A stretch of DNA of 54,115 nucleotides from a bacterium (GTDB taxonomy: Bacteria; Zixibacteria; MSB-5A5; WJJR01): contig DATMBC010000017.1 of NCBI GenBank assembly GCA_035559435.1, forward strand, positions 75,848 through 129,962. Reading direction: 5' to 3'. Each line of letters opens with the position of its first letter. Position 1 is the stretch's first letter. The notes below the pieces were generated by a model. It saw only the letters and a program-made list of their open reading frames with translations. It did not search any database and was not told the origin of the DNA. The position numbers and the translations under genes are program-made. Below are positions 1 through 54,115 of the stretch, piece by piece.

Positions 1-522
1 CACGATGGTCACGTCGAGATTGTCGGTGTGGCGGCTGGCGAGCGCCAGCCAGTCGGCGGCCGCCTTGCTGGCGGCGTAGGGGCTGGTGGGACGCAACGGA
101 TCGCCGGTGCCGAAGGTCGCGCCCTTCGGCGCGGGGCCATAGACCTCATCCGATGACACGATGATGACCGAAACGTCATCCTGCTGCCGCGCGCCATCCA
201 GCAGCGTCTGGGTGCCCAGGACATTGGTGCGCACAAACCGCGCGGCATCCTCCAGCGACCGGTCGACGTGCGTTTCCGCGGCAAAGTGGACGACGAGATC
301 ATACCGCTCCGACCAGATGGCGCGCATCCCTTCGCGGTCGGCGATGTCGACTGGGACATGACGATGACGCGGATGCGACTTCGCCTCTTCCAGATTGTCC
401 AGTGAGCCGGCGTAGGTCAGGCAGTCGACATTGGTGATCCGGTCCTCCGGATGGCCGCGCAGCCAGTCGCGCACAAAGTGCGAGCCAAGGAATCCACAAC
501 CACCGGTCACCAGAAGATGCAT
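1..522 (-). CDS. rmlB: dTDP-glucose 4,6-dehydratase, partial (C-terminus outside window)
   Basis: Converts dTDP-glucose to dTDP-4-keto-6-deoxyglucose, the second step of dTDP-L-rhamnose synthesis. The 174 codons seen run to the left edge without a stop. The protein starts MHLLVTGGCGFLGSHFV, a Rossmann NAD-binding glycine motif. It continues with the family's AAETHVDRS block, the T/S-S-D-E-V-Y segment (VSSDEVYG) and the catalytic YxxxK (YAASK). It starts about 20 nt after the rmlC stop on the same strand, so it is the third gene of the rmlA-rmlC-rmlB operon. Only the N-terminal half is present, so the substrate domain cannot be checked. Family assignment is firm. Confidence 0.93.
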   Translation of the reverse strand, partial: MHLLVTGGCGFLGSHFVRDWLRGHPEDRITNVDCLTYAGSLDNLEEAKSHPRHRHVPVDIADREGMRAIWSERYDLVVHFAAETHVDRSLEDAARFVRTNVLGTQTLLDGARQQDDVSVIIVSSDEVYGPAPKGATFGTGDPLRPTSPYAASKAAADWLALASRHTDNLDVTIV

Positions 523-545
523 CGTCGGACTCGGATCAGGCGCGG

Positions 546-1013
546 TCAGCGCCGCCAATCGTAGGGGATGTCGTTGGCGTACGGGTCGAGGCGTTCCTCG
601 TCGGGATCCGCCGCGTCGTAGGACTCGGTCGGGCAGTTGATGCAGATCACGTCGATGTCGCCGATGTTCTTGAATCCGTGATAGACCAGATTCGGAATGA
701 CGATCAGCTGCGGCCGGTCGCCGTCGCAGAGCACTTCGTCAACTTGTCCGCGGGTCGGCGAATCGGGGCGCGGGTCATAGAGGGCAAAGCGCGCCTTCCC
801 CTGGATTATACAGAAGAAGTCGGTCTGCTTGCGGTGGAAATGCCAGGCCTTGACCACGCCGGGAAAGGCGGTGGTGACATAGACCTGCCCGAAGCGAATG
901 AACTCACGGTCATCGTGGCGAAGAATCTCGAAGAGGCGTCCGCGGTCATCGGGATGGACCGCCAGCGGGCGCACCGCGCTGCCATGGATGCGCGACGGCG
1001 TCGGGGTCGTCAT
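546..1013 (-). CDS. rmlC: dTDP-4-dehydrorhamnose 3,5-epimerase family cupin
   Basis: A 155-residue cupin of the RmlC family, which epimerises dTDP-4-keto-6-deoxyglucose at C3 and C5. Visible family features are the RGRLFEILR N-terminal strand, the KAWHFHRKQTDFFCIIQGKA core containing the catalytic-type His, YDPRPDSPT, and the LVYHGFKNIGD segment. It is shorter than the classic enzyme of about 180 residues, so a 3-epimerase or related sugar epimerase is possible. The ATG at 1013 overlaps the rmlA stop as ATGA, which fixes the start by translational coupling. The frame stays open upstream, but those codons lie inside rmlA. Confidence 0.87.
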   Translation of the reverse strand: MTTPTPSRIHGSAVRPLAVHPDDRGRLFEILRHDDREFIRFGQVYVTTAFPGVVKAWHFHRKQTDFFCIIQGKARFALYDPRPDSPTRGQVDEVLCDGDRPQLIVIPNLVYHGFKNIGDIDVICINCPTESYDAADPDEERLDPYANDIPYDWRR

Positions 1014-1819
1014 GCCGAGTTCCTCAGACGTTTGTTCACCCAGCGATCGAACGGGGGCCAGAAGACCTCGCGCGCCGTCGGCCCAAACCAGGTGCGTGCC
1101 GCCAGAAGCGAGGCATGGTGCAGCGATTCGACGGTGCCGGCATCGGTCCACCAGCCGGGCAGTGTGCCATAGGTAAGGGCGTCGTCCCGCAGGTACGAGT
1201 TGTTCACATCGGCGATCTCAAGTTCACCACGCCGGGAAGGACGCAGCCGGCGGATGCGATCAAACACCGACGCATCGAAGCAATAGACCCCGGTGACCGC
1301 AAAGGAGGAGGGCGGCCGCTGGGGCTTCTCGACAATGGCCGTCAACTTCTTCCCTTCGAACCGCGCCACGCCGAAGCGCTGCGGGTTGGCCACCTTCTTT
1401 AACAGGATGCGCGCGCCGATCCCCTGCTTGCGGTATCGCTCCAGCTCCGGGCGCAGACTCTCCTGGAGAATGTTGTCGCCGAGGATGACACAGAGCGGGC
1501 TGGCGGCGGCGAATTCCTCGGCGCAGGCCAGGGCCGCGGCGATCCCACCCTGCCCCTTCTGGTAGGTGAAAGACAAATGCCGGAAGCCGAATTCACGGCC
1601 ATCGCCGAGAAGGCGCAGGAAGTCGCCGGGATTCTGGCCGCCGGTGACTATCAGCACATCCCTGATGCCCGCCTCCAGGAGCGTCCGCAACGGATAAAAG
1701 ATCATCGGACGGTCCCAGATGGGCAGCAGATGTTTGTTGGTGATTTCCGTCAGCGGTCCGAGACGACGCCCCAGACCGCCGGCGAGAACCACTCCTTTGA
1801 TGGCACCTGTTTGGACCAC
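1010..1819 (-). CDS. rmlA: glucose-1-phosphate thymidylyltransferase
   Basis: Makes dTDP-glucose from dTTP and glucose-1-phosphate, feeding dTDP-rhamnose synthesis for surface polysaccharide. The 269-residue protein opens with the nucleotide-binding loop VVLAGGLGRRLGPLTE, then NKHLLPIWDRPMIFYPL, the metal-binding LGDNI, and a VEKPQRPPSSFAVTGVY block, all typical of RmlA. The usual GTRL is GRRL here. Translation probably begins at a GTG preceded by CGGAG about 6 nt upstream; the ATG overlapping it is out of frame. The enzyme is slightly shorter than the usual 290 residues. It is the first gene of the leftward rml operon. Confidence 0.92.
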   Translation of the reverse strand: MVQTGAIKGVVLAGGLGRRLGPLTEITNKHLLPIWDRPMIFYPLRTLLEAGIRDVLIVTGGQNPGDFLRLLGDGREFGFRHLSFTYQKGQGGIAAALACAEEFAAASPLCVILGDNILQESLRPELERYRKQGIGARILLKKVANPQRFGVARFEGKKLTAIVEKPQRPPSSFAVTGVYCFDASVFDRIRRLRPSRRGELEIADVNNSYLRDDALTYGTLPGWWTDAGTVESLHHASLLAARTWFGPTAREVFWPPFDRWVNKRLRNSA

Positions 1820-1998
1820 ATGGACTCCGGTTGGTAAGATAAAGCCGCCGGGGCGCTTGTGTCGAGGGGCGCCCGTCGCGATAATTTCGAGAACAAACCC
1901 CGTGGGACTTCGGTATCAGTAGCCAAGATGCGGCATTTGCCCGATCCGATCCGACACTCGGTCCGTACACTGTGCCCGAATCCGATAGGAGACCCCCG

Positions 1999-2649
1999 AT
2001 GATGCGACTCCAATGGCTGGCCCCGCTCGCGCTGCTGACTGCCGTCACCGCCCTCGCGCAACAGAAGAAAGAGCCACCCGGTCTGTCCGAACTGGAAATC
2101 GGCAAGACGGCGCCCGAATTCTCGCTGCCGGGCACCGATGGGAAGACTTACAGCTACAAGGACATTGCCGGCGAGAAGGGCACACTGGTCATCTTCACCT
2201 GCAATCATTGCCCCTATGCGGTCGCCTACCAGAAGCGGATCATCGATCTGACCGCCAGGTACAAGCCGCAGGGGATCGGCGTGGTGGCCATCTCCAGCAA
2301 CGATGCCAAGGCCTATCCGGATGACTCCTTCGCCAAGATGAAGGAACGCGCCGACTCGATGAAATACAACTTCCCCTACCTCTACGACGAATCGCAGGCG
2401 GTAGCGCTTCAATACGGCCCGAAGGTCACGCCGCACATCTTCCTGTTCGACGCCAAGGGGACGCTGGTCTACCGCGGGCGGATCGACGATTCGGCCAAGG
2501 AGAATGAAGTCAAGAAGCGGGAGTTGACCGATGCGCTTGACGCGCTCGTCGCCGGGCGGGGAATCCCGACCGCGACCACCACGGCCTTCGGTTGCTCGAT
2601 CAAGTGGCGCGCGGACGTCCTCGCGACGGGGAAGAAGTCTTCGTCATGA
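1999..2649 (+). CDS. exported thioredoxin-fold (AhpC/TSA-type) protein
   Basis: A 216-residue protein with a signal peptide (hydrophobic WLAPLALLTAVTALA after MMRLQ) followed by a peroxiredoxin/thioredoxin-like fold of the PRX-like family. The redox site is FTCNHCPYA, a CxxC motif where thioredoxins have WCGPC. TPHIFLFD is the cis-proline segment (VTP). Such proteins are probably envelope disulfide or peroxide enzymes; the substrate is unknown. The ATG at 1999 has AGGAGA 7 nt upstream and is the best start, although the frame is open further up. The stop overlaps the next start (ATGA), so the two thioredoxin-fold genes are co-translated. Confidence 0.85.
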   Translation: MMRLQWLAPLALLTAVTALAQQKKEPPGLSELEIGKTAPEFSLPGTDGKTYSYKDIAGEKGTLVIFTCNHCPYAVAYQKRIIDLTARYKPQGIGVVAISSNDAKAYPDDSFAKMKERADSMKYNFPYLYDESQAVALQYGPKVTPHIFLFDAKGTLVYRGRIDDSAKENEVKKRELTDALDALVAGRGIPTATTTAFGCSIKWRADVLATGKKSSS

Positions 2650-3212
2650 GCGTACGGAGCCCACTTCTGCGCGCCCTCGGCGTCCTGGGCGTGATCGTCC
2701 TGGTCGGTTGCGGGACACCCTCGACACCAACACCCGCGCCGCGGTCGAACGCCACCGCCACGGCCAACCCGACGGCCACCACGCCCACGGTGGTGGTCGG
2801 AGCGGTGCCACGGGTCGATTCGGTTCTGGAGGCCGTCAAAGGCAAATGGGTCTTGGTGAACGTCTGGGCGACCTGGTGCCGCCCCTGTGTGGTCGAAACG
2901 CCCGATCTGGTGGCATTGCATCAATCCCTGCGCGATAAGCCGTTCGCGTTGGTGGGCATCTCCGCCGATTTCATGACCTCGCCGACTGAGGCGGAAGCGG
3001 TCAAGAAGGTGCGCTCCTTCGCCGAGATGCACCGCATGGCTTACCCCAATATTATCTTCTCCGGCTCGACCGATGACCTGACGGCGCGCTTCCAGCTCTC
3101 CGGCACGATTCCGGCGTCCATTCTTTACAACCCCAAGGGGGAGGAAGTGGAGCGCTGGATCGGCCGTCTCGCCGAGTCCGACTTCGAGCGGATCCGCTCG
3201 CTGGTGTCGTAG
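2646..3212 (+). CDS. TlpA/ResA-like thioredoxin lipoprotein
   Basis: A 188-residue lipoprotein. The hydrophobic leader ends in the lipobox VLVGC, then comes a Thr/Pro/Ala linker to about residue 50. The TlpA-like fold carries the redox motif VWATWCRPCVVETP, with the later cis-Pro segment GTIPASI. Members of this family reduce disulfides in the periplasm, for example during cytochrome c maturation or oxidative repair; no cytochrome genes lie nearby. The start is fixed by the 4-nt overlap with the preceding exported thioredoxin-fold gene. The pair probably acts in the same compartment. Confidence 0.87.
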   Translation: MSVRSPLLRALGVLGVIVLVGCGTPSTPTPAPRSNATATANPTATTPTVVVGAVPRVDSVLEAVKGKWVLVNVWATWCRPCVVETPDLVALHQSLRDKPFALVGISADFMTSPTEAEAVKKVRSFAEMHRMAYPNIIFSGSTDDLTARFQLSGTIPASILYNPKGEEVERWIGRLAESDFERIRSLVS

Positions 3213-3309
3213 CGCGCGTCCAGGCGTAGCGGGTTCGGGCTGTCTTTGCGGTCAATCGGAGGATATCTTCGCTTCGGTCGTCCGCGGGTGTGCGCGGCCG
3301 GGGCATTCG

Positions 3310-4743
3310 ATGATGGCGCTTGAGGCAACGCTGTCCATCCGGACACGCGCGTGGTGGCGGTGGTTGGCCGCGATCGGCGCGCTGCAATTCGTCGCGGGAG
3401 TCGCCGCGGCTCGTTACGGCTGGCCGCTGGGACTGGCGCCGTTGGCCGCGCTGGCCCTCCTGCTCCCGCTATTATATCCGCGCCTTGGGCTCTTTCTGCT
3501 CATGGCCGCGATGTTCTCCAAGCACCCGCTCCCCGGCACGGATGGAATCTATGTCTCAGACGTGTTGTCCGTGCCGCTGATGGCCGGCGCGATCATGAAT
3601 CGGCTCGCCTCAACGACGCCGGGAGCCTGGAGGCGCAACCCGCTGTTCGCGCCGTTAGCGGCGCTGGCGGTGTACTTTGGCCTGACAGTCGTCTGGGCGC
3701 CATACACCATACCGGCCCTCATCAACTGGGCCCGCCACCTGCAGTTGATCGCCCTCACATTGATCATCCTCGACCAGGTGGCGGAAGAGGACATCGGACG
3801 GATCCTGTTGCTCATGCTCGCCGCGACGATCGTGATCTCGTTATCCACCATCGCGGAGTTCGTCGCCAGCGGCGGACGGGAGCGTGTCTTCGGGCCCGCC
3901 GGCTGGTTTTTCAACACCTTCCTGTCGATGGCGATGATCCACGCCAGTGTCGGCGCGATCGTGTCGGCCCGTCGGTCCGCGCGACTGTGGTGGATCGCGG
4001 CGGCCGGCATCAGTTTTCTGGGGCTGATCGCCACTCAGACGCGCTCGGCGATGTTGCAGGCGCTGCTGGGGATCATCGTGGTCGTGGTGTCGACCTGGAT
4101 CTGGTCGCGCCGCCGGCATGTGCCGAAGCTCCGTCGCCGCATCGTCGTTCTGGTCGCGGTGACCACGGCCATGATCCTGATCTTTCTGTTCGGACAGATC
4201 GTGTTGTTTGAGACGGCCTCACAACGGGTGGAGCAGGCGATCGAAGGCCGTTCGAACACCATTTTCATCCGTCTGTTGTTGTGGAAGATGGGATGGGCGG
4301 TGTTCACTGACTCGCCGATCTTCGGCGTGGGCCTCGGGCAGGCCAGCCGCTGGAGCGACCGGTTCGACTTCTTTCACCTCGATCCCGCCTCGCCGCGCGC
4401 CGGCGGGCTGGGCGTCCACAACGATGCCATTACCTACCTGGCCGAGACGGGAATCATCGGGACTTTTCTTATCCTTTGGATGTTCTGGCGACTGGTGAAG
4501 ATGGGGTGGGAACTGTTGGGGCGAGCGCGCGACGAACAACAATTGCGCGCGCTGCTGATCCTGGCCGGACCGGTCGGAGCGATCATCTGCCACTACTTCT
4601 ATTCGGCCTACCTGTTCTACTCAATCGGCGGGATGGTGGTCTCGTTCTATTTTGGGATGATGGCCAAGATGTATGTCCAGCGCGTCCACTCGGAGCCGCC
4701 AAACCTGCCGGCGCGCGTCTCGGATGCTTTGCCCGTCGCATAA
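3310..4743 (+). CDS. O-antigen ligase/polymerase-like polytopic membrane protein
   Basis: A 477-residue integral membrane protein with roughly ten to twelve hydrophobic segments, including LAPLAALALLLPLLYP near the N-terminus. A long extracytoplasmic loop lies between the last helices. That loop carries the Wzy/WaaL-type signature: RSNTIFIRLLLWKMGW, then GVGLGQ and GLGVHNDAITYLAETGIIG. This fits the Wzy_C/O-antigen ligase superfamily, which joins or polymerises glycans on undecaprenyl-linked carriers. The rml operon next door, on the other strand, fits a surface-polysaccharide role. Ligase and polymerase cannot be told apart from sequence. Two adjacent ATG codons at 3310 and 3313 are possible starts and neither has a strong Shine-Dalgarno. 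Confidence 0.82.
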   Translation: MMALEATLSIRTRAWWRWLAAIGALQFVAGVAAARYGWPLGLAPLAALALLLPLLYPRLGLFLLMAAMFSKHPLPGTDGIYVSDVLSVPLMAGAIMNRLASTTPGAWRRNPLFAPLAALAVYFGLTVVWAPYTIPALINWARHLQLIALTLIILDQVAEEDIGRILLLMLAATIVISLSTIAEFVASGGRERVFGPAGWFFNTFLSMAMIHASVGAIVSARRSARLWWIAAAGISFLGLIATQTRSAMLQALLGIIVVVVSTWIWSRRRHVPKLRRRIVVLVAVTTAMILIFLFGQIVLFETASQRVEQAIEGRSNTIFIRLLLWKMGWAVFTDSPIFGVGLGQASRWSDRFDFFHLDPASPRAGGLGVHNDAITYLAETGIIGTFLILWMFWRLVKMGWELLGRARDEQQLRALLILAGPVGAIICHYFYSAYLFYSIGGMVVSFYFGMMAKMYVQRVHSEPPNLPARVSDALPVA

Positions 4744-4877
4744 TGACGTATCGGCCCGCATGAATCGCAGGGACCGGACCAAGCGTGCGCACCGAGTCTC
4801 CGGTGTATGCTTCATCGACGACGGTTGCGACACCGAGTTGGAACGGCGGGAAATCCCGACGACGCGCACGGATCGCG

Positions 4878-7472
4878 TCAGCGGATTGTCTGGTCGGATG
4901 GCCAGCGCACCAGCCGCATCTCCCATGGGTTGGTCATGGCGTGGTGGGCGGGCAACACGCGCACGGAGTAGCCATAGCGCCCGCTGCGCTTGCGGGAGGT
5001 CGTGCCGCTGAAGGCGAATGTCCCGTTGCCGAGATCGTGGACTTCCGGCAACGGGATCGGAGTGGCGTCTTTGATCTGATCGCTGGCGTCCAGTTTGCCG
5101 AAATACAGCTCGACACGGACATCGCGCGGGGTGAGCGCGCCGAGGAAGACGGTGGCGGTGACGCCGACCGCCTGGCCGACGCTGACCCGGCCGCCGTCGT
5201 GCGCCGCCACCTTGAGGATCGCCACCTGGCCCCAGTGACGGCGGACGTGCTCCTTCCAGTCGCTGTAGGCGGTCAGCGATTCACGGTTGCCGCTCAGACG
5301 GTCGCAATCGGAGATGGCCGGCACGTAGAAGCGCTCGGTGTACTCGCGGATCATCCGGTTGGCGTTGTAACGCGGGCAGAGGGCGCGCATCGACGATTTC
5401 ATCCGGGCAATCCAGCCGCGCGGCAGATTGTCGGTGCCACGGTCATAGAACAGCGGCACAATCTCCTCTTCGAGCAAATCATAGAGGGCGTCGGCTTCGA
5501 TCTGATCCTGCAGGTTCCAATCGGTGTATTCCTCGCCGGAGCCGATCGCCCAGCCGCGGTCGCGCGCGTAGGCCTCGTCCCACCACCCGTCGAGGACGCT
5601 GGCATTGAGACCCCCGTTGAAGACCACCTTCATGCCGCTGGTGCCACAGGCTTCCATCGGACGGCGCGGCGTGTTCAGCCACAGATCCACGCCCTGCACC
5701 AGACTGCGGGCCAACGAAATCTCGTAGTCTTCCAGAAAGACCACGCGGCGGCGCAGCTCGGGCTGGTGGGCGAAGTGGATGATCTCCCGAATCAGGTCCT
5801 TACCGGTTTGGTCGTGCGGATGCGCCTTGCCGGCGATCAACAGTTGGACGGGACGGGTCTCCGACATCAGGATCCGTTTGAGCCGTTCCCGGTCGCGTAA
5901 GAGGAGGGTTGCGCGCTTGTAGGGCGCGAAGCGGCGCGCGAAACCGATGGTGAGCGCCTGCGGGTTGAGCGCTTCGCGGGCGGCATGGATTTCGTGATCG
6001 AGCGCTCCGCGCTGTTCGTATTGGTTCACCAGCCGGCGGCGCGCGGCCGCCACCAGTTTCTCGCGGCGACGCTCGTGCGTGCGCCAAAGCTCCTCATCGG
6101 GAATCTGCTCGATGCGCTCCCAGATGGTCTGATCGGCCGGCTGCGAACTCCACGCGGGTCCCAGATAGCGGTCGAACAACTCCGACATTTCCTGTGAAAT
6201 CCACGAGCGGGTGTGCACGCCGTTGGTGATCGGGACCACGGGCACTTCCTCGACCGGGACTTCCGGCCAGCCGCGTTCGACCATGCGACGCGAGACTTTG
6301 GCGTGCAGGCGCGACACCGCATTGGCGCGGTAGGACATGTTCAGGGCCAGCGACATCATGTTGAACGGCGCATGGCGGTCGTTGGGATCCAGATGCCCCA
6401 GCGCCATGAAATCATTCCAGGCCATGCCCATCTGCTTGACGAACTCCCCGAAGTAGTTCTGCATCATCGGTTCGGGGAACTGATCGATTCCGGCGGGCAC
6501 GGGCGTGTGCGTGGTAAAGACCGTGGTCTTGCGCACTACCTCCAGCGCGTGCGGCAACGCGAAGTTGTGCTCGGTCACCAGCGCGCGGACCCGCTCCAGA
6601 ACGGAGAAGGCGCTGTGGCCTTCGTTGAGATGGCAGACCGAGCAACGGAAGCTGAGCGCCTGGACGGCGCGGATGCCGCCGACGCCCAGCACAATCTCCT
6701 GCTGAATGCGCCGCTCGGTGTCGCCGCCGTACAGTTCGGCGGTGATCTGACGGTCCTCGACGGAGTTTTCCGGCACGTTGGTATCCAACAGGATCACGCG
6801 CACCCGCCCCACCTGCACATCCCAGACCTGCGCGACCACGGCGCGGCGGGGGAATTCGAGGCGGATCTTCAGCGGCTGGCCCTCGGCACCGATCAGGTGC
6901 CGCATCGGCATGTTGTAGAAATCGTTGTCGTTGTACCGTTCCTGCTGCCAACCGTCAGCGTTGAGATATTGCGTGAAATAGCCGCGTTGATAAAGCAGTC
7001 CGACCCCGATCAGCGGGATGCCCAGTTCGCTGGCCGACTTCATATGATCGCCGGCCAACAGGCCGAGGCCGCCGGAGTAGATCGGCATGCACTCGGTGAG
7101 GCCGTATTCGGCCGAGAGGTAGACGATGCGCGGCTGATCGACCGGGCCGTGCGATTTCGCATACCAGGTCGCCGCGGACCTGTACTCTTTGAACTGAGCC
7201 GCGAGCCGGTCCAATTGCGCGAGGAAACCCTCGTCGTGCTGCAATTCATCGAGCCGTTCCTGCTGCATGGCGCCGAGCATGGCAACGGGGTTGTGATGGG
7301 CCTGTTCCCAGAGATCGGCGTCCATGCGACGGAACAATTGAATGGCTTCGGGGTGCCAGGACCACCAAAGGTTGTAAGCGATCATGATCAGATCGGACAA
7401 CCGCTCGGGAACCCGGGGCTGGACATCGATGGTGTGCAGGGCTTTCATGGCGTAAACGCAGCGGGCGGCCAT
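4878..7472 (-). CDS. glgP: alpha-glucan (glycogen) phosphorylase
   Basis: A GT35 phosphorylase of 864 residues that releases glucose-1-phosphate from alpha-1,4-glucans. It matches the divergent 'alpha-glucan family phosphorylase' group (Thermotoga/Mycobacterium type) rather than E. coli GlgP. Visible blocks are AYNLWWSWHPEA near residue 35, LSAEYGLTECMPIYSGGLG, CHLNEGHSAF, RFAPYKRATLL, and the PLP-lysine motif EACGTSGMKVVFNGG with Lys at about 615. The ATG at 7472 has GGAGAGG 9 nt upstream; MKALHTIDV at 7448 is an alternative start without a clear ribosome site. The gene lies 58 nt downstream of pckA on the same strand, so a central-carbon/storage operon is possible. Confidence 0.93.
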   Translation of the reverse strand: MAARCVYAMKALHTIDVQPRVPERLSDLIMIAYNLWWSWHPEAIQLFRRMDADLWEQAHHNPVAMLGAMQQERLDELQHDEGFLAQLDRLAAQFKEYRSAATWYAKSHGPVDQPRIVYLSAEYGLTECMPIYSGGLGLLAGDHMKSASELGIPLIGVGLLYQRGYFTQYLNADGWQQERYNDNDFYNMPMRHLIGAEGQPLKIRLEFPRRAVVAQVWDVQVGRVRVILLDTNVPENSVEDRQITAELYGGDTERRIQQEIVLGVGGIRAVQALSFRCSVCHLNEGHSAFSVLERVRALVTEHNFALPHALEVVRKTTVFTTHTPVPAGIDQFPEPMMQNYFGEFVKQMGMAWNDFMALGHLDPNDRHAPFNMMSLALNMSYRANAVSRLHAKVSRRMVERGWPEVPVEEVPVVPITNGVHTRSWISQEMSELFDRYLGPAWSSQPADQTIWERIEQIPDEELWRTHERRREKLVAAARRRLVNQYEQRGALDHEIHAAREALNPQALTIGFARRFAPYKRATLLLRDRERLKRILMSETRPVQLLIAGKAHPHDQTGKDLIREIIHFAHQPELRRRVVFLEDYEISLARSLVQGVDLWLNTPRRPMEACGTSGMKVVFNGGLNASVLDGWWDEAYARDRGWAIGSGEEYTDWNLQDQIEADALYDLLEEEIVPLFYDRGTDNLPRGWIARMKSSMRALCPRYNANRMIREYTERFYVPAISDCDRLSGNRESLTAYSDWKEHVRRHWGQVAILKVAAHDGGRVSVGQAVGVTATVFLGALTPRDVRVELYFGKLDASDQIKDATPIPLPEVHDLGNGTFAFSGTTSRKRSGRYGYSVRVLPAHHAMTNPWEMRLVRWPSDQTIR

Positions 7473-7530
7473 CCCGGCCGCCCTCTCCTATATCCCAAGT
7501 GTCGGCAGGGTTTGCGCCCGCCTGAATGAA

Positions 7531-9147
7531 CTACGCTTTCGGTCCGGCTTGGGCAATTTCATCGGAAACGCCGCTGGTGAACTGAGCAAAGTTGTCGCGG
7601 AAGCGCCTGCCCAGCGCCGCTGCCGCCTCATCGTACCGGTTCGGATCGGGCCAGGTGCGCCGCGGATCGAGAATCTCCGCGGGCACGCCGGGGCAGGACT
7701 GCGGCACGGCAAAGTCAAACACCGGGTGATTCACGGTCGGCACCGAGGCCAGCCGGCCGCCCAGCGCCGCTTTGATCATCGCGCGCGTATAGCCGATCTT
7801 GATGCGCGACCCGACGCCATAGGCCCCGCCGCTCCAGCCGGTATTGACCAGCCAGACATGCGACTTGTGCTTCCGGATCCGTTCGGCCAGCAGTTTTGCG
7901 TACACCGTCGGATGCAGCGCCATGAATGGCGCGCCGAAACAAACTGAAAACGTCGCCTGCGGCTCCTTGCCCAACCCCTTCTCCGTGCCTCCCAGTTTGG
8001 CGGTGTACCCGGAGATGAAGTAATACATTGCCTGGGCCGGGGTCAACTTGGCAATCGGCGGCAGCACGCCAAACGCGTCGGCGGAGAGGAACATGATGTT
8101 GTCCGGATGGCCGGCGCATCCCGAGGGCACCGCGTTGGCGATGTGCGTCAGCGGGTAGGCCGCGCGCGTGTTCTCGGTGATGGCATCGTCGTCGAGGTTG
8201 AGACGGCGCGACGTGGCGTCGATCACGACGTTTTCCAGGATAGTGCCGAAGCGGCGCGTGCAGGCGTAAATGTCGGGCTCGGCATCGGCGGACAGGCGGA
8301 TCACCTTGGCGTAGCAGCCGCCTTCGAAGTTGAAGATGCCGTCGTCGGACCACCCGTGCTCGTCATCGCCGACCAGCGCCCGCTCGGGATCGGCGGAGAG
8401 ACTGGTCTTGCCGGTGCCGGACAATCCGAAGAAGAGCGCAACGTCGCCGCCCTTGCCGACGTTGGCCGAGCAGTGCATCGGCATGACGTTGTTGAACGGC
8501 AGGATGTAGTTCATCGCCGTAAACACCGACTTTTTGATCTCGCCGGCGTAACTGGTGCCGCCGATGATGACCAGACGGCGGGTCATGTCGAGGATGACAA
8601 AGGTCTCGGAGTTGGTGCCGTCGACATCGGGGTTGGCGTGGAAATGCGGCGCGTGCACAATGGTGAAGTCGGGGGCGAAGGTCGGCAGCTCGTCGGCGTG
8701 CGGGCGCAGAAAGAGCGTGCGCGCGAACAGACTGTGCCAGGCGTTTTCGCAGATCACGCGCACGCGCAGACGGTGCTTGGGATCGGCGCCGGCGTAGAGA
8801 TCCTGCACATAGAGATCCTGCCCCTGCAAATAGGCGAGCACCTTGCGGTAGAGCGATTCGAAGCGGCCGGGATCGAAGGGCCGATTGACCTTCCCCCACC
8901 AGACATGGGGATGCGTCGTCGCGTCATCGACCAGAAATTTGTCGTTGGCGGAGCGGCCGGTGTGATGGCCGGTGCGCACAACCAACGGACCGGACAACGC
9001 CATCATCCCCTCGCGGCGGCGGATGACTTCCTCGTAGAGGGCCGGCGTGACGAGGTTGGCGTAGATGCGGCCGATGTTGTGCAGGCCCAGCGCCTTGAGA
9101 CCGTTGAACACGTGAGTATCGGACGCCAGGTGCTGTTGGTCGAGCAT
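7531..9147 (-). CDS. pckA: phosphoenolpyruvate carboxykinase (ATP)
   Basis: Catalyses oxaloacetate + ATP to PEP + CO2 + ADP, the entry to gluconeogenesis. The 538-residue enzyme has RTGHHTGRSANDKF, the PEPCK block FALSGTGKT-type FFGLSGTGKTSLSADPER (kinase-1a), GDDEHGWSDDGIFNFEGGCY (kinase-2/metal site) and GGAYGVGSRIKIGYTR. These are diagnostic of the ATP-dependent class. The start MLDQQH at 9147 has AAGGAGA 7 nt upstream; longer in-frame starts lack one. The gene precedes glgP on the same strand, joining gluconeogenesis with glucan turnover. Confidence 0.96.
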   Translation of the reverse strand: MLDQQHLASDTHVFNGLKALGLHNIGRIYANLVTPALYEEVIRRREGMMALSGPLVVRTGHHTGRSANDKFLVDDATTHPHVWWGKVNRPFDPGRFESLYRKVLAYLQGQDLYVQDLYAGADPKHRLRVRVICENAWHSLFARTLFLRPHADELPTFAPDFTIVHAPHFHANPDVDGTNSETFVILDMTRRLVIIGGTSYAGEIKKSVFTAMNYILPFNNVMPMHCSANVGKGGDVALFFGLSGTGKTSLSADPERALVGDDEHGWSDDGIFNFEGGCYAKVIRLSADAEPDIYACTRRFGTILENVVIDATSRRLNLDDDAITENTRAAYPLTHIANAVPSGCAGHPDNIMFLSADAFGVLPPIAKLTPAQAMYYFISGYTAKLGGTEKGLGKEPQATFSVCFGAPFMALHPTVYAKLLAERIRKHKSHVWLVNTGWSGGAYGVGSRIKIGYTRAMIKAALGGRLASVPTVNHPVFDFAVPQSCPGVPAEILDPRRTWPDPNRYDEAAAALGRRFRDNFAQFTSGVSDEIAQAGPKA

Positions 9148-9292
9148 GGGATGGTCTCCTTGATGGCCCAAGCCGACGACCGGCTCATGGCGGGCGGGAA
9201 TCTACCAAGTGAAGCGGAGCAAAATCTATCGGAGATTCCCGGCGAAAAGGCCCACGTCCGACGGCGGACGCCACAGGCAACGTCGCGGGCCG

Positions 9293-9742
9293 TCAATCGG
9301 AATCCGGCAGCAGCGTGACCGGATCGCCGACACGGAGCGTGCCGCCGGAGACCACACGGGCCGTGACGCCGGCCTTCCAGCGCAGGGCGTCGCGTCCGCC
9401 GGGTCCGAGTTCCTGATTCATGCGCTCGCAGGGCGCGCAATAGCGCTCCACCGACAGCGTGATCTCGCCGAGACGGATGTGGTGTCCGATCATCTTGTTC
9501 AAGTCGATGCCGCGCACGACCACCTGGCGACGCGAGGCGCCCTCTGGAACCGGACGCCCAAGGAGGCGCGCGGCTTCCTGCAAGGCCTCCTCTTCGATCA
9601 GCGTCAGTTGCCGCCGCGGACTTTGGCCGGAGCGATAGTCTTCGGGAATGCCGTAATTGGCGCGCACTTCGACGGCATCGGCCTTGACGGCGCGGGCGCC
9701 GTCGGACCGGACATAATGAATCGAGACAACTTCAGCGGGCAT
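9293..9742 (-). CDS. MOSC-domain protein
   Basis: A 149-residue protein made almost entirely of a MOSC domain, related to the C-terminus of molybdenum cofactor sulfurases and to YiiM. Visible features are the EEALQEAARLLGRPVPEGASR segment split by a loop, the GIDLNKMIGHHIRLGEI block, and VERYCAPCERMNQELGPG, which carries the conserved Cys of the family. The sulfur or molybdopterin substrate is unknown. The start at 9742 has GGAAGG 6 nt upstream (an ATG at 9748 is also possible). It overlaps the 3' end of the M14 peptidase gene by 11 nt, so the two are co-translated although functionally unrelated in appearance. Confidence 0.82.
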   Translation of the reverse strand: MPAEVVSIHYVRSDGARAVKADAVEVRANYGIPEDYRSGQSPRRQLTLIEEEALQEAARLLGRPVPEGASRRQVVVRGIDLNKMIGHHIRLGEITLSVERYCAPCERMNQELGPGGRDALRWKAGVTARVVSGGTLRVGDPVTLLPDSD

Positions 9743-11525
9743 CGTCATCCTTCCAGGGGCTGGTGGCCGGGATGTCGCCGCGCAGTCGCGCGACGGGGTA
9801 CCAGTTGAGTCCGCCCTCGGCGAACCGCGAGCGCTTGTAGAAAAAATCGCGCTTGGCCTGCACGCTGCGGGCGAAGGTCGTGTCGGCGGCGACACGGGCA
9901 TCGAATGCGGCGCGGATCTGCGGATCGGCGGCGTAGAGCGAATCGGCCAGGGGATCGATCACATATCCCTCCGCGTATTCCTTCTGCTCCAGCACGGTGT
10001 TGAAAAAGCCCCAGCCGAGGAAGGAGTCCGGGGCCTCGGGCTCCAGCGCGTGCACCGCGACTTTGCCGGCGGGTTGACGGGGATCGATGACCACCGTGCC
10101 GGCGGGATAGCTCAGCGTCGTGTCGACGCGGCGCGCCTTGCAGGCGACACGAACATGCCCCTCGTTGGCCTCCTCCGCCCAGTCGGCGCTGTCGAGGTAG
10201 TACAGTTCGACCGGCAACGTTGCCGGCGCGGCGAGCGTGCGCATCGCAACGCCATGCCAGCGCAGGCGCTCGATCACGTCCGTCCATTCACGCGGGATCA
10301 GGTACGCGCGCGGAATCGCCACCTGGGCGCGCGGGCGGAAACTGGCAAAGTAGGGAACGGTGTCGATCTGCGGACGGCTGCGATCCCATCGGGTGAACCT
10401 CCCGCCGGTCACGTGGCCGGAATCCAGCGCCGACGAGTAGTTCCGCACGGCCACCATGGTCGATTCACCCGTCGGTTGGAAGGCAATGGGCACCGAATCC
10501 AGCACGCCGCCGATCAAGTCGGCGTCGGCGCGCGCGATCGCCTCCTTCAGACTGGCCGCCTCGCGGTTGAGCAGTTCGAGCACCGCGACCATCGCGGCGT
10601 GATTGCCCCGCACCCGCGGCTCATACTCCTTGAGCGAGTGCATTTCGATCAGCAGACCGGGACGGTTCCAGAGCGCGGTGTAGCCGGTTGAGAGGCGCGG
10701 AATATCGACATAGGTGCCGACCGCGCCATCGGTGCGGTTCCGCATCGGGAAGGCGTAGGGAAAGGGCGGGAAGCCCAGGTCGGCGCAGCGGGAATGAAAA
10801 TAGGGATCGAACTGCTCCCTGGTCCATTGGCGGATGGCGGCGGCGGCGTTGGGCTGCCACGGCATGGTGTAGTTGATCACATACTGCCAGTCGTGCCCGT
10901 CGGTCACATGATTGTCGATGAAGAAGTCGGGCATCCACGTCGTCCACAGTCTCAACCAAGCGCGCATTTCAAGCGCGTCGGCCTTCATGTAGTCACGGTT
11001 GAGATTGTAGCGCTGGGCGGTGACGCGAAAGCCTGCGTTCTCCGGGCCGTACTGATTGGCGCGGGTGTAACGGCTGTTGTTCTCATGGCCGTCGGGGTTG
11101 ATCATTGGGATGATCAACAGGATCACGTTGTCCAGAAGCGGCTCGCGCTCACGGGTCACGAGGATTTCGCGCAGGAGGATCATCGAGGCGTCCTTGCCGT
11201 CGATCTCGCCGGCATGGATGCCGTTTTGCACCAGCAAGATCACCTTGCCGGTCTTTTTCGCGTCGGCCGGGGTGAAGGCCCGGTCCTTTGAGACAATGAA
11301 ACAGTGCAGGTCACGCCCCTGCGGCGTCCGCCCGAAGACCGTCAGTTTCGCATAGGGCGAGGCCTTCTCGAGGCGGCGCAGGAAGTCGATGGTCTCGTCG
11401 TAGGTGGCGGTGATGCGGAAATCGTTCTGCTCGGTGACGGTGAGGAAGTCGTCGGCGGCGGTCGGAGACGCAATCACGGCCGACAGGATCAACGTGGCGA
11501 GGAATGACAGCAGGGCATGTCGCAT
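9732..11525 (-). CDS. exported M14-family zinc metallopeptidase
   Basis: A 597-residue exported carboxypeptidase-like enzyme. Residues 1-24 form a signal peptide (LLSFLATLILSAVIASPTAA). The zinc ligands are the HxxE of NGIHAGEIDGKDA (His104, Glu107), with a later His in the FFIDNHVTDGHDW region. The substrate-binding NPDGHENNSRYTRAN block is typical of M14. A C-terminal region of about 200 residues is less conserved. The start ATG at 11525 has GGAGG 7 nt upstream. The gene lies downstream of the tricorn-like protease on the same strand but is separated by a strong hairpin. Probably removes residues from peptides in the periplasm or outside the cell. Confidence 0.87.
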   Translation of the reverse strand: MRHALLSFLATLILSAVIASPTAADDFLTVTEQNDFRITATYDETIDFLRRLEKASPYAKLTVFGRTPQGRDLHCFIVSKDRAFTPADAKKTGKVILLVQNGIHAGEIDGKDASMILLREILVTREREPLLDNVILLIIPMINPDGHENNSRYTRANQYGPENAGFRVTAQRYNLNRDYMKADALEMRAWLRLWTTWMPDFFIDNHVTDGHDWQYVINYTMPWQPNAAAAIRQWTREQFDPYFHSRCADLGFPPFPYAFPMRNRTDGAVGTYVDIPRLSTGYTALWNRPGLLIEMHSLKEYEPRVRGNHAAMVAVLELLNREAASLKEAIARADADLIGGVLDSVPIAFQPTGESTMVAVRNYSSALDSGHVTGGRFTRWDRSRPQIDTVPYFASFRPRAQVAIPRAYLIPREWTDVIERLRWHGVAMRTLAAPATLPVELYYLDSADWAEEANEGHVRVACKARRVDTTLSYPAGTVVIDPRQPAGKVAVHALEPEAPDSFLGWGFFNTVLEQKEYAEGYVIDPLADSLYAADPQIRAAFDARVAADTTFARSVQAKRDFFYKRSRFAEGGLNWYPVARLRGDIPATSPWKDDDAR

Positions 11526-11603
11526 GAATGGTCCTCCCCCGGCACCGGGGCCGCCGCCGGGCGACACAAAGTAAAGAAATCCTCCCCTCGTTGCCAAACA
11601 AAT

Positions 11604-11630
11604 GGCCCGGCCCTCGTTGAGGGCCGGGCC
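11604..11630 (-). terminator. 12-bp perfect hairpin after the tricorn-like gene
   Basis: GGCCCGGCCCTC (11604-11615) pairs perfectly with GAGGGCCGGGCC (11619-11630) around a 3-nt loop. It lies 22 nt beyond the stop of the leftward tricorn-like gene and is followed on that strand by ATTTGTTTGG, a weak U-rich run. Probably an intrinsic or hairpin-dependent terminator separating that gene from the M14 peptidase gene. Confidence 0.7.
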
Positions 11631-11651
11631 GGTGGGAACGAGACGTAAGAC

Positions 11652-14600
11652 TTACCGCTTCTCGGGCGGGGTCGCTGGCGGCGGCGGCAATTGCTTGGGC
11701 GCCTCGGTGATCTGTTTCATGATCTCCTGCACCGCGCGGTCAATCTGCGGGTCGCCGCCCTTGTAGACGATCTCCGGCGGGTACTCGACCTCAATGTCGG
11801 GGTCAACACCGCGGTTCTCGATGATCCAATTGCGATCCAGGTCGTACTTGGCGAACTCGGGCGTGTTCATGTAGCCGCCGTCGGTGAAAGGACGATGTCC
11901 GCGAATGCCGACCACGCCGCCCCAGGTGCGTTTGCCGATCACCGGGCCGAGGCCGTACTTGCGGAAGTGGTATGGGAAGTTGTCGCCGTCGGAGGCCGAG
12001 TGCTCGTTGCACAGACAGGCGAGGTAGCCGTGGAAGACCGTGCCGGGATAGGTGGTCGGGCCATAGTTGCGCGATTTGCCCATCGCCGACAGCACACGGC
12101 GCAGACGCTCGATGATCAGCTGCGAGACGAACCCGCCGCCGTTCCAGCGCACGTCGATGATCATCCCTTCCTTGCGGATCTGCGGGAAGAACATGCTGGC
12201 AAACTGCTTGAGTCCCGGCGCGCCCATGTCGGGGATGTGCACGTAGCCGATCCGTCCGCCCGAGACCGAATCGGTGTAGCGCGCCTTGCGCGCAACCCAG
12301 TCGATGTAGCGCAGCTCTTCCTCGCTGCCAATGGTCTTCGGCTCGATCGTCCAACTGCCGGAGCCGTCGGGCGACTTGGACAGCGTCACCGAGACCGTCT
12401 GCCCGGCGCACTTTTCGGTGAGCGCATACGGATGCGTGTCGATGTAGAGCGGCTTGCCGTTGATGGCGATGATGTAGTCGCCGGCGGCGGCCTTGATGCC
12501 CGGCTCGGTGAGGGGCGAGCGGCGGTCATCGCGCCAGTTCTCGCCTTCGAGGATGCGGCCGATCCTGCAGCGGCGCGCGGCCGAGTCGACGACGAAGTTG
12601 ATGCCCAGAAGTCCGACTTCGTTGGCGCTCGGACGATAATAATCGCCGCCGCCGACGTAGGTGTGGCCCGTGGCCAGCTCGCCGATCATCTCGCCGAGCA
12701 CATAGGTGAGATCGAAGCGGTGCGTGACATGGTCGACCAGCGGGGCGTAGCGGTCATGCATCTTCTTCCAGTCGACCCCGTGCATCAGCGAATCGTAGAA
12801 GAAGTCGCGCTGGAGACGCCACCCTTCCTCAAAGATCTGCTTCCACTCGGCGCGCGGATCGAGGCGCATCTCAAGGTTGGACAGATCGAGGACATTGTCG
12901 CCGGTCTTGGCCTTCTCGCCGCCGGCATCGATGATCTCGTATTTCCCGTTCATCCGCACGATCATCGTCTTGCCGTCGGGAGTCAGATCGTAGCCATCCA
13001 GACCTTCGAGGAAGGCGTGGGACTTCTGGTCTTCCATGACGAAGACATGGAGGGTGGTCTTGGCGTCTTCGACCGGACCGTCGAGACCGCCCAGCCCGGT
13101 GGAGATGTAAAAGACACGCCCTTCGGCCGCGGCCAGCCCACCGTATTGCCCCGCGTCCACCGGCAGGCGCACATCGCGGTCGTAAAGCCCGTTCCAATCG
13201 ATCGTGACCGTCACGGGCTTGGCGGCGGCGCCGTCCTTGTCCTTTTTCTCCTCTTTGCCCGCGCCGGCGGCCTCATCCTTCTTCGGGGTGACCTCGTCAC
13301 TTTTCGGCGCAAACGGCGAGGGCGAACCCGCGGCGAGGATGAGCGCGTGAATCTCGGTCATCTTCTCGAGCACGAAGTTGAACTCGTAGTTGCCCAGCAT
13401 CGGGTTGAAGTGCCGGTTGGACAGGTAGTACAGGTACTTCCCCTGCGGATCCCAAGCCGGGTTGACGTCGTCGTAGTCGCCGGGCGTGACGACGCGATTC
13501 TTGTTCTCGGCCAGCGAGTAGACCCAGATCTGCGAGATGAAGTGCTCGTTGTTGTCGGAGTAGGCGATGAACTTCGAGTCGGGCGACCAGACATAATCGC
13601 GGATGTCGCCGCGTTGGCCCTGCACGATCATCGTCTTTGACTTGGTGGTGACGTCGATCCAGAACACCCGTCCGCTCTTGTCCGACCAGGCCAGTTTCTT
13701 CGAGTCCGGCGACCAGGACGGCTGGTATTTGTAACGGTCGCCATCGGTGGTCAGACGCACCGGCGGTTCGGACGAATTGACCTTCAGCAGGTAGAGCTCA
13801 TCCTCGCCGGAGGCGTCGGAGACATAGGCGATCCACTGGCCATTGGGCGAGAAGGTTGAGAACTTCTCATTGGCGCCGGGGGTGTTGGTGACATTGCGGG
13901 TGTTGCCGTGCTTGGCGGGCACAGTGAAGATCTCGCCGCGGGCGCCGAACATGGCGCGCTTGCCGTCGTAGGAGACGGTGTAATCCTGGATGCGATCCTT
14001 GACATTGATCCAGCGGTCGCGGGCGGGGAGGGCGTCGTCGCCCAACTGCACCGAGAGTTTGCGCGGCGTTCCGTTGGGCAGATCGAGGACATAGAGCCAG
14101 CCGCCGTTTTCAAAGACAATCGCGCCGGGCCCCATCGCCGGCCAGCGGACATCGTACTCGGTGAACTGCGTCACCTGGGTGGTCGATTTGTCGGCGGGGT
14201 CGAAGACGAACAGATTGAGCGTGCCGGTGCGGTCGGAGTTGAAGTAGATCTTCCCCGAGGCGTTGTCCCACATCGGCATGTTGTCGGTGCCTTCCCAGTC
14301 GGTCAGTTTCTCGGAGCGGGCGTTGACCAGATCGTAGATCCAGACATCCTGAGCGGTGCCGCCTTTGTAGCGCTTCCAGGTGCGGAAGTCGCGGAAGATC
14401 GGGCAATAGGCGATCTTGGTGCCGTCGCCGTTGAACGAGGCGAAGCCCCCGCGCGGCAGCGGAAGCTCGATTGGCAACCCTCCCTCGGGGCTGACCGTAT
14501 ACAGCTTGCCTTCCCAGACGCTGTGCGTCTCTTCGCGCGAGCGATAGAGGATGCGCTTGCCGTCGGGGGTCCAGTCCATCACGATGCTCTCCGGGCCCAT

Positions 14601-14942
14601 GCGCTCGGACGTGGAACGGATCGCGGGATGGTAGGTGAGGCGCCTGGGCTCACCGCCGCCGGCGTCGATCACGAACACATTCTGATCACCTTCGTACTCG
14701 CCCATAAAGGCAATCTTCTTGCCGTCGGGCGAAAAGCGCGGAAACAATTCGAGACCGTCGTGCGTGGTCAGACGGCGCGCCTGGCCGCCGTTGGCGGAAA
14801 CGATCCAGAGATCGCCCCCGTGGGAAAAAGCAATCTGGTCGCCATGAATGTCGGGGAAGCGCAGCAAGCGCGCGTCCTCGGCGGCGGCCAGCGCCGGGAG
14901 CAGCAACAACACTCCCAGCACGAATCCGATTCGCTGGAACAT
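11652..14942 (-). CDS. tricorn-like protease (S41 family) with beta-propeller and PDZ domains
   Basis: A 1096-residue exported protein. A signal peptide (IGFVLGVLLLLPALAAA) is followed by WD40/TolB-like propeller repeats to about residue 560, with recurring blocks such as FSPDGKKIAFMGEYEGD and WSPDSKFIAYSDN. A charged Lys/Glu/Ala linker follows near residue 570. Then come a core fold, a PDZ domain (GDYIIAINGKPL) and an S41 protease domain. RWNGGGFVSQLIIERL and NEHSASDGDNFPYHF, with the likely nucleophile Ser, match the tricorn core. The start at 14942 has GGAGGG 6 nt upstream. Family members degrade oligopeptides and, in archaea, hand products to aminopeptidases. Confidence 0.9.
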   Translation of the reverse strand: MFQRIGFVLGVLLLLPALAAAEDARLLRFPDIHGDQIAFSHGGDLWIVSANGGQARRLTTHDGLELFPRFSPDGKKIAFMGEYEGDQNVFVIDAGGGEPRRLTYHPAIRSTSERMGPESIVMDWTPDGKRILYRSREETHSVWEGKLYTVSPEGGLPIELPLPRGGFASFNGDGTKIAYCPIFRDFRTWKRYKGGTAQDVWIYDLVNARSEKLTDWEGTDNMPMWDNASGKIYFNSDRTGTLNLFVFDPADKSTTQVTQFTEYDVRWPAMGPGAIVFENGGWLYVLDLPNGTPRKLSVQLGDDALPARDRWINVKDRIQDYTVSYDGKRAMFGARGEIFTVPAKHGNTRNVTNTPGANEKFSTFSPNGQWIAYVSDASGEDELYLLKVNSSEPPVRLTTDGDRYKYQPSWSPDSKKLAWSDKSGRVFWIDVTTKSKTMIVQGQRGDIRDYVWSPDSKFIAYSDNNEHFISQIWVYSLAENKNRVVTPGDYDDVNPAWDPQGKYLYYLSNRHFNPMLGNYEFNFVLEKMTEIHALILAAGSPSPFAPKSDEVTPKKDEAAGAGKEEKKDKDGAAAKPVTVTIDWNGLYDRDVRLPVDAGQYGGLAAAEGRVFYISTGLGGLDGPVEDAKTTLHVFVMEDQKSHAFLEGLDGYDLTPDGKTMIVRMNGKYEIIDAGGEKAKTGDNVLDLSNLEMRLDPRAEWKQIFEEGWRLQRDFFYDSLMHGVDWKKMHDRYAPLVDHVTHRFDLTYVLGEMIGELATGHTYVGGGDYYRPSANEVGLLGINFVVDSAARRCRIGRILEGENWRDDRRSPLTEPGIKAAAGDYIIAINGKPLYIDTHPYALTEKCAGQTVSVTLSKSPDGSGSWTIEPKTIGSEEELRYIDWVARKARYTDSVSGGRIGYVHIPDMGAPGLKQFASMFFPQIRKEGMIIDVRWNGGGFVSQLIIERLRRVLSAMGKSRNYGPTTYPGTVFHGYLACLCNEHSASDGDNFPYHFRKYGLGPVIGKRTWGGVVGIRGHRPFTDGGYMNTPEFAKYDLDRNWIIENRGVDPDIEVEYPPEIVYKGGDPQIDRAVQEIMKQITEAPKQLPPPPATPPEKR

Positions 14943-15072
14943 GTAACCCTCCGCTCGAAGCATGTGGATAAGTCCGTACGCAGGTGTCCCGAAAAAAAGG
15001 GACGTTCAATCTAACGGGCGAGATCGCGTAAAGTTGTCTTTTTTTGCGCGGCAAGAGACGACGAGATCAGTC

Positions 15073-15101
15073 TTGATTGCTGGGCCGCGCGATGGTATCC
15101 T
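15073..15101 (+). promoter_or_regulatory. possible sigma-70 promoter for the nitrilase operon
   Basis: TTGATT (15073-15078), a 17-nt spacer and TATCCT (15096-15101) stand about 75 nt before the nitrilase ATG in the 234-nt divergent gap. This is a consensus resemblance only. The organism's promoter rules are unknown. Confidence 0.3.
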
Positions 15102-15176
15102 GTTATCCCGCCACACGGTGCGGCGCGTCGGGCACCGGCTACCACCGCCTGCGGGACCATCTGCCCCGTCGGGGCA

Positions 15177-15944
15177 ATGGCGCATACAATGATTCTGCGA
15201 ATCGCCTGCTTGTTCAACCGCGAAGGACTCGCGGCATTCGATCGCGAAAGCAAACCGGGAACGGTCGACATTCTCGTGCTGCCGGAGTTGTTTGACGGCG
15301 GCTACAAACGACTGGCCACCGAGCGCCGGCCGATGGACGATCTGGCCGGATTGACCGAGCAATTGGCGCGCCTGTCGGAGCGGCATGGGCTGACGTTGAT
15401 TGCGGGCACGGTCGCGATGCCGGGACATAACGGCAAAATGCTCAACGCATCGATGATCTTCTCGCGCGGCGAGCGGATCGCGACCGTGGCCAAGACCCAC
15501 CTGTTCCGTCCGCTGGCCGATGACCAATTCTTCGCGCCGGGGGAGCCGGCCGCGCCGCTGGCGTTGACCTGCAAGGGGCAGACCGTTCGCACCGGGATCA
15601 TCGTCTGCTACGATCTGCGCTTTCCGGAAATCGTTCGGCCATGGTTCAAAAGCGGGCTGGACCTCCTGGTGGTGCCGGCGCGCTGGCCGCGGGTGCGGGA
15701 TGATGCCTGGCAGCTGCTTTTGCGGGCGCGCGCGGTCGAAAATCAGTGCTTCACCGTCGGCATCAACGCGCGCGACGAGGAGGGCGGCGGCTCTTACGCC
15801 TTCGGGCCCGGCGGCGAAACGGCCTTTGAACTGGGCCCCTCGGTCCCCGATCCGTTATCCTGGCATGCGTTCCCGATCGATCTGAACGATATCGCGGCGA
15901 TCAAGGCGCGTCTGGACACGCGCCTTGATGCGCGGCTTCTTTAG
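15177..15944 (+). CDS. carbon-nitrogen hydrolase, omega-amidase-like
   Basis: A 255-residue nitrilase-superfamily amidase. The catalytic triad is visible: Glu37 in VLPELFDGG, Lys106 in AKTHLF, and Cys144 in VCYDLRFPE. The pattern and length resemble omega-amidase (Nit2/YafV), which hydrolyses alpha-ketoglutaramate or alpha-ketosuccinamate. The aminotransferase starts 15 nt downstream on the same strand, which fits the glutamine transaminase/omega-amidase pathway used in methionine salvage. Start choice: the ATG at 15177, with MILRIACLF at 15189 as a near alternative. No lipid or membrane signal is present, so it is cytoplasmic. Confidence 0.85.
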   Translation: MAHTMILRIACLFNREGLAAFDRESKPGTVDILVLPELFDGGYKRLATERRPMDDLAGLTEQLARLSERHGLTLIAGTVAMPGHNGKMLNASMIFSRGERIATVAKTHLFRPLADDQFFAPGEPAAPLALTCKGQTVRTGIIVCYDLRFPEIVRPWFKSGLDLLVVPARWPRVRDDAWQLLLRARAVENQCFTVGINARDEEGGGSYAFGPGGETAFELGPSVPDPLSWHAFPIDLNDIAAIKARLDTRLDARLL

Positions 15945-15958
15945 AAAGCGAGCAATCG

Positions 15959-17257
15959 ATGGATTCCCTGACGACCGGCAGTGCCCGGCCGAAGGCGGCG
16001 GAGACGCGCGCGGCGGACCACGAGCACGTCTACGATTCGGTCACGCTCTCGCGCATTGTCGAGATTCGCGACGCGCTGATCGACAAGCAGAATCGCGGCG
16101 AGAAGGTCTACCGCATGGAATCGGGGACGCCGTCCTACCCGATCTTCCCCGAGGTCGCCGAAGCGATGATCCGCGCCATTCGCGACAACAAGACCTACTA
16201 CACCGAGGCCACCGGCATCCGTCCCTTGCGCGCGAAAATCTGCGAGAAGCTGGCGCGCAAGAACGGAATCGTGCACGACCTGAACGAGGAGACGGTCTTC
16301 ACCGGCCAGGGCGCGATGGGCGTGTTGTATTGCGTCCTCACCTCGGCGCTGGGACGTGACGAGACCGTGCTGTTGCCGTCGCCGGTCTGGGAATCGATGA
16401 TCCATGTGGCGCGCCTCTCCGGCGCGCGTCTGGTCGAGGTCCCGACGCGCGAGGAACTGGGATTCAACTGGCGGATGGACGAATTCGCCGCCGCGGTCGA
16501 GACCCATCGGCCGCGCGCGGTGATCATCGTCAACCCCGGCAACCCCACCGGCGGCATCTTTCCCAAGGGGGATGTCGCGGCGCTGTTTGAACTGGTCCGC
16601 CGTCATCGCTTCTTTGTGATCGAGGATCTCGCCTACGAGGATCTGGTCTATGATCCCGACTATGTCATCCTCACGCAGCAGGCGCACGCCACCAACGATC
16701 CGGACATCTACCGGCGGTTCATCCCGATCTTCTCGATGAGCAAGTCGCAGAATTTTTCCGGACTGCGCATCGGCTACACCCACCTGATCGACCCGCAGAT
16801 GATCGAGCGCTACCGCAAGGCGCTGTTGTACACCACCAACGGCGTCAACTCCGTCGCGCAGTGGGGCGCGGTGGAGGCTCTCGACGCCCGGCACGATGGC
16901 CGTTTGCGCGACATGGCCGCCAGCTACAAGGCGCGCGGCGACGCGTTGCAGGAGGGATTGGTACGGGCGGGCGTGTTCAATTTCACCTTGAAGCCAAAGG
17001 GCGCCTTCTACTGGTATCCTCACATCAACCGCGAAGCGTTGATCGAGCAGGCGCGCGGACGATTCACCGTTCCGCCGGCCTCCGACCCGCTGCCGCTCGG
17101 CGAGTGGATGTCGCAGCACATCCTGCGGCACGGGATCGGCAGCGTCGCCGGCCACCACTTCGGCGCCTGCACATCAGACTATATCCGCTTTGCCTACACC
17201 TGTTCATTGGATGACTGCCGCGAGGCGGGGCAGCGTCTGGCGGAGTTGTTTGGTTGA
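15959..17257 (+). CDS. class I/II PLP-dependent aminotransferase
   Basis: A 432-residue fold-type I aminotransferase. It shows the N-terminal ESGTPSYPIFPEV block, TYYTEATGIRPLRAKI, the VNPGNPTGGIF motif, IEDLAYEDLVYDPDY with the PLP-contacting Asp/Tyr, and the PLP lysine Lys262 in SMSKSQNFSGLRIGYTH. The C-terminal IRFAYTCS holds the carboxylate-binding Arg. A GAAAGCGAG stretch precedes the ATG. The close downstream position behind the omega-amidase-like gene suggests a glutamine- or asparagine-dependent transaminase whose omega-amide product the neighbour hydrolyses. The amino acceptor is not predictable. Confidence 0.88.
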   Translation: MDSLTTGSARPKAAETRAADHEHVYDSVTLSRIVEIRDALIDKQNRGEKVYRMESGTPSYPIFPEVAEAMIRAIRDNKTYYTEATGIRPLRAKICEKLARKNGIVHDLNEETVFTGQGAMGVLYCVLTSALGRDETVLLPSPVWESMIHVARLSGARLVEVPTREELGFNWRMDEFAAAVETHRPRAVIIVNPGNPTGGIFPKGDVAALFELVRRHRFFVIEDLAYEDLVYDPDYVILTQQAHATNDPDIYRRFIPIFSMSKSQNFSGLRIGYTHLIDPQMIERYRKALLYTTNGVNSVAQWGAVEALDARHDGRLRDMAASYKARGDALQEGLVRAGVFNFTLKPKGAFYWYPHINREALIEQARGRFTVPPASDPLPLGEWMSQHILRHGIGSVAGHHFGACTSDYIRFAYTCSLDDCREAGQRLAELFG

Positions 17258-17271
17258 ACGGAGCGTACGTC

Positions 17272-17595
17272 ATGAGCGCGATTGCCGTCATTTACGCCGT
17301 GCGTCCCCATCCGGGACAGAAGGAACAAGTCCGCGGGCTGTTCGAGCGCCATGTCCCGACTCTGCGTTCGCTGGGGCTGGTCACCGAGCGTCCGGCGCTG
17401 CTGCTCTGGTCGGCCACGGACGGCGTGTTCATCGAGTCATTCGAGTGGACATCGGTGGAGCACTCGCGGCGGGCTGAAGCGGAGCCGGCGGTGCAGGAAA
17501 TCTGGGGCGCTTTCGCCCGTCACGGCGAGTTTGTGCCGCTGGCGTCGCTCTCTGAAACCGCCCGCACCTTCGCGCATTTCGAGCCGGTTGCATGA
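17272..17595 (+). CDS. small ABM/Dabb-like alpha-beta barrel protein
   Basis: A 107-residue cytoplasmic protein. It begins AIAVIYAVRPHPGQKEQVRGLF and ends in a helix-rich tail, with pattern and length suggestive of a ferredoxin-like antibiotic-biosynthesis-monooxygenase/dimeric barrel fold. No catalytic assignment is possible. The ATG at 17272 has CGGAG 9 nt upstream and fits better than the in-frame TTG at 17254. The stop overlaps the next gene (ATGA). Confidence 0.6.
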   Translation: MSAIAVIYAVRPHPGQKEQVRGLFERHVPTLRSLGLVTERPALLLWSATDGVFIESFEWTSVEHSRRAEAEPAVQEIWGAFARHGEFVPLASLSETARTFAHFEPVA

Positions 17596-18056
17596 ATCGT
17601 TCCTCCTACCAGCCTCGCCCCATCCGCTTTCTCGATCTCTGGACAGTGGCGGGGTGGCGTCTGAAGGCCTACGGCATCAGCTATAAGCGTCCGCAACCGC
17701 GTCCGGCGCTGGTCGAGGCCGCTCGGCAGTCGGTCACACGGCGTCTGATCGGGGAACCGACAGGCCAGCAACATTATAATGTCGGCTTTGTCGGCATCCA
17801 TGATGGCCGTGGCGAGAACCAGGTGTTCCTCGATTTGTGGATCAATGAGAATGAGCTGCTGCACTGGTACCAGGTCTCGCCGGTCGACAAGCCCGGGTCG
17901 CTGCGCGACGCGCCGGCAGATCACAATTCGGTCTGTGTGTGGGACCTGATGGTGCAATGCCATGAACGACAGGCATGGATCGATTGCGTCCTGTCCAATC
18001 CCCGCGGCCCCGATGTCGACGCTTACTTGTCGCGTCAACTGAACACTGAAGTATGA
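17592..18056 (+). CDS. conserved-looking protein of unknown function
   Basis: A 154-residue soluble protein that I do not recognise. It begins MNRSSYQPRPIRFLDLW and contains QQHYNVGFVGIHDGRG, LWINENELLHWYQVSP and a Trp/Cys-containing SVCVWDLMVQCHERQAW. There is no signal peptide or membrane segment. The ATG overlaps the upstream stop as ATGA, so translation is coupled to the ABM-like gene. Codon use matches its neighbours. The position between the ABM-like and VOC-like genes suggests one small metabolic operon. Confidence 0.7.
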   Translation: MNRSSYQPRPIRFLDLWTVAGWRLKAYGISYKRPQPRPALVEAARQSVTRRLIGEPTGQQHYNVGFVGIHDGRGENQVFLDLWINENELLHWYQVSPVDKPGSLRDAPADHNSVCVWDLMVQCHERQAWIDCVLSNPRGPDVDAYLSRQLNTEV

Positions 18057-18099
18057 TATTGCCGGCGGCGCCTGTGCATCCGCCGGAGAGGAGAGCCAC

Positions 18100-18480
18100 A
18101 TGGCCGCAACACTTGGATATGACGGCGGATTGACCTGCAGTTTGGATGTCGCCGACCTCGACCTCGCCGTGCGCTGGTACGAGGATGTGCTCGGCTTCAA
18201 GCTGCTCTACAGGATCGATGAAATGGGCTGGTGCGAGCTGGAAAGCCCGGTGGCGCGTGTGAATGTGGGCTTAAACCGGGTCGACCGCATGCCGGCCGGC
18301 GGCGGCAACGCCACGCTCGTCTTCGGCGTCCTGGACATCGATCGCGCCCGCCGGGAACTGGAAGCGCGCCAGGTCCGTTTTGACGGAGAGACCCGGACCT
18401 ACGAGGGCATGGTCCGGTTGGCGACGTTCCATGACCCCGACGGCAACACGCTGATGATTTACCAGAGTCTGAGCGAGTGA
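18100..18480 (+). CDS. VOC-family (glyoxalase/bleomycin-resistance fold) protein
   Basis: A 126-residue vicinal-oxygen-chelate protein. It shows the family's SLDVADLDLAVRWYEDVLGFKL opening in two pieces, the CELESPVARVNVGL strand and the C-terminal FHDPDGNTLMIYQSL motif with the metal-ligand region. Such proteins include dioxygenases, isomerases and thiol transferases; which one this is cannot be told. GGAGAGGAGAG precedes the ATG. Confidence 0.83.
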   Translation: MAATLGYDGGLTCSLDVADLDLAVRWYEDVLGFKLLYRIDEMGWCELESPVARVNVGLNRVDRMPAGGGNATLVFGVLDIDRARRELEARQVRFDGETRTYEGMVRLATFHDPDGNTLMIYQSLSE

Positions 18481-18495
18481 CACCGGGAGGTTTCC

Positions 18496-19641
18496 GTGAT
18501 CCGATCCACGCGTCATCTGTCCCGCCGATGGGCTGCCCTGGTCGGCGTCCTGACACTGTCGCTGGTCCTGGCGGCGTGTTCCGACGACGAGCCACGGGAT
18601 GTCTTGCAGGAGGAGCTCTATGTCCTCAACGAAAAATCCAACACGCTGACAGTGCTGTCGGTGCCGGGGCTTGAGCGTCACGACGACGATCTTGCGATGG
18701 CGCATCCGGCGCCGCACCATCTGCACTTCGACCATGCGCATCTGTATTACTTCGTCGTCGGTCGCACCCCGGGCGGGTTGGTGGACAAGTACGACGCCGC
18801 CACCAACGCGCTTCTGGCCTCCAGTACGCTGGCCCATTACTACACGGGGCTTCTGGCCACACCCGACGCCGAGCATGTCTACGTGACCGACTTTGGCCAG
18901 GAGATCAGCCAGCGGACCAAGATGTACATCCTGCGATTCAATGATCTGGCCGAGGTGGACTCGATCACCTGCGGGTCGCAGGCGCACTTTGTCGCCATGA
19001 CCTCCGATGGCGAAACGGTGGTTGTGGTCAACACCGGCTCCGACGAACTAACCTACTATTATCCAGACGGCGACCCGGAGAACAACGTCTTCAATGTAAA
19101 GCTGGATCCCAACGATCCGGCGCCCTTGGGCCAGCCGGTGTTCTCTCCCTACTGCATCGCGATCGCCAACGATGATTCGCTGGCCTATGTCTGTTGCCGT
19201 AAATCGAAGTGGGAAGGGCAGTCGGCCATCTTTGTCGTCGACATCGTGCGGCGGCAAACGATCGACACGCTTCTGGTTCCGTTTGTCAACCGCTCCGGCG
19301 CGATCAGCAATTACCATCTCGGGCTTTGCATGCTGCTTGACAATGATCGCTATTTGGCGGTCACGACGCAGGACGGCAACAGCGTGCTTCTCGTCGACCT
19401 GACCGATGGCTCCCACGCGGAAGCGGTCGTGCAGCACAACGGCACCTTCGGGATTACCGCCACGTCGGACGAGAAATTCCTCTACGTGACGGCCAACAAC
19501 GGCACGCTGCAGGGAACGCCCGGATGGGTCTATGAACTGCGGCGCGACGGCGGATCGCTGACCGTGACCGATTCGATCCAGGTCGGGCTGCTGCCCAACG
19601 GCATCCATGTCAGGCCGGGGCAGCACAGTCACGAACAATAG
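18496..19641 (+). CDS. exported beta-propeller lipoprotein (YncE-like)
   Basis: A 381-residue lipoprotein. The leader [15 protein letters not shown] contains a lipobox (LAAC), and the rest is a run of propeller-blade repeats such as [29 protein letters not shown] and [17 protein letters not shown]. This resembles YncE/lactonase-like seven-bladed propellers, which usually bind ligands or partners. There is no enzymatic signature. Translation starts at a GTG with GGGAGG 5 nt upstream. Followed directly by the DUF255 gene. Confidence 0.8.
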
Positions 19642-19700
19642 CGGGGAACGCCGCACAACAGGAATGGACACGGCGCGTACGCGCCGCTGCCTCTGCGCCC

Positions 19701-21791
19701 ATGCCCAATCGACTCGCCCGGGAACATAGCGCCTACCTGCGATCGGCGGCGCATCAGCCGGTGGACTGGCACCCATGGGGCGAGGAAGCGTTCGCGCGCG
19801 CCCGCCAGTTGAACCGACCGATCCTGTTGGACATCGGCGCGGTCTGGTGCCACTGGTGTCATGTGATGGACGGGGAATCGTACGAGGACCCCGCGACCGC
19901 GGCGATCATCAACGAGCGCTTTGTCGCCATCAAGGTCGATCGCGACGAGCGCCCCGATGTCGACCGCCGCTATCAGGAGGCGGTGTCGGCGATCACCGGG
20001 CAGGGCGGCTGGCCGTTGACCGCCTTCCTCACACCGGACGGCGACGTGTTCACCGGCGGCACCTACTTCCCGCCGGAGGATCGTTTTGGGCGTCGGGGAT
20101 TCCCCGACGTGTTGCGGTTGGTGGCCGACTACTACGCGCAGTCGCGCGACAGCGCCGAGACCTCGGCGAAAGAGCTGTCGGCGGCGCTGGCGGCGCACGC
20201 CGCGCGCGCGTCCGCCGGCGCCGTGACCGCGGGATTGACCGCGCGCGCCGAAGCGCAGATGATCTCGACATTCGACCCGGCGCATGGCGGATTCGGCGAC
20301 GCGCCCAAATTCCCTCATTCCGCCACCATCGAGTTTCTGCTCGGACGTCAGGCCGATGATCCCACGCCGCAGCGCGCGGAGGTCATCCGGCGCACATTAA
20401 CGCGCATGGCGCGGGGGGGCGTCTGCGACCAGATCGGCGGGGGATTCCACCGCTATTCGACCGATGCCCGCTGGATTGTCCCGCATTTTGAAAAGATGCT
20501 TTACGACAACACCGAACTGTTGCGCAACTACGCGATGGCGTATGCGGCGTTCGGCGATCCGCTCTACCGGGCCACGGCCGAAGGAATCATTCGATTCCTG
20601 CGCGCGACACTCTCGGACCGGAGTGAGAGCGGTTTTTTCACATCGCAGGATGCCGATGTCGGTCTCCACGATGACGGCGATTACTTCACCTGGACGCTTG
20701 ATGAGGTCCGCGCGATCTGCGCCCGGGACGAGCTGCCGGTGCTGTCCGCCCGCTTCGACATTCAGGACAAAGGCGAGATGCATCACAACCCGGCGCGCAA
20801 CGTCCTGTTTGTCGCCGAAGATATCGACGTAATCGCGGCGCGCCTGGAGTGTTCGGAGGCGGAGGTGGAACGGCTGTTGGCCTCCGGCATCGCGAAGTTG
20901 CAGGCGGCGCGTGACCGGCGTCCGATGCCCTTCGTCGACCGGCGTGTGTACGCCGGCTGGAACGGCATGGCGATCTCCGCCTGCCTGATTGCGTCGGATT
21001 ACCTCGATGACGCCGAGACCGCGCGCTTCGCCCTGAAATCGCTGGACCGGATCGTGCGCGACTGCGTGTTGGCGGATGGACGTGTGCGGCACGCGGTCGG
21101 CGCGGAAGTGCCCGTGGGGTTGCTGGACGACGGTGTATTCGTGGCGCGCGCGTTGCTGGATGCCGGCGAGCGCGGGGGACGAATCGACGGGATCGCGACC
21201 GCCGGCCGCATCATGGACGATCTGCACAATCGCCTCTGGGATGCGAACGGCGGCGGGTTCTTCGACCAGCCGCCATCGGGAGAACGTGTGGGGCTTCTGG
21301 CACAGCCGCGCAAACCGATCCAGGATGCGCCGACTCCATCGGCCAACGCCATCGCCGCCGAAGTGCTCATGCGCCTGGCGCACATGACCGACCAGAGGCG
21401 CTATCGCGAATGGGCGGAGCAGACACTGGCGGCCTTCGCCGGGACCGCCGATGGCATGGGCATCTTTGCCGGGGCTTACTTCAACGCCGCCGAGCGGTTT
21501 CGCCTGGGTGAATTGGCCATCGTGGTAACCGGCGCGACGGACAATGATCGTGCGCAACACTTGTGGAAGACCGCCCGCGGCCTGTATCACCCTCGGAAGT
21601 CCCTCCGGCGGCTCGTCGCCGCCACTGCGGCGGACAAAGAAGCGGTGCCTGCGCCGCTGCGCGCGATGATCCGGGGCGATGCCGCTTGTGCCTACGTGTG
21701 CGCCGACAACGTCTGCGCGCCGCCGGTCAGTGATCCGGATGAGCTGCCGCGCGTGATTCGGGAGTTCGGTTCGAGAAAGCCGCAATCCTAA
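19701..21791 (+). CDS. DUF255 thioredoxin-domain protein, YyaL/SSP411 family
   Basis: A 696-residue soluble protein with the family signature at its N-terminus: [20 protein letters not shown], then [16 protein letters not shown] (a CxxC thioredoxin-type motif) and [15 protein letters not shown]. The remaining 500 residues form an alpha/alpha-barrel like that of glycoside hydrolases, with [20 protein letters not shown] and the [16 protein letters not shown] block. Function is unproven, though homologues include human SSP411 and B. subtilis YyaL. The stop overlaps that of the convergent lysyl-oxidase-like gene by 4 nt. Confidence 0.9.
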
Positions 21792-23590
21792 GGGCAATTG
21801 GACGGGTAGGACTGGCAGGCGCACGGGTTGCAGAATTCCGGCACCGCCGCGCGGAAAGCCGCTTCGATCAGCATGGTCACATCAATGACATTCGTGCTGC
21901 CGTCACAGTTCAGATCGGTGCGTCCGGCGGGGCTGTGCGGACAGTCGGTATCGACGAACGACGGCTGGCCACGGAAGGCGATGTCGACCGTGCGCACGAC
22001 ATCGAAGACATTGATCACACCATCGGCCTCCGGGTCGCCGTGGCGCAGGCACCCGGCCTCCTGTGAGGGATTGGGCCAGCCAATGCAGTTGTCGGCGTAA
22101 TCGAAGATCCCGTCGAAGTCGCTGTCGAAGGATGTGAGGAATTCGATCTGCCCGTCCGACCAGTCGCCGGCCACGGAGCCGCCGTCGGTCACTTGAGCAT
22201 ACACCCAGTAAACACCCGGCGGCACAGCCGCCGAGTTAACGATGTGGTAGCCGTCCACTCCCGGCGTGTGCAGCGATCCTTCCAGCAGCAATTCGTTGCC
22301 ATCGAATGTCGGCGCCGTATTGAGGTAGATCGTCACCCAAGTCGGGTCGCCGTCGACATCGTCGACATCCCAGGTGGTGGTGTAGTTCTCGAATCCGTGC
22401 GCGCGCTTGGTAACGCCGCCCGCCGGATCGAGGACGGTGATGGTCGGCGCGCTGTCCGCCGGCGGATTGATGGTGAGCGTGTAGAGCGGATTGATCGCGC
22501 CCTGATAACCGTAGACGTGGACGTAGTACCACCCCGGCGGCCGTCCGGTCAGCAGGATGATCTCGGTGTTGCTGGTTCCCTGGGAAACCGCCAGTTGCAC
22601 CCCGGCGGAGTCGCGCAGTTTCAAATCAAGGTCGCCTTGTGAATCCACAAAATCGATCCGGAGGGTGTCGGCGGCGGCGCCGGTGCCGGCGCAGTAGAAG
22701 CGGAAGTAGTCGTTGTTGCCAGCCTCGTGGATGGTGAGGTTGGCGATCTGCCGCCGCGGCCCGCACGGCCCGAGATTGGGACTGTTGGGCGCGCCTTCCA
22801 GATGCGACAGCACATGCGACAGCGAGTCATTGGGCTCAAAGGCATCGAGTGGAACGCCCGATCCTTCGCCGATGCTCACCTTGATCCGGGTCACGTTGTT
22901 GCCATTGTCCGACTCGAGAATGTTGTTGTCGGGGTCGACTTCGGCCTCCAGCCAGTAGAGTCCGTCGGGCAGATCGGTGATGTCGATGTTCTGCCCCGGC
23001 AGAGACTTGGAGTACAAATCCAGCCAGCCCACCGAGAGCCCCTGCACCCCGGAAGCGCAGTTCACATAGTAGGGCGTCGGGTTGAAGTTGGGCAGTGAGC
23101 TGTTGTGCACCGCCAGATCAAGGACGCAGAAGCTGGTCTTCCCGCTGGCGGCGACAATCGGCCCAACCCCGTCGCCGGCCAGCACCTGGCGCAGCCGATA
23201 GACGCACCAATTCTCAAAGTGCGTGTGGCTGTGGGTCGGGTGATAGACAAAGGCGCCGGCGGAATCGTCCCAGTAGGTGCCGTCATTGCGGAAGATCCGT
23301 TGCATCACCAGTTGTGACCCATCCGGCAGCGGCGGCAAAACACCGATCAGGTGCAGCCTCCCGCGACCGATGTTGGCCGTCGAGGTCGAAAACCGCAGAT
23401 GGGTACGCCCCGGTTCGATATTGGTCACCACATCATTGTTGTAGAGGTCGTTGGGCCGGACGATGATGTCGGGCAGCAGATCGTCGGCGGCGCGTACGGG
23501 CGACCTGCCGGACAGCAGAGCCCCCGACACACACAGCGCCAGCAGTGCAGCGGAACGAATGAACGCGATGAATGCGCGCAGACGGTTCAT
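21788..23590 (-). CDS. secreted lysyl-oxidase-like protein with PPC and dockerin-like domains
   Basis: A 600-residue exported protein. Signal peptide ([13 protein letters not shown]), then a lysyl-oxidase-like domain at about residues 38-235 with the copper-site cluster [13 protein letters not shown] (His117, 120, 122, 124). A pre-peptidase C-terminal (PPC) beta domain lies at about 280-400, an Ig-like stretch follows, and the C-terminus (about 520-600) has two dockerin-like loops, [19 protein letters not shown] and [19 protein letters not shown], ending in a Cys-rich tail. Lysyl oxidases deaminate lysine side chains to form crosslinks. Whether the LTQ cofactor residues are present cannot be decided by eye. 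The start MNRLRAF has no strong ribosome site. Confidence 0.8.
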
Positions 23591-23800
23591 GGATATGCGA
23601 AGGGCAGCCGACCCAATCTCGCCCCCTGCGAGATGTGGGATAAATATAGTCCTCGAATGCAGAATCGTGGACGGAAAGATTCGTCTCGGTCCGTTGTCCC
23701 GTTTATTCCGCCCATAAGACATTGTCTGTCAGCGCGATAGATATATCACCCCCGCGCGCGGGAAAAAATCTCGCTCGATGGCACAAACGGCGAATTCAGC

Positions 23801-23829
23801 TTGCCGTATGAGCACAAAGCAGCTACTTT
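23801..23829 (+). promoter_or_regulatory. probable promoter of the ArsR-rhodanese/RND operon
   Basis: TTGCCG (23801-23806), a 17-nt spacer and TACTTT (23824-23829) lie just left of the inverted repeat at 23830-23847. Transcription would begin near 23836 and give a very short leader before the ATG at 23850. Confidence 0.45.
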
Positions 23830-23847
23830 AGTATTCGCTGGAATACT
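23830..23847 (+). promoter_or_regulatory. inverted repeat, probable ArsR-family operator
   Basis: AGTATTC-GCTG-GAATACT is a perfect 7-bp inverted repeat with a 4-nt spacer. It ends 2 nt before the start of the ArsR-rhodanese gene and abuts the likely -10 box. The placement fits autorepression by ArsR/SmtB-type dimers, which bind short AT-rich palindromes. TACTTTA occurs at both ends (23824 and 23844) as a direct repeat. Confidence 0.6.
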
Positions 23848-23849
23848 TT

Positions 23850-24539
23850 ATGAATCCGAAGCCAACCAGTACGCTTCTCTATAAGACCCGCCTCTACGGG
23901 CAATTCGCGCGCTTGGGCCGGGCGCTGGCCAATCCGCACCGGTTGGAGATCCTCGACCTCCTCTCACAAGGCGAGCGAACGGTGGAGGATCTGGCGCACG
24001 AAATCGGCACGACCGTATCGAATATCTCCCAGCATCTGCAAGTCCTGCGTCAGTCGGGCCTGGTCACCTCGCGCAAGGAGGGGTTGTATGTGCACTACTC
24101 CCTGTCCGGCGACGATGTGGTGACCCTCTGGCAATCGCTGCGCCGTGTGGCGGTCGTCTTGTCGTCCGATCTGCGCGAGTTGGTGGCGCGGTTTGTCGAC
24201 GAACGCGACCAACTTGAGCCGGTGCCGCAGGCGGAACTGCTGGAACGCGCGCGGGCGGGGCGGGTGGTGGTCCTCGATGTGCGTCCGGCCCGTGAGTACA
24301 ATGCCGGCCACATTCCCGATGCGATCTCGATTCCGCTGGACCAGCTGCGGAACCGGATCGGGGAGTTGCCCCGCGACCGGGAGATTGTGGCCTATTGCCG
24401 CGGACCTTATTGCCTGTTGTCGATCGAAGCGGTCGAGCAGTTGCGCGCCGCCGGACTGGCCGCCCGCCGTCTGGAAGACGGTTTCCCGGAGTGGCGCGGC
24501 GCCGGGCTTCCGGTGGAGCGGCGCGGAGGACAACCGTGA
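23850..24539 (+). CDS. ArsR-family winged-helix regulator fused to a rhodanese domain
   Basis: A 229-residue fusion. Residues 15-105 are an ArsR/SmtB winged helix (LANPHRLEILDLLSQGERTV, GTTVSNISQHLQVLRQSGLV, SRKEGLYVHYSL). Residues 125-222 are a rhodanese domain (VLDVRPAREYNAGHIPDAIS; active loop AYCRGPYCLLS). The protein's only cysteines are Cys183 and Cys188 in that loop; the classical ArsR metal-site cysteines are absent. Sensing may therefore go through sulfur transfer or persulfide on the rhodanese Cys. First gene of a six-member operon, with an operator directly upstream. The leader has no clear Shine-Dalgarno. Confidence 0.9.
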   Translation: MNPKPTSTLLYKTRLYGQFARLGRALANPHRLEILDLLSQGERTVEDLAHEIGTTVSNISQHLQVLRQSGLVTSRKEGLYVHYSLSGDDVVTLWQSLRRVAVVLSSDLRELVARFVDERDQLEPVPQAELLERARAGRVVVLDVRPAREYNAGHIPDAISIPLDQLRNRIGELPRDREIVAYCRGPYCLLSIEAVEQLRAAGLAARRLEDGFPEWRGAGLPVERRGGQP

Positions 24540-24560
24540 TCATTCAAAGGAGAACGACAG

Positions 24561-24602
24561 ATGAACAACACCAGACGGCAGTTTCGATGGAGGCGGCGAT
24601 GA
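24561..24602 (+). CDS. 13-codon Arg-rich leader ORF overlapping the tolC start
   Basis: AAAGGAGA (24546-24553) stands 7 nt before an ATG that opens MNNTRRQFRWRRR and then a TGA. That TGA overlaps the ATG of the TolC-family gene as ATGA. This ORF has the best ribosome site in the gap, better placed than that of tolC itself, and six of its 13 codons encode Arg. Likely roles are translational coupling or an attenuator-type leader. There is no proof that it is a functional peptide. Confidence 0.5.
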   Translation: MNNTRRQFRWRRR

Positions 24603-25939
24603 GGCATCGGCCATTTCTCACACTCACGGCGGCGGCCGGGCTGCTTGTGCTCGCGTTCATGATTCTGCCCGCGCATCCGGCGCAGGCGCAGCGGCTGACC
24701 TTGGCCGACGCGGTGGCGTTGGCGCAGGAGCAATCGCCGTTGGTGCGCGCGGCGGCGGAGGGAGTGGCAGAAGCCCGGGCGCGCACCCGTCAGGCCGGCG
24801 CGGCCTTCTTCCCGCGGTTGTCGCTCCATTCGTCCTACTCACAGAGCGATAATCCGGTCAATGTCTTCATGTACGCGCTCAATCAGGGGCAATTCTCGCT
24901 GGGCGGCGACCTGAACAATCCCGAGGCGGCGGACAACTGGCTGCTGTCGGGGCAGGCGGGGTGGCGGCTGTTCAGCGGCGGACGTGACTGGGCCAACCGG
25001 CGCGCCGCGCAGGCCGCCGAGCGCGGGATGCGTCACATCGACCAAGCCACCCGCAACGATGTCACCTTGCAGGTCACCCGCGCCTATCTCGGCGTGCTCA
25101 CCGCGGCCGAGTTTGTCCGCGCCGCGGAAGGGTCGGTGCGCGCCTACGACAGTTCTGCGGCGGTGGTCAAAAGCCGGGTCGATGCCGGCACCGCGCTGAA
25201 GACTGAGTGGCTCAATATCCAGGTGCAGCAGGCGCAAGCCGAAGAGCAATTGATCCAGGCGCGCAACGCTCTGTCGCTGGCGCGCGAAGGACTGCGCCTG
25301 GCAATCGGCCTGGACAGTCTTCCCTACAATCAATTCGGCGGCCTTGATGAACTGGACATCCCGGTCCCGGAGGGCGTCACGCCCGGAGAGCGTCCCGAGG
25401 CGGCATCGCGTCAGGCCTTCGCCGAGGCCGCCCGCTCCGAGTTACGCGCGGCCAAGGCGGGATATCTCCCGTCGATCAACGCCTTCGCGTCCATCGACCG
25501 CTATCAGGGCTGGGAGTTCGACGGCGACAAGGACAGTTGGACGGCCGGGCTGGCGCTGGAGTGGTCGATCTTCGACGGGTTCCTGACCGGCGCGTCGGTA
25601 AGCGAGAAACGGGCGCGTTTGAAGGCCGCCGAGGAGATGGCGCGTCAAACGCGCCTGCAACTGTCGGTTGAGCGGGCGTCCTCGGAATTCAACCTGGCGG
25701 AGGCGACGCAGCGGGTTGCGGTCATGGAGCGCGCGGTCGCCCTGGCGACCGAGAGCGCCAACCTCACCCGCCGGCGACTCGCACAGGGCCTGGCGATATC
25801 CTCGCAAGTCATCGACGCGGAAGAGGCGCTGGTGAAAGCTGAGGTCGGCTTGGCGCAGGCCAAGGCCGACCGTCTTCTGGCCATCGCCGCGTTGCGCCGC
25901 GCCTACAATCTGCCCATCATCGGAGGCAACCAGTCATGA
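24599..25939 (+). CDS. TolC-family outer-membrane efflux protein
   Basis: A 446-residue outer-membrane factor. A signal peptide ending near AHPAQAQ is followed by LTLADAVALAQEQSPLVRAA, the typical TolC repeat opening, long coiled-coil helices, YSQSDNPVNVFMYALNQGQF and a second repeat containing LEWSIFDGF. Forms the exit duct of the tripartite pump encoded by the next two genes. ATG 24599 with GGAGG 6 nt upstream is preferred over 24587. The stop overlaps the adaptor start (ATGA). Confidence 0.88.
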   Translation: MRHRPFLTLTAAAGLLVLAFMILPAHPAQAQRLTLADAVALAQEQSPLVRAAAEGVAEARARTRQAGAAFFPRLSLHSSYSQSDNPVNVFMYALNQGQFSLGGDLNNPEAADNWLLSGQAGWRLFSGGRDWANRRAAQAAERGMRHIDQATRNDVTLQVTRAYLGVLTAAEFVRAAEGSVRAYDSSAAVVKSRVDAGTALKTEWLNIQVQQAQAEEQLIQARNALSLAREGLRLAIGLDSLPYNQFGGLDELDIPVPEGVTPGERPEAASRQAFAEAARSELRAAKAGYLPSINAFASIDRYQGWEFDGDKDSWTAGLALEWSIFDGFLTGASVSEKRARLKAAEEMARQTRLQLSVERASSEFNLAEATQRVAVMERAVALATESANLTRRRLAQGLAISSQVIDAEEALVKAEVGLAQAKADRLLAIAALRRAYNLPIIGGNQS

Positions 25940-26970
25940 AACGCATCATTGCTCTCGCGCTGCCGTTGGCCGGCCTGATCGCTCTGGCCGGGTGCGGCGG
26001 TCACAAGGAATCCGACTCGCGTCTGCCCGACGGCCCGCCCAAGACGGTGCGTCTGGCCAGCGCCGAGCGGTTGCCCAGCTTCTCCTATGAGGAGCAGATG
26101 GGGACGGTCACCGCGCGCAACCGCGCCGACATCCAGACCAAGGTCCAGGCGCGGGTCGAGCGCATTCCGCTCGCGTTGGGCGACCGGGTCCGCCAGGGCG
26201 ACCTGTTGGCCGAGCTGGACACGCGCGAATTCCGCGCCCGCGTGCAGCAGGCCAAGGCGCTGGCCGACCAGGCGGCGGAGGATCTGAAACGCTTCGAGAC
26301 GCTGTTGGGCCAGAACGCCGCCACGCAGCAGGAGTACGATGGCGTCAAGGCGCGCGCGGCGGTGGCGGCGGCCGGCCTGCAGGAGGCCGAAGCGATGCTC
26401 ACCTACGCCCGCATCGTCGCGCCCTTTGCCGGCACCGTGACGCGCAAATCGATCGAGGTGGGCGACCTTGCGGTGCCCGGACGTCCCCTGTTTGTGTTGG
26501 AGGACACCGCCTCCCTGCAGTTTGTCGTGTCGGTGTCGGAGTCGCGCCGTGGACGGTTCGCCATCGGCGACACGATGTGGGTGGCGATGGAGGCGGAGCA
26601 TGTGCGGATTCCGGCGGTGGTCGAGGAACTCTCGCCCAGCGCCGATCCGAACAGCCGCACCTTTATCACCAAGTTGGGTCTGCCCGATCACTCCGGTCTC
26701 CGTCCCGGTCTGTTCGGCCGCCTGTTGGTGCCGACACTGGACGACTACACCGGCATCTTCATTCCCACATCCGCGCTCGTGCGCCGCGGCCAATTGGAAC
26801 TGGTCTATGTGGTCAGCCCCGACAACCGGGCGTTGTTGCGGCTGGTGCGCACCGGACGGACGCTGGAGGACCGGATTGAAATCCTCTCCGGCATCAGCGA
26901 AGGCGAGCGCGTCGTGGCCAGCGAGGCCGACAAACTGACCGATGGCGACCCGGTCGAGGAGCAGTCATGA
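25936..26970 (+). CDS. RND periplasmic adaptor lipoprotein (membrane fusion protein)
   Basis: A 344-residue adaptor. The signal ends at the lipobox LIALAGC. The lipoyl/barrel-sandwich halves are visible as [20 protein letters not shown] and [20 protein letters not shown], with a helical hairpin of about 60 residues between them, then the beta-barrel. Links the inner-membrane RND pump to the TolC duct. ATGA overlaps at both ends (with tolC and with the pump gene) show one tightly coupled operon. Confidence 0.9.
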
Positions 26971-29900
26971 GCGCCACGCCTCCACATCCGCCGTCTTCGC
27001 AGGGGCTGGCGGGGACATTTGCGCGGTCGTTTGTCAACTCGCAACTGACGCCGCTTCTGATCATCGCGTCGGTCCTGCTCGGCGTGTTGGCGGTCACGCT
27101 GCTGCCGCGCGAGGAGGAGCCGCAGATCAAGGTGCCGATGGTCGATGTGATGGTCGCGGTGCCGGGCTTCAGCGCCCAGGAAGTCGAAAACCGCGTCACC
27201 GCGCCGATGGAGAAGCTGATCTGGGAGATCCCAGGCGTCGAGTATGTCTACTCAATCACCCGTCCCGAGCAGGCGCTGGTAATCGTGCGTTTCCTGGTCG
27301 GCGAGGATGTCGAGCGCAGTCTGGTCAAACTCAACCAGAAGCTGCAGTCCAACTTCGACCGGATCCCTTCGGGGGTGTCGTTCCCGATTCTGAAACCCCG
27401 CTCGATCGATGATGTGCCGATTCTGGCGCTGACCTTCCACAGCCCGCTGAAGGACCACTTCGAACTGCGGCAGTTGGTCGCCGAACTGGAAGAGCATGTC
27501 AAACAAGTGAAGGATGTCTCGGAGACCGTGCTGATCGGCGGTCTGCGCCGTCAATACCGGGTCCAGTTGGATCCGCACGCGCTGGCGGCGCGCGGCCTCG
27601 ATCCGCTGTCGGTCATTCCGATCCTGCAGCAGGCCAACCGCCAGATGCGGTCGGGGGCGATCACGCGCGACAACCGCGAGCTGGTGGTCGAGACCGACGG
27701 CTTCCTGCAGTCGGCCCGCGACATCGAACAGGTGGTGCTGGGTGTCTATGACGGCGCGCCGGTCTATCTGCGCGACGTTGCCACGGTGCTCGACGGACCG
27801 GAGGAACTCAACCAGGTGGTCTTCTTTGGTTCCGGCGCCGCCGCCAGCGACAGGCATCAGGACGAGGCGGCGGTGACGCTGTCGATCGCCAAGCGCCCGG
27901 GCACCAACGCGATCGTGGTCGCCAACCACGTGCTCGAGAAGATCGACCACCTCAAAGGGCAGTTCCTCCCCGCCGACGTGCAGATGACCGTGACCCGCCA
28001 CTACGGCGAGACGGCCGAGGAAAAATCGAACGAGCTGTTGCTGCACATGATGATCGCCGTGGTGAGCGTCTCGATCCTGATTCTGCTCAGTCTCGGCTGG
28101 CGCGAGTCGATCATTGTGGCGCTGGCGATTCCGTCGACGCTGGCGCTCACGCTGTTGGTCTTCTACATGACCGGGTTTACCCTCAACCGGATCACGCTGT
28201 TCGCGCTGATATTCTCCATCGGCATTCTGGTCGACGACGCGATCGTGGTGGTGGAAAACATCACCCGCCACCTGCGCCTGCCGCAGAATCAGGGACGTCC
28301 CTGGGGGCAGGTCGCCATCGAGGCGGTGTCGGAGGTGGGGAATCCGACGATTCTCGCCACGTGGGCGGTCATCGCCGCGGTGTTCCCGATGGCGTTTGTG
28401 GGCGGGCTGATGGGGCCCTACATGCGGCCGATCCCGATCGGCGCGACCGCGGCCATGCTCTTCTCGCTGGTGGTGGCGTTTGCGGTCACCCCGTGGGCGG
28501 CGGTGCGCGTGCTGCACTGGAAACGGGACAAGGATGAGAAGTCCGGCCACGGCGAGACCGAGGAGTGGACCACCCGACTGTACCGGCGCTACATGGGCGA
28601 ATTGATTCACAACCCCACGGCGCGGCGGATTTTCATGCTGGTGGTGTCGCTGGCGCTCCTGGGCGCCATGGGGCTGGTCGCGATTGGCTGGGTGCAGGTC
28701 AAGATGCTCCCGTTTGACAACAAGAACGAATTCCAGATCGTGATCAACATGCCGGAGGGCAGTTCGCTGGAGCAGACGGTGCGCGCCTCGCGCGAGATCG
28801 CGCTGTCGCTGTCCCACGAGCCGGAAGTGACCAACTACCAGGTCTACGCCGGCACGTCGGCGCCCTTCAACTTCAACGGCCTGGTCCGGCACTACTTCCT
28901 GCGGCGCGGCGCCAATGTCGCCGACATCCAGGTCAATCTGCTGCCGAAGGGAGAGCGCTCGGCGCAGAGCCACGAAATCGCCAAACGGGTGCGGCCGAAG
29001 GTGGCCGAGATCGCCCGGCGATTCAATGCCCGCGTGGCGGTGGCCGAAGTGCCGCCGGGGCCGCCGGTGCTACAGACGCTGGTGGCGGAAATCTACGGCC
29101 CCACCGATTCCAGCCGCACGCAACTGGCGCGCGAAGTCCGGCGCGTCTTCGCCAGCACGCCGGGTGTCGTCGACATCGACACCTATCAGGAGGAGGATCA
29201 GCGCAAGCTGACGTTTGTCGTCGATCACGAGAAGGCGGCAATGCACGGCATCTCCGCCGACATGATCGCGCATACGCTGCGTGTCGCGGTCGACGGTGTG
29301 CCGGTCGACATCGGCCACGAGCCGCGCGAGCGCGAGGACATCCAGGTGGTTGTCGAACTGCCGCGGGCGCACAAGACCGGTCCGCAGGACCTCCTCGGTC
29401 TCGCACTGCGTTCGCCGCGCACGGGGGCTTTGGTGCCGATGTCGGAGTTGGTGCGGGTCGAGGAACGAATCGTCGACAAGACGCGTTATCGCAAGAACCT
29501 GATGCCGGTCACCTACGTAATTGGCGACGTTGCCGGCGAGCGCGAAAGTCCGGTCTATGCGATCATGGATATGAATAAGCAGCTGGCGCAATTGGACATG
29601 ACGGCCTTCGGCGGGCGCGCCTCCGGATTGCAGGTCTACAACGCGTCGCAGCCCTTTTCGACCATGGAACCGTCGCTGAAGTGGGATGGCGAGTGGCACA
29701 TCACCATCGAAGTCTTCCGCGATCTGGGCATGGCCTTTGCCGCCGTGCTGATTTTGATCTACATCCTGATGGTGGGCTGGTTCCAGTCGCTGCTGACGCC
29801 GCTCGTCGTCATGGCCGCGATTCCCTTCTCCCTCATCGGCATCATGCCGGCGCACGGCTTGATGGGGGCGTTTTTCACCGCCACCTCGATGATCGGGTTC

Positions 29901-30215
29901 ATGGCCGGGGCGGGGATCGTGATTCGCAACTCAATCATCCTTGTCGATTTCATCGAACTTCGCGTTCATGAGGGCATGCCGCTGGATGAGGCGGTGATCG
30001 ACGCCGGCGCGGTGCGGTTCCGGCCGATGCTTTTGACCGCCGGCGCGGTGATCGTCGGCGCCGGGGTGATTCTCTTCGATCCGATCTTCCAGGGACTGGC
30101 GATCGCGCTGATGGCCGGCGAGGTGGCCTCGCTGCTGATCAGCCGCATCGCGGTGCCGGTCCTGTACTATGTCGGTCACAAGCACAGACACGCCGCCCCG
30201 GTGCAGGCGGTTTGA
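26967..30215 (+). CDS. RND-superfamily efflux permease (AcrB-like)
   Basis: A 1082-residue, 12-helix inner-membrane pump. N-terminal helix [20 protein letters not shown], then the porter-domain block [20 protein letters not shown]. The TM4 proton-relay motif is [19 protein letters not shown], with the adjacent Asp pair of AcrB-type pumps. The duplicated half has [20 protein letters not shown] and [19 protein letters not shown]. The substrate is not predictable; the rhodanese regulator and DUF2892 neighbour hint at a sulfur species or a thiophilic metal or toxicant. Start ATG overlaps the adaptor stop. Confidence 0.92.
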
Positions 30216-30268
30216 GCGCGAACAAGAGCGTTTCGGTAACGTATAAGCAAAGGACAGAGGAGGAAGAC

Positions 30269-30472
30269 ATGTCACTCGAACGCACTATCCGCGCCATCGC
30301 CGGGACGTTCGTTCTGGCCAGCGTGGCCCTGGGCTGGTTCGTCAGTCCCTACTGGTTTCTGTTCACCGCGTTTGTGGGCGCCAATCTGTTGCAGTCGGCG
30401 TTCACGAAGTGGTGCCTGATGGAAGATATTCTGAAGAAGACGGTCTTTGCGCGCCGTCAGCCCGCGTCGTAG
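30269..30472 (+). CDS. small DUF2892 (YgaP-like) membrane protein
   Basis: A 67-residue protein with two hydrophobic segments (IAGTFVLASVALGWFVSPYW and FLFTAFVGANLLQSAF) and the family's SLERTIRAIAG opening and C-terminal W-C-L-M-E-D-I. DUF2892 is the membrane tail of E. coli YgaP, where it follows a rhodanese domain. Here the rhodanese sits on the regulator at the other end of the operon. AGGAGGAAGAC precedes the ATG. A role in moving or shielding sulfane sulfur is inference. Confidence 0.8.
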   Translation: MSLERTIRAIAGTFVLASVALGWFVSPYWFLFTAFVGANLLQSAFTKWCLMEDILKKTVFARRQPAS

Positions 30473-30479
30473 GCGCGCC

Positions 30480-31265
30480 TCAAACCGCCGGAGTGTCCGG
30501 CGGCGGGTTCGGACGAAACGTGGCCGGGGTCTGCGCCTCGGCCACGAGTTTTTCCAGCTTTTCGCGCAGGGCCCCCAGTTCCTTCGACTTGAACGCGCTT
30601 TTGGTTTTCTCGAGGACGGCGATCGTCTCCTGCAGCGCCTCCAACAGAACCTTCGGGCGCGGACAATCCATCAGATGGCAGGCGTCGCCCTGGACACGGT
30701 GGCGCTGGTTGAAGACCAGACGCTGCATGTCATCCAGCGCCCCGTAGATGTTGCGTATGGTCAGCGCCAGGAAGGTCTCGACCGAGGCCTGCGTGTCGGG
30801 CGTGGTCGCGCGCACCATGAGCGACTCGACCAGATCGACCGAATCGAGCCATTCCTCCACACGGCGGCGTTGGCTGTGCACGACGCTGAACTGGTGGCGG
30901 AATTGCAGCGCCACGCGGATGCGCTGCAACAGCAGATCGAAATCCAGCGGCTTTTCCAGATAACCCCACACGGGCAGTTCGAGCGCGTCGACGGCGGTCT
31001 CAAAGGACGGGTGCGCGGTGACGATGATCACCGGGAGACCGTCGATGGACCGCGCCACCTGGCGGATGAGCTCGAGGTTGGGATTGCCGGGCATCTTGAT
31101 GTCGGCGATCAGCACGTCGTAGTGGTTGCTGCGCAGCAGCGCGGCGGCGGTGGCGCCGTCGAGGGCGGTGTCGCAATAGTACCCCTCCTGCCGCAACAGC
31201 TCCGCGGTGGCGTTCAGAAAGGTCTTCTCATCATCCGCCAGCAGCAAACGGGGGGCGTCTTCCAT
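30480..31265 (-). CDS. response regulator with a helical, non-HTH output region
   Basis: A 261-residue receiver protein. The REC domain (about 5-120) has LLLADDEKTF, the phosphoacceptor Asp55 in LIADIKMPG, VIIVTAHPS and YLEKPLD. The remaining 140 residues look helical, with a heptad-like end (LGALREKLEKLVAEAQ) and no recognisable DNA-binding, GGDEF or AAA domain. It may act by protein contact. AGGAG 5 nt before the ATG fixes the start; the kinase gene ends 13 nt upstream, so the two form a pair. Confidence 0.87.
   Translation of the reverse strand: MEDAPRLLLADDEKTFLNATAELLRQEGYYCDTALDGATAAALLRSNHYDVLIADIKMPGNPNLELIRQVARSIDGLPVIIVTAHPSFETAVDALELPVWGYLEKPLDFDLLLQRIRVALQFRHQFSVVHSQRRRVEEWLDSVDLVESLMVRATTPDTQASVETFLALTIRNIYGALDDMQRLVFNQRHRVQGDACHLMDCPRPKVLLEALQETIAVLEKTKSAFKSKELGALREKLEKLVAEAQTPATFRPNPPPDTPAV
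30485..30503 (+). terminator. short hairpin after the RND operon, inside the convergent gene
   Basis: CCGCCGG (30485-30491) and CCGGCGG (30497-30503) form a 7-bp stem with a 5-nt loop, 13 nt after the DUF2892 stop. It lies within the last codons of the convergent response-regulator gene. Possible terminator for the (+) operon; no U-tract. Confidence 0.3.
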
Positions 31266-31278
31266 ATCGTCTCCTTGC

Positions 31279-33183
31279 TCACGAGGATGCGACCGGCAGG
31301 ATGACGGTGAAAACCGTTCCGCCGCCGGGCCGGCCTGTGTGGTCCACTTTTCCACCCACCGACTCCACCAGACTGCGCGTGACCGAGAGTCCGAGACCCA
31401 ATCCGGCGCCGTCACCGTGCGTCCTGGTGGTAAAGAACGGCTCGAAGATCTGATCGTGCAGTTCGGGGGCGATGCCCGCACCGCGGTCGCTCACACGGAT
31501 GGCGAGGCCGGAGGGATCGGCCTGGAGGTCGATGTGGACGACCTGGCCGGTGTGCGAGGCCTCCACCGCGTTCTGAATCAGATTAAAGAGGATTTGCTCC
31601 AGGTATCCCGCCGGCAAGTCGACCGCAGACCCGTCGAGAGGACCCGTTTCGATGCTGACACCCCTCTTTTCGGCGGTCAGCCGCAAAAGCGAGACGACAT
31701 CGCGGATGCAGTCCGCCACGACCACCCGTTGATGCTGGGAGCGCCCGGGACGGTGGAGCCGGAACATCAACTGAACGACCCGGGCGATGCGGTCGATTTC
31801 GCGGTTGATGAGGTCGACATATTCGTGATGCGGGTGGGTCGCGGGCACCGCGTCGCGGATGAGCCGGAAGGCGCTCTTGATCCCGGCCAGCGGGTTGTTG
31901 ATCTCGTGGGCGATGCGCGCCGCCATCCGTCCGGTGGCCGCCAGCTTTTCCTGCTCTGCACGCTGATGTTCCAGTTCGCGGATGCGCGAGGTGCGCTCCT
32001 GCACCAATCGTTCCAGTTCCTCGCCGTGACGGCGGTACTCGTCCTCAATCTGCTTGTGGCGGGTGATGTCGCGCATGAGCCCGAAGATGGCCTGGCGACC
32101 CTGGTAGGTGATCACTTGCCCGAGCACCTCGACCGGCATGGTGCTGCCGTCGCGACGGCGCAGGACATACTCGCTCAGCCGCGGTGTGTCGCCGCCGAGG
32201 ACTTCACGGATCCGGGAGGCCGCCCGCTTTCGGTCCTCGTCGGTAATCAGCTCCAGGGCCGGACGCCCGAGAACCTCCTCCATCGCGTAGCCCGTGGCCT
32301 TGAGGAAAGAGTCATTGACATAGGCGGTTTTGCCGTCGACGAGAATGAATATGAAGTCCGGGTTGAACTCGATCAGTGTGCGAAAGGTTCTCTCGCTTTC
32401 GCGAATGGCCGCCTCGGCCTGCTTGGTTGAAGTGATGTCGAAGGCGGCGCCGACCACGCCGATGATCGACCCCGACGACCCCCGCAGCGGACGAAGGCGC
32501 GTGCGGAAGTGGCGCTCCATCCAGGATAGCTCGTACTCAACCTCGCATCCGCGGAGCGCCTCGAAGTGCTGCCGGATGGGCAGAAACTCATGGTCCTGAG
32601 TCTGAAAATACTCAAACAGCGACATCCCGACCGCCTCGTTGGGCTTCAGGCCCAGATGCTCCAATCCCAGACCAAGCGAGGACGTGAAACGCAGTTTGTG
32701 ATCCGTGGTCCAGAAGACGACAGGCGATTGGGTGGAAAGCAGCTCGAACCATTCGATCCGCTGGCGCAGCGTGTGCTCCGAGCGATGGAGTTCGGTGCAG
32801 TCTTCGGCGATGCCGATGACCAGGCGGCCGTCGCCCGCCGGCGAATCGACGACCGTTCCGGTGTCGCGGATCCAGCGCACCGCGCCCATGCCATCCTTGA
32901 TGCGATAGCTGATGTCATAGTGATCCAACGTGCCGGCCAGGATCTGATTGTAGTAGGTGCGCACGCGGTCGCGGTCATCCGGCAGAATTGTGTCGATCAG
33001 GATTTCGGGATCCCCGAGCGCGGCCTCGACGGGCATCCGCCAGACGCGCTCGAAGGCCGGACTCATATAGAGAACCCGCGGCGGATCCAGCGCCAGCACC
33101 TGATACACCTGGTTGGTGCGCTCCACCAACAGCTGCAACCACTCGACCGGCTGGCCGGCATGCCGCGATTGGGCGGATGTCAC
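31279..33183 (-). CDS. multi-PAS sensor histidine kinase
   Basis: A 634-residue soluble kinase with about three PAS domains: residues 12-125 (PAC end DCTELHRSEHTL), 135-255 (FDITSTKQAEAAIRESERTF) and 260-375 (MRDITRHKQIEDEYRRH). A coiled coil follows, then the H-box ARIAHEINNPLAGIKSAFRL (His426) and an HATPase with NLIQNAVEAS, DRGAGIAPE and GLGLGLSVTRSLVE. There are no membrane segments, so it reads a cytoplasmic signal. The GTG at 33183 with CGAGG upstream is the likely start; a TTG at 33252 would add 23 residues. Partner of the downstream regulator. Confidence 0.88.
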   Translation of the reverse strand: MTSAQSRHAGQPVEWLQLLVERTNQVYQVLALDPPRVLYMSPAFERVWRMPVEAALGDPEILIDTILPDDRDRVRTYYNQILAGTLDHYDISYRIKDGMGAVRWIRDTGTVVDSPAGDGRLVIGIAEDCTELHRSEHTLRQRIEWFELLSTQSPVVFWTTDHKLRFTSSLGLGLEHLGLKPNEAVGMSLFEYFQTQDHEFLPIRQHFEALRGCEVEYELSWMERHFRTRLRPLRGSSGSIIGVVGAAFDITSTKQAEAAIRESERTFRTLIEFNPDFIFILVDGKTAYVNDSFLKATGYAMEEVLGRPALELITDEDRKRAASRIREVLGGDTPRLSEYVLRRRDGSTMPVEVLGQVITYQGRQAIFGLMRDITRHKQIEDEYRRHGEELERLVQERTSRIRELEHQRAEQEKLAATGRMAARIAHEINNPLAGIKSAFRLIRDAVPATHPHHEYVDLINREIDRIARVVQLMFRLHRPGRSQHQRVVVADCIRDVVSLLRLTAEKRGVSIETGPLDGSAVDLPAGYLEQILFNLIQNAVEASHTGQVVHIDLQADPSGLAIRVSDRGAGIAPELHDQIFEPFFTTRTHGDGAGLGLGLSVTRSLVESVGGKVDHTGRPGGGTVFTVILPVASS

Positions 33184-33369
33184 AATGAAACCTCGGGAGT
33201 CGGGCTCGGACGCGGACAGATGGCCAACATGAAGCACGCCTTCGCGGACCAAGTCCGCGCCGGAACGTCAAAGGTCAAGCGGGGCGCCTACCTTGTTAAA
33301 TTTCCCGTGAATGGGGCGGGTTGTCAACGCGATTCCGGCGCGTCGCTCCGTCCGCAAGGTCAAAAGTGC

Positions 33370-33400
33370 CCGGACCGATCGCGGGGAGCGATCGGTCCGG
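33370..33400. terminator. 13-bp perfect hairpin
   Basis: CCGGACCGATCGC (33370-33382) pairs with GCGATCGGTCCGG (33388-33400) around a 5-nt loop. Read leftward it is followed by GCACTTTTGA, a short U-run, so it may stop leftward transcription coming from the metal-efflux side. No gene on that strand needs a terminator here, so an insulating or regulatory role is equally possible. Confidence 0.45.
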
Positions 33401-33469
33401 GGTCGATGCGGCAGGCGGGGGAGTCGCGTGGCAGACGTGGCGGATGAAGCGACACGATATGGCCCTTGA

Positions 33470-33557
33470 GGCAATTGCCGATGTTCCCACGGCAAATTGC
33501 GGGTAAATTCAATTCCGGCAATCGGTTGAACTGGCACGGTCAAAGGCGGCAATTTAG
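33470..33557. repeat. four GGCAATT-like elements upstream of the metal-efflux operon
   Basis: GGCAATTGCCG (33470-33480), GGCAAATTGCG (33491-33501), GGCAATCGG (33517-33525) and GGCAATTTAG (33548-33557) lie within 88 nt before the Cys-rich gene. The first two can also pair as a bulged hairpin. Possible binding sites of a metal regulator; no regulator gene is adjacent. Confidence 0.4.
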
Positions 33558-33602
33558 TTCGGCACACCGGCGCCGATCTGAGGTATTATAGAGATTGAAA
33601 CT

Positions 33603-33914
33603 ATGCGCTTTTTCCGCCACACATTGATTCTGGCCGCCATCGGCCTCCTTCTCATTGGTCTGATTGGGACCAGTTATGCGACCTGTCTGGTCACGGCGGG
33701 AGCGAACTGCTGCGAGGATGATCACGAGTGCGGCGATCCGATCTGCGGTGAGGGTATGACCTGCCATTGCGCCTGCGGCCTGTCCTGCATTCTGCCGACG
33801 CGCACGCAGCTGGCGCCGGTCTTCACCCAGACCGCCGAGCTGACGGTGGAACCGTCGCTTACCCTGCCCTTCGACGTGGCCGTCGATTTGTACCGTCCCC
33901 CGAAGTCTGCCTGA
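33603..33914 (+). CDS. Cys-rich membrane-anchored small protein, putative metal binder
   Basis: A 103-residue protein. Residues 8-24 form a signal/anchor (LILAAIGLLLIGLIGTS). A dense cysteine segment follows: Cys28, 36, 37, 43, 48, 54, 56, 58 and 62, including NCCEDDHEC and MTCHCACGLSC, then a Cys-free tail. Nine cysteines with acidic residues and His in about 35 residues suggest thiophilic metal or Fe-S/disulfide chemistry in the envelope. It heads the operon of a CusB/CusA-type exporter. I do not recognise a named family. Confidence 0.75.
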   Translation: MRFFRHTLILAAIGLLLIGLIGTSYATCLVTAGANCCEDDHECGDPICGEGMTCHCACGLSCILPTRTQLAPVFTQTAELTVEPSLTLPFDVAVDLYRPPKSA

Positions 33915-34030
33915 TCCTCCGGTCGCGGCAACGGGCCGCGACGTCATTCCACACCCTTCTGTTTGGCACGGTGTCCGTGCGGGCGTACGTGTCGCCCGCC
34001 GTGGCGGCATCATGGAGGCATTGAGGCAAG

Positions 34031-35536
34031 ATGAAACGATACATTCCTGTGTTGGCGGCGTTGGTCGCCGGGGCGCTGATCGGCACCGCCTTCGACCTGA
34101 ACCGTCATGAGCAACCGCCGACTTCGACGTCGGCGCCCGAACCGGCGACCACCCCATCCGACCACCCCGAACACCCCGGCCATGAGTTGCATGGGTCCGA
34201 AGCCGCGACCCTGGATTGGTGCGCGGAGCATCGGGTACCGGAGTCGGCCTGCACTCGCTGCCATCCGTCGCTGGTCGCCGCCTTCAAGGAACGCGGCGAT
34301 TGGTGCGTCGAGCATGATCTCCCCGAGTCGCACTGCCGGTTGTGCAATCCGGGGATCGAGTTTCCGCAGGAGGCGGCGTTGCGCGCCAGCCAGCCGCCGC
34401 CGGAATTGGGCGTGTCGATCTTTTTCCCGGCCAACCAGCCGTTGTGCGCCACCGATCAGGCCATCATTCAATTCGCCTCGCAGGAGACCTTTACCCGCGC
34501 GGGGCTGACCATCGAGCCGGTGCGCGCCTCGGCGGAGATCGCCGCCATTGAGGCGCCGGCCGAAGTGGTCTTCGACCAGGAGCAGGCGGCCATCCTTACT
34601 CTGCCGGTACGCGCTTCGGTCATCCACTGGCTCGCCGAACCGGGCGATCCGGTGCGCGAGGGCCAGATGCTCGCGCTCTGCGAGTCCCCCGAGGCGGCGC
34701 GTTTGAAGGGCGAGTATCTCGAGGCCTGCGCCGATGCCGAGCGTCTTGAGAAAGCCCAGGCGCGTCAGGAGGCGATGTTCCAGCGGAATCTGATCGACGC
34801 AGCCACCTATGAGCAGGCGCAGGCGGAGACGCGGTCGGCCGCGGCGCGCCGCGAAGGCGCCGAGCACGAACTGCGCTCTCTCGGCCTCAACGACGATGAC
34901 CTGGCCGAAGTGCGCGAGGGCAAGTTGACCGCTCGTTTTGCCCTGCGGGCGCCGGCATCCGGGACCTTGGTCGAGCGCCTCGCGCCTCTGGGGATCGCGC
35001 TGGAGGAAGGCACGCAGCTGGCGACCGTCGCCGACCCCTCGGATCTCTGGATCGAGGCGCGGGTGCGCGACACCGATCTGCCGCGCCTCCGGACCGGACA
35101 GCCGACGGTGTTCACGTCCGATGGCGGCAGTCTCGAACGAACCGAGGCGCGCGTGATCTGGGTCTCGCAGTTCCTCGATCCACATTCGCGCACTGGCGTC
35201 GTGCGCGCCAAACCGGTGGGAGAGGCCCGCTGGCTGCGCGCCCACCAATTTGGACACCTGGACTTTATCGAAGCCGGCGATCGTCCCGCGGTGCTGGTGC
35301 CGAAGGATGCGGTGCAGTGGGAAGGATGCTGCCATGTCGTGTTTGTGCGCGAGGCACCCGACCGCTACCGCCCGCGCAAGGTCACGCTGGCCAAGGGCGA
35401 CACGGAGCACTATCGCGTCCTCGACGGGCTGCAACCCGACGAGTGGGTGGTGGTGCACGGAAGTTTCCTGCTGAAGACCGAGTTGAAAAAATCCAGCATC
35501 GGCGCCGGTTGCTGCGGCCTGGATGCCAAATCCTGA
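34031..35536 (+). CDS. heavy-metal RND adaptor (CusB-like) with duplicated N-terminal Cys/His motif
   Basis: A 501-residue membrane-fusion protein. A signal/anchor is at 5-21 and a His-rich linker (HPEHPGHELHG) follows. Two tandem copies of W-C-x-E-H-x-x-P-E-S-x-C-x-x-C lie at residues 63-77 and 91-105. Then come the usual adaptor domains: a barrel-sandwich (LPVRASVIHWLAEPGDPVRE), a helical hairpin, a beta-barrel (LATVADPSDLWIEARVRDTD) and a C-terminal region ending in GAGCCGLD. GAGG precedes the ATG. Delivers metal ions or passes them to the next gene's pump; the motif pair probably binds them. Confidence 0.87.
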   Translation: MKRYIPVLAALVAGALIGTAFDLNRHEQPPTSTSAPEPATTPSDHPEHPGHELHGSEAATLDWCAEHRVPESACTRCHPSLVAAFKERGDWCVEHDLPESHCRLCNPGIEFPQEAALRASQPPPELGVSIFFPANQPLCATDQAIIQFASQETFTRAGLTIEPVRASAEIAAIEAPAEVVFDQEQAAILTLPVRASVIHWLAEPGDPVREGQMLALCESPEAARLKGEYLEACADAERLEKAQARQEAMFQRNLIDAATYEQAQAETRSAAARREGAEHELRSLGLNDDDLAEVREGKLTARFALRAPASGTLVERLAPLGIALEEGTQLATVADPSDLWIEARVRDTDLPRLRTGQPTVFTSDGGSLERTEARVIWVSQFLDPHSRTGVVRAKPVGEARWLRAHQFGHLDFIEAGDRPAVLVPKDAVQWEGCCHVVFVREAPDRYRPRKVTLAKGDTEHYRVLDGLQPDEWVVVHGSFLLKTELKKSSIGAGCCGLDAKS

Positions 35537-35545
35537 GGACGCCGC

Positions 35546-38500
35546 GTGCTGACAAAACTGATCGACTTCACGATCCAGCAGCGCTGGCTCATGATCTGTT
35601 TGGCCGGGTTGCTGGTGATCGCCGGACTGGTCGCGCTGACGCGGCTGCCGTTCGACGCTTTCCCCGACACGTCGCCGGTAATGGTTCAGGTCAACGTGTC
35701 CGCCCCCGGCTGGGCGCCGGAGGAAGTGGAACGGCAGATCACCTATCCGATCGAGCGGGAGTTGTCCGGCCTGGCCGGACTGACCGAGGTCCGTTCGATC
35801 TCCAAGTATGGCCTTTCGCAGGTCAATCTGGTCTTTCGCGATGAGATCGACATCTACCTCGCCCGTCAGCAGACCACCGAACGATTGGTCGGGGTCGAAC
35901 TCCCCGACGGCGTCCCGGCTCCCAAGTTGGGACCGATCTCGACCGGACTGGGCGAAGTGTTCCATTACATCCTCGTGGGCGATCTCGAAGACCCCACCGA
36001 GGCGCGCACGATCCAGGATTGGATCATTAAGCCGCAATTGCAGGCGGTCCCCGGGGTGGCCGAGGTCAACAGTTGGGGGGGATTCGAAAAGCAGTACCAG
36101 GTGCTGTTCGATCCGAACCGTCTGGTCCAGTACGGCCTCGCCTTGACTGACGTGGTCGAGCGCCTGCGCGCCAACATCGGCAACGTCCCCGGCGGCGAGA
36201 TGATTCGCGGCGGCGAGCAGACGCTGGTGCGCGGCGTCGGGGTCGTGAACGACCGCCGCCAGATCGAGGAACTGGTGATCGCCGAACGCGATGGCACGCC
36301 GGTGCACATCCACGACATCGCCGATGTCGTGATCGGGCACGAAATCCGTCGCGGCGCGACCACCTACGACGGCCGCGGCGAGGCGATCCTCGGGTTGGGC
36401 TTCATGCTCACCGGCGAGAACTCGCGCGATGTCACCGAACGGCTGGCGCGGCAGTTGGAGGAGGCCAGGAAATCGCTGCCGCCGGGCATCGAGGCGCGGG
36501 TGGTCTATCAGCGCACCGACCTGGTTGGGCAGATTCTGGGCACGGTGCAGCACAACCTGTTTTTCGGCGCCATCCTGGTCATTGCCGTGCTGTTTGTCTT
36601 CCTCGGACACCTGCGCGCCGGGCTGATTGTCGCCTCGGCGATCCCGCTGTCGATGCTGTTTGCCTTCGACATGATGACGCGGCTGGGGATCGCCGGCAGT
36701 CTGATGAGTCTGGGGGCGATCGACTTCGGGCTGGCGGTCGACAACGCGGTGATCCAGGTGGAAAACGCCGCGCGCCGGTTGGCGGTGATGGAAGCGGGCC
36801 GCTCGCGCCTGCAGGTGGTCCGTGACGCCATCCTCGAGGTGCGCAAGCCCACGCTCTTCGGCGAATTGATCGTGATGCTGGTCTACCTGCCCATCCTGAC
36901 ACTCGAGGGCATCGAAGGCAAGATGTTTCGTCCGATGGCGCTCACCGTGGTGCTGGTGCTGATCGGATCGCTCATCATGTCGTTTTCGGTGATCCCGGCG
37001 ATGATCGCGATCTTCATGAAACCGGGCGCGAAGGAACGCGAGCCGCGGCTGGTGCTGTGGTTGCAGCGGGTCTACCGTCCGGCGCTCGACTGGGCGTTGC
37101 GGCACGGACGGGCGGTGCTGGTCACGGCGCTCGTGATGTTGCTTGTGGGCATCGGATTGTTCACACGGTTGGGATCGGAGTTCATCCCGCGTCTGTCCGA
37201 GGGAACCATCGCGATCAATCTGGTGCGTCTGGCGGGGGTCTCGCTGGAGCAGTCGATCGATTACAGCACCCGCATTGAGCGCGCCCTGCTGGCAAAGTTT
37301 CCCGATGAGATCGCGCACATCTGGTCGCGCACCGGCACCGCCGAACTGGCCACCGACCCGATGGGGCTGGAACTGACCGATGTGTTCATAACGCTCACGC
37401 CGCGCGACCAGTGGACGCGCGCCGGCAATCAGGCCGAACTGGTCGCGTTGATGGATCAGGAACTGGCCGATCTGCCCGGCATGAACCGGGTCTTCACCCA
37501 GCCGATCGAGATGCGCGTCAACGAGCTGATCGCCGGCATCCGCGCCGATGTTGGGATCAAGATCTTCGGCGACGATCTCGACATTCTCGAACAGAAAGCC
37601 GATGAGATCGCGGCGCTGGCCGAAACGATCAAGGGGAGCGCCGATGTGACCGTCGAGCAGTTGACCGGACAGCCGCAGTTTGACGTGGCGGTCGACCGGC
37701 ATCGGATTTCGCGCTATGGGCTTTCGGCGCGCGATGTGCTCAACTACACGGAGAGTTTCGGGGGGATCGAAGTCGGCGAAGTCTACGAGGGCCAGCGGCG
37801 GTTCGATCTGGCCGTCAAGATGGCGCCCGCCTGGCGGACCGCGCCCGAGGACATCGAACGCATTCCGATCGTGTCGCCGTCCGGCGCCCTGGTCACCATG
37901 GACCAGGTAACCATCCCGAAGGTCTCAACCGGGCCTTCGACCATCACCCGCGAATGGGGCAAGCGGCGCGCGGTGGTGCAATGCAATGTGCGCGGCCGCG
38001 ATGTCGGCTCGTTTGTCGACGAATTGCGTCGGCGCATCGGCGCGGAGATCGCCTTCCCGCCGGGGTATTTTGTCCGCTTTGGCGGACAGTTTGAAAACCT
38101 CGAACGGGCGCGCACACGCCTGGCGATCGTGGTGCCGATCGCGCTGCTTTTGATCTTTGGGCTTCTCTACTGGACTTATCGCTCGGTGCGCGATGCCATC
38201 CTCATCTTCACCGGCGTGCCGCTGGCGGTACTGGGCGGGATTGTCACCCTCGCGGTGCGCGGGATGCCCTTCTCCATTTCGGCCGGGGTGGGATTCATCG
38301 CGCTCTCCGGGGTCGCGGTGCTCAACGGGCTGGTGCTGGTTTCGACCATCAAGCGAATGCGCGCGGAGGGCATGGATCTCGAACCGGCGATCCGCGAGAG
38401 CGCGGTCACGCGCCTGCGCCCTGTGCTGATGACGGCGCTGGTGGCGGCCTTCGGTTTCATCCCGATGGCGCTCTCGCATGAGGTCGGCGCCGAGGTACAG

Positions 38501-38614
38501 CGTCCGCTGGCCACGGTGGTGATCGGCGGCATCCTGACATCGACCGCGCTGACGCTTTTGGTGTTGCCGGTGCTGTACCGGGTGTTCGGCCGCACGTCGG
38601 AGGGGGAGATGTGA
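35546..38614 (+). CDS. heavy-metal efflux RND pump, CusA/CzcA family
   Basis: A 1022-residue 12-helix pump. It has FTIQQRWLMICLAGLLVIAG, then PFDAFPDTSPVMVQVNV, and the HME-specific RDEIDIYLARQQTTERL. The TM4 relay SLGAIDFGLAVDNAVIQVEN keeps the two Asp and the Glu of CzcA-type pumps, with Asn where CzcA has Gly. The second half ends with the VLNGLVLVSTIKRMR block. Probable substrates are Cu(I)/Ag(I) or Zn/Co/Cd. It starts at a GTG with GAGGA 7 nt upstream, 9 nt after the adaptor stop. No TolC gene lies in this operon; the one at 24599 could serve. Confidence 0.92.
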   Translation: MLTKLIDFTIQQRWLMICLAGLLVIAGLVALTRLPFDAFPDTSPVMVQVNVSAPGWAPEEVERQITYPIERELSGLAGLTEVRSISKYGLSQVNLVFRDEIDIYLARQQTTERLVGVELPDGVPAPKLGPISTGLGEVFHYILVGDLEDPTEARTIQDWIIKPQLQAVPGVAEVNSWGGFEKQYQVLFDPNRLVQYGLALTDVVERLRANIGNVPGGEMIRGGEQTLVRGVGVVNDRRQIEELVIAERDGTPVHIHDIADVVIGHEIRRGATTYDGRGEAILGLGFMLTGENSRDVTERLARQLEEARKSLPPGIEARVVYQRTDLVGQILGTVQHNLFFGAILVIAVLFVFLGHLRAGLIVASAIPLSMLFAFDMMTRLGIAGSLMSLGAIDFGLAVDNAVIQVENAARRLAVMEAGRSRLQVVRDAILEVRKPTLFGELIVMLVYLPILTLEGIEGKMFRPMALTVVLVLIGSLIMSFSVIPAMIAIFMKPGAKEREPRLVLWLQRVYRPALDWALRHGRAVLVTALVMLLVGIGLFTRLGSEFIPRLSEGTIAINLVRLAGVSLEQSIDYSTRIERALLAKFPDEIAHIWSRTGTAELATDPMGLELTDVFITLTPRDQWTRAGNQAELVALMDQELADLPGMNRVFTQPIEMRVNELIAGIRADVGIKIFGDDLDILEQKADEIAALAETIKGSADVTVEQLTGQPQFDVAVDRHRISRYGLSARDVLNYTESFGGIEVGEVYEGQRRFDLAVKMAPAWRTAPEDIERIPIVSPSGALVTMDQVTIPKVSTGPSTITREWGKRRAVVQCNVRGRDVGSFVDELRRRIGAEIAFPPGYFVRFGGQFENLERARTRLAIVVPIALLLIFGLLYWTYRSVRDAILIFTGVPLAVLGGIVTLAVRGMPFSISAGVGFIALSGVAVLNGLVLVSTIKRMRAEGMDLEPAIRESAVTRLRPVLMTALVAAFGFIPMALSHEVGAEVQRPLATVVIGGILTSTALTLLVLPVLYRVFGRTSEGEM

Positions 38615-38693
38615 TCAAGCAACTTGAACACTGACTTAGACGAAACTCGGATGGCGGGAATTAGCCGCTCATGCCAAGATCCCCTGCCCAAGA

Positions 38694-38726
38694 GAGAACT
38701 CACCCGGAGCTTCCGGGCGAGTTCTC
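38694..38726 (+). terminator. hairpin terminator after the metal-efflux operon
   Basis: GAGAACTCaCCCGGA (38694-38708) pairs with TCCGGGcGAGTTCTC (38712-38726) with a single A/C mismatch and a 3-nt loop. It is followed by CTTGATTTGGG. It lies between convergent genes and may serve both strands. Confidence 0.65.
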
Positions 38727-38771
38727 CTTGATTTGGGTCGGGTGTGAAGTGCGTGGGCGAACCGCAATGAA

Positions 38772-39203
38772 TTAAAATCGCATCGACAGCATCATACCTG
38801 CACTGCGGTGCGGGAGGTCAAAGGTCGGGGTGAACTCCAAACCGTATTTCTTGGCCTTCAGCGGGCCGAGATCCTGGGATGCGTTAAACCACTTATATAC
38901 TCCGACGATCGACAATACGGACCCGGTTCCCAACACCAAGTAGAAGGGGACCCAGCTGTCTTCCGACACTTTTCCAGTATTGTAGTCTATGTCACTGGAA
39001 GGAACCAACGCCAGGGACAGGAAGCTCAGCGCCGTGCCTCCTGCCGCCATGTAAATGCCCGTACGTCGTTGTTTTTCGAGCGATGCGATCTCGCTTTCGA
39101 GCGCACTGGCGTTCGATGGGGACGGAGTCGATGATTGGGCTAATGCTGGTCCGGAGCACAGCAAGACCACGAGGGCCACATAGAAGCACCGCGACAGACT
39201 CAT
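38772..39203 (-). CDS. small exported/membrane protein of unknown function
   Basis: A 143-residue protein. A signal peptide (FYVALVVLLCSGPALA) is followed by a short coiled-coil stretch (ALESEIASLEKQRRTG). Two hydrophobic segments come next (IYMAAGGTALSFLSLALVPS and YLVLGTGSVLSIVGVYKWF), and the C-terminal tail ends in aromatic MLSMRF. The tail could be a terminal beta strand, so an outer-membrane association is possible. The start has GGGAGG 7 nt upstream. Not recognised; its base composition is slightly more AT-rich than its neighbours. Confidence 0.65.
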   Translation of the reverse strand: MSLSRCFYVALVVLLCSGPALAQSSTPSPSNASALESEIASLEKQRRTGIYMAAGGTALSFLSLALVPSSDIDYNTGKVSEDSWVPFYLVLGTGSVLSIVGVYKWFNASQDLGPLKAKKYGLEFTPTFDLPHRSAGMMLSMRF

Positions 39204-39402
39204 GTCACTACCTCCCACGTGATAAGGTTTTGACTGGATCACCTGCTACTGTTGACACCTTGACAGGACGCTCACTGGCCGCCATATTTGCCAATGAACA
39301 TCGCTGTATGCTCTGTCTGGGAGACACGGCCCGTGTTACCAGGAAATTTTTCGCCGACTCAACCTTGCCTGCCTTGATGGATTGCGCGTCCGGAGGTGGT
39401 CC

Positions 39403-42192
39403 ATGCCTTGCGGCTCTCTCGTTGGTGCCCTCTTCGTAGGTACAGCCCTGCTAATAAGTGGCGGCGACGCGCAAGCCAACTTGCACGTTCAGTCCCACCC
39501 CGATTCCATCCTGGCGGACGCGTACGCATCCGAGCGCGCCTTGGATTACCCGCGTGCCGAGTCGCTCTACGCCGTTGCCACGTCACGACTTGAATCCGGC
39601 CGTGTTTCCACGGAGCGATTGCCCGAAGTCTACGCCCGACTCGCCGGGGTCCAACTCCGCCTGTGTAGTTTTGCGGCGGCGCGGAGCACCTACGAATGGG
39701 CCCTTTTGTATGCAATCACACAACGGGGCGGGGAGCCGCTGGCGGTCGCGGGCATTCTGAACGGGCTGGGACGGTTGGAGTTTCTGCGCGGCGACCTGGG
39801 GCGGGCCGAGCGGCTGTACCTGCGCGCGCTGCGTCTGGCGGAGGCGGGCGGCGGCCCCGAGCATCCGCGGGCGGCCGAAGTCCTGCGGTCACTGGCGGAA
39901 CTGGAACGCGCCGAGCGTCGCTTCAACGAAGGCGAAGAGCATGCACGCCGCGCGCTGGACATTCAAGTGAAGAACCACGAGGTCACAGCCGAGGAGCTGG
40001 CGCTGACCTATGCGGCGCTTGCCTTCAACATGCGTGGCTGGGGGGGGTATAACGCCGCCGATCAACTCTTCGGAACGGCGCTTGCGGTGGCCACCCGCGC
40101 CTACGGGGAGAACCATCCGGTGTGCGCCGCCATCCACAACCACATTGCGGGGCTGGCGGTCAACCTTATCGATGGGAACAAGGGGCAGATCCATGGCGAC
40201 AAGGCCCTGGCCATCATCGAGCGCACACTCGGTCCCGACCATCTCGAAGCCGGGTACATCCACGCGAATCTGGGACGGGCCTATATCTACCTGGAGCAAT
40301 TCGACCGGGCGATGGCGCACTACCGGCGATCGGAAGAAATCCTCGTTCGCCATCTGGGAATCGACCATCCCGACGTCGCCGGGACCATCGGCTGGATTGC
40401 GCATCTGTACCGCTTCATGAAGCGTCCCGCCGAGGCCATGCGCGAGGCCGAGCGCATGTTCGCCATTGCCCACTCAAGGTTCACCCGCGCCTCGCTGCAA
40501 CTGGAGGATCGCTCCGCCTACGACTTTACCATGGTCTTGTACTATGCCATGTCGGGATACGCTGCCGCCCACTTCGAACACCCCAACCCGGGCGCCGCGG
40601 CGACACGCCGGCTGGCGGAAATGGTCATCGCCTACCAAGGCATCGCCAGCGACAACACCTACTTCGGCAATCAGTTCCTGCGCGCCCAGGACGATGATTC
40701 GATGCGCCGCCTGGGGGCGCATCTGGCCGATGTGCGCGCCGAACGCGCCGCGGTGCACTACCGCGATCCGATGGGGATGGACGCCACCGTCCGCCGGATG
40801 CAGGACAGTCTGACACGGGTGGAGCAGGACTTGCTGGCCGAGCTGGCCGAACGGCGGCTGGCGGCCGGCGATTCGGCTTACTGGACGGTGAACCTCGATT
40901 CGGTCTGCGCGGCGATTCCCGACGGCGCCTGCTTCGTCAATCAATTCGGCTATTGGTACATGCTGACGAACACGAAAGTCTATGGCGAGCAGTCGCGGTT
41001 TGCCGCGTTCATCCTCGACCGCAAAGGTTTGCGAGGATTCACCCATCTGGCGAATGCAGACAGCACGCATTACCAAGTAAATCGGTTGAGCACCCTGCTG
41101 CAACAACGTTCACGGCAGGCAAGCTGGGATGCGCCGTCATGGCAGGAGTTTGATTCGCTCAGTCTGGCATATACAACGCAGACGTGGAGTCCGATCGAGC
41201 GTTTCGTGCGACCGAATGAGATGGTTCTACTTTGTCCCGATCTATATGCGTCACTTCTGCCCGCGGGAATGTTGCGCGACAGCAGCGGCTACCTGATCGA
41301 GGATCACACGTTTCAATACATCCCGGCCGCGCGGAATCTCCTGCGGTTCCGACGGGAGTCGATGGTCGGTTCCGGTCTCTTCGCATTGGGCAACCCCGAC
41401 TTCGACGCCCTGCCCGAAGAACGGCTGGCGGTGCTCGACAACCAGGAAGCGTCGCCGTTGACGGGCGAACCGGTGGAGTACGCGGTGCGCAACATCCGTC
41501 CCTTCTGCGAGCGGCTGGACAGTCTGCATCTGCCGCCGCTGCCGAACACCGAACGGGAGATCCAACGGTCGGCGCAGCGCTGGAGCGAGCAACGCGGCGG
41601 TCCGGCACGCACCCTGGTGCAGGCCGCGGCCAACGAGGAGCAATTCAAACGCCTGGCGCATGGAAATCGCGTGCTTCACCTTGCGACCCATGGATACTTC
41701 GTGGAACACGACTGCCGCGGCCCGATACTGTCCGCCAGTGGCGGGTACCAGTTCGGCCCGCTTTTGTATTCCGGGCTCCTGCTGGCGGGAGCGAATCTGA
41801 ATGGGAAGGGCGCCGATGAGGCCGGAGCGGAGGACGGCATCCTGACCTCCCAGGAGGTCGCCGCCACCGATCTGCGCGGCACCAACCTCGTCTTGCTCTC
41901 GGCCTGCGAGTCCGCCACAGGTGAGCCGGCCAACGGACAGGGGCTCTACGGTCTGGCGCGCGCCTTCGAGTTGGCCGGAGCGCGTCAGGTGGTCAGCGCC
42001 CTCTGGCCGGTGACCGACGCCGCGTCGATGGAACTGATGGACCGGATCTTCAGCCAGCCCGATCGCCGCATCGCCGACATCCTGCGCGACTACGCCAGGG
42101 ACCAAATCGAAAAGGATCGGCAGGCCGGACGTCCCACCGATCCCTTCCTCTGGGCGCCGTATGTCGCCTACGGCGACTGGCGCGCCCGGTGA
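39403..42192 (+). CDS. exported TPR-CHAT protein A
   Basis: A 929-residue protein. A signal peptide (LVGALFVGTALLISGGDAQA) is followed by about ten TPR-like helix pairs from about residue 35 to 420, for example LGRLEFLRGDLGRAERLYLR and GYIHANLGRAYIYLEQFDRA. A helical linker leads to a C-terminal CHAT (caspase-like) domain. The catalytic pair is intact: His763 in HLATHGYF and Cys835 in LSACESATG. CHAT proteins are proteases regulated by protein contact through TPRs. The ATG with GGAGG 6 nt upstream is preferred over the upstream TTG. Convergent with an anti-sigma/sigma pair 16 nt away. Confidence 0.88.
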   Translation: MPCGSLVGALFVGTALLISGGDAQANLHVQSHPDSILADAYASERALDYPRAESLYAVATSRLESGRVSTERLPEVYARLAGVQLRLCSFAAARSTYEWALLYAITQRGGEPLAVAGILNGLGRLEFLRGDLGRAERLYLRALRLAEAGGGPEHPRAAEVLRSLAELERAERRFNEGEEHARRALDIQVKNHEVTAEELALTYAALAFNMRGWGGYNAADQLFGTALAVATRAYGENHPVCAAIHNHIAGLAVNLIDGNKGQIHGDKALAIIERTLGPDHLEAGYIHANLGRAYIYLEQFDRAMAHYRRSEEILVRHLGIDHPDVAGTIGWIAHLYRFMKRPAEAMREAERMFAIAHSRFTRASLQLEDRSAYDFTMVLYYAMSGYAAAHFEHPNPGAAATRRLAEMVIAYQGIASDNTYFGNQFLRAQDDDSMRRLGAHLADVRAERAAVHYRDPMGMDATVRRMQDSLTRVEQDLLAELAERRLAAGDSAYWTVNLDSVCAAIPDGACFVNQFGYWYMLTNTKVYGEQSRFAAFILDRKGLRGFTHLANADSTHYQVNRLSTLLQQRSRQASWDAPSWQEFDSLSLAYTTQTWSPIERFVRPNEMVLLCPDLYASLLPAGMLRDSSGYLIEDHTFQYIPAARNLLRFRRESMVGSGLFALGNPDFDALPEERLAVLDNQEASPLTGEPVEYAVRNIRPFCERLDSLHLPPLPNTEREIQRSAQRWSEQRGGPARTLVQAAANEEQFKRLAHGNRVLHLATHGYFVEHDCRGPILSASGGYQFGPLLYSGLLLAGANLNGKGADEAGAEDGILTSQEVAATDLRGTNLVLLSACESATGEPANGQGLYGLARAFELAGARQVVSALWPVTDAASMELMDRIFSQPDRRIADILRDYARDQIEKDRQAGRPTDPFLWAPYVAYGDWRAR

Positions 42193-42207
42193 GCGGATCG
42201 CAAGCGG

Positions 42208-43089
42208 TCAGCGAATAATCGTAAACGGATAGAAAACACGGAATGTGTCGGCCTCGTCGGCAGAGCCTCTGAGTCTGTCTATGTCGCCGCCGGGGACGGC
42301 GGCGCTGATGGCGGCGGTGTAGTCGCCGGAGGCCAGCGTGGCGGTGGCCAGACGGATCACCGCAAAGCCCTGCTCGGCCGCCGTGCGCGAGACCGGCGCC
42401 CGAAACAGTGTCCGGCCATCGTCGTCGACCACGGACGCGACATACTCCCGCCCGGGTTCATAGGGGAACTTCAGTCCCAGCCGGACTGTCGTTTGCTCCG
42501 GCTCCACTTCAATCCGCCAGGCGGCCAGCGAACTGCGGGTCTGTTCTGGCAAACGGATTACATGTTCCAACGCATCGGTGGCAGTGGCGGGAGGTTCGAT
42601 GTCGCTGCGGAGCATCATGCGGGACAGTGGCAGGATCGCCAGAATCAACACCGCCGCGCCGGCCAAGGCATAGGCCACCCCCGGATGCCACAGGAGCCGT
42701 CGGAGACGTGAGAGTCCTCCCGGCCGGGTGTGTGCCGGCGCGGGGACTCGCACCGCCTGATTCAATTCGTTGTAGGTGGCCAGTTCGCCACGGCAAGGCG
42801 CGCAGAAATCCAGATGGATGCCCAGTTGCTCGCGCTCCGCCGCCGGCAATCGTGAGGCATCGGCGGCGTAGAGCGCCAGCCGTTCCGCACTCGGGTGACT
42901 GCTGGTCTCCAGCCGTTCGACTTCGATCAAGTCGGCAAACACGGTCCGGCATTCCTCGAGCCACTGCCGGCAATCGGCGCAACCGGCCAGATGCGCCTCG
43001 ACTTCGCCCCGCTCGGCGGCGGAGAGAGCGCCCGCCGCATACTCGGGTATGCGGTCGATGATCTCGTTATGGTCGGCAGACTGGCTCAT
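42208..43089 (-). CDS. zinc-finger anti-sigma factor A, single-pass membrane protein
   Basis: A 293-residue anti-sigma factor with two ZAS/zf-HC2 modules in tandem: His7...His33-x3-Cys37-x2-Cys40 (HLAGCADC) and His92-x3-Cys96-x2-Cys99 (HLDFCAPC). One membrane helix at about 138-155 follows, then an extracytoplasmic beta-rich domain of about 100 residues ending in VFYPFTIIR. ZAS modules bind and silence ECF sigma factors. The sigma gene is 45 nt upstream on the same strand. The C-terminal domain resembles that of the anti-sigma at 47960. Confidence 0.88.
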   Translation of the reverse strand: MSQSADHNEIIDRIPEYAAGALSAAERGEVEAHLAGCADCRQWLEECRTVFADLIEVERLETSSHPSAERLALYAADASRLPAAEREQLGIHLDFCAPCRGELATYNELNQAVRVPAPAHTRPGGLSRLRRLLWHPGVAYALAGAAVLILAILPLSRMMLRSDIEPPATATDALEHVIRLPEQTRSSLAAWRIEVEPEQTTVRLGLKFPYEPGREYVASVVDDDGRTLFRAPVSRTAAEQGFAVIRLATATLASGDYTAAISAAVPGGDIDRLRGSADEADTFRVFYPFTIIR

Positions 43090-43134
43090 CGCATGGCAAC
43101 CCTCAGGTTTAGTCGGCGGTCCATGACGGCTGTT

Positions 43135-43680
43135 TCATGGCTTTTGCCGCTGTTCGGCCAGCGACCGCAAGAACTTCACCGCCTTGCAGATACGGGTGCG
43201 CGTGGCGCCATAGCTGGCATCCAGCGCCGCGGCGATGTCCCTTAGATCGCGCTTTTCCGCCCACATGGCCACTGCCATCCGGTCCTTGGCGTTCAGTTGT
43301 CCCCAGACGCGGCGCAGACGGATGGCGCGCAGGACCGACCGCAGGCGTTCATCGCCGGTGGGCGCCGGATCGGAGGCCTCGTCGATCTGGGCCGGGTTGA
43401 CATCGGGATTGCGGCGCACTTCGCGCCAACGGTCGCCAATCTTGTTGCGGCAGATCACCTGGATATAGGCGCGCAGCCCGGCGCCGCGGTAACTGCCGTC
43501 GAGCACGCCCTTGAACACGGCCAGGAAGCACTCGCCGGCCAGGTCTTCGGCATCGAGGGCCGAGCCGCGGGTGAGGTAGCGGACCGTGTCAACGATCCAG
43601 CCATACACCAGTTTCGCCGCCTCGGGGTCGCCGTCCCGCAGGCGCGCAACGATTTCGTCGTGCGACGGTATCGACATCAT
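43135..43680 (-). CDS. ECF-like sigma factor A
   Basis: A 181-residue sigma-70-family factor. Region 2 (about 10-85) has LDAEDLAGECFLAVFKGV and LRAYIQVICRNKIGDRWRE, the -10-recognition helices. Region 4 (about 115-175) has LNAKDRMAVAMWAEKRDLRD and a helix-turn-helix IAAALDASYGATRTRICKAV. There is no region 1 or 3. The two adjacent ATGs at 43680 and 43677 have no strong ribosome site. Paired with the downstream anti-sigma A and near TPR-CHAT A. Confidence 0.88.
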   Translation of the reverse strand: MMSIPSHDEIVARLRDGDPEAAKLVYGWIVDTVRYLTRGSALDAEDLAGECFLAVFKGVLDGSYRGAGLRAYIQVICRNKIGDRWREVRRNPDVNPAQIDEASDPAPTGDERLRSVLRAIRLRRVWGQLNAKDRMAVAMWAEKRDLRDIAAALDASYGATRTRICKAVKFLRSLAEQRQKP

Positions 43681-43767
43681 CAGGTGCGAATCGGACCACT
43701 ACAGCAGAGGGGAAAATAGGGGATCGGCGGCCGGCGGGCAATTGCCCAAAGCCCGTGCCCGGAAACG

Positions 43768-43801
43768 GCCACGGGCCGGGGGGTACCCCCCGGCCCGTGG
43801 C
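43768..43801 (-). terminator. perfect 34-bp palindrome
   Basis: Two 16-nt arms (GCCACGGGCCGGGGGG at 43768-43783 and its exact complement at 43786-43801) flank TA. It lies 22 nt beyond the stop of the leftward dockerin-like gene and upstream of sigma A. Strong hairpin without a U-tract; terminator or processing barrier between the two genes. Confidence 0.6.
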
Positions 43802-43822
43802 GTGATCAGAATGCATGGGTGG

Positions 43823-44560
43823 TCAAAGCGGGGCGGATGCCGGGCACGCCAGGCAGAACTCGGTGGCGGGATTGGCGCCGCGGAAGGCGACGTTGACCAT
43901 CTTCACCACGTCGATGACATTGGTGGCGCCGTCGCAGGTTCCGTTCGGCCCGCCGCCGACATCGGTGCGATCGTTCGGACAGAGCGGATTGGGATCGCTC
44001 ATGGCCGCCGCGCCGCGGAAGGCGACATTGATCGTGAGCACCACATCCTGAATGTTGGCGATGACGGCGTCGCAGGCCGGGTCGCCGTGGCAGTCGCAGG
44101 CGCAGGTGGGCGTGGAGCCGCCGGTCGTCGCGCCGTACCAGAACCCCTGACCCGCCGAGGTCGTCGTGTTGTCGGTCATGCCGATGACGTCCTGTCCGAG
44201 GATGTGATGCGATGAATAGCCGGCGCTGGTGGCCACGTCGCCGCCGATCGACACCACCTGCCAGTTGATCTGGTAGGCGGCCGCCGGTGACTGGAACTCG
44301 TTGACCTCAGACGGCGCCGGTTCAGATATCATCGACGGCGCCAGTCCCTCCCTGGAAGGCGCCGTCGAATCGGCCAGATCCGGAGACACTGACGGGGAGT
44401 TGCGGGTATCCGTATCTGGTGCTCCCATCTCAAGTACCGTTTCGACCGGTCGGAGGTTGGCGGGCGGAGCAACGTTTCGCGGATCTTTTTTGACCGCCGC
44501 CGCCACGCTCACCGCCGCCCCGAGCGAGAGGACGCAGAATAGCAGGCCGAATTTCTTCAT
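43823..44560 (-). CDS. exported dockerin-like protein
   Basis: A 245-residue exported protein. Signal peptide (FGLLFCVLSLGAAVSVAAA), a low-complexity Pro/Ser/Glu segment to about residue 90, then a short domain (YQINWQVVSIGGDVATSAGY) that resembles N-terminal modules seen in lineage proteins. The C-terminal Cys-rich repeat pair CDAVIANIQDVVLTINVAFR and CDGATNVIDVVKMVNVAFRG is a dockerin-like double loop. The paired loops probably bind calcium; no cohesin is visible in this window. Its gene follows the larger tail-fibre-like gene on the same strand with 36 nt between them. Confidence 0.78.
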   Translation of the reverse strand: MKKFGLLFCVLSLGAAVSVAAAVKKDPRNVAPPANLRPVETVLEMGAPDTDTRNSPSVSPDLADSTAPSREGLAPSMISEPAPSEVNEFQSPAAAYQINWQVVSIGGDVATSAGYSSHHILGQDVIGMTDNTTTSAGQGFWYGATTGGSTPTCACDCHGDPACDAVIANIQDVVLTINVAFRGAAAMSDPNPLCPNDRTDVGGGPNGTCDGATNVIDVVKMVNVAFRGANPATEFCLACPASAPL

Positions 44561-44596
44561 GATTCACCTCGTGTCATTGGCGTCGCTATCCCGCGG

Positions 44597-46933
44597 TTAG
44601 TTGTTGGCGATCACAAACCAGTTGGCGCCGTCGCTGACGACCGTGACGTACTTATTGCTCGCGGAGAGCGAATAGATGATGGCGCCGTCGATGGTGCCGC
44701 CGGCGCTGAGCACGGTCACCGCGCCGGGGCCGCCGTCGATCTTCTTGACCGTGATCTGTCGTCCGGGGCAGGTCGACGCGGCCGGGATCGTGATGGTCGC
44801 GGGGGTGCTGCTGACCAGGGCCACGCTGTTGGCAGACGACAACGTCGCGCTGCCCGCAAAGGTGGCCACATGCGTGGCGATCGGGCCGTTGACATGCAGG
44901 GCGCTGGTCGGCGTGTTGGTGTTGATGCCTACGTTGCCGGAAGCGCGGATGAGGAATTGATCCATTCCGCTCGATGAGAAGTCCGCGTCGCTGTGATCGG
45001 CCCAAACAAATGAACCATCATGATTGGCCTTGGCGCGGCGGCCGGACGCCATCGCGTAATCACCTGGAGCCTCGTTGGCGTTGCCGCCGGGGATCGCTGC
45101 GAAATCACCGTCCGCGATGTTACGGCGACCTCCGACAACCGCTGCGGCCAGGCCACGCGCCATGTTGCGCTCAACGCTGTTGCCCGTCTCTCCGCCACCG
45201 CACACCACGGAGAATGGCCCCTCGGCAAGTGACCAGGATCCACCACCAACAAAACCGCCTTCGCCGGTGACCGCGCAATCCACGCCGCCGGCTATCGTAC
45301 CGAGTCGTGCGGTCACACGGTTGGCCTGGCCGCCGCCCACTGTCGCAAACGTGCGCGTGACAAGGTGTTGAGATCCGCCACCGATTGTCGCCGCTCCCGG
45401 ATTCGGCTCCGGATCATCGGTCAATCGAATCGTGTTGAGGTACCCGCCGCCGATCACGCAATGGAAGGCGCCGCCGCCGGAATCGACTACTAAATTGAAG
45501 CGACCGGAGACTACCGTGTTGTTCGCAAAGCGGATTGAGTCGGCCGAACCGCCAAGGATGGCGCAATCGCCCGCCCCCTCGAGGAAGTGATCAGTCCCAA
45601 AGGCCACATTCGCATTGCCACCATAGACGCTGTTGCTGTAACCGATCGCCGACGAGCGTTGCGAGCCAACCAGATTGTCTTCGCCGATCGCAACAGTGTT
45701 GTCGGCCGATAGTGTGTTGTTCTTACCAAACGCGGTCGAGGTCGTGGCGGTGATGGTATTGCATTCGCCAACAGCGAATGAACTGATCGCGGTGGACAAA
45801 TTGTTGTCCGGTCCCACCGCATTGTTCTCTGATGTGATGGGCCCCAAGTCGCTTGGATTGCCGTCACCGCATGCTTGCACGTCCTTGTTTGGATTCAGCG
45901 CGCGCGCCGAAACATTTATGCTGGTTGTGGAAACCAAACCCGTGTTCGGGTTGACCGATGTCAGCACTTCCGCCGTTCCGGCTTTCCGCACGACCAGGCC
46001 GGAGAGCGGATTGTACTCGAACAAGTCGGTGCCGGTCGCCAGATCGCGGATGCGGAATCCCTTGGCCGAGAAGAAACCGCGGCTGGTCGAGGCGGCCTTG
46101 GCGGTGGAGAAGTCGAACATTTCCAACTGGCCACCCTCGGCGCCGCTGTAAAGCGACAGCACGGTGTCATCGGGTCCGGTGCCGTAAATCACATATCCGT
46201 CGCGTCCCGCCTCGGCGCGCAGTTGCATGGCGTTGATGTCCTTGGTGCCGGCGCCGGTGGACCATCGAGTCGATGTCGCGCTGGACTGGGAGATATTCCC
46301 GCCCTGATCGCGAATGCCAAGCGTGGGACCATTGGGGCCGGAGACGGTGGCCGACATCAATTCCGTCCCGGAGGCATCGGTGGCGCGGAACACCAGTTGA
46401 TCGGCCGGGCCGACGATGATGGTGTCGCCGGCGAGACTGACCAGGGTCAGCTGCGCCGCCTGCGCCGCTTCAGCGTCCTTGTCGAAGGCCGCTGTGGAAC
46501 GCAACGTGAGGTTGCCCTCCATCGTGCCGCCGGTGGAGCCGTCGACGGTGCTGACACGGCGCGAATAGGCGCTGGCCGCCAACTGCGTGCGCGGCGACAT
46601 CTCGGGATCGGCGCCCACTCGGATGCCCAGCCAGCGATCGGCGCCGGCGAAGACCGCATCCGCGATCGGCGTGTTGTCGCCCAAGAGCACGCTGACACGC
46701 CCCGCCGCATCGGGTGTGACGGTGCGTGTCTCCGTCCACACCGCGTTGCCGCCGCTGCCGGCGTCGTAGATGGTGAATGTGACCGAGACCGGCGCGGTGA
46801 CCGGATCGCCGGATGCCGTTTGCAGCACGGCTTGGTAACTGAGTTTGCTGGGCGCGGCGGCGCCATAGGCCAAGACAGTCGTCAGGACCAGCGCGGTTCC
46901 GGCCAGATACGAGAACAGATCGCGACAGCGCAT
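44597..46933 (-). CDS. exported tail-fibre/YadA-head-like repeat protein
   Basis: A 778-residue exported protein. The signal is followed by KLSYQAVLQTASGDPVTAPV, the 'fiber protein' opening common in FCB-type bacteria. Residues 130-400 contain longer beta repeats. From about 440 to 690 a left-handed beta-roll repeat runs, for example NSVYGGNANVAFGTDHFLEG and ATVGGGQANRVTARLGTIAGG, as in trimeric autotransporter heads. It then has GNVGINTNTPTSALHVNG, a tail-fibre junction, and ends ANWFVIANN. There is no YadA-type membrane anchor. AGGAGGAACC precedes the ATG. Confidence 0.8.
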   Translation of the reverse strand: MRCRDLFSYLAGTALVLTTVLAYGAAAPSKLSYQAVLQTASGDPVTAPVSVTFTIYDAGSGGNAVWTETRTVTPDAAGRVSVLLGDNTPIADAVFAGADRWLGIRVGADPEMSPRTQLAASAYSRRVSTVDGSTGGTMEGNLTLRSTAAFDKDAEAAQAAQLTLVSLAGDTIIVGPADQLVFRATDASGTELMSATVSGPNGPTLGIRDQGGNISQSSATSTRWSTGAGTKDINAMQLRAEAGRDGYVIYGTGPDDTVLSLYSGAEGGQLEMFDFSTAKAASTSRGFFSAKGFRIRDLATGTDLFEYNPLSGLVVRKAGTAEVLTSVNPNTGLVSTTSINVSARALNPNKDVQACGDGNPSDLGPITSENNAVGPDNNLSTAISSFAVGECNTITATTSTAFGKNNTLSADNTVAIGEDNLVGSQRSSAIGYSNSVYGGNANVAFGTDHFLEGAGDCAILGGSADSIRFANNTVVSGRFNLVVDSGGGAFHCVIGGGYLNTIRLTDDPEPNPGAATIGGGSQHLVTRTFATVGGGQANRVTARLGTIAGGVDCAVTGEGGFVGGGSWSLAEGPFSVVCGGGETGNSVERNMARGLAAAVVGGRRNIADGDFAAIPGGNANEAPGDYAMASGRRAKANHDGSFVWADHSDADFSSSGMDQFLIRASGNVGINTNTPTSALHVNGPIATHVATFAGSATLSSANSVALVSSTPATITIPAASTCPGRQITVKKIDGGPGAVTVLSAGGTIDGAIIYSLSASNKYVTVVSDGANWFVIANN

Positions 46934-47337
46934 TGCGGTTCCTCCTGTTGGGTCCCTGGGTGCATTGTGAATCGTCTCATCTCGCCCAGAGTCCCGCGGC
47001 GGACAGACCACGGCCGTGCGGATTGTCTCCGCCACAAGGACTCTGGCATTGTTGGCGACTCTCGGACGCGACTGCGACGGCAAGACCGGCGTCCCTGCCT
47101 GCGCGGCGCGTGCGGTCACCCGCACGCGACCGGAATCATCCGGATTCCTGTCAGATGGTGCATCGGCGAGGAAAACTGTTACACATTGCGAGACGGGCGC
47201 TTGACGGCTGTCGCGGCCACATGGCTGTTACCCATTGTGCAATGCGGACTTGCGGCGGGGCCAATCAGTGGTTAAAATTGCGGTACGAAAGTGATCTCCG
47301 GCCAGTAACCTGATTTTGGGGCACATCAATACCGCGA
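46934..47337. other. 404-nt divergent intergenic region between the tail-fibre-like gene and sigma B
   Basis: No gene with a ribosome site is seen on either strand. It must hold the divergent promoters of the leftward tail-fibre-like gene and the rightward sigma B gene. I find no clear -35/-10 pair or long repeat. Confidence 0.5.
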
Positions 47338-47949
47338 ATGACGCTGTCAGGCATGCCTCCCGGTAACCGCGATGTCGAACTGGAACAGGTGATCGCCGGG
47401 TTCCTGCGCGGCGACTCCACCCAGTTCCAGATCATCCGGCGGCAGATTGCCCGTCTGGTCGATCTCTGGTACTCGGCGCGCACCGCCGAGCGGGAGGACT
47501 TGGTCGCCGACACGCTCAAGAGTCTACTGGAAAACCTGCAGGCAGGGCAGTTTCAGGGGACGACCCTGAAGTCGCTCAACAGCTACATCTATGGCATGAC
47601 GCGCTTCAAGGTCATGCGGGCGGTCCAGCGGGCGCGTCACAACGCGCCGCTGCCGGATGCCGAGGTCCTGGAGACACTGCCGGCGCCGCTGACCGGGGAC
47701 CAGCATCGCGAGGCCGCGCACCGGCAATTGCTGGCCAAGATCTACGCCGCGCTCAACCCGACCTGCCGTGAACTTCTGACCCTGAAGTTTGCGCTGGGCT
47801 GGTCGGACCAGGAGATCGCCGACCACCGCAAAATGACAAAAAACGCCGTCTCGACGGCGGTGTCGCGTTGCATCCGGCGGGCGCAGACGCTGGATTTTGT
47901 CCGGGAGATCCTGTACCAGAAGCCGCCCTACGGGCACTATGAGGAATGA
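47338..47949 (+). CDS. ECF-like sigma factor B
   Basis: A 203-residue sigma-70-family factor. Region 2 (about 15-95) has AEREDLVADTLKSLLENLQAG and LNSYIYGMTRFKVMRAVQ. Region 4 (about 130-190) has LNPTCRELLTLKFALGWSDQ and the HTH EIADHRKMTKNAVSTAVSRC. ATG 47338 or 47353 may be the start. Followed directly by a zinc-finger anti-sigma, with a slight overlap possible. Paralogue of sigma A at 43135, with the same neighbours in mirror-image order. Confidence 0.88.
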   Translation: MTLSGMPPGNRDVELEQVIAGFLRGDSTQFQIIRRQIARLVDLWYSARTAEREDLVADTLKSLLENLQAGQFQGTTLKSLNSYIYGMTRFKVMRAVQRARHNAPLPDAEVLETLPAPLTGDQHREAAHRQLLAKIYAALNPTCRELLTLKFALGWSDQEIADHRKMTKNAVSTAVSRCIRRAQTLDFVREILYQKPPYGHYEE

Positions 47950-47959
47950 GGGGGCGAAC

Positions 47960-48772
47960 GTGGAATGCCGTAACGACGAGATCGCATCCCTGTTGCCGGA
48001 TTATTTCAGCGGGCATCTCGACAACGACAATCTTCGGAGGGTCGAGGCACACCTGCAGGAATGCGGCGTGTGCCGGGACAGCGTGAAGACCATGTCACTG
48101 CTCGCTTACTCCGGCGACACGGGCCGCGCGTCGCACCCGGCCAAGCATGTGCTGGCCCTGTACTACCGCAACCCGTCGCTTTTGCCCGACGGGATCGCCG
48201 AACGGATCGCCGCCCACCTCGCCGGCTGCCGGGACTGCGCCGGCGAAATCGCCATCCTGCAGGAGATGGAAAACGAACTGCGGCGCTCGGTCGGGGGAGG
48301 GGTCGAAACCGAGAGCGTCATCCACCGGCTGACGGTGCGCTATGGACGCTGGGCCGCCTATGCCGCGGCCGCCTGTCTGCTGGCGATGGTCGGGTTCCGC
48401 GTGCTGGTCACCGAGGACACGGGAGGCGGCTCCGCGCCGGTCTATCAACTGGCCGAGGCGCGGCGCGGCGATGCGTCGCCAAGCGCGATCACGCGCCCCT
48501 CGGGAGCGGACGTATTGCGCTTTGCCGTGCCCTTCTATCACCTGCGCGACGAAAACGATTACACCGTGTACATCACCGATGCGCAGGGCCAGACCACCCT
48601 GGCGAAGGCGATGAAGATCGACTTCCCCGAGCCCGGCCGGTTGCTGGTCCGCTTCGACGCGGAACATATCCCCGACGGCGATTGGCAATTGGTGGTGAAG
48701 GAGTCGCGTCGCGGCGCCGCGGCTGATTCGAATGTGGCCTACTTCCCGTTTCGTCTGTCCACCCAGCGTTAA
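47960..48772 (+). CDS. zinc-finger anti-sigma factor B, single-pass membrane protein
   Basis: A 270-residue anti-sigma factor. ZAS module 1: Cys3...His31-x3-Cys35-x2-Cys38 (HLQECGVC). Module 2: His86-x3-Cys90-x2-Cys93 (HLAGCRDC). One membrane helix at about 132-149, then a beta-rich domain ending in VAYFPFRLSTQR. The GTG at 47960 has GAGGGGG upstream and puts Cys3 where zf-HC2 proteins have it; an ATG at 47939 would overlap sigma B by 11 nt. Its stop overlaps that of the convergent TPR-CHAT B gene by 4 nt. Confidence 0.87.
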   Translation: MECRNDEIASLLPDYFSGHLDNDNLRRVEAHLQECGVCRDSVKTMSLLAYSGDTGRASHPAKHVLALYYRNPSLLPDGIAERIAAHLAGCRDCAGEIAILQEMENELRRSVGGGVETESVIHRLTVRYGRWAAYAAAACLLAMVGFRVLVTEDTGGGSAPVYQLAEARRGDASPSAITRPSGADVLRFAVPFYHLRDENDYTVYITDAQGQTTLAKAMKIDFPEPGRLLVRFDAEHIPDGDWQLVVKESRRGAAADSNVAYFPFRLSTQR

Positions 48773-51700
48773 TCGAGCGGTTCCCACGCCCCCACCGCAA
48801 CGAAGGCGCCCCAGAGATAGGGGTGGTCGGGCTGGCCGCGACGGCGCAACTCGGCGATGGTCGCCAGTTGGGAATCGCGCATGAGCGTGGGCAGATTGTC
48901 GCGCGAGCCGGCATAGAGACGGCGCATGAAGGACGAGGTCATCCGGTCGGAGACCGTCCAGAGTGAACTGATCACGGTGCCGACGCCGGCCATCTGAAAC
49001 GCCCGCTGCAGACCGAAGATCCCCTCGCCGCTGCGTGGCGCCCCCAGGCGGGTCTCGCAGGCGGAGAGAACCGCCCAGCGCACCCCATCCAGCGGCAACG
49101 AGGCGACTTCTTCGGCGGTCAAAAGCCCGTCTTCCAGTCCGGCGTCGGCGCGGCAGGCGGCCCCGGCTAGGCAAAGCCCGCTGAGCAAAAGTGGATTCTC
49201 CCCGATCATGGCGTCAAACGGACCCGTCTCACCGGCCACCGGGTGTGGGCGGCAGCGATCGCCCAGATAAAACCCATGCGTGGCCAGATGCAGCACCCGC
49301 CGTCCGCGGGCATGGCGTTTGACATTCTCCTCGGAAGCGGCGGCGCCGGCGAACACCTCGACCGGCTCGGACGATTGCGCGCGCCAGGCCATCTCCACGC
49401 CATCGGCCTCGGAGCGGGTGCCGGGCAGACGCGCCAGTTGACGCTGGGTCAGCAGATCGCAGGAGGCGCGCAGGGTGACAAAGTCGGAGGGCGCCTCGGT
49501 GGACGCGGCCCAGACGGTGGCCGGTTGCGCCTGCGCGCGCAGACGCGCATCAGCGTCGAAATCCGGATCGCAGACCACCAGTGCGCCGGTCCCGGACGCC
49601 GCACCGCGCGGATCGAGCAGGCTGCGCCCGCAGGCGAGATAATGCAGCGGCGTGCTCTCGATGAGAAACCGGCCGTCGGCATCCACCAGCGATGCGAACG
49701 ATACCAGATGCAGCGACGCGTCGGGTGCAACCAGCATGATCTCCCCCGCCGGAATCGCGCCGGCAAGCGGTTGCCAGATGCGGTCGTAAAGGGCGCGGGC
49801 AAGAGTTGTGTACTGCCGCTGATCACTCTCGGTGGGCATGGCGCCCTGCGCGCTCAACGCAATCATGTGTGATTGGCCGTCGGCCACCAGCGAATCGATC
49901 GACTCCGCCGCGCCGAGGGCGACCAGCCGCAGAGCGCCCGAACGCGGCATCGCCAGCGCCGCGTATTCCTCCCGTCCTTCGGCGGCCGCGTTGGCAAAAC
50001 GGAAGTACTCGATGAGCGCTGCGCCGGCGGGCATGGCCGCGCGCACCCCGGCGACCGTGATACGCGACGCGGAAGGGACCGCCGCCAGGGTTCCGAGACG
50101 GCGTGTCAGCCGATCTTCCAGGTCTTCCTTGGCATGATGAACGCTGTCAACCAACGCCGTGTACTCGGCGGCCGCCAGCGTACCCGGACCGCGCAGATAG
50201 AGCGTGGCCAAACGATGCCGCGCATAGTGCAGAGAATCGCGCAGGGCGACCATCTCCGGGGCGCTGGCACGTCGGGTGTCGCGTTCGCGCTCGAAGATGC
50301 GGTTGGAGACCGCCCCTTTGGCGGCCAGCAGCAAGCCGGTTGTCGAATCGGTCAATGCCCCCGCGGTAAGGCACGCCGACAAGAGCACGTCACGTGTGCG
50401 ATGCATGGCCTGCTCAAAGCGCAGCGCCTGATGCTCGCTTAAGACGCGTCCTCCCTCATCGAGCAGACGCAGACGCAGATCCAGCGCGGCGGCGGCCAGC
50501 GGCATGGCGGCCGACGCATCGCCGCGCACGATGAGCTGTCGCGCATATTGCTCGCGGGCATCGGCCAGCTCGGCGAGATTCAGCCCGCCATAACTGGAAT
50601 CCAGAGTGAAGATCTGGCGATATGCGGTCACCGCCCGATCCCAGTTGCCGCGTTCGGTCTCGATACGCGCCAAAAGCGTCAGATCGGCGAAGCGTTCAGG
50701 ATTGGGAGCGGCGGGCGACAGGTCACGAAGCGCCAGTGCCTGCGTGATGGCGATCGCGGCCTCGTCACGCTGTCCGGCGGCCAGACAGACGCGTGCCTGA
50801 GTGGACAGCGTCGCCGGCGACGGCGGACCCTGTGTCAGCGCATTCTCGCGTCCGATGGCCAGCGCGCGGGTGATCGCCGAATCGGCCGGCGCCAGATGGC
50901 CGAGGAGCAGCTCCACCCGTGCCAGGTCTTCCAATGTTGCGGCGACCGCCGGATGGGTGGGTCCAAGGAAAAGCGACTGGATGTCCACCGCCTCGCGCAA
51001 CGCCGCGGCGGCATCGTCCGGACGGCCCCAGGTTGTCTGAAGCGAGGCCAGATCGCGCAGACAGGCGGCGGAAAGCGAATGCATTTCGCCCAGCGACTCC
51101 CGTGTCAACGCAATCGCCGTGTGGAAGTTCTCATCGGCCTCGGCGTAGCGTCCCTCGTCGAAGTAGAGTTGCCCCAGCTGGCGGTGCGACTCGGCCAGAA
51201 GCGGCGCGGAACGCTCGATGGCCGCCTCGCGGATGCGCAACGCTTCACGGTAGGCGCGTTCGGCCCGGCGGTACTGCCCGGTGGCGTGGTAAATACGGGC
51301 GAGATTGATGTGCATGTAAGCGACTTCGGGATGCCCTTCGCCACGCGCCTTGCGGCGCAGCTCCAACGCCTGCAACGCCAGTTGTTCGGCTTCCTGATAC
51401 CGTCCCTGCGCGCGCCGCACCGAACACATGCGGTCGAGATTGCCCTGATGCTCGATGTGCTCCGGCGCCAGATGGAGACGGTTGGCGGTCCAGGCCGAAT
51501 CCCACAATGCCCAGGCGATCGTGCGTTTGCCCAGACGGGCGTGGTAGTCGCCGAGACGGTCGGCGACGTAGGCAAATAGGGTGTCGGTGACGCCATAGCG
51601 CCGGCGCGCCAATTCGAGGGCATGCGAAGCCAGCGCGATCGCCGAATCCTGCATGGCCACGGGGTTGGCGGTGTGGGGAATGCCGAGTCGTTTCGAGGCG

Positions 51701-52344
51701 AACTCCGCCAATGTCACGAGGGAGCGGATGGCCCAGCGGGCATCGGCGTCGGGATGGGCGGTTTGGATCGCAACGATGCGTTCGTGAAGCCGTTGCACGT
51801 CGGCCAAAAGCCAGTTGGATTCACATAGATGAGTGAACCGCCACAACAGTTCCAGTGAATCCGGAGGGCAATCTTCACTCAGCAGCCGGCATCGTTCGCG
51901 CGCTCGCTGCGCCGGCTTGCCGTCGAGAATCTGGTCGGCGCCGACAGCCATCAGCAGACACGGGCGAAGTGACAAGTCGAGATCAGCGGCGCCGCCGTAG
52001 GCCCCCGCCTCCTCCCAGTAGGCCAGCGCGCGCGCATAGTCGCGATCGCGCAAGGCAAAGTCCCCCATGAGGGCGAGCGTTTGGCGGCAGGCGGCGGAAT
52101 CGCAGACGGCCGCGGCGCTTAATTCGACAAGGATGGCCTCCGCCAGCCCCAACGCCGAATCCTGCGCCCGGTCGGCAAAGGTCGAATCGGCATAGCCCTG
52201 GTGCGAGACCGCATCGGCCCACTCCAGCCGCACCGCCCAGGAGGGCGGCTGCCCGGCCGCCGCCGGCGCCAGGACGGCCAGCCAGCCCAGCGACACCAAA
52301 GCCGCCAAGCCGCACCGCCGCGCTATAGTGCGGGGAGTCTTCAC
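48769..52344 (-). CDS. exported TPR-CHAT protein B
   Basis: A protein of about 1191 residues. Signal peptide (CGLAALVSLGWLAVLAPAAA), then TPR-like helix pairs over most of residues 60-640, such as AYMHINLARIYHATGQYRRA and SHRQLGQLYFDEGRYAEADE. The C-terminal CHAT domain has His1023 in HLATHGFY and Cys1096 in LSACETRLG, so both catalytic residues are present. The GTG at 52344 begins immediately before the signal peptide; an ATG at 52467 would add 41 unlikely residues. Larger than TPR-CHAT A by about 260 residues, all in the TPR part. Confidence 0.86.
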   Translation of the reverse strand: MKTPRTIARRCGLAALVSLGWLAVLAPAAAGQPPSWAVRLEWADAVSHQGYADSTFADRAQDSALGLAEAILVELSAAAVCDSAACRQTLALMGDFALRDRDYARALAYWEEAGAYGGAADLDLSLRPCLLMAVGADQILDGKPAQRARERCRLLSEDCPPDSLELLWRFTHLCESNWLLADVQRLHERIVAIQTAHPDADARWAIRSLVTLAEFASKRLGIPHTANPVAMQDSAIALASHALELARRRYGVTDTLFAYVADRLGDYHARLGKRTIAWALWDSAWTANRLHLAPEHIEHQGNLDRMCSVRRAQGRYQEAEQLALQALELRRKARGEGHPEVAYMHINLARIYHATGQYRRAERAYREALRIREAAIERSAPLLAESHRQLGQLYFDEGRYAEADENFHTAIALTRESLGEMHSLSAACLRDLASLQTTWGRPDDAAAALREAVDIQSLFLGPTHPAVAATLEDLARVELLLGHLAPADSAITRALAIGRENALTQGPPSPATLSTQARVCLAAGQRDEAAIAITQALALRDLSPAAPNPERFADLTLLARIETERGNWDRAVTAYRQIFTLDSSYGGLNLAELADAREQYARQLIVRGDASAAMPLAAAALDLRLRLLDEGGRVLSEHQALRFEQAMHRTRDVLLSACLTAGALTDSTTGLLLAAKGAVSNRIFERERDTRRASAPEMVALRDSLHYARHRLATLYLRGPGTLAAAEYTALVDSVHHAKEDLEDRLTRRLGTLAAVPSASRITVAGVRAAMPAGAALIEYFRFANAAAEGREEYAALAMPRSGALRLVALGAAESIDSLVADGQSHMIALSAQGAMPTESDQRQYTTLARALYDRIWQPLAGAIPAGEIMLVAPDASLHLVSFASLVDADGRFLIESTPLHYLACGRSLLDPRGAASGTGALVVCDPDFDADARLRAQAQPATVWAASTEAPSDFVTLRASCDLLTQRQLARLPGTRSEADGVEMAWRAQSSEPVEVFAGAAASEENVKRHARGRRVLHLATHGFYLGDRCRPHPVAGETGPFDAMIGENPLLLSGLCLAGAACRADAGLEDGLLTAEEVASLPLDGVRWAVLSACETRLGAPRSGEGIFGLQRAFQMAGVGTVISSLWTVSDRMTSSFMRRLYAGSRDNLPTLMRDSQLATIAELRRRGQPDHPYLWGAFVAVGAWEPLD

Positions 52345-52484
52345 AATGTCTCTGCACGATGTCCGTCTCGGGGCCTGCAAACGGCGGACGACACCCAAAA
52401 TACAACCAAACCGCCCAAAAGTCGGAGACTTTCGGTCGGGGAAGGCGGGCGATGGGAACTGCGCCAAGTTGTTGAGGGAGAAAT

Positions 52485-52559
52485 TGGTAGCGCTACGGGG
52501 ATTCGAACCCCGGTTTGATGGCTGAGAACCATCCGTCCTAACCCCTAGACGATAGCGCC
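52485..52559 (-). tRNA. tRNA-Glu (anticodon CTC)
   Basis: A full cloverleaf on the minus strand. The acceptor is GGCGCTA/TAGCGCT (seven pairs, the first a G-U wobble). The D arm is GTCT-AGGGGTTA-GGAC, the anticodon arm GATGG-TTCTCAG-CCATC with loop bases 34-36 CTC, and the T arm CGGGG-TTCGAAT-CCCCG. The 3' CCA is encoded (52485-52487). It reads GAG. It lies 140 nt upstream of TPR-CHAT B on the same strand. Confidence 0.93.
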
Positions 52560-52563
52560 GTGG

Positions 52564-52611
52564 CCGGATGGTTGGTGATCCATCCGGTATCGGAAATATC
52601 GACGATTTCCG
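52564..52611. repeat. two tandem hairpins upstream of the tRNA
   Basis: CCGGATGG (52564-52571) pairs with CCATCCGG (52580-52587). CGGAAAT (52591-52597) pairs with ATTTCCG (52605-52611). Both stems are perfect and lie directly 5' of the tRNA-Glu gene, in the 234-nt gap before the dockerin-like gene. Possible leader-processing or regulatory structure; the rest of the gap holds only weak promoter-like sequence. Confidence 0.45.
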
Positions 52612-52793
52612 GCCGCAAAATCAAGGCCCACTTTGGGTATGGATCGCGGCGCCGTGGGCGGATGCTCGCGCGACCATCGCGAACTTGGCAGATGTCAAAA
52701 AGCCCCCGGGGGACTCCTGCATCACGGCGGCGCGGGGTATATTGACTCTTGAGATTTTGCGACAACGGTTTTTTGCGACGGGAGGCGACTCCC

Positions 52794-54115
52794 ATGCGTC
52801 ATTCATTGCATCGATCCGGGATTTTGATCATCGCTTCAGCGTGCCTGATTGGCGGCGCGATCTCCACACAGGCGGCGGCCTCGGATTCAACCCCTGGGGC
52901 GCGCACTCTCCCCTGCGCGGCGGTGGACGCAGCCGATACCGCCTGGGTGGCCTTCGGCTGCGGCCGTTTGCAGATCCACAATTATGGCTCGCTGGGCGAT
53001 GCGTCGCTGGATGACTTTGCGTGGACTTGCGGCTCCTCGCCGGGCGACCAACCGATCTACTCGGGCAGCTTCATCCTCGCGGCCGACTCAAACGAGTCGG
53101 GAGTGGTGTTTCGCGCCTCGCTCTACGGCTACAAGCTCTTTGTCCCGAACCTGGTGCCGTTCGCCGGGCGCTGCGGTTTCGACAAGTGGGTCGATGTGCC
53201 GCTCGGAGAAATCCGCACCCAGGGGTGCCCCGGCCAGCCCCTGCCAATCACCGGAGAGATCGTGGTGGCCAGTTACTCCGACACGCTGGTCGACACATCG
53301 TCGTCGCTGCCGCCGGCGGCCGGAGTGACAGTGACGCAGACGGTGGTTTCCAGCGCGGCGGCCCCGTATGGGGACTTTGTGCTCTTTCGCTGGGAACTGG
53401 AAAACCGCGACGATTGGCCCAAAGGTCCCTGGCATGCGGGCACGTATTGCGACTGGGACATCGCCGGCGGCGCCAATACCGGGCGATACTCCGATGCTTG
53501 CAATGGGTACTTCGTCTGGGACACGCAATCGCCGGGGACCGCATGCGGAATGCTGGATCCCGATCAACCTTCCCGCTACGCCGGCAGTGACCCAACCGGC
53601 AATCCCGCCTATCGCATCGCGGTCTGGGATCTCCTCTCTTGCTGTCAATGGGACTATTGCCCCTGCATCACCTGGGTCAACAGCGTCGGGATGGCATACT
53701 TCTGGTGGAAGACGGTCCGCGAACAACCGACACGCAGCGCGGATTTCATGTCGGATCCCAGCGGCGCGCTGATCAACCCGCCCTTCACCCTGCCGCCGCA
53801 TGGCATGGCCGCGATTCACCAGGCAATGTTCTTCGTCGATGGCACATCCAACAATCCGGCGACGATCGAAGCCAATGCGATGGCGGTCGCGCAGCGGGCA
53901 GCCCGGTGGGCGGGGTTTGCGCGCGGCGACGTCAACGATGATGGCATCGTCGATCTGGCCGATGTCTGCTGGCTGGACGCCGGTCTGCCGATCTATCCGG
54001 GTTCCTACTGCGCCGATGTCAATGTCGATGGCGAGGTCAACGCGGCGGATATTGCCTGCCTCATGGCCTATGTCAGCGGCATGGGACCGGCTCCGCAGGG
54101 GAATTGGCGGTTTGT
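52794..54115 (+). CDS. exported dockerin-like protein, partial (3' end outside window)
   Basis: About 440 codons open to the right edge. The ATG has GGGAGG 7 nt upstream. The signal peptide is SGILIIASACLIGGAISTQA. Residues 40-370 form a Trp- and Cys-rich region with paired cysteines (for example LLSCCQWDYCPCITWVNSVG) that I do not assign to a family. Residues 380-435 are a dockerin-like pair, GDVNDDGIVDLADVCWLD and ADVNVDGEVNAADIACLM. The stop is not in the window, so further domains may follow. Confidence 0.78.
   Translation, partial: MRHSLHRSGILIIASACLIGGAISTQAAASDSTPGARTLPCAAVDAADTAWVAFGCGRLQIHNYGSLGDASLDDFAWTCGSSPGDQPIYSGSFILAADSNESGVVFRASLYGYKLFVPNLVPFAGRCGFDKWVDVPLGEIRTQGCPGQPLPITGEIVVASYSDTLVDTSSSLPPAAGVTVTQTVVSSAAAPYGDFVLFRWELENRDDWPKGPWHAGTYCDWDIAGGANTGRYSDACNGYFVWDTQSPGTACGMLDPDQPSRYAGSDPTGNPAYRIAVWDLLSCCQWDYCPCITWVNSVGMAYFWWKTVREQPTRSADFMSDPSGALINPPFTLPPHGMAAIHQAMFFVDGTSNNPATIEANAMAVAQRAARWAGFARGDVNDDGIVDLADVCWLDAGLPIYPGSYCADVNVDGEVNAADIACLMAYVSGMGPAPQGNWRF

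Follow-up and report, generated by a model that had tools for sequence, protein, structure and literature searches.

Why should an exported caspase-like protein be encoded, twice over, directly against an ECF sigma factor and its membrane anti-sigma? The question is raised by a 54,115-nucleotide stretch of DNA (the window) from a 3.0 Mb genome of Candidatus Zixiibacteriota, in which two cassettes, A and B, each place an ECF sigma/zf-HC2 anti-sigma pair tail-to-tail with a gene for an exported TPR-CHAT protein (Table 1). A sequence-only reading had described two such sets, each with an ECF sigma, a double-zinc-finger anti-sigma and an exported TPR-CHAT protein, and Pfam, TIGR02937 and the HxxxCxxC motifs bear this out for all six genes. 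The mirror-image layout that it reported holds for A and B, yet other layouts also occur, and it does not define the set. Likewise, the fibre-like and dockerin-like genes said to be flanked by the cassettes are genuine ORFs, but their names rest on weak profile matches.

Table 1. Features of the two cassettes and the region between them (window positions)
Feature	Position	Strand	Details
CHAT A, exported TPR-CHAT caspase-like protein	39403..42192	+	929 aa; His763/Cys835; Pfam CHAT 1e-50 + TPR
Anti-sigma A	42208..43089	-	zf-HC2 7e-15; two zinc-finger modules, one TM, ~135-aa outer domain
ECF sigma A	43135..43680	-	TIGR02937 44 bits; Sigma70_r2 2e-6
17-bp perfect inverted repeat	43768..43801	-	between dockerin-like gene and sigma A
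Dockerin-like exported protein	43823..44560	-	245 aa; matches L055:5600-6190
Fibre-like exported protein	44597..47125	-	842-aa ORF; weak LbR/YadA_head; MAT fibre N-domain 9e-5
Two direct repeats CTGTTACMCATTG	47176..47237		separated by 49 bp, in the interval from fibre to sigma B
ECF sigma B	47338..47949	+	TIGR02937 47 bits; divergent from fibre gene
Anti-sigma B	47939..48772	+	zf-HC2 1e-10; two zinc-finger modules, TM segment, outer domain an Ig-like beta-sandwich
CHAT B, exported TPR-CHAT protein	48769..52344	-	1191 aa; His1023/Cys1096; Pfam CHAT 2e-58

Both sigma factors score above the TIGR02937 cut-off, yet they are the weakest two among the 15 sigma matches of the genome. In each cassette sigma r2/r4 regions and an HxxxCxxC anti-sigma are combined in one operon, with genes that overlap in B and stand 45 bp apart in A. 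Each anti-sigma has a pair of HxxxCxxC motifs and a single hydrophobic segment, and an AlphaFold2 model of anti-sigma B (pLDDT 61 overall, 70-83 in the outer strands) returns Ig-like fold matches. Anti-sigma A and the stop of CHAT A are separated by 15 bp, and the 3′ end of CHAT B overlaps anti-sigma B by 4 bp. The N-termini of both CHAT proteins are signal-peptide-like, signal peptides and transmembrane segments having been called herein from hydropathy only. Both proteins qualify as caspase-fold CHAT peptidases by their CHAT domain and its His-Cys dyad, and the dyad is present in 101/101 phylum CHAT sequences, as well as in 79 from outside the phylum. For CHAT A, modelled with AlphaFold2 at pLDDT 86, the best fold matches are Csx29 chains, which are nearest, and separase, with DdvA also matched.

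Genome-wide, there are only 2 CHAT, 5 zf-HC2 and 15 sigma genes, and both CHAT genes are those of the cassettes; that each adjoins a zf-HC2/sigma pair is therefore far beyond chance. Between cassettes, identity is 28 % for the CHAT proteins (across 815 aa), 33 % for the anti-sigmas (across 108 aa) and 21 % for the sigma factors, which marks them as old paralogues and rules out recent duplication of one cassette. With regard to an island insertion at tRNA-Glu, synteny is uninformative, as the tRNA and the RND-efflux gene are on separate contigs in the relative G004.

The three-gene set is conserved across Candidatus Zixiibacteriota: both sigma and anti-sigma adjoin CHAT in 55 of the 67 well-flanked long CHAT genes of the phylum, and adjacency has persisted while the layout altered at least 12 times on the CHAT tree. 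Neither partner is beside CHAT in 9 of the 67 (~13 %), indicating that CHAT is able to act without them, and two relatives within the window's genus have no CHAT at all. Outside the phylum, both partners are adjacent in just 3 of the best 78 CHAT relatives. Within it, an intracellular class (sigma, soluble anti-sigma-like protein, CHAT and an S8 subtilase-dockerin) stands beside the exported class, whose anti-sigma is a canonical zf-HC2 membrane protein and which, in the loci examined, has no subtilase gene after the cassette. Exported CHATs are paired exclusively with membrane-spanning anti-sigmas (46/46), whilst the partners of intracellular CHATs are soluble and often zinc-less (no transmembrane segment in 28/28 intact examples), although this contrast represents a single evolutionary switch. 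The N-terminal parts of the two anti-sigma classes match in profile comparison (96 %), which does not, however, support homology between the outer domain and the soluble class's C-terminal domain (probability 5 %).

The three proteins also diverge together, with correlations of.79 for sigma/anti-sigma,.65 for sigma/CHAT and.76 for anti-sigma/CHAT. When swapping was done within genomes among exported cassettes, the observed values were reached in 0, 5 and 0 of 1000 trials, respectively, so that CHAT co-evolves with the pair rather than independently of it. CHAT is tracked better by the outer anti-sigma domain (r.62) than by the zinc-finger domain (.45; genome-bootstrap difference.04 to.29), whilst sigma is tracked better by the zinc-finger domain (r.84) than by the outer domain (.72); this pattern is present in both anti-sigma length classes. 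Conserved neighbourhood and co-evolution thus lend strong support to the earlier suggestion that the three genes form a working unit.

Building on gene content, conservation, co-divergence, matched compartments and the retained dyad, we propose that each cassette works as a unit of transmembrane signalling, which probably couples events outside the inner membrane to the activation of surface-protein genes. The zf-HC2 domain of the anti-sigma would keep the ECF sigma at the inner face of the membrane, with the outer Ig-like domain being watched by the exported TPR-CHAT, a caspase-fold protease of the same compartment. Once the TPR part meets its cue, the CHAT domain would cleave or destabilise the outer domain, after which the usual follow-on proteases would dismantle the anti-sigma and release the sigma. 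The free sigma would then transcribe the adjoining large exported surface-protein genes (here the fibre and dockerin-like genes), and probably its own operon too. To this chain, from CHAT acting on the outer domain to transcription of the neighbouring secreted-protein genes, we give a slightly better than even chance of being correct. CHAT-protease control, as put forward in the sequence-only reading, is favoured by the domain-level co-divergence, the conserved dyad and the precedents of DdvA and Craspase; cleavage itself, for which no cut site is recognised, is probably the form that CHAT action takes, but is a step that we infer.

Other arrangements of the same parts can be envisaged. CHAT could be an output, switched on by the sigma and then processing or anchoring the adjoining large exported proteins in a sortase-like or PorU-like manner. 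Type IX secretion involves caspase-fold (clan CD) proteases, CHAT has a promoter region to itself in tail-to-tail cassettes, and some exported CHATs without sigma/anti-sigma sit directly beside large exported proteins (bearing a sorting tail in locus L124, and none in L081). We nevertheless consider such a role unlikely, as co-divergence ties CHAT specifically to the anti-sigma outer domain and DdvA joins anti-sigma and CHAT in one chain. That chain could also be read as the model for a split system, in which the exported CHAT acts without proteolysis, as a sensor or co-inhibitor bound to the outer domain, and ligand binding rather than cleavage alters the anti-sigma. The TPR scaffold makes up most of the protein, co-divergence suits binding as well as cleavage, and no signal is known for the anti-sigma DdvA (PMC4374960); yet an invariant dyad within and beyond the phylum is unexpected for a pure binding role, leaving this reading distinctly improbable.

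A Craspase-like defence or suicide module, with an invader-triggered CHAT activating the sigma regulon, would accord with Csx29 as the nearest fold match of CHAT A and with the same three roles in Csx29/Csx30/CASP-sigma. It has very little to recommend it in a genome devoid of RAMP genes, where an exported CHAT cannot meet a cytoplasmic RNA effector and the genes recurring next to the cassettes encode large exported surface proteins rather than defence functions. Two unrelated operons lying side by side by coincidence, as the rarity of the association outside the phylum might suggest, can be virtually dismissed, being refuted within the phylum by adjacency, its retention through layout changes, and co-divergence.

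The proposed control of the sigma by the exported CHAT can be set against several known systems. DdvS/DdvA of Myxococcus xanthus (PDB 8rot, 8rw5) similarly has an ECF sigma under a transmembrane anti-sigma linked to TPR-CHAT; DdvA keeps the dyad region (ATHG...ACE) and is matched by both fold and profile searches, with weak sequence similarity (E=0.008). In DdvA, however, anti-sigma, transmembrane segment and TPR-CHAT are one polypeptide, whereas cassettes A and B employ two genes, with CHAT having its own signal sequence; no such fusion occurs among 191 CHATs sampled. In type III-E Craspase, the TPR-CHAT protease Csx29 cleaves the sigma inhibitor Csx30, relieving sigma inhibition, and both are encoded together with an ECF sigma, CASP-sigma (PMC10028731). 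Craspase is cytoplasmic and RNA-guided by Cas7-11, whereas here CHAT is exported and the inhibitor is a zf-HC2 membrane protein. The CHATs fall outside the Csx29 family (18.9 bits for NF041237, whose cut-off is 300), and the whole genome is without a PF03787 (RAMP) match, so that Cas7-11, and with it type III CRISPR, is excluded. ECF54 genes are reported to lie near CHAT, subtilase and carboxypeptidase domains, a context resembling the phylum's intracellular class, but are described as lacking an anti-sigma (PMC8999054), unlike the exported class. Finally, as in RseA/DegS and RsiW/PrsW regulated intramembrane proteolysis, an extracytoplasmic protease is proposed to read the outer domain of a membrane anti-sigma, the difference being that the first protease here would be supplied by the cassette itself, as a caspase-fold TPR-CHAT.

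More tentatively, and with somewhat less than even confidence, we suggest a class of transmembrane signalling, present throughout the phylum, whose zinc-finger anti-sigma has as its dedicated first protease a caspase-fold enzyme that is exported and encoded alongside the pair. To this stand-alone three-gene design, fused DdvA and the CRISPR-borrowed Csx29/Csx30/sigma would be related as specialised forms. If so, a caspase-type protease would join the short list of anti-sigma-releasing proteases, and a stand-alone, vertically maintained unit would give a role to exported TPR-CHAT proteins, which are common in several phyla. Csx29/Csx30/sigma, which looks like an isolated CRISPR oddity, would gain in the cassette a plausible relative that follows Craspase logic outside CRISPR.

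As to the cue, the envelope stress suggested previously is unsupported as such; surface or secretion sensing fits better, because of the large exported surface proteins that recur beside the cassettes. Among the 33 exported cassettes outside G032, 9 have a tail-bearing exported protein encoded divergently from sigma; such proteins account for ~1-2 % of genes. In the window, the fibre-like protein has a start with a signal-like sequence at ~46933, whilst the dockerin-like protein has no Pfam match of its own, and in its matching locus Dockerin_1 is below threshold. A sigma-70 promoter and terminator scan revealed no excess, and no promoter motif common to the sigma/CHAT or sigma/fibre upstream regions rose above shuffles. 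The 17-bp inverted repeat is a possible terminator, and the CTGTTACMCATTG repeats, of which the window holds just these two copies at ≤2 mismatches, are possible regulatory sites.

Both cassettes in the window comprise genes for an ECF sigma factor, a zf-HC2 anti-sigma factor and a TPR-CHAT protein, with the CHAT gene lying tail to tail with the sigma/anti-sigma pair and the pair reading toward it; the CHAT and anti-sigma genes are separated by 15 bp in cassette A, and overlap by 4 bp in cassette B. ORFs were called mechanically, and signal peptides and membrane segments were assigned by hydropathy. Each anti-sigma has a pair of HxxxCxxC modules, a single transmembrane segment and an outer domain, whilst both CHAT proteins have a signal-like N-terminal stretch and retain the catalytic His and Cys. 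The window is placed in the phylum Candidatus Zixiibacteriota, since locus L133, which carries that annotation, shares its gene layout with a contig of the relative G071. The window's genome holds only these two CHAT genes, along with five zf-HC2 genes and 15 sigma hits. Paralogue identities of 21–33 % show that cassettes A and B are old relatives of one another. Amongst the genomes of relatives, all three genes of cassette A match cassettes in G005 and G006, whilst the sigma and anti-sigma of cassette B match G003 and G013 (sigma also G071), with its CHAT nearest to that of G013. Immediately upstream of CHAT B, and sharing its strand, lies a tRNA-Glu gene; supporting evidence for it as an island marker was looked for, and none was found.

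Features of the window and loci of the compared sets (L, fetched CHAT loci)
Feature	Location	Positions	Strand	Remarks
Zinc carboxypeptidase (M14)	window	9732-11597	-	neighbour of Tricorn-like protease
Tricorn-like protease	window	11652-14963	-	WD40-like propeller + S41 domain
Lysyl-oxidase-like protein	window	21788-23722	-	PF01186, 3e-15; bacterial genome
RND-type efflux gene sets (two)	window	24395-30215; 34031-38614		outer-membrane channel, membrane-fusion, AcrB/CusA-like pumps
CHAT A	window	39403-42192	+	cassette A
Anti-sigma A	window	42208-43089	-	cassette A
Sigma A	window	43135-43680	-	cassette A
Dockerin-like gene	window	43823-44560	-
Fibre-like gene	window	44597-47125	-
Sigma B	window	47338-47949	+	cassette B
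Anti-sigma B	window	47939-48772	+	cassette B
CHAT B	window	48769-52344	-	cassette B
tRNA-Glu (CTC)	window	52485-52559	-
Sigma/anti-sigma pair, then three tandem exported CHAT genes	L118 (genome G065)	6529-17510		one pair
Intracellular class	L065, L068-L071, L093, L095, L098, L100, L104 and others			S8 subtilase-dockerin in several
Set outside phylum	L134			Ignavibacteriae
Set outside phylum	L183, L205			Saprospiraceae

CHAT genes were detected with the Pfam CHAT model alone, and neighbourhoods, fetched only for the better-scoring matches, were scanned with profiles made from the window's genes. Amongst the 67 long CHAT genes flanked by 2.5 kb or more on either side, both partners adjoin CHAT in 55, sigma only in 3 and neither in 9. 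At three loci where anti-sigma went undetected (L050, L089 and L123), a differing, unrecognised gene is found next to sigma; these genes form a shared family of ~310–360 aa, located upstream of CHAT in L050 and L123, which looks like a variant and is possibly a third kind of anti-sigma. Outside Candidatus Zixiibacteriota the set occurs in only 3 of the 79 best GTDB CHAT relatives, setting aside L133, a member of the phylum amongst those 79, and the unit is thus largely phylum-specific rather than general to exported CHATs. Within the clade of the window's CHATs, six loci (L072, L081, L082, L084, L124 and L132) harbour exported CHATs with neither sigma nor anti-sigma nearby; in L124 and L081 at least, CHAT sits immediately behind genes for large exported proteins.

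There are three predominant layouts: sigma, anti-sigma and CHAT all co-directional; the convergent arrangement seen in the window; and, in rare cases, CHAT placed upstream of the sigma/anti-sigma genes. At least 12 layout changes map onto the CHAT tree (FastTree, local support values), and the feature that is kept is the adjacency of the genes, not their orientation. In 14 of the 20 convergent sets counted, the genes overlap or lie within 33 bp.

The phylum has two classes of set. In the exported class, signal-like CHATs accompany a membrane anti-sigma in 46/46 cases, and in the intracellular class, signal-less CHATs accompany a soluble anti-sigma-like partner in 28/30 (in both exceptions CHAT is cut short at, or close to, the end of a contig), although this perfect match of compartments reflects one switch on the tree and hence a single independent observation. 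The N-terminus of the soluble partner is related to the zinc-finger domain, with the zinc ligands gone in many members, and the intracellular class is often followed downstream by an S8 subtilase-dockerin gene. A similar context, with CHAT, subtilase and carboxypeptidase, has been reported for ECF54, which is described as a group without an anti-sigma (PMC8999054); the intracellular class may correspond to that context, with a zinc-less anti-sigma perhaps overlooked there.

Pairwise distances amongst sigma, anti-sigma and CHAT correlate with r of.79,.65 and.76 (78 sets). When partners were swapped within genomes holding several exported sets, the observed value was reached in only 0, 5 and 0 of 1000 trials, and species kinship alone is therefore insufficient as an explanation. 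With the anti-sigma split at its membrane segment, CHAT is tracked better by the outer domain (r.62) than by the inner zinc-finger domain (.45), whilst sigma is tracked better by the inner (.84) than the outer (.72); a genome bootstrap of these differences gives.16 (.04 to.29) for CHAT and.12 (.04 to.22) for sigma. The same ordering is seen within short and within long anti-sigmas separately. Correlative though it is, this pattern has the topology that one would predict for a sigma held on the inner side of the membrane and a CHAT acting on the outer side.

The structure of CHAT A, which is predicted well (pLDDT 86), finds its best PDB fold matches in chains of Csx29, the CHAT protease of Craspase, followed by separase and by DdvA (8rw5, 8rot), a transmembrane anti-sigma in which the ATHG and ACE motifs are retained. 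Sequence searching with a CHAT-domain profile likewise recovers Csx29, at E=3e-4, and DdvA, at E=0.008. Whilst the model of anti-sigma B is of poor quality as a whole (pLDDT 61), it shows a pair of helical modules, a membrane helix and an Ig-like sandwich, and the zinc-finger part of the anti-sigma matches anti-sigmas of solved structure (3hug, RsiW, RskA). DdvS/DdvA, Craspase and ECF54 each possess part of the design seen here; in the open-access literature, no description was found either of a separate, exported TPR-CHAT paired with a membrane anti-sigma of the zf-HC2 type or of the spread of this unit through Zixiibacteriota.

The three genes very probably constitute a functional unit, as the sequence-only reading had proposed, and CHAT and anti-sigma are likely to act on each other. 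In the best-supported mechanism, towards which we lean slightly from sequence and modelling, the TPR part of the exported caspase-fold protease would read an outside cue, CHAT would act on, and probably cut, the anti-sigma outer domain, and the sigma so released could turn to surface-protein genes. Two rival readings give CHAT another role: it might be a sensor that has no cutting role, or itself an output of the regulon, working on surface proteins.

As for the putative targets, the gene divergent from sigma often encodes a large exported protein in exported cassettes: products of 400 aa or more that begin with a signal-like stretch occur in 14/35 of these vs 2/23 intracellular cassettes (Fisher p=0.015). 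A type IX-like sorting tail is present on the divergent gene in 10/35 exported cassettes, the tail family accounting for ~1–2 % of genes in most genomes tested, and example products contain dockerin, SdrD-B, RTX or laminin-G domains. The window's own fibre gene is divergent from sigma B, and two direct repeats, CTGTTACMCATTG, lie in the interval separating the two genes; in L055, a fibre/dockerin pair is likewise divergent from its sigma. A shared promoter word was looked for and none was found, hence it is by inference that exported surface-protein genes are taken as the sigma regulon. One genome of 3.6 Mb (G032) holds at least 150 Por_Secre_tail sorting-domain genes, vs 18–64 in the other genomes searched. 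Within the window, both RND-type efflux sets fit inside a 15-kb stretch immediately to the left of the cassettes.
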